Positions 1 to 31,034 of a stretch of DNA of 31,034 nucleotides are shown piece after piece. The stretch covers positions 1 through 31,034 of IMG/VR virus record IMGVR_UViG_3300020468_000040, one strand, 5' to 3'. Position numbers and translations under genes: made by a program. Every line of letters begins with the position of its first letter. Position 1 is the stretch's first letter. Source of the DNA: a virus. Under the pieces are notes generated by a model, which was not told the DNA's origin, did no database searches, and saw only the letters and a program-made list of their open reading frames with translations.

Positions 1-123
1 ACTTTTAATACTGCATGGAGTCCACCCGAAGGAATATTTCGTAAAATTAAAGATCATTTTCCAGATGTTGCTATAAGTTGGTTCTATGATGAACCAGGAA
101 TGGAAGTTGCAGGATATCTATAG
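1..123 (+). CDS. C-terminal end of an Api92/DUF1281-like small protein (partial)
   Basis: The reading frame is open from the first base and ends at TAG 121-123. It gives 40 residues, so the gene starts upstream of the window. The visible part contains TAWSPPEG near its beginning and DEPGMEVAGY at its end. Those two blocks (AWSPP, then a hydrophobic strand leading to Y-x-EPGM-x-x-AG) are how I remember the ferredoxin-like domain of Api92/DUF1281 proteins, small proteins found in phages and plasmids. Their biochemical role is not established as far as I know. The gene is followed directly by a hairpin and terminator cassette, so it is the last gene of its unit. Family assignment rests on motif memory only. 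Confidence 0.6.
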   Translation, partial: TFNTAWSPPEGIFRKIKDHFPDVAISWFYDEPGMEVAGYL

Positions 124-125
124 GA

Positions 126-139
126 CAGTTTAATTACTG
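126..139 (+). repeat. weak CAGT/ACTG hairpin of intergenic cassette 1
   Basis: CAGT (126-129) and ACTG (136-139) pair across a 6-nt loop right after the stop codon. The block continues into GGCACACTCAACCCCC, a string that recurs almost unchanged at 1606-1621. It is the first element of a cassette repeated through the first 3 kb. Confidence 0.45.
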
Positions 140-147
140 GCACACTC

Positions 148-168
148 AACCCCCATATGGGGTTTTTT
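148..168 (+). terminator. rho-independent terminator, cassette 1
   Basis: AACCCC (148-153) pairs with GGGGTT (159-164) around a 5-nt loop and runs into six T residues (163-168). It closes the transcript of the partial gene ending at 123. Confidence 0.75.
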
Positions 169-173
169 ATTGG

Positions 174-187
174 TATTATTAAAGAGT
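174..187 (+). promoter_or_regulatory. putative -10 region of cassette 1
   Basis: TATTATTAAAGAGT lies exactly 10 nt past the last stem base of the terminator (164 to 174). The same box recurs at 914-927 with the same offset after its hairpin, and a shorter form at 1642. No -35 box is visible because that space is occupied by the hairpin. It would drive the gene starting at 208. Confidence 0.45.
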
Positions 188-207
188 ACATAAAGAACCA
201 ATTTTTT

Positions 208-429
208 ATGAAGGATCCATTCTTAACAATCAACGGCAAAGATTATTCTCACAAGGATATTAATTTAGTGCGTGATTTCTTCACAGATGACCAGTGGAAT
301 GTAATCGACAGTGCATTATCTGAGTATCAGGATCACGATGAGGAATTTTTGCAAGAGCAGTTCGGATCATCTGATATTCTAACAGAGACCACGGACGTAA
401 TGTACGAAATTTTTAGATCCGCATATTAG
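208..429 (+). CDS. hypothetical acidic 73-aa protein
   Basis: I do not recognise a function. I chose ATG 208, which gives MKDPFLTING, because the longer frame back to 157 would begin inside the terminator stem and before the putative -10 box. The protein is acidic (DDQWNVIDSALSEYQDHDEEF at its middle region, split here only for reference) and predicted helical, with no membrane segment or cysteines. It sits alone between two terminator/promoter cassettes, so it is probably a monocistronic early accessory gene of the kind common in marine T4-type phages. Confidence 0.7.
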   Translation: MKDPFLTINGKDYSHKDINLVRDFFTDDQWNVIDSALSEYQDHDEEFLQEQFGSSDILTETTDVMYEIFRSAY

Positions 430-453
430 TGTGCCAATTAAATTAGTGGCACA
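430..453 (+). repeat. TGTGCCA/TGGCACA hairpin of intergenic cassette 2
   Basis: TGTGCCA (430-436) pairs perfectly with TGGCACA (447-453) across a 10-nt loop, directly after the TAG stop at 427-429. It is the strongest version of the upstream hairpin found in these cassettes and shares the GGCACA string with the others. Confidence 0.6.
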
Positions 454-457
454 ATAT

Positions 458-484
458 AACCCCATTTCGTAAGAGTGGGGTTTT
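458..484 (+). terminator. terminator, cassette 2
   Basis: AACCCCA (458-464) pairs with TGGGGTT (476-482), with an 11-nt loop and a short T run (481-484). The T run overlaps the start of the downstream -10 box, so this terminator and the next promoter share bases. Confidence 0.65.
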
Positions 485-502
485 ATAATAGTAGTATAAA
501 CA
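484..502 (+). promoter_or_regulatory. putative promoter -10 (TATAATAG...GTATAAAC), cassette 2
   Basis: TATAAT at 484-489 is followed by AGTAGTATAAACAAAC. Near-identical blocks occur at 1320-1340 and 2862-2880, each ahead of a short gene. It would drive the two overlapping genes at 517 and 744. No -35 box is seen; the terminator hairpin lies in that position. Confidence 0.55.
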
Positions 503-516
503 AACAATTTTCCTAC

Positions 517-744
517 ATGACAGATCAAACTTACAACGGATGGGCAGACTGGACAACTTGGAACTGTGCCTTGTGGATCCAAAATGAAGAGACAATTTAC
601 AATCTTGCGAAAGCATGTGAAGACTACATGGAATTTTTATTTGAAATGCAAGTTATGTGCGGTTTTCATGCAACTCCAGACGGGGCAGACTATGGCGAAG
701 CACATGTTGGAGAAATGAACGAACTTATACAGGAGTTATCATAA
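517..744 (+). CDS. NGW...TW family small protein (75 aa)
   Basis: ATG 517 gives MTDQTYNGWADWTTWNCALW. The N-terminal pattern NGW-x-x-W/Y-x-TWN-x-ALWI-x-NEE followed by a helix (YNLAKACEDYMEFL) belongs to a small-protein family widespread in phages, in recent Pfam an uncharacterised DUF (I believe DUF7249; the number is from memory). Function unknown. The frame is open back to 475, but that start would lie in the terminator stem, so 517 is preferred. The stop overlaps the next start (TAATG), pointing to translational coupling with the 42-aa gene. Confidence 0.8.
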   Translation: MTDQTYNGWADWTTWNCALWIQNEETIYNLAKACEDYMEFLFEMQVMCGFHATPDGADYGEAHVGEMNELIQELS

Positions 745-872
745 TGAGTACACTACACCACGAAGACATGCTTTTAGAAATCTTTGAAGACGTGAAAGAA
801 GCATTTCCATATATGGAAGAAGAGAAACAAATCGAAATCGCCAACAACAGATTTTATGATATGTGCCAGTGA
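744..872 (+). CDS. hypothetical 42-aa protein, coupled to the upstream gene
   Basis: The start ATG (744-746) shares its A with the preceding TAA stop. A strong Shine-Dalgarno AGGAG (731-735) sits 8 nt upstream, which decides this start over the longer open frame from 657. The product begins MSTLHHEDMLLEIFEDV and is acidic and helical, with a second helix rich in Glu and Lys (MEEEKQIEIANNRFYDM). I recall similar 40-50 aa proteins in cyanophages, all uncharacterised. No function can be assigned. Confidence 0.75.
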   Translation: MSTLHHEDMLLEIFEDVKEAFPYMEEEKQIEIANNRFYDMCQ

Positions 873-882
873 GCAAGCTGGC
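865..882 (+). repeat. GCCAG/CTGGC hairpin of intergenic cassette 3
   Basis: GCCAG (865-869) pairs with CTGGC (878-882) over an 8-nt loop. The stop codon TGA (870-872) of the 42-aa gene lies in the loop, so this hairpin overlaps the end of the coding region. Confidence 0.5.
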
Positions 883-886
883 CACT

Positions 887-911
887 TATCCCCCACGGGG
901 GATATTTTTTT
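887..911 (+). terminator. rho-independent terminator, cassette 3
   Basis: TATCCCC (887-893) pairs with GGGGATA (898-904) around a 4-nt loop and is followed by seven T residues (905-911). It ends the 517-872 unit. Confidence 0.75.
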
Positions 912-912
912 G

Positions 913-927
913 TTATTATTAAAGAGT
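913..927 (+). promoter_or_regulatory. putative -10 region of cassette 3
   Basis: TTATTATTAAAGAGT, with TATTAT at 914, is again 10 nt past the last stem base (904) and almost identical to 173-187. It would drive the 39-aa and 66-aa genes that follow. Confidence 0.45.
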
Positions 928-946
928 TAAAGGAATTTTTATCACC

Positions 947-1066
947 ATGGATCCACGTTTTGAAGAAGAGGCTCTTTCCATACTGATGGAAGAAGCGTTC
1001 TCAGAAACCAAAGAAGAAACTAAATTTGATGTTGAGGACTACTTCAACTCAAAGATTGATTACTAA
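947..1066 (+). CDS. hypothetical acidic 39-aa protein
   Basis: ATG 947 opens a 40-codon frame ending at TAA 1064-1066. An AAGGA motif lies about 13 nt upstream. The product begins MDPRFEEEALSILMEEAF and is strongly acidic (about a third Asp and Glu), likely a single amphipathic helix. It is followed after one base by the next gene, so the two are co-transcribed. Cassette 3 upstream and the tight spacing downstream support a real gene, but no function is recognisable. Confidence 0.6.
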   Translation: MDPRFEEEALSILMEEAFSETKEETKFDVEDYFNSKIDY

Positions 1067-1067
1067 A

Positions 1068-1268
1068 ATGAAACCAGCTCCAACCGTCAACCCTATTGAT
1101 TTTCACATGAGAAATTACGATCCTTCAATCTACTCTGAAATCGAAAAATTCTGTTCAGAGAATGAATTTACAGTTGATTACTTCTTACAGGAGTTTGCTC
1201 AAGAACATGAGAAACTTCAACGCCCGTTTACAGTATGGCGTGGAAGATCCCCATTAAATGCAGATTGA
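1068..1268 (+). CDS. hypothetical 66-aa protein
   Basis: The start ATG 1068 lies one base after the stop of the 39-aa gene, which fits translational coupling. The frame extends upstream to 1026 but that would overlap the preceding gene by 41 bases. The product begins MKPAPTVNPIDFHMRNYDP and ends in a basic stretch with WRGRSPL. A central segment (EFTVDYFLQEFAQEHEKL) is predicted helical. I do not recognise the family. A terminator cassette follows at 1293. Confidence 0.65.
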   Translation: MKPAPTVNPIDFHMRNYDPSIYSEIEKFCSENEFTVDYFLQEFAQEHEKLQRPFTVWRGRSPLNAD

Positions 1269-1292
1269 GGCCAGTTTGCAAAGTGTCTACTC

Positions 1293-1314
1293 AACCCCCT
1301 AACGGGGGTTTTTT
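1293..1314 (+). terminator. rho-independent terminator, cassette 4
   Basis: AACCCCC (1293-1299) and GGGGGTT (1304-1310) form a 7-bp stem with the 4-nt loop TAAC, followed by a T run to 1314. The degenerate upstream element GCCAGTTTGCAAAGTGTCTACTC (1271-1293 region) matches the other cassettes in sequence but pairs poorly. Confidence 0.8.
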
Positions 1315-1319
1315 AATGC

Positions 1320-1340
1320 CATAATAGATGTATACAAACA
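1320..1340 (+). promoter_or_regulatory. putative promoter -10 (CATAATAGATGTATACAAAC), cassette 4
   Basis: CATAAT starts 10 nt after the last stem base (1310), the same offset as cassettes 1, 3 and 5. The following AGATGTATACAAAC matches the blocks at 484 and 2862. It precedes the gene at 1353, which has a strong ribosome binding site. Confidence 0.5.
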
Positions 1341-1352
1341 AAAGGAGCATTA

Positions 1353-1589
1353 ATGCAACTTACACCAATCGCATCAAACATGACCGAAGTAGAAACAAAA
1401 GACGCAAGAATTTTGTTTTCATACCGCACACCCGTTGCAGCATACATCTTTGGTGAAGGATTTGTCAAAACTGAAAAATACTGGTCAGTTACAACATCAC
1501 GTCACATCAACAAGTGGTTTAGAGATGGGCATGATGACCTACCAGAATTTAAAGAAATACCACAATCCAGACTCGACTCACTGGTTTAA
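1353..1589 (+). CDS. small conserved phage protein, SNMTEV...TPVA family (78 aa)
   Basis: ATG 1353 is preceded by AGGAG (1343-1347), a clear ribosome binding site. The product begins MQLTPIASNMTEVETKDARI and continues with LFSYRTPVAAYI, then WSVTTSRHINKWFRDG. I recall this order (SNMTE, LFSY-x-TPVA, TTSRHINKW) from an uncharacterised family of short proteins in phages and cyanobacteria, possibly the one Pfam names DUF8033; the number is from memory. The family is predicted alpha/beta and has no known activity. The gene stands alone between cassettes 4 and 5. Confidence 0.75.
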   Translation: MQLTPIASNMTEVETKDARILFSYRTPVAAYIFGEGFVKTEKYWSVTTSRHINKWFRDGHDDLPEFKEIPQSRLDSLV

Positions 1590-1590
1590 A

Positions 1591-1608
1591 GCCAGTCAAC
1601 AAACTGGC
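1591..1608 (+). repeat. GCCAGT/ACTGGC hairpin of intergenic cassette 5
   Basis: GCCAGT (1591-1596) pairs with ACTGGC (1603-1608) over a 6-nt loop, 2 nt after the stop codon. It continues into ACTCAACCCCC as in cassette 1. Confidence 0.6.
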
Positions 1609-1614
1609 ACACTC

Positions 1615-1637
1615 AACCCCCTAACAGGGGTTGTTTA
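1615..1637 (+). terminator. terminator, cassette 5
   Basis: AACCCC (1615-1620) pairs with GGGGTT (1627-1632) around a 6-nt loop. The T run is interrupted by one G (TTGTTT), so termination may be leaky into the ligase-like gene. Confidence 0.65.
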
Positions 1638-1641
1638 TTGT

Positions 1642-1650
1642 TATTATTAA
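1642..1650 (+). promoter_or_regulatory. putative -10 region of cassette 5
   Basis: TATTATTAA begins 10 nt after the last stem base (1632), matching cassettes 1, 3 and 4. It would drive the ligase-like and HicA-like genes. Confidence 0.4.
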
Positions 1651-1693
1651 ATCATGGGACACAACCCCTTTTCATTTTTTTACTTTCGTTTTT

Positions 1694-2629
1694 ATGACTA
1701 AAAACTTACACATTGAACATCCAGAAGACAGCATCCTTACAGGTGATCTATCTGTATTAGATGCTTTTTTATTACCTCTTATTCTTTCGTTAAAAATTGA
1801 TGGATCTCCCGCTATTATTTGGGGTCGTAACCCTGCAACTGGTCGCCAGTTTGTTGGCACAAAATCAGTCTTCAATAAGAAGAAAATCTTAATCTGTGAA
1901 ACTCCAGAGGATATTGAGAAGCACTATTCTCATAAACCTACACTGCTTAACATTTTAATGTCGTGTATGGCATATCTTCCAATCACTAAAAACATCTACC
2001 AAGGTGATTTTATTGGGTTTGGTGGTGCTAAGAATTACAGACCAAATACTCTAACCTATAAGTTTTCTGAGGTCGTCACTGAGAAAATCATCATAGCACC
2101 ACACACAAAATATTTTGCCGTGAGTGATTTATCTGATGCCATTGCTATGCCTCTACTGGATAAGTTAGAGAATAGTAGAGTTAAATTTATTCAACCTGAT
2201 GCCTATATTGCTAATAACACGGATGCATTTCATGTCTGTGCTGACTTGATTGAATATGCGTGGTGTTTGAGCACTCGTGTTGATTTTGTAAATGAAAGCA
2301 CGGCAAAGAAAATTAAAACCAATTTAAACCATCTTATTCGTGAGGGTGAGGACATTGTACCGACTCACTTTGAGGATGCGGGTTTATGTGATGCGAACTT
2401 AATTGAGTTGTGGGATACTGTGAGAGAGATAAAGCATATTGCATTAAATGAGTGTAGAGATAATGCAGATTTTTCAACTTGCGTGATGGGTGACCCCGAA
2501 CCGATACAAGGTGAAGGATACGTGATGTTAACACGGTTTGGATATTTCAAGTTGGTCAATCGTCGTGCCTTTTCATATGCAAACTTTCATAATACCAGAT
2601 TCGTTCCCTTACCTCTTCGTGCATCATGA
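1694..2629 (+). CDS. predicted KxDG nucleotidyltransferase, RNA/DNA ligase-like (311 aa)
   Basis: The protein carries the motifs of covalent nucleotidyltransferases (ligases and capping enzymes) in order. Motif I is KIDG (34-37), whose lysine would be adenylylated. A motif III-like GDFIGF lies at 104-109, motif IV is EGYV (274-277), and the motif V lysine is in FKLVNR (K286). The N-terminus HIEHPEDSILTGDLSVLDAF and GTKSVFNKK (55-63) match what I remember of an uncharacterised family in T4-type marine phages (DUF6267, number from memory). It lacks the length and extra domains of T4 DNA ligase or Rnl1, so the substrate is open: nicked RNA, tRNA or DNA. ATG 1694 has no clear Shine-Dalgarno; an upstream in-frame TTG at 1631 falls in the terminator stem and is rejected. 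Its stop overlaps the next start (ATGA). Confidence 0.8.
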   Translation: MTKNLHIEHPEDSILTGDLSVLDAFLLPLILSLKIDGSPAIIWGRNPATGRQFVGTKSVFNKKKILICETPEDIEKHYSHKPTLLNILMSCMAYLPITKNIYQGDFIGFGGAKNYRPNTLTYKFSEVVTEKIIIAPHTKYFAVSDLSDAIAMPLLDKLENSRVKFIQPDAYIANNTDAFHVCADLIEYAWCLSTRVDFVNESTAKKIKTNLNHLIREGEDIVPTHFEDAGLCDANLIELWDTVREIKHIALNECRDNADFSTCVMGDPEPIQGEGYVMLTRFGYFKLVNRRAFSYANFHNTRFVPLPLRAS

Positions 2630-2820
2630 ACTATAACAAGTATAACTCCGAACTGAAAAAGATTATGAAGCGTTATCAATTCACACTTTATAGAAAGAGA
2701 AAGCATCTTACCTGGATCCATGAGTCAGGGCTAAGGATCCATACGTCTGCATCACCTTCCGACGTAAACACACTTCGGCAGGTTGAAAGAAGCATTAAAA
2801 GACGTTTAGTGAGTTTGTAA
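2626..2820 (+). CDS. basic 64-aa protein, HicA-like fold suspected
   Basis: The start overlaps the ligase-like stop as ATGA (2626-2629), so the two are translationally coupled. The product is highly basic. It has a helix (SELKKIMKRYQFTLYRKRK), a two-strand hairpin (HLTWIHESGLRIHTSAS) and a final helix (LRQVERSIKRR). This helix-strand-strand-helix order, with a histidine just after a basic patch (R-K-H), resembles HicA mRNA interferases, which have a dsRBD-like fold and a catalytic His. No HicB antitoxin follows. It could equally be a non-catalytic RNA-binding dsRBD-like protein. No terminator is evident before the hairpin at 2838. Confidence 0.5.
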   Translation: MNYNKYNSELKKIMKRYQFTLYRKRKHLTWIHESGLRIHTSASPSDVNTLRQVERSIKRRLVSL

Positions 2821-2837
2821 ATTAATACGACAGAAAA

Positions 2838-2880
2838 CTCACGTTTTTATGCGTGAGGGTATATAATAGATGTATAAACA
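2838..2880 (+). promoter_or_regulatory. hairpin plus TATAATAGATGTATAAACA promoter
   Basis: CTCACG (2838-2843) pairs with CGTGAG (2852-2857) over an 8-nt loop, without a useful T tract after it. TATAAT follows at 2862-2867, then AGATGTATAAACA, matching the blocks at 484 and 1320. The hairpin again occupies the -35 space. It would drive the gene at 2896. Confidence 0.55.
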
Positions 2881-2895
2881 ATCATTCGCCACCAC

Positions 2896-3132
2896 ATGAC
2901 AAAAACACAGAGACTAATCGAAAGAATTCAAAAAGTAGACAACTTTGAAAACGTTGCCTATGTATGCGAAGACTTCGCAACTTTTATTGAAGAAGTTGCA
3001 GAGTGGGGAGTAGACCACATTGCTGGAGTTGACTTTGATGACCCCGAAGTTAACAGAGGAATGATGGATGCATTTTTTGCTTCATTCGGTTGCACTCCTA
3101 CCAATCCTCACCCTTGCAGCAAATATGCATAG
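2896..3132 (+). CDS. hypothetical acidic 78-aa protein
   Basis: ATG 2896 follows the promoter at 2862. The product starts MTKTQRLIERIQKVDNFENV. It is acidic and helical in its first two thirds (VCEDFATFIEEVAEWGVDHI) and ends with a Pro/Cys-containing tail (GCTPTNPHPCSKYA). I do not recognise the family. A G6/C6 hairpin closes the gene at 3159. Confidence 0.65.
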   Translation: MTKTQRLIERIQKVDNFENVAYVCEDFATFIEEVAEWGVDHIAGVDFDDPEVNRGMMDAFFASFGCTPTNPHPCSKYA

Positions 3133-3158
3133 GGTCAGTCGTTCGTGAATCAGACAGT

Positions 3159-3183
3159 GGGGGGTGTTATGCCCCCCTTATAT
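3159..3183 (+). terminator. G6/C6 hairpin, probable terminator
   Basis: GGGGGG (3159-3164) and CCCCCC (3172-3177) form a strong stem with a 7-nt loop, followed by TTATATT. The stem has its G arm first, opposite to the other terminators here, and the T tract is poor. The rest of the gap to 3295 contains only AT-rich sequence with TATAAA (3231) and TATATAAAAA (3265) strings that could be promoter elements for the next gene. Confidence 0.55.
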
Positions 3184-3295
3184 TAAAATTGCGTAACTAC
3201 CCTAACCTACAAAGTGTTACCCAAGCGAGCTATAAATTCCCCTCTACACAAGATTTTTTTTCGCTATATAAAAACATACACAGGGTTCCAAGAAT

Positions 3296-3469
3296 ATGAA
3301 AAAAAATTTTGATGAAATTTTTTCCACTGTAGAGATCGATCCAGTCACAGATAAATATCATATAACAATACCCGAAGAAATTATTAATGAATATGATTGG
3401 TACGAAGACCTTGTATTAAAATGGAACATAGATAATGGGGACATCATAATTACCGAGGCAGATGAGTAA
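3296..3469 (+). CDS. 57-aa AbrB/MazE-like small protein
   Basis: This short frame starts at ATG 3296 and ends at TAA 3467-3469. Residues 13-57 read as one AbrB/SpoVT-type swapped-hairpin half: VEIDPVTDKYHITIPEEI, then a short helix (INEYDWYEDLVL), then a final strand DNGDIIITEAD. The hallmark is strand, IPEEI, helix, hydrophobic strand, G/D-rich turn, strand. AbrB-like proteins are dimeric DNA-binding regulators or antitoxins. The IDPVTDKY segment lacks the usual basic DNA-contacting residues, so binding is uncertain. It overlaps the next gene by 8 bases, indicating co-translation. It could instead be an unrelated small beta protein. Confidence 0.55.
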   Translation: MKKNFDEIFSTVEIDPVTDKYHITIPEEIINEYDWYEDLVLKWNIDNGDIIITEADE

Positions 3470-3650
3470 AAAAACATATCACATCTATTTGGAAGATAAT
3501 AAGTGTTTGTTTAAAAATTTAAATGAAGAAGAGTTTAATATAATATGGAATAAGTTATATACATCATACTGGAAGGACGAGATAACCTACGAAGAGATTA
3601 CGGAAACCCCTAAAGATTACATTACAACTTTAGAAGAAAGTTCTTATTGA
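3462..3650 (+). CDS. hypothetical 62-aa protein
   Basis: ATG 3462 lies inside the end of the AbrB-like gene (ATGAGTAA overlap), so translation is probably coupled. The product begins MSKKTYHIYLEDNKCLFKNL and continues EEEFNIIWNKLY, a strand-strand-helix pattern. I recall 50-65 aa proteins with the YHIYL...CLFKNL...EEF-x-x-IW arrangement in cyanophages, all of unknown function. If the upstream gene is a regulator or antitoxin this could be its partner, but nothing catalytic is visible. The stop TGA overlaps the -35 box of the following promoter. Confidence 0.7.
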   Translation: MSKKTYHIYLEDNKCLFKNLNEEEFNIIWNKLYTSYWKDEITYEEITETPKDYITTLEESSY

Positions 3651-3675
3651 CAGTCAATATATAATATAGTATAAT
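3647..3675 (+). promoter_or_regulatory. consensus sigma70-type promoter
   Basis: TTGACA (3647-3652) and TATAAT (3670-3675) are perfect consensus hexamers separated by exactly 17 bp. The TGA inside TTGACA is the stop codon of the preceding gene. This is the only perfect two-hexamer promoter I found in the window and should be read by unmodified host RNA polymerase early in infection. It drives the glycosyltransferase-like unit starting at 3715. Confidence 0.85.
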
Positions 3676-3714
3676 ATGATTACTTAAGTATTAAAAAACA
3701 TAGCGAATTCGATT

Positions 3715-4473
3715 ATGGCTAAAGGATTTACGGTGAAGGCAAAATCACCGATGAAGAAGAAAAAGGAACCTGAATGGGATTTTGAAAATGCAAAAGCAAT
3801 GGTAAAAGGAAAAGCCATTGTATTTTGTCTACCAGGTAGAGGAGTTTCTTATCAATTTCTAAAAAGTTTTGTACAACTTTGTTTTGATTTAGTTCAGTGT
3901 GGAGCAAGTATACAGATCTCACAAGATTATAGTTCTATGGTAAACTTTGCAAGATGTAAATGTCTTGGTGCAAATGTTCTCAGAGGGCCAAACCAAGTTC
4001 CATGGGATGGTAAACTAAATTATGACTGGCAATTATGGATTGATTCTGATATTGTCTTTAACAGTGAAAAGTTTTTCCAATTAATATTAATGGAGAAAGA
4101 TATTGCAGGAGGATGGTATGCCACCGAAGATGGTAAGACTACCTCTGTTGCACATTGGTTAGAAGAGGATGATTTTCGTAACAATGGTGGTGTGATGAAT
4201 CACGAAACCGTCGAAAGTATATCCAAGAGACGCAAACCTTTCACAGTAGACTATACAGGTTTTGGATGGTTACTGATTAAGAAAGGAGTTTTTGAACACG
4301 AAGGAATGCCTTATCCATGGTTCGCACCCAAGATGCAAGTTTTTGAATCAGGTGAGGTGCAAGACATGTGCGGTGAGGACGTTTCTTTCTGTCTTGATGC
4401 GAAGGAAGCAGATTTTGAGATCTGGTGTGACCCTCGTATACGAGTAGGACATGAAAAAACAAGAGTTATATAA
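3715..4473 (+). CDS. GT-A-type glycosyltransferase-like protein (252 aa)
   Basis: The protein looks like a metal-dependent GT-A glycosyltransferase. A first Rossmann strand is at 34-40 (AIVFCLP), and FARCKCLGANVLRG at 78-91 resembles the nucleotide-sugar binding helix. The DxD motif is in LWIDSDIVF (DSD 110-112). An acidic GEDVSFCLDAKEADF (220-234) would hold the acceptor-side catalytic carboxylate, and GHEK (245-248) supplies the usual late histidine. The N-terminal 20 residues are Lys-rich and probably disordered. The family occurs often in T4-type marine phages, where sugar acceptors are unknown; virion proteins, DNA or host envelope glycans are all possible. It is transcribed from the consensus promoter at 3647 and overlaps the next gene by 23 bases. 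Confidence 0.75.
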   Translation: MAKGFTVKAKSPMKKKKEPEWDFENAKAMVKGKAIVFCLPGRGVSYQFLKSFVQLCFDLVQCGASIQISQDYSSMVNFARCKCLGANVLRGPNQVPWDGKLNYDWQLWIDSDIVFNSEKFFQLILMEKDIAGGWYATEDGKTTSVAHWLEEDDFRNNGGVMNHETVESISKRRKPFTVDYTGFGWLLIKKGVFEHEGMPYPWFAPKMQVFESGEVQDMCGEDVSFCLDAKEADFEIWCDPRIRVGHEKTRVI

Positions 4474-4624
4474 AGTAACCATAGATGGAAAGGAAGTATT
4501 CTCAGGTTTAACTCACATGGAATACTTTAATATTATGGATAACCTATCGATAGAGTATTATCAGACAGGTTCTCCACATCCAGACACAATTAAAACTGAA
4601 ATTTATTTGGAGGAAAATGATTAG
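4451..4624 (+). CDS. hypothetical 57-aa protein overlapping the glycosyltransferase
   Basis: ATG 4451 lies within the last 23 bases of the glycosyltransferase gene in another frame. The frame ends at TAG 4622-4624. The product begins MKKQELYKVTIDGKEVFSGL, then THMEYFNIMDNLSIEYY, and ends TIKTEIYLEEND: a beta-hairpin, a helix and a final strand. The 8-base overlap with the next gene and its position between two supported genes make it likely real. I do not recognise a function. Confidence 0.65.
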   Translation: MKKQELYKVTIDGKEVFSGLTHMEYFNIMDNLSIEYYQTGSPHPDTIKTEIYLEEND

Positions 4625-4763
4625 AGCAAGTGGTGGTCTTAGTGGAGGGAATAATATTCAATCTCCACCCAAGAAATCTCGTCAAGGAAGAGGAAAACAC
4701 TCAAAATACTCGGCAACGTCTCGTAACTCGGCTCGTAAACGATATAGGGGACAGGGTAAATAA
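4617..4763 (+). CDS. conserved basic 48-aa protein (MIRASGG family)
   Basis: ATG 4617 overlaps the previous gene's stop and is preceded by GGAGG (4609-4613), which decides the start. The product begins MIRASGGLSGGNNIQSPPKK and continues with QGRGKHSKY and SRNSARKRYRGQGK, giving a very high pI with no acidic residue. I recall this protein, with the same start and the same KRYRGQG end, as conserved just upstream of the tail genes in many cyanophages. Its function is unknown; the charge suggests nucleic acid or capsid-interior binding. A terminator follows 4 nt after the stop. Confidence 0.8.
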   Translation: MIRASGGLSGGNNIQSPPKKSRQGRGKHSKYSATSRNSARKRYRGQGK

Positions 4764-4767
4764 TTAT

Positions 4768-4794
4768 AAGGCACTATAATGGGTGCCTTTTTTT
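4768..4794 (+). terminator. rho-independent terminator separating early and late blocks
   Basis: AAGGCAC (4768-4774) pairs perfectly with GTGCCTT (4783-4789) over an 8-nt loop and runs into a T tract (4788-4794). It ends the glycosyltransferase unit just before the first late promoter. Confidence 0.85.
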
Positions 4795-4808
4795 ATGGGC
4801 AATACTCA

Positions 4809-4816
4809 TATAAATA
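4809..4816 (+). promoter_or_regulatory. T4-type late promoter 1 (TATAAATA)
   Basis: An exact TATAAATA core, recognised in T4-type phages by the gp55 sigma factor with the gp45 clamp, lies 18 nt before the gp25 start codon and just after a terminator. It should drive gp25, gp6 and the giant gene. Confidence 0.85.
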
Positions 4817-4834
4817 AAGAAAAACTCTGTTCAT

Positions 4835-5236
4835 ATGGCAATTTCTAGGATATCAAGGACATTTAAAGATATTAGTTTATCTTTTGAACCACATCCTGTG
4901 TCAAATGACCTAAAAATATTAAAAAATGAAGATGCAATTCGTAGATCTGTAAGAAATATAGTTCAAACGATACCCACAGAAAGATTTTTTAATTCTATAT
5001 TAGGTTCTGATGTCTATAAAAGTTTATTTGAATTTGTTGATTTTGGTACAGCATCCAATATCAGAGATCAAATTATAATTGCATTAAATAATTTTGAAGA
5101 AAGAATTGAAAATGTTGAAGTAGAAGTAGATCCTCAACCTGATAACAATACATTTAATGTGACCATTATATACGATATTATTGGCCAAGAGTTTCCAACC
5201 CAAGAATATACCTTCCTCCTAGAGGCAACTAGATAA
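4835..5236 (+). CDS. 25: baseplate wedge subunit gp25
   Basis: This is the gp25/GPW family, a small wedge protein that sits at the inner baseplate and nucleates the sheath-like helical assembly. The length of 133 aa matches T4 gp25 (132 aa). The hallmark region runs from LKILKNEDAIRRSVRNIVQT (26-45) into IPTERFF (46-52), corresponding to the conserved N-P-x-ERFF element. The C-terminus EYTFLLEATR ends the usual beta sheet. The short N-terminal SRTFKDISLSFEPHPV matches marine homologues. It is the first gene after late promoter 1 and is followed 1 base later by gp6, as in other marine T4-type phages; in T4 itself gene 25 lies elsewhere in the tail cluster. No strong ribosome binding site is visible. 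Confidence 0.93.
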   Translation: MAISRISRTFKDISLSFEPHPVSNDLKILKNEDAIRRSVRNIVQTIPTERFFNSILGSDVYKSLFEFVDFGTASNIRDQIIIALNNFEERIENVEVEVDPQPDNNTFNVTIIYDIIGQEFPTQEYTFLLEATR

Positions 5237-5237
5237 C

Positions 5238-7193
5238 ATGCCATTTACTAAATTTACAAATCTTGATTTTGATCAGATAAAAACATCTATTAAAGATTAT
5301 CTTCGTGCAAATAGTGATTTTAAGGATTTTGACTTTGAAGGATCTAATTTTTCAGTACTCATAGACACATTAGCATATAATACTTACATTACGGCATTCA
5401 ATTCCAACATGATTGTTAACGAATCCTTCTTGGAATCGGCAACATTACGTCAAAATGTAGTCTCATTGGCAAGAAATATTGGATATGTACCACGTTCTAA
5501 AACTGCATCCACAGCAGACATATCATTTACCGTAACTTTTCCAGATTTTACGGCAGAAATGCTAAGTCGGGTGCCTAATGCAACATTATCTGCAGGTTTA
5601 ATATGTGTGGGTGATGCTAATAATACATCTTTTGTGTTTTCTACCTCAGAAAATTGGTCATCACCAATAAAAAATGTAAATGATTCATATTCTGCAGAAT
5701 TTTCAAATATTTTAGTCAAACAAGGCACTTTATTAACAAAAGAATTTACAAAAGAAGCATCTTTAGATCAAAAATTTGTATTAGACAATCCTGGAATCGA
5801 TACTTCTACAATAAAAGTGTATATTGATGATACAACTGATCAAGATGACGGTCTTGGTGTCGAATATTTCTTGGTTGACAATATAATAAACGTAGATTCT
5901 TCATCAGAAATATATTTACTTCAAGAAGTACAAGATGAAAAGTATGAATTAATTTTCGGTGATGGAATAATTGGTAAAAAAATAGCTAATGGAGCAAAAA
6001 TAACAGTAAAATATATCACTACGGACGGAAAAGAGGGAAATGGTGTAGGTAAAAATGATAGTTTTTCATTTGCTGGTAAAATATTACAACAAAATCCAGA
6101 AATTATTTCAAATTCAGCATTACTTTCGTTTACCACACCTTCTATTGTAACAAATATTACATCTCAAAATGGTTCTGACATTGAAGATGTCGATTCTATC
6201 AAATATTTTGCTCCAAAAATATATTCTTCTCAATTTAGAGCAGTAACATCCAGAGATTATGAGACAATTGTGAAAAGAATTTACCCAGATACTGAATCTG
6301 TTGCCGTTATTGGTGGTGAAGAGCTTGATCCACCAGAATTTGGAACGGTATCTATTAGTATAAAACCAAAAAATGGAACTTTTGTTTCTGATTTTAATAA
6401 ATCTAGAATTTTATCGCAATTAAAACAGTACTCTATATCAGGAATTAATCAAAAAATAACAGATTTGAAGATATTATATGTAGAAATTGATTCTTCGGTG
6501 TATTATAATAGTACAAAAATATCATCTGAGAATTCCTTAAAATCTTCTGTATTAAATGCCTTAACTTCATATGCAAATTCTTTAGAAGTTAATAAATTTG
6601 GTGGTAGATTTAAATATAGTAAAGTTTTACAAGTAATTGATAAGACAAATATAGCAATATCTTCAAATATAACTAAAGTAAGAATAAGAAGAGATTTAAA
6701 AGTTGCATTTAATCAATTTGCACAGTATGAATTATGTTATGGTAATCAATTTCATGTAAATTCTGAAGGATATAATATAAAATCTAAAGGATTTTATATT
6801 TCTGGACAAACTAAACCAGTTTATATAACTGATGTTCCTGATCAAGGTTTAAAAACTGGAGTTATTTCTTTGGTTCAAGTTTTAGACACTGGAGAAATTA
6901 ATGTTATTGCAAAAGCTGCGGGAACAGTTGATTATATTAAAGGTGAAATTATGTTGGGAACCGTGAATATTACATCAACATTAGATGGATCAGATGTTGT
7001 AGAGATACAGGCAATTCCAGAATCTAATGATGTTGTTGGTCTAAGAGATTTATATTTGAATTTTAGCATCTCAGAAAGTACAATAAATATGGTAAGAGAT
7101 GTTATTAGTTCAGGTGACGAAATAACAGGAACTTCCTTTATTAGAGATTTTTACACATCAAGTTATCTTAACGGAAAATTAATACGAGAGTAG
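5238..7193 (+). CDS. 6: baseplate wedge subunit gp6
   Basis: The 651 aa match the length of T4 gp6 (660 aa), which dimerises to form the continuous ring of wedges in the baseplate. The N-terminal block FTNLDFDQIKTSIKDYLRAN (4-23) is followed by FDFEGSNFSVLIDTLAYNTY and ATLRQNVVSLARNIGYVPRS, the classic gp6 N-terminus of marine T4-type phages. Around residues 312-376 a baseplate-J-like core appears: SQFRAVTSRDYETIVKRIYP and EELDPPEFGTVSISIKP. The last 150 residues are less conserved and end in FIRDFYTSSYLNGKLIRE. It is packed between gp25 and the giant gene with one-base gaps, so all three are one transcriptional and assembly unit. Confidence 0.93.
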   Translation: MPFTKFTNLDFDQIKTSIKDYLRANSDFKDFDFEGSNFSVLIDTLAYNTYITAFNSNMIVNESFLESATLRQNVVSLARNIGYVPRSKTASTADISFTVTFPDFTAEMLSRVPNATLSAGLICVGDANNTSFVFSTSENWSSPIKNVNDSYSAEFSNILVKQGTLLTKEFTKEASLDQKFVLDNPGIDTSTIKVYIDDTTDQDDGLGVEYFLVDNIINVDSSSEIYLLQEVQDEKYELIFGDGIIGKKIANGAKITVKYITTDGKEGNGVGKNDSFSFAGKILQQNPEIISNSALLSFTTPSIVTNITSQNGSDIEDVDSIKYFAPKIYSSQFRAVTSRDYETIVKRIYPDTESVAVIGGEELDPPEFGTVSISIKPKNGTFVSDFNKSRILSQLKQYSISGINQKITDLKILYVEIDSSVYYNSTKISSENSLKSSVLNALTSYANSLEVNKFGGRFKYSKVLQVIDKTNIAISSNITKVRIRRDLKVAFNQFAQYELCYGNQFHVNSEGYNIKSKGFYISGQTKPVYITDVPDQGLKTGVISLVQVLDTGEINVIAKAAGTVDYIKGEIMLGTVNITSTLDGSDVVEIQAIPESNDVVGLRDLYLNFSISESTINMVRDVISSGDEITGTSFIRDFYTSSYLNGKLIRE

Positions 7194-7194
7194 T

Positions 7195-10100
7195 ATGATA
7201 AGAACTGATTTTGAATCTAAAGTTAAAATTCAACAAATTATAGATAATCAACTTCCAAATTTTATTAGGAGTGAAAGTCCTAAAACGGTAGATTTTTTAA
7301 AACAATATTATATTTCACAAGAATATCAAGGTGGGCCTGTTGATATTACAGACAATTTAAATCAATATTTAAGTTTAGATAGTTTAATTCCTGAAGTTAT
7401 TGTTGATAGTACTACTTTATCATATGATATTGATTCAACTGTAGGTGTAGTTACTGTTAGTTCTACAAAAGGATTTCCACAAGAGTATGGATTATTTAAA
7501 ATTAATGATGAGGTAATTACATATACTAATATTTCATCTGATAATTTATCATTTGAAGGATGTAAACGTGGATTTAGTGGGATTACAAGTTATCATCAAG
7601 AATTAAATGATGAAGAATTAGTATTTTCCAGTACAACAGCTTCTGAACACTCTGCTGGTAGTCATATACAAAATTTAAGTTCTTTATTCTTAAAAGAATT
7701 TTATAAAAAATTAAAATTTAATTTAGTTCCAGGATTGGAAGATATAGATTTTACTCCAACTTTAAATGTTGGTGCCTTTCTAAAAGAATCTAGATCTTTT
7801 TATGAATCAAAAGGAACGAATGAATCTTTTAGAATATTATTCAATGTACTTTACAATGAAACTCCTAGAATTGTTAATTTAGAAGATTATTTAATAAAAC
7901 CATCTTCTGCAGAATATTTAAGACGTGAAGTTGTTGTTGCAGAAGTTGTCAATGAAAGATCTCCAAATGAAGATCCTCCAAATCCCAAAAAATTGGTCGG
8001 TCAGACATTATTTAAAACTTCTGATTTAAATACTAATGCTGCTATTTCAGAAATAGAACCATTTAGTAGAATTGGAGTTGCATTAACATCAGTTCAACAA
8101 TATTTTAAAATTTCTCTTTTTGTTGGTTATGATAATAGTGCATCCACTATTCAAGGTGATTTTAAAATTACACCATCAACAAGATCTCTTAATGCTGTTT
8201 CTATAGGTTCATCTGTAATAACAGTAGATTCAACTATAGGATTTGGTCAAACAGGAACTTTAATATCGGGTAGTAATACTAATATTAATTACACAAATAA
8301 AAGTGTAAATCAATTTTTTGGATGCACTGGAATTGATAATGGAATTAATTCTACTGATAATATACGTAATAATGATACTTATTTTGGATATGAGGATGGA
8401 GATACCACTAAAAAAGTAGAATTAAGATTAACTGGTGTTTTATCAGAATTTGAACAAGTATCTGATAATTTGACTGTGGATGAGGGAGAAATAATATCAG
8501 TTAAAAATCTTGGAGATTTGATTAAAAATCCTTCTAGTAATAAAACATATAAAGAAACTTTTGCAAATTCTTGGATTTATAATACAAGTACAAGATATAA
8601 GATTAAAATAGAAGACACTGAGTTTGGTGAGGAAACTCAATCAATCAATTTATTTGATAGTTATGATAGATCTAGTTTAAAGCAAGGAGATACAGTAGAA
8701 ATAGTTGAAAGATCTTCAAATAATATTACCCTATTTAAGGGTGGTGATTCTTTTGCTATTATTATTGAGGATAATAACAGTGGTGTCGGAGATAAACAAG
8801 TTCTTCTTAGTTCTAAATATACACCTGTACTAAACAAGGAATATGATTTAAGGAGAAAAATTAATACTGCGATTAGCAATAGAGAACCATTAGAATATGA
8901 CGATATTACATCAGACATACAAAACGTATATATTGAAAATGAAGAAACATTTTATGTAGCTTCAAATTCATTACCATCTGCAAAAGTTGATGGAAATGGT
9001 AATGAACGTGAATATCAATATTTAAATTCAATTGACACTAAAATTGATAAAGTTTCTATACCATTATCTCATGAAGGATTTGGATTAATTGAAGAAATTT
9101 CTGGAGAACCTAATAAATTTGCTGCAATAAAATTTGAAAATAATGTTCCCTTTCAAGATGGAGATGAAATTTTTTATAAAACTTCAGGAGATCCTTACGG
9201 TGGGTTGGAAAATAATGAAATATACTTTGTAGAAGTTGATTCTAGTGATAAAAAAATAATTAAATTATATACATCTCCAACATTTATCGGTAGTTCTGAT
9301 TATATAAAACTATCGGATGCAAATGCTGTGCATGAATTTATATTAACTTCACAAAGTTTTGAAAAAATAGGAGCACAAAAATTACTTAAAAAGTTTCCAG
9401 TAAATCCAGATATTTCTAAAGGAAATCAAACGAAAACAGTTGTAGGAACAACTGGTATGTTGGTTAATGGTGTTGAAATAAACAATTATAAATCTAATGA
9501 TAAAATATATTATGGCCCTATAGATTCAATAAAATTATTGAATGGTGGTTCTGATTATGATGTTATAAATTTACCAAAAATTGAAGTTGCTGCTGGATTT
9601 GGAACAACTGCATTAATTCAACCTATAATTCAAGGTAATATTAAAAAGGTTTACGTTGATCAACAGAATTTTGATATTAATGAAGTCATATCAATTAATG
9701 TTACTGGTGGTAATGGAAATGCAGTTTTAGAACCGATAATTCAAAAAAGATCTAGAGATGTTTTGTTTAGTGGTTTATCTACTAATAGTTTTGGGGGAGT
9801 AAGTCAGGAATTAAATACCATACAATTTTTATCAGACCATGTTTTTGAAATTGGTCAAGAAGTAATTTATAATTCTGGTGGTAGTAAACCTGTTTCTGTA
9901 GGTATTGGAACATCAACATTGGTTGATGATGCAAGTTATTTTGTTGAGGTAATTGATGAAAAAACTGTTAAATTATATACTTCTTTTGATGATGCAATTT
10001 CTAAAACAAATGTTGTAGGATTAAATACTTTTAATGCTGGAGGTATTCATAAATTTTCAACACTTCCAACTCAAAAATATATTTCTGGTATTGGTGTAAT

Positions 10101-13100
10101 TAATGATGGATTGTTTACAAATAGAAAATTAATTGTTAAATCAACTGGAATATCAACTCAATATGATAAAGTTACATTTAATAATCATGGATTTAATAAT
10201 GGTGAGAAAATTATATATTCTACGACTGGAAATAAGATAAGTGGATTGAACACATCAACTGGAATTACAACCACTACAAATCAATATCAAATTATAAAAA
10301 TTGATGATAATTCATTTAGACTTTCTGATGCTGGAGTTGGAGGAACTATAACATCAAATTATACATCAAAAAATTACATATCTTTAAATTCAGTTGGTTC
10401 AGGTAATCACAATTTTTCTTATCCAGATATTGAAGTTTCTTTAGACTATGTTCCTCTTGGGATTGGAACTGATACTCAAATTAAAAAATCAGTTAAATTA
10501 ACTCCTATTATTAGAGGTAGTATTATTGATTCTTATCTTTATGAATCTGGAACTGGTTATGGATCTTCAATTATAAATTTTGAAAAAAATCCTATTATTT
10601 CTATAAAAAATGGTAAAAATGCTTCATTAAAACCTACAATAGTAAATGGAAAAATAGATGCTGTTTCAGTTTCATTTCAGGGTAGTGAATATTTTTCTAT
10701 TCCTGATTTAAATATAATAGATAATTCTGGTTCAGGAACTGGTGCAGAACTAAGACCTATAATTTCTAATGGAAAACTTACAGATGTTGAAATTATTAAT
10801 GCTGGAATTGGATATTCTTCTTCAGATACTTCAATAAATGTTGTTGCTGCTGGAAAAAATGCTGTTATATCAAATCAGATAAGATCACTAACTCTTGACA
10901 ATAGAAATAAATTTGGTGATAGTATATTATTAAATTCTAATGAAAATAATAATTTACAATATGGTATTTGTGGATATGGTGAAACATTAAGAGATTATTT
11001 TGGTGATAGTATAGATCTTCCTCATTCACCAATTATTGGGTGGGCCTATGATGGAAATCCAATATATGGATCTTTTGGTTATGCAAATCCAGGAATAGCA
11101 CTAACTCCAACACGTATGCGTTCTGGATATACTTTAAACTCTTCTAAAGTTATTGATAGACCATTAGGTTTTGATGATGGTTATTTTGTTGAAGATTATG
11201 AATTTACGAATGCAGGAGATTTAGATAGAAACAATGGTAGATTTACAAAAACATTTAATTTTCCTGATGGAATATATGCATATTTTGCAACCATAAAAAG
11301 TGATTCCGATCAAAATATACCAGAATTTCCTTATTTTATTGGAGATTCTTATAGATCAGTTCCAGTTCTTCAGGATATTGACCAATCATATAATTTTGAA
11401 GGATCTAATCTTATAAGAAATACTTTTCCATATAAAATTTCTGAAAAAAATATTGATAATGACTTTATAGTAGAAACTAATGAGATTTCAAAACAAAAAA
11501 TTGTAATGAAATCAGTTACATCTGGAAGTGTTGATGAATTAGTAATTATTTCATCTGGTGATAATTATAAAGTTAATACTAGTTTATCTTTTGACAATAC
11601 TAATACCGAAGGAACTGGACTAATATCAAGAGTTACCTCATTGAAAGGTAAAGATATTGTTGATATTAATACTACCACAACTACTTTTAATAATACAATA
11701 ATTAATTGGAAAAATTCAAATAGTTTAAATTTTACAGTTTTACCATTCCATACTTTTTCTGATGGAGATGTTATATCAATTTCTGGATTTGCATCTACAT
11801 TATCTCAGTTAAATGGTAATCATACCGTCGGTGTTACTTCTTTTAAAGCATCTGGAATTTCTACGATACTACCATCATCAACTGTTGGGTTTACCACTGA
11901 AATATATGTGTCTTCAATTCCAGAATCAGTTTCAGTAGGAAATAGTATTGGAATCGGAACAGAAACTTTACAAATATTGGACATTTACAAAAATGCTAAT
12001 ATTTTAAGAGTAGAAAGAGGAACTACAGGCCTTGCACATACAGTTCCCTTTACAGTGTCATTTTTACCAGATACTTTTACAATTAATAAATCTGTAGATT
12101 ATTTTGAATCTAGAATAAATGATATAGTTTATTTTAATCCAAAAGAATCTATAGGATTTGGAACTTTATCTGGAATTTCATCATCAGTAACCTTTGATTT
12201 TGGTGTTTCTACAATAACAAGAGATATTCCCACACAAAGAATTTATATTGAAAATCATCCGTTTGTTGATAATCAACAAATAACATTATCAAATGTTACT
12301 TCAAATATTACATATAATGTTGACCCATCAAATAGTGCTAATAGTAACGCTAGTTTACCATCTACGTTATTTGTTTCTAATACAAGTAAAAATACTATTG
12401 GAATAAAAACAGGAGTTGGTATTGGATACTCTAATGTATATTTTGTCAGTGGTGGTGCGGATGTAGATACATATAAATTTACAAGTAATTATGAACAAAT
12501 ACTTGTAGATGTAGAAAAAAATGTTGCAAAAGTTTCTGTTTCAACTTCACATAATTTAAAAATAGGTGATAATATAAGTTTATCTGTAAATCCAAATTTA
12601 TCTGTTGGAATAGGAACAAGTTCTTCAGTTAAAATTCAATTAGATGAAAATACAGGATATTCTTTAGTTAATCATATAGGGTTTAACTCAACTGGAATTA
12701 ACACAACTACAAATCAAATTAATATTTCCTCGCATGGATTTATAACTGGTGATAAAATTTCATATACAACCACGGATACAGCTCCTGAAGGTTTATCAGT
12801 AAATGATTATTTTGTTTATAAAGTTGATAAAGATAATTTTAAATTATGTAATACACGTAATGATGCTATTTCTAATCCACCCATTACTATAAGTATTGCA
12901 AGCACTGGGGGAGAATCGCAAACTATATTTTCAATTAATCCACAAATTGATGTAGTTGATAATAATAATTTGGTTTTTGATTTATCACACTCATCTTTAC
13001 AGGGTTATAAATTTAAACTTTATTATGATAAAGATTTTAATAATGAATTTGTTTCTACATCATCAACAACATTTAATATAATAAGTGTTGGAACACCTGG

Positions 13101-16100
13101 TATTAGTGCGGATGCATCAATTAAAATTAATAATAATAATTTATTACCAGAAAAATTATATTACACGTTTGAAAAATCTGGATTTATTAGTACTGCTGAT
13201 AAAGATGTTCAATATTATTCTGAAATAGAATTTATTGAGAGTTCATATAATAATGATTATAGTATAATTGGCATTGGAAATACTACTTTTGATATTTCAC
13301 TAAAATTATTTCCTGAAAAAATCTCATATAACCAATCTGAATGTGATTCTCTTATCTATTCTACAAGTTCGTTAACAGCAAGTGGTGGAATTGATAAAGT
13401 TGGTATTGATTATGGTGGATCTGGTTATAAAAAATTACCTAATTTTGTTGGAACTTCTTCAACAGAAGGTAAAGGTGGACAAGTTATTGCTAAATCAAAA
13501 TCTATTGGAAATGCAAATCAAATTAGAATTATTAATGAGGGATTTGAATACTCATCTGATAATACATTAAAACCTAATGCATTCATATCACCATTTATTA
13601 CAATTAACAATTCAAACACCATAGGTGTTGTTACTGTTAGTGAACCTGGAAGTGGATATTTATCATCTCCAAATATAAATCTTGTAGATTCGATAACTAG
13701 AGAAAAAATTAATAAAGGAGTTTTTAATACAAATTTAGTTGGTAGTTCCATAAAAAATATTGACATTACAATTAAACCCTTTGGATTATCTGATAATCCA
13801 ATAGATATATTCACCACCAATAATAGTAATGGCGTTGGTATTAAAACTATAATTTCCAATTCAACAGGAATATTCACATGTTCTATAGAAACACCATCTT
13901 TAGGATTTACAGCTGCACCATTTTTAGTAGGTGATGAAGTCTTTATTGAAGGTATTAAAAAATACAGCACAGATGGATCTGGATTTAATTCCGAAGATTA
14001 TGGTTTTAAATTTTTCAAAGTTTCAAGTTTTGATGATACAGGAATAAATTTTAAAGTTACTATCAACTTAGAAGGATTATCAACAAATACTGGTATAGCT
14101 ATCACAAATCAAAATTCATTAGCGTCTATAGTAAATAAAAATAAATATCCAATTTTTACAACATTATTAGAATCATCCAAATTTATTATAGGTGAACAAT
14201 TAATTATAGGTAATGAACAAAAAGATTTATTTATTACAAGTAGTGAAAGTGATTTTATAAAAATAACTGGAAATTATGAATTATCTATTGGTGATATTAT
14301 TACTGGAAAAGAATCTGGTGTAATAGCTACAATCGATAGTATTAGTAATAATAATGGAAGATATATTGTAGATTATTCAGCTAAAAAAGATATAGGATGG
14401 TCTGATAATATTGGAAAATTAAATGATGATACACAAGTAATTCCAAATAATGATTATTATCAAAATTTATCATATTCAATACAAAGTTCTCTTACTTATG
14501 ACAAATTGAGAAATGCAGTAAATAGTTTACTTCATACAAGTGGTCTTAAAAATTTTGCTGATACTGGAATTTCTTCATCTACTACTGTAGGAATTGCAGG
14601 CACTGATTTTAGTATTGTTATCAAAGATTATATTGGTGATAACAGAATAGATTCAATTTATAATTTTGATCTTGCAAATAGTTTAAATGAAAATGATATT
14701 TCTAAATTCATAACATTACAAAATAAAAAATTATCAAATTACAATCTTTCAAAAAGTAATGAAGTTTTTGTTATTGATAATATTAATACACAATTTAATA
14801 ATTTAACTGAAGATACGAATGAATATTTAGATGTTTTTAATAATAATGTAATTAGTTACAAAAATTTATTACTTAGAGTTAGTAATTTACAAAATACTAA
14901 AGTACAATTATCTGATTTGGTATTATTATCTAATAATAATAATCAATATCTTTTAGAAAGAGGTCAACTTGTTTCTGGAATTACGACATCTTATGGTAGT
15001 GAAGATTTATTAGGATCTTTTGATTTAATTGAGAATATATTTACAGGAGAACAATCTGTTAGATTTGTACCTTTAACAGATACATCCAATACTGATTATG
15101 ATATAAAAGTTATTACTAGTGAATTTTTAAGTGGTTCTGGTATTGGAACTTTTCCTGTAGGATTTATTAATTTGAGTGGAATATCAGGTATCGGCACATC
15201 TAATAATGATGGAACACCAGCTATCACTGGTATTATAACTGCAAAATCTGATAAATTCACTTCTTTCCATACAAGAAATGAATTAATCAATAAAACAAAG
15301 AATGAAGTTAATTTTGTTGAAGTTTATGCCACTCATGATGGAACTAATACATATGTTTCTGAATATTTTATTGACAATTCTAATTACAATGGATATTCAT
15401 CTACTGGAATAGGTTCTTTTAAAGCAAATATTAGTGGAAGTGATTTTGTATTAAATTACCACAATGATACAACAGATCAAATAGATATTAAATCGAATGT
15501 AGTTGGATTTGGTACAACATCTGTTGGAACTGCAACATATAGATTTAATAAAGATAATCAACCTGATGGAACGGAAAGAACTGCAATTTATCAATCTAAT
15601 TACTCTAAATCAATTGGTATATCTACAGTATTCACATTAGATAAAAATTTATTTAATGCAGTCAAATCAATTATTGAGGTCAGTATTGGATCTACTAAAG
15701 CACTACATCAAGTATTGACAGTACATAATGGAGATAATGTTTATGTAAACTCATTACCATTTCTTTCTGTTAATGGAACCATACCAAATTCATCTATAGA
15801 AGAATATGATAATATTCTTGGAATAGGTACTTTTGGAGTTAATTTTGCTTCCAATGATTTCTTATTAAAATTCTATCCAGATCCAATTTTTAATTCAGAT
15901 TATATTCAAGTATCAACTTTAAATTTATGTGTTTATAAAAAATTAGATGTTGATAATAAACCGAATGATTTTATATATGGTAAAACTAAAGAATCTATTG
16001 ATAATTATTTTTATAATGCACCTAATGGATCTCGTATTAATAGAACCAGTTTTACTTTAACTTCAAATGATATTCCATTATTTGCAAAAACCTTTGATCC

Positions 16101-19100
16101 TGCTAATACAGATATTATCAGTACTAATGGTAATACCTTTAATATTGAAGATCATTTTTTTAGAACAAATGAAGAATTAATTTATACACCGAAATCTACT
16201 TTTGTTGGTGTGGGTTCTACACCAATGCAATATCAAGGTGTTACAGGTGGAATTGATATTTTACCATCAAATGTTTTTGCAATAAGAACTAATAAAGATT
16301 CATTCCAAATTTCAACCACTAGTGGTGGTGGTGCTGTTACTTTTGTTGGTGTTGGAACAGGAAATGGACATGAATTTGCAATGGCTAAAAGTAATACTAA
16401 AAATATTATTAATATTAACAATATAATTCAATCACCTTTATCTTTTGCTTTACTCACTCATACTTTAAAAGATAATTTTGATGATAATAATTCCTTCCTT
16501 GGTATTAGTACTTCAAGAACAACATTTGCCTTGAGTGGAATATCATCTGTTAGAGTTAGAGATATTTTAAAAATTGATAATGAATATATGAATGTTGTTA
16601 GTGTGGGTGTTGGTACTACCACTGTTGGGCCAATTACTCCAGGAATTGGTTTAACATCACTAGTTGATGTAGAACGTGGTTTTGTCGGAACTTCTGCAAC
16701 AAATCATACAAATAACACTAACGTTGAAATTTATAGAGGTTCATTTAATATTGTTGGTAGTAAAATTCATTTTGTTGATGCTCCTAGAGGAAATTTAGCA
16801 AGATTAAAAAATGAAAATAATTTAGATTTTGCTAGATCAGATTTTAATGGCAGAACATATTTTAGACAAAATTATACAACTAATCAAATATATGATGATA
16901 TTTCTGAACAATTTACTGGTATTGGTCAAACATTTAATTTAACTATTGGTGGATCAAATACTTCTGGTATAGGAGAAACTGGTGGTAATGGATTAGTATT
17001 GATAAACAGTATTTTCCAACGTCCAACTGCAGTTAATAATCCTTCTAATAATTATCAAATGATTGATGATTCTGTTGCAGGTGTAAGTAGTATTTCATTT
17101 ACGGGTATCAGATCTGATACTGGTGATATTTTTATTAGTGAAAATGATGTAAATCAAAACCAATTACCAAGAGGTGGTGTAATTATTTCTCTTGGATCTA
17201 CTCCAGGATTAGGATATGCACCTTTAGAGGGAGCAGAGGCTATTACTGAAATTGATGCTACTGGTGGTATTTCAAGAGTTGTTTCTGCAGCTACAACTGG
17301 ACCAAGTAATAATATTACCACTGCAAGATATGATAATTTAACTGGAGATATAGTTATTACAACTAAAAATGATCATAATTTTGAATTAGGAATTGTAAAT
17401 CAAGTTAAGTTAGTTGGATTGGAATTTTCTTGTACACAAGAACATGCTGGTGTAACCACAACAATATTCCCAGATGTTATTGATCCAGTTACTGGTCTTG
17501 GTACTACTGCATATACAATTCTTCAAACTATACCTGGCGATTTTGAACATAGATTTGTAACTGCAACTGATAATGCTGTTAACGGTTCATTAACCCCTAC
17601 AGGAGCGTTATATAAACCTACAAGCGGTCTTTTAGAGTTATCATTTAGTTCTGCTCATAATTTGTCAATTGGTGATGCTGTAACAGTTGCTAATTACGGA
17701 ATTACATTTACATGTGATGCTGATAATCATGCTACAACTCATCCATATCCAAGACCTACAGATCCTATTTCTGGTATTTCAGTTCCTGTACTTGATGTTC
17801 CAACTACTACAAGTTTTACAATTAATGTTGGCCCTTCTCCTACTTATAGATTTAAAACTAATGTTGGTATATGCACTATTCCACACAATTATGTGGGTCA
17901 AGGAACAGTATTCCCATACTATGGAGATGTTAAGATTGGATCTGGTTATCGTTCTCCAGTTTCTGTTGCAGTAACAGATACTGCATTTAATCACAAATTT
18001 GTAGGTACAATTGGAACTAGTGTTTTTGTAAATTCATGGTCTGGAGTGGCAAAAACAGCAACGGGAGCTGATTATGATTCTGTTAGTGGTAATTTAATAT
18101 TAACAATTCCTTCACATGGTCTTACAGATTCTAATACTGTTGGAATTAAAACAGAATCATTAATATTCTCATGCTCCAAAGATAATTATAAAACAGAGCA
18201 TCTTTATCCAAGAGCAACAGATCCAGTATCTGGCATTCTTACTGCAATTACTGCCTATGATACAAATACATTCACTGTAAATGTTGGTTCTGCAATTGGT
18301 AGAGGTGCTATCGTTAATACCACAGTTGGATTAGGTGGAACATTATCATTTAGTATTGGTGCAGCAGGTACAAATTATAAAAATCCTCAATTAATAATTC
18401 CTGAAGCATCATATAAAAATTTAGAAGTTACAGGAGTATCTAGATTAGCTGATGGATCGACTACAAATACTGGAAGTGGACTATTACTTGATATCAACAT
18501 AGGTGCAAGTTCTACAGTTGGTATTGGATCTACACAATTCTCTGTTACTAATTGGAAAATTGCCCGTAATGGTTATGGATTTAGAAAAGGTGATGTATTC
18601 ACTCCTGTTGGTCTAGTTACGGATGCTAGTTTATCATCACCAATAAAACAATTTGAATTGACAGTATCAGAAGCTTATAATGATCCATTTTCAGCATGGC
18701 AATTTGGTCAATTTGATTACATTGATTCTATTAAGGATCAACAAGATGGAGTTAGAACAAGATTTGAAATCAAGTATGATGATGAATATTTAAATTTTGA
18801 AATTGAAGATGGTGGTGAATTTAATGTAAATCTTTCAAATTCTTTATTAATTATAATTAATGGTGTAGTTCAAGAACCAGGTTCTGCATATCAATTTGAA
18901 GGTGGAACATCTTTTGTATTTACAGAACCACCTAAAGAAGAGGATGATGTTGCAATATTCTTCTATAGAGGAACTTCTGGAGAAGATACTCTATTAGTTG
19001 ATACTATTAAACCAACATTAAAATCTGGAGACGATCTTCAATTATTAAGTATTGACTCAAATGATGTTAATCAAGATAATAGGACTATGCTTGGTATTGC

Positions 19101-20193
19101 TACACTTACTTCTGGTGATGTAGAAACTGTTTTATATGATGGTGTAGGTATTAATGATAATACTAAATCTCTAAAATGGACAAAACAAAAATCTGATAAG
19201 ATTATTAATGGTGAATTAGTATATAAATCCAGACCAATGTTGGAACCATTAATATTCCCAACAGCAAAAATAATTGGAGATATTTCTTCTAGTGCACTTA
19301 CAAGTATATTTGTTGATGATGTTGATTTATTTGATAATGAAAATGAAATCAGCAGTAAACCTATTGGTGGAATTATTATTGACAATAGTGTAAGTCCTGT
19401 TTCTGCAGCATTAACCGCTATCGTTTCTACTGGTGGAACAATATCAAGTATTGTTATTGGTTCTGGTGGTACTGGATATACTCCAGGAACTATTCCAATA
19501 TCAATTGGTATTCCAACAACTGGGATAGAAGTTGGTGTTGGTACAACCGCCACAGCAACTGCTACAATTTCATCTAACGGAGAAATATCTAGTGTGTCTA
19601 TTACTAATCCTGGATTAGGATATAATCAAAATATTCCACCTAAAGTATTAGCACCATTCCCAACATTTAAATCAGAAAAAGTTTTAAATATTGATAGAAT
19701 TCATGGGTTCTCTGGTATTATCACAGGTATTGGAACGGTTACTGGTATCGGGGTTCCACTTGCTCTTGAGTTTATTTTAAAAGATGGTGGAACATATGAA
19801 AATTTAGTTGCAGGATATCCAATTAATATTCACAGCACTACAATTGGTTCTGGTGCAACCTCTATATACGATGCAAATGATAAAATTGTTGGTATAGGAA
19901 CTACATTTTTAGATAATGTTTACAATGTCAGTGCATGGAATCAAAATGTTGGAATAATTACTTGTAATATTCATTCTGATTCTCCTGTTGTTGGTTTAGG
20001 AACCACTGGAAGCACTCCAGTTGGTAAAGTTTCTTGGGGAAGATTGTTTAGTACAGGATCTATTACAAGAGGATCAAATCCTATATCAATTGGAGTTACA
20101 GGATTTACAATTACTTCTGGTTTAACTACATTCCCAACCATACAAAGAAGAGTTCAGGGTTTAAGAGATACAGGAGCCATAGAACCATCATGA
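7195..20193 (+). CDS. giant 4332-aa tail/baseplate protein in the gp7 position
   Basis: A single uninterrupted frame of 13 kb. It starts 1 base after gp6 and precedes gp8, exactly where T4 has gene 7 (1032 aa, wedge periphery); I see no sequence similarity to T4 gp7, so equivalence is positional. Residues 1-250 (MIRTDFESKVKIQQIIDNQL; LKEFYKKLKFNLVPGLEDID; ESKGTNESFRILFNVLYNE) form the conserved N-terminus of marine phage homologues and probably dock to gp6. Glycine-rich beta modules (GSGY strings) recur from about 780 to 1240 and near 2060-2170 and 4080-4150. A YHYH-like domain lies around 1250-1370 (GWAYDGNPIYG at 1282-1292; GIYAYFATI near 1360). HGF-x-x-G-D-x-I-x-Y modules recur, and three C-x-x-D...YPR..DP..G repeats lie at 3413-3700. 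A conserved C-terminal region starts near 3885 (INGVVQEPGSAY). No signal peptide or transmembrane segment is seen. Confidence 0.85.
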   Translation: MIRTDFESKVKIQQIIDNQLPNFIRSESPKTVDFLKQYYISQEYQGGPVDITDNLNQYLSLDSLIPEVIVDSTTLSYDIDSTVGVVTVSSTKGFPQEYGLFKINDEVITYTNISSDNLSFEGCKRGFSGITSYHQELNDEELVFSSTTASEHSAGSHIQNLSSLFLKEFYKKLKFNLVPGLEDIDFTPTLNVGAFLKESRSFYESKGTNESFRILFNVLYNETPRIVNLEDYLIKPSSAEYLRREVVVAEVVNERSPNEDPPNPKKLVGQTLFKTSDLNTNAAISEIEPFSRIGVALTSVQQYFKISLFVGYDNSASTIQGDFKITPSTRSLNAVSIGSSVITVDSTIGFGQTGTLISGSNTNINYTNKSVNQFFGCTGIDNGINSTDNIRNNDTYFGYEDGDTTKKVELRLTGVLSEFEQVSDNLTVDEGEIISVKNLGDLIKNPSSNKTYKETFANSWIYNTSTRYKIKIEDTEFGEETQSINLFDSYDRSSLKQGDTVEIVERSSNNITLFKGGDSFAIIIEDNNSGVGDKQVLLSSKYTPVLNKEYDLRRKINTAISNREPLEYDDITSDIQNVYIENEETFYVASNSLPSAKVDGNGNEREYQYLNSIDTKIDKVSIPLSHEGFGLIEEISGEPNKFAAIKFENNVPFQDGDEIFYKTSGDPYGGLENNEIYFVEVDSSDKKIIKLYTSPTFIGSSDYIKLSDANAVHEFILTSQSFEKIGAQKLLKKFPVNPDISKGNQTKTVVGTTGMLVNGVEINNYKSNDKIYYGPIDSIKLLNGGSDYDVINLPKIEVAAGFGTTALIQPIIQGNIKKVYVDQQNFDINEVISINVTGGNGNAVLEPIIQKRSRDVLFSGLSTNSFGGVSQELNTIQFLSDHVFEIGQEVIYNSGGSKPVSVGIGTSTLVDDASYFVEVIDEKTVKLYTSFDDAISKTNVVGLNTFNAGGIHKFSTLPTQKYISGIGVINDGLFTNRKLIVKSTGISTQYDKVTFNNHGFNNGEKIIYSTTGNKISGLNTSTGITTTTNQYQIIKIDDNSFRLSDAGVGGTITSNYTSKNYISLNSVGSGNHNFSYPDIEVSLDYVPLGIGTDTQIKKSVKLTPIIRGSIIDSYLYESGTGYGSSIINFEKNPIISIKNGKNASLKPTIVNGKIDAVSVSFQGSEYFSIPDLNIIDNSGSGTGAELRPIISNGKLTDVEIINAGIGYSSSDTSINVVAAGKNAVISNQIRSLTLDNRNKFGDSILLNSNENNNLQYGICGYGETLRDYFGDSIDLPHSPIIGWAYDGNPIYGSFGYANPGIALTPTRMRSGYTLNSSKVIDRPLGFDDGYFVEDYEFTNAGDLDRNNGRFTKTFNFPDGIYAYFATIKSDSDQNIPEFPYFIGDSYRSVPVLQDIDQSYNFEGSNLIRNTFPYKISEKNIDNDFIVETNEISKQKIVMKSVTSGSVDELVIISSGDNYKVNTSLSFDNTNTEGTGLISRVTSLKGKDIVDINTTTTTFNNTIINWKNSNSLNFTVLPFHTFSDGDVISISGFASTLSQLNGNHTVGVTSFKASGISTILPSSTVGFTTEIYVSSIPESVSVGNSIGIGTETLQILDIYKNANILRVERGTTGLAHTVPFTVSFLPDTFTINKSVDYFESRINDIVYFNPKESIGFGTLSGISSSVTFDFGVSTITRDIPTQRIYIENHPFVDNQQITLSNVTSNITYNVDPSNSANSNASLPSTLFVSNTSKNTIGIKTGVGIGYSNVYFVSGGADVDTYKFTSNYEQILVDVEKNVAKVSVSTSHNLKIGDNISLSVNPNLSVGIGTSSSVKIQLDENTGYSLVNHIGFNSTGINTTTNQINISSHGFITGDKISYTTTDTAPEGLSVNDYFVYKVDKDNFKLCNTRNDAISNPPITISIASTGGESQTIFSINPQIDVVDNNNLVFDLSHSSLQGYKFKLYYDKDFNNEFVSTSSTTFNIISVGTPGISADASIKINNNNLLPEKLYYTFEKSGFISTADKDVQYYSEIEFIESSYNNDYSIIGIGNTTFDISLKLFPEKISYNQSECDSLIYSTSSLTASGGIDKVGIDYGGSGYKKLPNFVGTSSTEGKGGQVIAKSKSIGNANQIRIINEGFEYSSDNTLKPNAFISPFITINNSNTIGVVTVSEPGSGYLSSPNINLVDSITREKINKGVFNTNLVGSSIKNIDITIKPFGLSDNPIDIFTTNNSNGVGIKTIISNSTGIFTCSIETPSLGFTAAPFLVGDEVFIEGIKKYSTDGSGFNSEDYGFKFFKVSSFDDTGINFKVTINLEGLSTNTGIAITNQNSLASIVNKNKYPIFTTLLESSKFIIGEQLIIGNEQKDLFITSSESDFIKITGNYELSIGDIITGKESGVIATIDSISNNNGRYIVDYSAKKDIGWSDNIGKLNDDTQVIPNNDYYQNLSYSIQSSLTYDKLRNAVNSLLHTSGLKNFADTGISSSTTVGIAGTDFSIVIKDYIGDNRIDSIYNFDLANSLNENDISKFITLQNKKLSNYNLSKSNEVFVIDNINTQFNNLTEDTNEYLDVFNNNVISYKNLLLRVSNLQNTKVQLSDLVLLSNNNNQYLLERGQLVSGITTSYGSEDLLGSFDLIENIFTGEQSVRFVPLTDTSNTDYDIKVITSEFLSGSGIGTFPVGFINLSGISGIGTSNNDGTPAITGIITAKSDKFTSFHTRNELINKTKNEVNFVEVYATHDGTNTYVSEYFIDNSNYNGYSSTGIGSFKANISGSDFVLNYHNDTTDQIDIKSNVVGFGTTSVGTATYRFNKDNQPDGTERTAIYQSNYSKSIGISTVFTLDKNLFNAVKSIIEVSIGSTKALHQVLTVHNGDNVYVNSLPFLSVNGTIPNSSIEEYDNILGIGTFGVNFASNDFLLKFYPDPIFNSDYIQVSTLNLCVYKKLDVDNKPNDFIYGKTKESIDNYFYNAPNGSRINRTSFTLTSNDIPLFAKTFDPANTDIISTNGNTFNIEDHFFRTNEELIYTPKSTFVGVGSTPMQYQGVTGGIDILPSNVFAIRTNKDSFQISTTSGGGAVTFVGVGTGNGHEFAMAKSNTKNIININNIIQSPLSFALLTHTLKDNFDDNNSFLGISTSRTTFALSGISSVRVRDILKIDNEYMNVVSVGVGTTTVGPITPGIGLTSLVDVERGFVGTSATNHTNNTNVEIYRGSFNIVGSKIHFVDAPRGNLARLKNENNLDFARSDFNGRTYFRQNYTTNQIYDDISEQFTGIGQTFNLTIGGSNTSGIGETGGNGLVLINSIFQRPTAVNNPSNNYQMIDDSVAGVSSISFTGIRSDTGDIFISENDVNQNQLPRGGVIISLGSTPGLGYAPLEGAEAITEIDATGGISRVVSAATTGPSNNITTARYDNLTGDIVITTKNDHNFELGIVNQVKLVGLEFSCTQEHAGVTTTIFPDVIDPVTGLGTTAYTILQTIPGDFEHRFVTATDNAVNGSLTPTGALYKPTSGLLELSFSSAHNLSIGDAVTVANYGITFTCDADNHATTHPYPRPTDPISGISVPVLDVPTTTSFTINVGPSPTYRFKTNVGICTIPHNYVGQGTVFPYYGDVKIGSGYRSPVSVAVTDTAFNHKFVGTIGTSVFVNSWSGVAKTATGADYDSVSGNLILTIPSHGLTDSNTVGIKTESLIFSCSKDNYKTEHLYPRATDPVSGILTAITAYDTNTFTVNVGSAIGRGAIVNTTVGLGGTLSFSIGAAGTNYKNPQLIIPEASYKNLEVTGVSRLADGSTTNTGSGLLLDINIGASSTVGIGSTQFSVTNWKIARNGYGFRKGDVFTPVGLVTDASLSSPIKQFELTVSEAYNDPFSAWQFGQFDYIDSIKDQQDGVRTRFEIKYDDEYLNFEIEDGGEFNVNLSNSLLIIINGVVQEPGSAYQFEGGTSFVFTEPPKEEDDVAIFFYRGTSGEDTLLVDTIKPTLKSGDDLQLLSIDSNDVNQDNRTMLGIATLTSGDVETVLYDGVGINDNTKSLKWTKQKSDKIINGELVYKSRPMLEPLIFPTAKIIGDISSSALTSIFVDDVDLFDNENEISSKPIGGIIIDNSVSPVSAALTAIVSTGGTISSIVIGSGGTGYTPGTIPISIGIPTTGIEVGVGTTATATATISSNGEISSVSITNPGLGYNQNIPPKVLAPFPTFKSEKVLNIDRIHGFSGIITGIGTVTGIGVPLALEFILKDGGTYENLVAGYPINIHSTTIGSGATSIYDANDKIVGIGTTFLDNVYNVSAWNQNVGIITCNIHSDSPVVGLGTTGSTPVGKVSWGRLFSTGSITRGSNPISIGVTGFTITSGLTTFPTIQRRVQGLRDTGAIEPS
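17410..18300 (+). repeat. three-copy protein repeat within the giant gene
   Basis: Three diverged copies are visible at the protein level. Copy 1 is LVGLEFSCTQEHAG then FPDVIDPVTGLG (Cys at residue 3413). Copy 2 is YGITFTCDADNHATTHPYPR then PTDPISG (Cys 3507). Copy 3 is SLIFSCSKDNYKTEHLYPR then ATDPVSG (Cys 3660). Copies 2 and 3 each continue into a T-x-FT-[IV]-NVG strand; copy 1 lacks it. The DNA is too diverged for simple slippage; spacing (94 and 153 residues) shows insertions between units. Confidence 0.75.
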
Positions 20194-20200
20194 TTAATGT

Positions 20201-20208
20201 TATAAATA
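20201..20208 (+). promoter_or_regulatory. T4-type late promoter 2 (TATAAATA)
   Basis: An exact TATAAATA lies in the only gap between the giant gene and gp8, 17 nt before the gp8 start, nearly the same spacing as at gp25. No terminator precedes it, so gp8 can also be read from promoter 1. Confidence 0.85.
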
Positions 20209-20225
20209 TCTAAAAAAGTATTAAT

Positions 20226-21806
20226 ATGTCTGCTGTCGTAACAGATCAATTTAGAATATCAAACGCTGCTAATTTTGTAGATTCTGTATTAGATACTAAT
20301 AATTCTTATTACGTTTTTTTAGGTCTTTCAAATCCTAGCACTCCAAATCCTGGATTTGGAAGGAATTTATCATGGCCAGAAAATCCAAAAGATAATTTTC
20401 AATATCTATCACATTATAAAGATACATCTTTATTTGGTAAAAAAATTAATGGTAAAAATATTAGAAGAGTTGTACCAAAAGTAACATGGACTTCTAACAC
20501 TCGATATGATATGTATAGGCACGATTATAGTGCTACAAATTTGACACCAAATTCATCAACTGCTAGATTATACGATTCTCAATATTTTGTTGTCAATAGT
20601 GATTTTAATGTTTATATTTGTTTGGATAATGGATCTTCGGGATCTTTTCCTAAAGGTGGTACATCTAAGGATGAACCTACTTTTACAGATTTAGAACCAA
20701 CTGCTGCTGGTAATAGTGGTGATGGATATATTTGGAAATATCTCTTTTCAATATCTCCTAGTGATGTTATAAAATTTGATTCTACTGAGTATATTGTTGT
20801 ACCTAATGATTGGGAAACTTCTACAGATACACAAATTCAAAATGTAAGAGAAGCTGGTGATTCTACCATTAATTTTAATCAAATTAAAAAAGTTTATATT
20901 GAAAATGGTGGTATTGGATATAATAACGATAATGATGGTACACCAATTGTTAATATAGTTGGAGATGGTAGTGGTGCAAAGGTATCTCTCGAAATTACTG
21001 ATGGAGTAATAACAGATGCCACTGTTACTGCTGGTGGTAGCGGATATAGTTACGGAATGATTGATTTATCAACTTTACAACCTACTGATCTTGATTCAAA
21101 CCCAAATAAAGCTGCAAAATTAATACCAATTATTCCACCATCTAGAGGACATGGGTATGATATCTATAAAGAATTAGGTGCTGACAGAGTTTTAATTTAC
21201 GCTAGATTTGATGACTCTACAAAAGATTTTCCTATTGATACAAAATTTTCACAAGTTGGTATTATAAAAAATCCAACATCATTTACTTCTCAAGATGTAA
21301 TTTTTACAGGTAGTCAATATTCTTCTTTATTTTCAGTAAAAGTTAATAGTACTTTATCAAATGTTAGTATTGGAAGCACTATATCACAAGAACAAATTAC
21401 TGGAACAGCAAAAGGATATCTAGCTTCATATGATAGTGAAACAAACGTATTAAAATATTATCAAGATAGATCTTTATATTTTAATCAAACAAATATGGAT
21501 CATACTGATTATGTTGGTTTAGGTACTGTTGGATCTATTTTATCAATTGAATCTAAAAAAAGTGATGGATCAGACGCTAATAGTGTTGTGCTTTCTAATA
21601 ATACTACTTCTGTTGATGCTTCTTTTAGTGGTAGTACATTAACTATTGGATCTAAAGAGATTGATTTGGGAATTAATTTTACTGAAGGTCTTGCAAATCC
21701 AGAGATAAATAGAAATACTGGTGACATAATTTACATTGATAATCGAAGATTAGTGACACGAGATGGTAAACAAAAAGAAGACGTTAAAATTATTCTGGAA
21801 TTCTAA
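20226..21806 (+). CDS. 8: baseplate wedge subunit gp8
   Basis: Homologue of T4 gp8, the dimeric wedge protein that links gp7 and gp10. Conserved pieces in T4 order: N-terminal VVTDQFRISNAANFVDSV (4-21) and YYVFLGLS (28-35); RRVVPKVTWTSNTRYDMY (80-97), matching T4 VIPRRDW-x-x-TRY; GDGYIWKYLFSISPSDVIKF (166-185) and TEYIVVPNDW; and the C-terminal IIYIDNRRL...VKIILEF (last 26 residues), matching T4 IYMENRPP...INILFTF. At 526 aa it is about 190 residues longer than T4 gp8 (334 aa). Much of the extra length is a glycine-rich beta module at 217-280 (IENGGIGYN, GDGSGAKVSLEI, GGSGYSYG), the same module seen in the giant and in the DUF4815 protein. Transcribed from late promoter 2. Confidence 0.9.
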   Translation: MSAVVTDQFRISNAANFVDSVLDTNNSYYVFLGLSNPSTPNPGFGRNLSWPENPKDNFQYLSHYKDTSLFGKKINGKNIRRVVPKVTWTSNTRYDMYRHDYSATNLTPNSSTARLYDSQYFVVNSDFNVYICLDNGSSGSFPKGGTSKDEPTFTDLEPTAAGNSGDGYIWKYLFSISPSDVIKFDSTEYIVVPNDWETSTDTQIQNVREAGDSTINFNQIKKVYIENGGIGYNNDNDGTPIVNIVGDGSGAKVSLEITDGVITDATVTAGGSGYSYGMIDLSTLQPTDLDSNPNKAAKLIPIIPPSRGHGYDIYKELGADRVLIYARFDDSTKDFPIDTKFSQVGIIKNPTSFTSQDVIFTGSQYSSLFSVKVNSTLSNVSIGSTISQEQITGTAKGYLASYDSETNVLKYYQDRSLYFNQTNMDHTDYVGLGTVGSILSIESKKSDGSDANSVVLSNNTTSVDASFSGSTLTIGSKEIDLGINFTEGLANPEINRNTGDIIYIDNRRLVTRDGKQKEDVKIILEF

Positions 21807-21812
21807 AGTAAC

Positions 21813-24800
21813 ATGACACAGAAAAAAGATTTAAATATTAGTCCTTATTATGATGATTTTGATCCATCTAAGAATTTTTATAAAGTTCTTTTTAAACCAG
21901 GATTTCCAGTTCAAGCTAGAGAATTAACTACTCTACAGTCTATTTTACAAACTCAAATAGGTAATTTTGGTAGTCATATGTTTGATGAGGGTTCTTTAGT
22001 CACTGGAGGAGGGCCTACGTATGATTCTAATTACACTGCAGTAAAATTAAATTCTTCTCAATTTGGTATTGATATATCTTTATATGTAGATCAACTTGTT
22101 GGAAAAACTGTAGAAGGTGAAATTTCTGGTATAAAAGCCAAAGTAGAACTTGTTGCTTTACCTGATGGTAATATTGTAGAAGATTTAACATTATATGTAA
22201 AATATATTACTTCCAGTAAAAATGATTTTGTAACTGATACCTTTATAGATGGTGAATCATTAATAGTAAAAGAAAATATTGTATATGGAAATACTACCAT
22301 AACTGCAGGATCTCCTGTAGTAACTTTAATACCTTTAGATGCTACAGCAATAGGTTCTTCTGCATCTATAGAAAGTGGTGTATATTTTATAAGAGGAAAT
22401 TTTGTAAATGTAGATAAACAAACCATAATATTAGATCATTATACAAATAGTCCATCATATAGAGTTGGTTTAGGTATTAATGAAGATATTATCGCTTCAA
22501 AAGATGATGAATCATTATATGATAATGCTAAAGGTTTCTCAAATTTTGCTGCACCTGGTGCTGATAGATTTAAAATTGGATTAACTCTTACTAAAAAATT
22601 ATTAGATGATACTAATGATATTGATTTTGTTGAAATATTAAGAATTGATAATGGAGAAACATTATTAATCGAACCAAAAACTCAATATAATAAAATTAGG
22701 GATTATTTTGCAGAAAGAACTAGTGATGAATCTGGAAATTATGCGGTTGATGAATTTAATGTATCAATTAATAATTCTTTAAATGATAGATTGGGATCCA
22801 ATGGAATATTTTATAGTAATCAAAAAACACAAAAAGGAAATGATCCTTCAGATGATTTGATGTGTGTTACAGTTTCTACTGGTAAAGCTTATGTTAATGG
22901 TTATGATGTTGTAAATTCTGGTATTAATAATATTATAGATGTTGAAAAACCAAGAGATGTTGAAAAAGTAGACTCAACAAATATTGATTTTAGAATGGGA
23001 AGTCTTTTGAAAGTTAATACTGTTAGTGGGCAACCACAAACGAGAAATACTGTACAACTATATGACACATTAGGTTCTACTGGAACACAGATTGGAGATG
23101 CAAGATTATATTCAATAAATTTATCAGATTCAATTTATACTGGAGATTCTACAAAATGGGATCTATATCTATATGATATACAAACTTATACTGAAATTAC
23201 AATAATACCTGCAGCAGCTACTGGTGATTTCTATGCTTCTGCTTATGTAAAGGGGTTAAGTAGTGGTGCAACTGGTTATATGACTAGTAATTCTGATGGA
23301 AGCACTGCATATAAATTAAGACAAACATCGGGAACTTTTATTAAAGGTGAGGAAATTTCTATAAATGGTAACAGTTTTAATCCAGCTGGTAAAAAAACTA
23401 TTACGGATACTAAAGTTTATGGTTCTAGAGAAATTAAATCAGTAAAGCAACTTGCCTCTGCTTCATCAGATCATGTGCGAGATTTTAAAGCAAATAGTTT
23501 TTTAGAAACATTTGACTTACCAAATAATGTAGAGGGGGGAACAATTAGTGGTGGTAATACACTAAAAAGTCCAGGAAATGTATTTACCGAGATACCAATT
23601 GGTACTATTATTAGGTATCAGGTTGCTGGACTTAATGATGAAACTTTTAATAAAGTAACAGCAGTTAGTGCTGATGGAACAACATTAACCATTGCTGCAG
23701 CAGCTTCTGCTGATGTTAGTGGTGTTTTTGATAAAGATGTTGCGGATGCAACTTATTCAAGCATCAAAATAGGAGCTCCTAATATATCAGGAGGAGGAAC
23801 TTTATATACAGAATTACCAAATCAAAATATATCATCGGTTGATTTTAGTTCTTCATCTTTATCAGTGACTGCTCAAGTTGTGGATAAGGATGTTAGTAGT
23901 AATGCTATTACTATCAATACTAGTGATATTAAAGATGGTGGTGGAACTGGAATTTCATCAGCATTTTTTGATTCTTTTGCAATAGGAAGATATTCTGTAT
24001 TTTATGGTGGGTCAGGTGCTGGAATTGGTACAGTAACCTCAGATACTTTTGTTAAAAGTTCTGGTGGTGGAACAGTTACTTTTAATGGGTTAGAAAATTC
24101 AAATGATGATTCAGTTATCAATATAACAGCTTCAAAACAGGGTATTCAAAGTAAAATTAAAAATTATGAAAGAAGTCTAATACTCAACATAGACAAATCT
24201 TATAATCCAGAATCTGGAACCACTGTTTCATCTACTCTTGCAGATGGATTGACTTTTAATGAAAAGGCATTTGGTTTAAGAGTTCAAGATGAAATTATTT
24301 CTTTAAATGTTCCAGATGTAGTTAAAGTTTTAGCAGTTTATGAATCTAAAACTACTGCTGCTCCAACTTTTGATATTCTTTCATTCCCTTCAACTGCTAA
24401 CGTACTATCTAATGCAATTTTAGGAGAAAATGTAATTGGGCAAACATCTAAAGCTATTGCAAGAATTGTTACTAACAATAATTCATCACCTTCATCTGGA
24501 GGTAGTAATAAATTAGGATTTATATATTTAAATGATAGAAAATTTGATGTAGATGAAACTATTGTATTTGAAGAATCTAATATTACATCCACTATTGAAA
24601 ACATTGAAGATGGTAGTTATCAGGATATTTCAAAATCATATGTTTTAGATAAAGGGCAACGAGATGAGTATTATGATTATTCTAGAATAGTTAGAAAAGT
24701 TAATGCATCTGTACCGACTAAAAAATTAATGGTTGTATTTGATAAGTATACAATTCCTACTGATGATAGTGGAGATGTATTTACTGTATTAAGTTATGAT

Positions 24801-27800
24801 AAAAATAGATATACCAATGATATACCAAAAATCGGAACCAATAGAGTAAGAGCAACAGATACACTTGATTTTAGACCTAGAGTTTCTGATTTTGGAAGCA
24901 CTATTGATAAATCACCTTTTGATTTTGCATCTAGAACTACTGGATTTAGTCAAAAACCAAATTACTTATTATCTCCAAATGAAAATTCTATATTTGGATA
25001 TGAGTATTATCTAGGAAGAATTGATAAAATATATTTAAGTCAATATGGAATAGTTTCAGTACAAAAAGGACAATCTTCTACTTCACCAAAAGCTCCATTA
25101 GTTAATACTGATTTAATGGAATTAGCTACTATCACTTTACCACCATATCTTTATAATCCTCGTAATGCCAGGATTACCTTAATTGATAATAAACGATATA
25201 CTATGAGGGATATTGGAGTTCTTGAGGATAGGATAGAAAATTTAGAAACAGTTACAACACTAAGTTTACTTGAAGTAAGCACTGAAGCATTATCAATTCA
25301 AGATTCATCTGGTAGAGATAGGTTTAAAAGTGGATTTTTTGTTGATAACTTTAGAACAATTGATTTCATTGATGTTGATATATCATCTATAGAAGTTGAT
25401 AGTTTATCTAATGAAATGAGACCTATTATTTCTAGAAATAGTTTAACAAATCAACTTTTACCAGCTTCAAATATAATTGATGAAGAAATAGATCTTAGTA
25501 CAAATTATGAACTGTTAGATTCTAATGTTCAAAAAACAGGAAATTGTGTAACACTAAAATATGAAGAAACTAACTGGATTTCACAAACATATGCAACTAG
25601 GGTTGAAAATATTAATCCATTTAATGTGGTTGAATATGTTGGAAATATTCAATTGGAACCACGAGAAGATACTTGGTCAAGAACGATTAGATTAGATGAA
25701 TTAGTTATTGAAGAAGTTCGTGATGAAACTGTCCAAACAGGTGTTACTAGTGGTAACAGAAGACTTGTAAGTCGTACAACAGAAACTATTTTTACTACTG
25801 TAAGTAATGATGTAGTTATTAGTTCTGGTGATGATATCTACATGAGATCTAGAAATACACAATTTACAGCTGTAGATTTAAGAGCTGGGACTAAACATTA
25901 TCAATTCCTTGATGGTAATGGGGATGTAGATTTTATTCCTAAGTTACTGGAAATATCACCAGATAGTTCGTTAACAACTTATGGTTCCAATTCTTCTTTA
26001 AGTCCTTTTGAGGTTGGTGAAACTGTTATAGGATATGATGCCGAAGTAAATGGTAAAGAAATAATTAAATTTAGAGTTGCTAAATCCAATCATAAAATTG
26101 GTGAATATAATAATCCGTCCGCAACATATAGAGAAAATCCATATCTACCTGATGAAACTTTACAAGATACATATACAACTTCATCTAAGATATTAAATGT
26201 CGATACTTTTTCTCTAGCAAGTGAACAACAAGGTTTATATAGTGGATATGTTACGAAAGGTACATTATTAATTGGTCAAAAAAGTAATGCAACTGCATTT
26301 GTAAAAGATTTAAGATTAATTACTGATGAAGCTGGTAGTTTGCAAGGATGTTTCTTTTTGAGAGATCCAAATACAGATCCGCAACCAAGTGTTGTAATAG
26401 ATACTGGTAGAAAAACATATAGAATTACAAGCAGTCCTACTGATGCAACTCCATTGAGAGGTAGTAAATTAATTTCTTCTGGACAAACAGATTATGAAGC
26501 TGTTGGTACATTTGAGGAGAGACAATTACAAACAACAAATATTACTACAAATCTTACCACCGAAAGGTTTAGAAGAAGAAGTAGTAGAAGAAACAGACCT
26601 ACACCAAGAAAAGATCCTTTAGCACAATCATTTAGTGTTGCTGGTAATGTAGAAGCTCCATCTCGTGATATAGGATTAAATGATGATGAAAATGGAGTAT
26701 ATGTAACCTCAGTTGATGTATACTTTGCGAAAAAAGATAGTGGAAGTTCTCCAGTAACTCTTCAAATTCGTACTGTTCAATTGGGAACTCCTACTCTAAA
26801 TGTTATTGGAAATTCAGTAACATTAGATCCTAGTAATATTACAACTTCTGATACAGGAGAGATTGCAACTAATTTCAAATTTCCAGAACCAATTTATCTA
26901 TCACCTGGACAAGAATATGCATTAGTTCTTCTTGCACCATCATCTAATGAATATGAAGTTTGGGTTGCAAGAATGGGTGAGGAAACGGTAGAATCTCAAA
27001 ATCTTCCTGATGTTCAAAAAATTACATATGGCCAACAATGGGCCTTGGGTAGTTTATTCAAATCTCAAAATGGTTCTATTTGGACTGCTGAACAATTAGA
27101 AGATTTAAAATTTAAACTTTATAAGGCAAAATTTTCAACCACTCCTGGAAATGCAGTTTTTGCAAATCCATCATTAGATACTAGTAATGGTTATATTACA
27201 ACTCTTGGTAGCAATCCTATAGTTACATTTCCAAAAACTGGTTATTTGGGGATTACTACAGTATATGATTCTGTTGGAATTAGTTCTTATTCTAGAGGAA
27301 GAAAAATAGCAGGTACAGGAAATGATAACATAACTGGAGTTATTGTAGGAACTGGATCTTCTGTTGCCACTCTTGGAATTGGTACTGGTGGGGTTAATTA
27401 TGTAACAAAAAGTAATGTAGGTACATATAATATTGTTGGTCAAGGTAGAGGATTGAAGGTAGATATTACTGCTAATTCTGAGGGAATTATTACTGGTATT
27501 TTACCAAATACAGCGAATGTTGGAAGTGGATACACCACGGGAGATGTGGTTGGTATTGTGACTGCAGAAGCTCAAAATAAACAGGGTAGAGATGCTCAAA
27601 TTGTTGTTAGTGGAATTACAGGTCTTGATACATTATATCTCTCAAATATAAAAGGATCAACCTTTACTGAAGGTGCTACTCTTAAATATTTTAATGATGG
27701 TCAAACATCAACTACAGGAACAAGCATAGTATTATTGACAGATTTAGTTGTAGATGGTTCTTCTAATACAGGACAATATTTTAGAGTAAATCAATTTGAT

Positions 27801-29117
27801 CATGGAATGCATTCTTTCAATAATAAATTAGTTTTGAAAAATGTTAAAACTAATCTAGAGGTAACTTCTCTTCCAAATGAATATAGTTCTACTTCAACAA
27901 GTGCTATCAGTGTTGCTTCAACAATCAGTCCAAATTTATCTACCTTTGAGGGTCTTCCCGTGAGTGGTAATAATCCAGGATATGTACTGATTGGAGGTAA
28001 AGAAATTATTAGTTATACTTCGGTTGGAATTGGAGTTCTAAGTGGAACTATTGTAAGGGGAGTTGAAGGTGGAACAAAGCCAACTGCTCATGGTAAAAAA
28101 TCAACTGTAGAAAAATATGAACTTAATGGAGTATCTCTTAGAAGAATAAATAGGACTCATACAATATCACCTATTGATACTGAATTAGATATTTATAATG
28201 TTCAATTAGATGTTGCAGACACAAATTATGGTACAAATAGAAGTGCTGATGATGCATCTCCATTAGATCTTACTCTTACATTTGATGATAGAGGATTTTT
28301 TGGTGGAAGTGATGTAACTGCTACAAGAAATATACAGTATGATGCAATAATTCCTGATTATGATTTGTTTACACCATCAGATGTAACTAGTGCAACAGCA
28401 TCAGTTAGAACTGTTACTGGAACTAGTGTTGGTGGAAATGAAATTTCATTCGTAGATGATGGATTTACATCAATTGAATTAAATCAATTAAATGAGTTTC
28501 ATAATCCCAGACTTATATGTTCTACAGTTAATGAAAATGAATTTTTGAGTAATATTGAAAGAAAAAAATCTTTTACTACATCAATAACATTCGCAACAAC
28601 TAATGAAAATGTATCACCGATAATATATCTTGATGCATCTTTCACTGAATTTAGAAGTAATAGAATGAATAATCCAATATCAAATTATGCTACTGATAAT
28701 AGGATAAATTCTAGATTATTTGATCCACATAGTTCAATTTATGTTTCTAATTTAGTTAGTTTAGACAAACCTGCAGACGGATTAAAGGTTATTCTCTCTG
28801 CATGTAGAGACGGTTCTGCAGATTTCAGAGTTCTTTATTCTTTGGTAAAACCAGATTCTGCTGGAATTTTACAAGAATTTGAATTATTTCCTGGTTATGA
28901 TAATCTTGATGCTAACGGTGTAAAAAATCCTGCTAATAATGATGGTAAACCAGATACCTTTGTTCCTGCAAGTTTAGATAATCAGTTTTTAGAATATGAA
29001 TTTACTGCAGATAATTTAGGAGAATTTACTGGTTATCAAATTAAAATTGTTATGTCTGGAACTAATCAAGCTTATCCAGTTAGAATTAAAGAACTTCGTA
29101 CTATTGCACTTAGATGA
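21813..29117 (+). CDS. 2434-aa DUF4815-type tail/baseplate protein
   Basis: The N-terminus NISPYYDDFDPSKNFYKVLF followed by KPGFPVQARELTTLQSILQT (residues 8-47) is the start of DUF4815, a domain of phage virion proteins found beside baseplate genes. Around 1131-1180 comes a short coiled coil and motif (RDIGVLEDRIENLETVTTLS; GFFVDNF). An unusual Arg-rich linker RFRRRSSRRNRPTPRKDPLA lies at 1585-1604, leading into the typical DPLAQSF domain with GVYVTSVDVYFAKKDSG and LYLAP-like strands, up to about 1780. A GSGYTTG beta module lies around 1840-1930. The C-terminal 260 residues (NPRLICSTVNENEF to IKELRTIALR) are the conserved end of marine homologues. It lies between gp8 and gp13, where T4 carries genes 9-12 and wac, so it probably forms the wedge tip or fibre attachment. 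Confidence 0.82.
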   Translation: MTQKKDLNISPYYDDFDPSKNFYKVLFKPGFPVQARELTTLQSILQTQIGNFGSHMFDEGSLVTGGGPTYDSNYTAVKLNSSQFGIDISLYVDQLVGKTVEGEISGIKAKVELVALPDGNIVEDLTLYVKYITSSKNDFVTDTFIDGESLIVKENIVYGNTTITAGSPVVTLIPLDATAIGSSASIESGVYFIRGNFVNVDKQTIILDHYTNSPSYRVGLGINEDIIASKDDESLYDNAKGFSNFAAPGADRFKIGLTLTKKLLDDTNDIDFVEILRIDNGETLLIEPKTQYNKIRDYFAERTSDESGNYAVDEFNVSINNSLNDRLGSNGIFYSNQKTQKGNDPSDDLMCVTVSTGKAYVNGYDVVNSGINNIIDVEKPRDVEKVDSTNIDFRMGSLLKVNTVSGQPQTRNTVQLYDTLGSTGTQIGDARLYSINLSDSIYTGDSTKWDLYLYDIQTYTEITIIPAAATGDFYASAYVKGLSSGATGYMTSNSDGSTAYKLRQTSGTFIKGEEISINGNSFNPAGKKTITDTKVYGSREIKSVKQLASASSDHVRDFKANSFLETFDLPNNVEGGTISGGNTLKSPGNVFTEIPIGTIIRYQVAGLNDETFNKVTAVSADGTTLTIAAAASADVSGVFDKDVADATYSSIKIGAPNISGGGTLYTELPNQNISSVDFSSSSLSVTAQVVDKDVSSNAITINTSDIKDGGGTGISSAFFDSFAIGRYSVFYGGSGAGIGTVTSDTFVKSSGGGTVTFNGLENSNDDSVINITASKQGIQSKIKNYERSLILNIDKSYNPESGTTVSSTLADGLTFNEKAFGLRVQDEIISLNVPDVVKVLAVYESKTTAAPTFDILSFPSTANVLSNAILGENVIGQTSKAIARIVTNNNSSPSSGGSNKLGFIYLNDRKFDVDETIVFEESNITSTIENIEDGSYQDISKSYVLDKGQRDEYYDYSRIVRKVNASVPTKKLMVVFDKYTIPTDDSGDVFTVLSYDKNRYTNDIPKIGTNRVRATDTLDFRPRVSDFGSTIDKSPFDFASRTTGFSQKPNYLLSPNENSIFGYEYYLGRIDKIYLSQYGIVSVQKGQSSTSPKAPLVNTDLMELATITLPPYLYNPRNARITLIDNKRYTMRDIGVLEDRIENLETVTTLSLLEVSTEALSIQDSSGRDRFKSGFFVDNFRTIDFIDVDISSIEVDSLSNEMRPIISRNSLTNQLLPASNIIDEEIDLSTNYELLDSNVQKTGNCVTLKYEETNWISQTYATRVENINPFNVVEYVGNIQLEPREDTWSRTIRLDELVIEEVRDETVQTGVTSGNRRLVSRTTETIFTTVSNDVVISSGDDIYMRSRNTQFTAVDLRAGTKHYQFLDGNGDVDFIPKLLEISPDSSLTTYGSNSSLSPFEVGETVIGYDAEVNGKEIIKFRVAKSNHKIGEYNNPSATYRENPYLPDETLQDTYTTSSKILNVDTFSLASEQQGLYSGYVTKGTLLIGQKSNATAFVKDLRLITDEAGSLQGCFFLRDPNTDPQPSVVIDTGRKTYRITSSPTDATPLRGSKLISSGQTDYEAVGTFEERQLQTTNITTNLTTERFRRRSSRRNRPTPRKDPLAQSFSVAGNVEAPSRDIGLNDDENGVYVTSVDVYFAKKDSGSSPVTLQIRTVQLGTPTLNVIGNSVTLDPSNITTSDTGEIATNFKFPEPIYLSPGQEYALVLLAPSSNEYEVWVARMGEETVESQNLPDVQKITYGQQWALGSLFKSQNGSIWTAEQLEDLKFKLYKAKFSTTPGNAVFANPSLDTSNGYITTLGSNPIVTFPKTGYLGITTVYDSVGISSYSRGRKIAGTGNDNITGVIVGTGSSVATLGIGTGGVNYVTKSNVGTYNIVGQGRGLKVDITANSEGIITGILPNTANVGSGYTTGDVVGIVTAEAQNKQGRDAQIVVSGITGLDTLYLSNIKGSTFTEGATLKYFNDGQTSTTGTSIVLLTDLVVDGSSNTGQYFRVNQFDHGMHSFNNKLVLKNVKTNLEVTSLPNEYSSTSTSAISVASTISPNLSTFEGLPVSGNNPGYVLIGGKEIISYTSVGIGVLSGTIVRGVEGGTKPTAHGKKSTVEKYELNGVSLRRINRTHTISPIDTELDIYNVQLDVADTNYGTNRSADDASPLDLTLTFDDRGFFGGSDVTATRNIQYDAIIPDYDLFTPSDVTSATASVRTVTGTSVGGNEISFVDDGFTSIELNQLNEFHNPRLICSTVNENEFLSNIERKKSFTTSITFATTNENVSPIIYLDASFTEFRSNRMNNPISNYATDNRINSRLFDPHSSIYVSNLVSLDKPADGLKVILSACRDGSADFRVLYSLVKPDSAGILQEFELFPGYDNLDANGVKNPANNDGKPDTFVPASLDNQFLEYEFTADNLGEFTGYQIKIVMSGTNQAYPVRIKELRTIALR

Positions 29118-29317
29118 TAAAAGTTGAAGGACACCCACATTTATATCGGGATGAAAAATCTGGTGCTATTATAAATTCTAATAACTTAGAATATAATCAA
29201 AGATTAAAAACTTTATCATCTATTAAGAATGATAAAAATGAATTAAAACAAATGAGAGAAGATATTGATGAATTAAAAATTCTTCTTAGAAAATTACTAG
29301 ATAATAGTGCTGGTTGA
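29114..29317 (+). CDS. small coiled-coil protein (67 aa) of T4-type tail clusters
   Basis: The start overlaps the stop of the 2434-aa gene (ATGA, 29114-29117). The product has an N-terminal beta part (MIKVEGHPHLYRDEKSGAII) and a C-terminal helix with heptad-like hydrophobic spacing (ELKQMREDIDELKILLRKLL, about 43-62). I recall proteins with the same start (MIKV-x-GH-x-x-L-x-RD) in many T4-type phages, without known function. Its coupling to the DUF4815 gene suggests a chaperone or a small structural partner of that protein. No terminator follows; late promoter 3 lies after its stop. Confidence 0.75.
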   Translation: MIKVEGHPHLYRDEKSGAIINSNNLEYNQRLKTLSSIKNDKNELKQMREDIDELKILLRKLLDNSAG

Positions 29318-29324
29318 AATACGA

Positions 29325-29332
29325 TATAAATA
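29325..29332 (+). promoter_or_regulatory. T4-type late promoter 3 (TATAAATA)
   Basis: An exact TATAAATA in the 42-bp gap before the 112-aa gene, 27 nt ahead of its ATG. It should drive the two small virion genes and the neck genes gp13 and gp14. Confidence 0.82.
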
Positions 29333-29359
29333 AGAAGTAGGGATATTATATCAAAATAG

Positions 29360-29698
29360 ATGGCCGTATATGTTAGTAATCTTGTAATTAATACGGGAAC
29401 TAGTTTTTCACAAACATTCAATTTAGAAGCAACAGAAACTAATTCTGCATATGATTTGACTGGTACTACCCCAGCTGCTCAAATTAGAAAACATGCCAGT
29501 AGTTCATCAAAGACTGATTTTACTACTGCTATTAATGGTGCCCCAACTAATGGTGCAATAGATATATCACTAACACCCACTCAAACATCTGCATTAAAAG
29601 CTGGTAGATATGTTTATGATATAGTTATTACAATAGGAGAGACCAAGACAACAGTTGTTGAGGGTAGTGTTTTGGTCAGAGCAGGGGTAACTCGATAA
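29360..29698 (+). CDS. predicted Ig/BppU-like beta-sandwich virion protein (112 aa)
   Basis: The protein is almost entirely predicted beta strand: AVYVSNLVINTGTSFSQTFN, then AYDLTGTTPAAQIRKH, then GAIDISLTPTQTSALKAGRY and VYDIVITIGETKTTVVEGSV. The pattern D-L-T/S-G-x-x-x-x-A-x-I-R...L-T-x-x-Q-T-x-x-L-x-x-G-x-Y-x-Y-D-I is shared with the N-terminal domain of upper-baseplate proteins (BppU/DUF2479-like) and small Ig-like virion decorations. It has no signal peptide. It is first in the unit from late promoter 3 and overlaps the next gene by one base (TAATG). A structural role near the neck or tail is inferred; the exact location is unknown. Confidence 0.65.
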   Translation: MAVYVSNLVINTGTSFSQTFNLEATETNSAYDLTGTTPAAQIRKHASSSSKTDFTTAINGAPTNGAIDISLTPTQTSALKAGRYVYDIVITIGETKTTVVEGSVLVRAGVTR

Positions 29699-29901
29699 TG
29701 GCTGATATTAAAGTTAGAGTTGGGCAACAAAATGCAATAAAAATTATTTCTGCTCAAGCTGGTCTTGGAACTGATTTAACTGTTAATAATGCAACAAATG
29801 TTATTGGTGGAATTGCTTCAGTTACTAGTCTAAATGTATCTGGTATAGCTACTATTACTGGAACACTTACTGCAGGATTAATAGATGGAGGCTCGTTCTA
29901 A
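29698..29901 (+). CDS. 67-aa fibre-N-terminus-like virion protein
   Basis: The product begins MADIKVRVGQQNAIKIISAQ and continues TNVIGGIASVTSLNVSGIAT followed by ITGTLTAGLIDGGSF. The start and the NVIGGI-x-S-V-x-x-L-N-V-S-G-x-x-T unit are what I recall at the N-termini of marine T4-type tail-fibre-like proteins, where the S-x-LNVSG-x-[AS]-T unit repeats as a YadA-like or beta-helical stalk. Here only about two repeat units exist before the stop, so this is either a minimal member or a shortened fibre. It overlaps both neighbours by one base (TAATG at each end), so it is embedded in a coupled translation chain into gp13. Confidence 0.65.
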   Translation: MADIKVRVGQQNAIKIISAQAGLGTDLTVNNATNVIGGIASVTSLNVSGIATITGTLTAGLIDGGSF

Positions 29902-30746
29902 TGGCAAAACCCACAAGTAGACAAGAATTAATAGATTACTGTTTAAGGCAGCTAGGTGCTCCTGTGTTAGAGGTTAACGTTGATGATGACCAAATAGATG
30001 ATGCAGTGGATGATGCTCTACAACTCTTCAATGAACGTCATTTTGACGGTGTTGAAAGGATGTATTTGAAGTATAAAGTATCTCAAGATGATATAGATAG
30101 AGGAAAAGCATCTGGGACAACAGGGGTTGGTATTGTAACCACAACGGCAAATTCCACTAACGTAAGTGGAATGGGAACTATCACATCAAATTTTTATGAA
30201 AATTCTAATTTTATTCAAGTTCCTGATTCTGTAATAGGTATAGAAAAAATATTTAAATTTGATACCAGTTCAATTTCTGGTAGTATGTTTAGTATTAAAT
30301 ATCAATTATTTTTAAATGATTTGTATTATTTTAATTCAATAGAACTTCTTCAATATTCTATGGTAAAATCATACTTAGAAGATATTGATTTTTTACTAAC
30401 AACTGATAAACAAATAAGGTTTAATAAAAGACAAGATAGATTATATTTGGATATTGACTGGTCAGCACAATCTGTTGATACTTATTTTGTCATTGATTGT
30501 CATAGGGCATTAGATCCTAATCAATTTAGTGGTGTATTTAATGACAGTTTTCTTAAAAGATATCTCACACAATTAATAAAACGTCAATGGGGTCAAAATT
30601 TAATTAAATTTAGAGGTGTTAAACTTCCTGGTGGTATTGAATTAAATGGAAGAGAAATATATGAAGATGCTGAACGTGAAATTCAAAGTATCAGGGAAAA
30701 AATGTCTTCTGAATATGAATTACCACCTCTAGATATGATAGGATAG
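29901..30746 (+). CDS. 13: neck protein gp13
   Basis: Homologue of T4 gp13 (309 aa), which with gp14 forms the neck that seals the filled head and joins it to the tail. Conserved pieces: N-terminal SRQELIDYCLRQLGAPVLEV (6-25), the acidic helix DDDQIDDAVDDALQLFNERH (28-47) followed by FDGVERMYLKY, and the C-terminal VKLPGGIELNGREIYEDAER (from about 241) before EIQSIREKM. A central SIELLQYSMVKSYLEDID also matches marine homologues. The length of 281 aa is in the family range. Translation is coupled to the preceding gene (TAATG). The Thr/Gly-rich segment around 70-90 (TTGVGIVTTTANSTNV) appears to be a local insertion relative to T4. Confidence 0.92.
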   Translation: MAKPTSRQELIDYCLRQLGAPVLEVNVDDDQIDDAVDDALQLFNERHFDGVERMYLKYKVSQDDIDRGKASGTTGVGIVTTTANSTNVSGMGTITSNFYENSNFIQVPDSVIGIEKIFKFDTSSISGSMFSIKYQLFLNDLYYFNSIELLQYSMVKSYLEDIDFLLTTDKQIRFNKRQDRLYLDIDWSAQSVDTYFVIDCHRALDPNQFSGVFNDSFLKRYLTQLIKRQWGQNLIKFRGVKLPGGIELNGREIYEDAEREIQSIREKMSSEYELPPLDMIG

Positions 30747-30750
30747 TATT

Positions 30751-31034
30751 ATGGCTCTTAATTCTTATTTTCTACAAGGGTCTCAAAGTGAACAAAGACT
30801 AGTTCAAGATTTAATCAATGAACAGTTAAAAATTTTTGGTGTGGAAGTAACATACCTTCCAAGAAAAATAGTTAAAAAAGATACAATTTTTAGAGAACTT
30901 GAATCTTCAACTTTCAATGATAATTTTGCCATAGAAGCATATGTCAACACCTATGAAGGTTATACTGGTGCTGGTGATATTATGACCAAGTTTGGAATGA
31001 GTTTAAAAGATGAATTAGTAGTAACTATATCAAA
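30751..31034 (+). CDS. 14: neck protein gp14 (5' part, cut by window edge)
   Basis: ATG 30751 follows the gp13 stop by 4 bases. The frame stays open to the last base of the window, giving 94 codons. The sequence MALNSYFLQGSQSEQRLVQD, then EVTYLPRKIVKKDTIFRELE, then EAYVNTYEGYTGAGDIMTKF, is the conserved N-terminal half of T4 gp14 (256 aa), the partner of gp13 in the neck. The rest of the gene lies outside the window. Confidence 0.92.
   Translation, partial: MALNSYFLQGSQSEQRLVQDLINEQLKIFGVEVTYLPRKIVKKDTIFRELESSTFNDNFAIEAYVNTYEGYTGAGDIMTKFGMSLKDELVVTIS

Follow-up and report, generated by a model that had tools for sequence, protein, structure and literature searches.

A palindromic box at a fixed distance from a -10 hexamer, with intrinsic terminators in between, at gene boundaries of T4-like cyanophages

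Promoter early stem-loop (PeSL) cassettes in T4-type phages are reportedly known from Arbiol 2010 and Comeau 2014, and Doron 2016 is said to have found a novel regulatory element that drives the early genes of Syn9 and P-TIM40. Its abstract reportedly describes this element as unlike the T4 scheme, and as both conserved and abundant in T4-like cyanophages. The MotA box of T4 middle promoters, positioned near -30, does not form a 24-bp palindrome. Cyanomyoviruses are without motA and asiA (PMC2984593), and S-PM2 was judged to be without dense PeSLs, a 'potential stem loop' being given at its positions 11369-11391 (PMC4503421).

The window analyzed here is a 31-kb virus record (31,034 nt). It was assigned to a T4-like cyanophage by gene content, with the baseplate genes gp25, gp6 and gp8 downstream of the cassettes, and its nearest DNA relatives were Synechococcus and Prochlorococcus phages. 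Two very large ORFs (4332 and 2434 aa, at 7195-20193 and 21813-29117) were found among the baseplate genes. A cluster of small ORFans spans positions 1-2820 and holds five composites of ~60 bases, each with a palindromic box, a terminator and a -10 hexamer, all of them present where the first-pass annotation had placed them. Terminator-like hairpins numbered 11 within positions 1-4000, compared with 2.1 in shuffled sequences.

Table 1. Cassette parts and the ORFs behind them in the window; scores are weight-matrix scores, spacing is from box core to -10 in nt.
Feature	Position	Strand	Details
Palindromic box, cassette 1	121..144	+	TAGGACAGTTTAATTACTGGCACA; score 33.8 including its -10
Intrinsic terminator stem-loop, cassette 1	148..164	+	
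-10 TATTAT, cassette 1	174..179	+	spacing 34; serves ORF 208-429
73-aa ORFan, behind cassette 1	208..429	+	weak phrog_35733 match
Palindromic box, cassette 2	430..453	+	TGTGCCAATTAAATTAGTGGCACA; score 39.3; adjoins stop codon 427-429
Terminator stem-loop, cassette 2	458..482	+	
-10 TATAAT, cassette 2	484..489	+	spacing 35
ORFs served by cassette 2	517-744 and 744-872		
Palindromic box, cassette 3	862..885	+	score 23.1, weakest copy; overlaps stop codon of ORF 744-872
Terminator stem-loop, cassette 3	887..904	+	
-10 TATTAT, cassette 3	914..919	+	spacing 33
ORFs served by cassette 3	947-1066 and 1068-1268		
Palindromic box, cassette 4	1267..1290	+	score 31.0; overlaps stop codon of ORF 1068-1268
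Terminator stem-loop, cassette 4	1293..1310	+	
-10 CATAAT, cassette 4	1320..1325	+	spacing 34
ORF served by cassette 4	1353-1589		phrog_5643
Palindromic box, cassette 5	1588..1611	+	score 30.2; overlaps stop codon of ORF 1353-1589
Terminator stem-loop, cassette 5	1614..1633	+	
-10 TATTAT, cassette 5	1642..1647	+	spacing 35
ORF served by cassette 5	1694-2629		DUF6267, phrog_455

With a probability of about 75%, we regard the composite as an early-type promoter of T4-like cyanophages (box, ~34-bp spacer, -10) that encloses the terminator of the upstream gene and doubles as a recombination joint. Like a PeSL, it combines an intrinsic terminator with an early-type promoter at a gene joint, the terminator being found inside the box/-10 spacer in five of five window copies and in 69 of 137 non-redundant copies, and its location, the ORFan cluster ahead of gp25/gp6, is a hyperplastic region of accessory genes. 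It differs in that the promoter half, rather than a T4-type -35/-10, is a palindromic box with a fixed distance to its -10, and in that the hairpin is placed within the promoter. The initial description as PeSL-like applies to the terminator/promoter joints that recur among accessory genes, along with the enriched indel junctions and a hybrid cassette described below, but does not extend to the promoter type. The reported stem-loop of S-PM2 falls within a box/-10 composite at 11352-11405. As in T4 middle promoters (MotA box plus -10), a putative activator box takes the place of the -35 element, but here the box is a 24-bp palindrome and lies near -53. Since Syn9 and P-TIM40 both carry the composite, it is probably the element of Doron 2016, an identification drawn from the shared phages rather than from the published motif. 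No description of a box-dependent promoter whose fixed spacer contains a nested terminator was found in the accessible literature.

The palindromic box and its distance to the -10 hexamer

The element upstream of the TATAAT-like -10 was a 24-bp palindromic DNA box with the extended form TGTGMCASTTNNNNAASTGKCACA. Among relatives retrieved via ORF 1353-1589, the strongest signal was the palindrome CAST-N6-ASTG, with 260 occurrences versus 24 in reversed sequence and 9 to 66 for CAST/ASTG with other gap lengths. When 527 kb of related loci plus the window were scanned on the + strand with a box/-10 weight matrix, 291 sites were returned, versus none in the reversed sequences. The composites therefore recur beyond chance, and the further copies in relatives that had been proposed as a check are plentiful.

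A TATAAT-like hexamer was located 31-38 nt past the box in 185 boxes, and counts rose sharply at 33-35 from a background of 2-3 per position. Because the matrix had been trained on copies picked for a -10 at 31-38 nt, spacing counts in that set are partly conditioned. Other phages, outside the training set, provided an independent test, in which the spacing was left free from 20 to 49 and the peak still fell at 33-35. Among the 137 non-redundant copies from related phages, 131 had a spacing of 33-35 (mean 34.3), and the distance holds in all five window copies. An ORF of at least 30 codons with an ATG within 120 nt followed 131 of the 137 copies, the ATG lying at a median of 26 nt past the -10. 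Furthermore, 59 of the 68 orthologues of ORF 1353-1589 were preceded by a module with spacing 34-35, whose spacer varied between C5/G5 terminators, GGGGAC/GTCCCC terminators and no obvious terminator. The nine orthologues without the module include the most distant relatives.

In an earlier set, a terminator was found in 39% of spacers versus 1.5% of shuffled spacers, which marks the terminators, unlike the box, as genuine stems. Mean spacing was the same for copies with a terminator (34.28, sd 0.70) and for those that had none (34.29, sd 0.96), and in the former longer hairpins were accompanied by shorter tails (r = -0.75; hairpin length sd 2.8). The unchanged spacing and this compensation indicate that promoter geometry is the constraint and that the terminator has been fitted in. 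A -10 starting exactly 10 nt after the stem, as first proposed, was seen in copies 1, 3, 4 and 5 (164/174, 904/914, 1310/1320, 1632/1642), but not in copy 2, where the -10 at 484 nearly abuts the stem. As an organizing rule, a fixed terminator-to--10 distance does not hold, because the stem end lies -1 to 11 nt from the -10 (sd 3.0); given the compensating hairpin and tail lengths, the 'constant 10 nt' is a by-product.

The placement of the terminator in the -35 space was borne out. No -35 consensus was found in the 137 non-redundant copies, and TTGACA matches were near the shuffled level, at 3.07 vs 2.86 of 6 with a terminator and 3.31 vs 2.91 without. The window's relatives displayed an A-W-T preference 17-19 nt upstream of the -10. 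The first T of the -10 follows the box centre by ~41 bp, which puts the centre near -53 relative to the expected start, and from this position we judge the putative ligand of the box to be an activator rather than a repressor. A box-bound repressor that silences the genes would agree with the palindromic form, typical of most dimeric repressor sites, and with the lack of a known activator. It is nevertheless unlikely, since the box lies outside the core promoter at fixed spacing, whereas repressor sites commonly overlap the promoter and can vary in position, and since there is no -35 consensus that could support unaided transcription.

Pairing of the box arms was no better than with the 3' letters shuffled among copies (z -2.1 to 2.2; 167 copies), and at the variable core pair G opposite G was seen most often. 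Arms without covariation argue that the box is not a selected RNA hairpin. The first element, read as an RNA 'hairpin or remnant' (CAGT/ACTG or GGCACA) in the first-pass annotation, is the palindromic box in five of five copies and, judged by its arms, a DNA site. The same evidence bears on tandem RNA hairpins, with the palindrome as the first hairpin of a double terminator or as an RNA-processing site and the -10 as incidental. Some copies do have perfect arms, and in a few cases (L124 2055, L132 1994) a GGACAGT...ACTGTCC hairpin stands alone with its own U-tail. However, besides the missing covariation, the core gap was strictly 6 nt, with 7 in some copies, whereas hairpin loops usually vary, and the box-to--10 distance was kept even without a terminator, which makes tandem hairpins quite improbable.

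Distribution among phages and hosts

Whole-record pattern counts and matrix scans identified the composite in S-SSM7, P-SSM2, P-SSM4, P-SSM7, P-HM2, S-SRM01, S-PM2, S-SM1 and Syn9. Syn9 contained 8 copies, every one with a spacing of 33-34, and P-TIM40 contained 10 copies at 45-55 kb. In the 44-60 kb region of P-TIM40 (L386), a CACTACCG-like sequence occupied the spacer of most copies as a lineage-specific middle element. In the window, S-SSM7, P-SSM4, Syn9 and P-TIM40, the sites clustered in the ORFan region just before gp25/gp6, ahead of transcription units. Ordinary sigma-70 early promoters after ordinary terminators, repeated by chance or shared descent, would fit the TATAAT-like -10 and a slight excess of -35-like matches of at least 4/6 in terminator-free copies (41% vs 22%), but are highly improbable given a box and spacing conserved across genera with differing spacers and reversed controls with only 0-1 matches per phage.

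The weight matrix gave no site in T4, where the exact pattern had one isolated match. The exact pattern was absent from RB49 and KVP40, and likewise from S-RSM4, S-CRM01 and SynMITS9220M01, which were searched with this pattern only. In 15 cyanobacterial genomes, about 30 Mb, 2 occurrences of the composite were counted (3 in controls) and a single one of the box by itself. A host promoter element was thereby ruled out, and this absence from the host genomes points to a phage element. A separate pattern scan for AACTGNCACA-AACCCC in viral contigs returned mostly single matches by chance. Judging from these scans, the composite is a promoter common to the family Kyanoviridae, and not, as had been supposed, this phage's own version.

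Apparent gene exchange and a proposed explanation

Related viruses appear to swap genes at the cassettes. In cassette-bearing stretches, 40 of 82 non-redundant indel junctions fell inside cassettes, compared with 13.5 under random placement (sd 3.3, maximum 27 in 2000 trials), with the tendency of indels toward any gene boundary uncontrolled in this comparison; such signs of recombination or gene exchange between copies are a further likeness to PeSLs. Long overlaps, in which a compact cassette aligned over at least 30 nt to both sides, were present in 13 of the 40 cassette junctions versus 5 of 42 elsewhere. At a one-gene difference between L124 and L125, a hybrid cassette was found whose left half corresponds to L125 ~4220-4250 and whose right half corresponds to L125 ~4468-4510.

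Under the promoter reading, each composite would be a single gene-boundary module. At the DNA level, a protein-binding palindrome of 24 bp would be separated by a fixed ~34-bp spacer from a TATAAT-like -10 that lacks a -35 consensus. This box would most likely be bound by a dimeric DNA-binding factor, whether phage-encoded, phage-injected or host-derived, which would help RNA polymerase onto a promoter without a -35. AbrB/MazE-like proteins, matched weakly and in no more than 9 of 16 cyanophages, are a lead at best for this regulator. At the RNA level, the spacer would encode the intrinsic terminator of the upstream gene in about half of the copies, including all five here, and because the box-to--10 distance is fixed, hairpin and U-tail must fit inside it. 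Near-identical modules lie only a few hundred bases apart, so that homologous recombination among them would add or remove units of one or a few genes with ends and starts intact. Gene content and earlier literature suggest that the cassette promoters act early.

A more tentative possibility is a dual-coded joint, in which the same ~34-bp stretch would be both the previous gene's terminator and, for a promoter that depends on an activator, the rigid spacer. Ending and starting transcripts might then compete or cooperate, much as the first-pass annotation suggested that read-through and initiation may be linked; the accessory genome would recombine at this module, and the activator would work at the very start of infection.

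For these very abundant marine viruses, the matrix could predict from sequence where transcription units start in the ORFan-rich host-takeover region, and the box offers a concrete DNA bait with which to seek the missing early regulator of T4-like cyanophages. The proposed module also gives a testable account of how accessory genes may be shuffled without loss of expression.

Other elements of the window

A hairpin (CTCACG/CGTGAG) with TATATAATAGATGTATAAAC directly 3' of it at 2838-2884 forms a cassette-like joint without a recognizable box. An Rfam search of the window gave no match, neither at the cassettes nor at a conserved non-coding stretch at 3128-3240, composed of TTCGTTCGTGAATCAGACAG, a G6/C6 hairpin and then CTACAAAGTGTTAC..AAGCGAG. 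This stretch holds the same position in many relatives, being close in L131, L138, L143 and L149 and more distant in L124, L139, L144 and L145, and is a candidate structured RNA or processing site.

Three promoter types were observed within 5 kb of the window: the cassettes, a sigma-70 site and a T4-type late promoter sequence. The perfect sigma-70 promoter (TTGACA, 17 nt, TATAAT; 12/12) lies at 3647-3675, upstream of ORF 3715-4473; the abstract of Doron 2016 reportedly assigns this host-like kind of promoter to middle genes. At 4768-4816, a terminator is followed by TATAAATA at 4809-4816, the T4-type late promoter sequence, immediately upstream of gp25.
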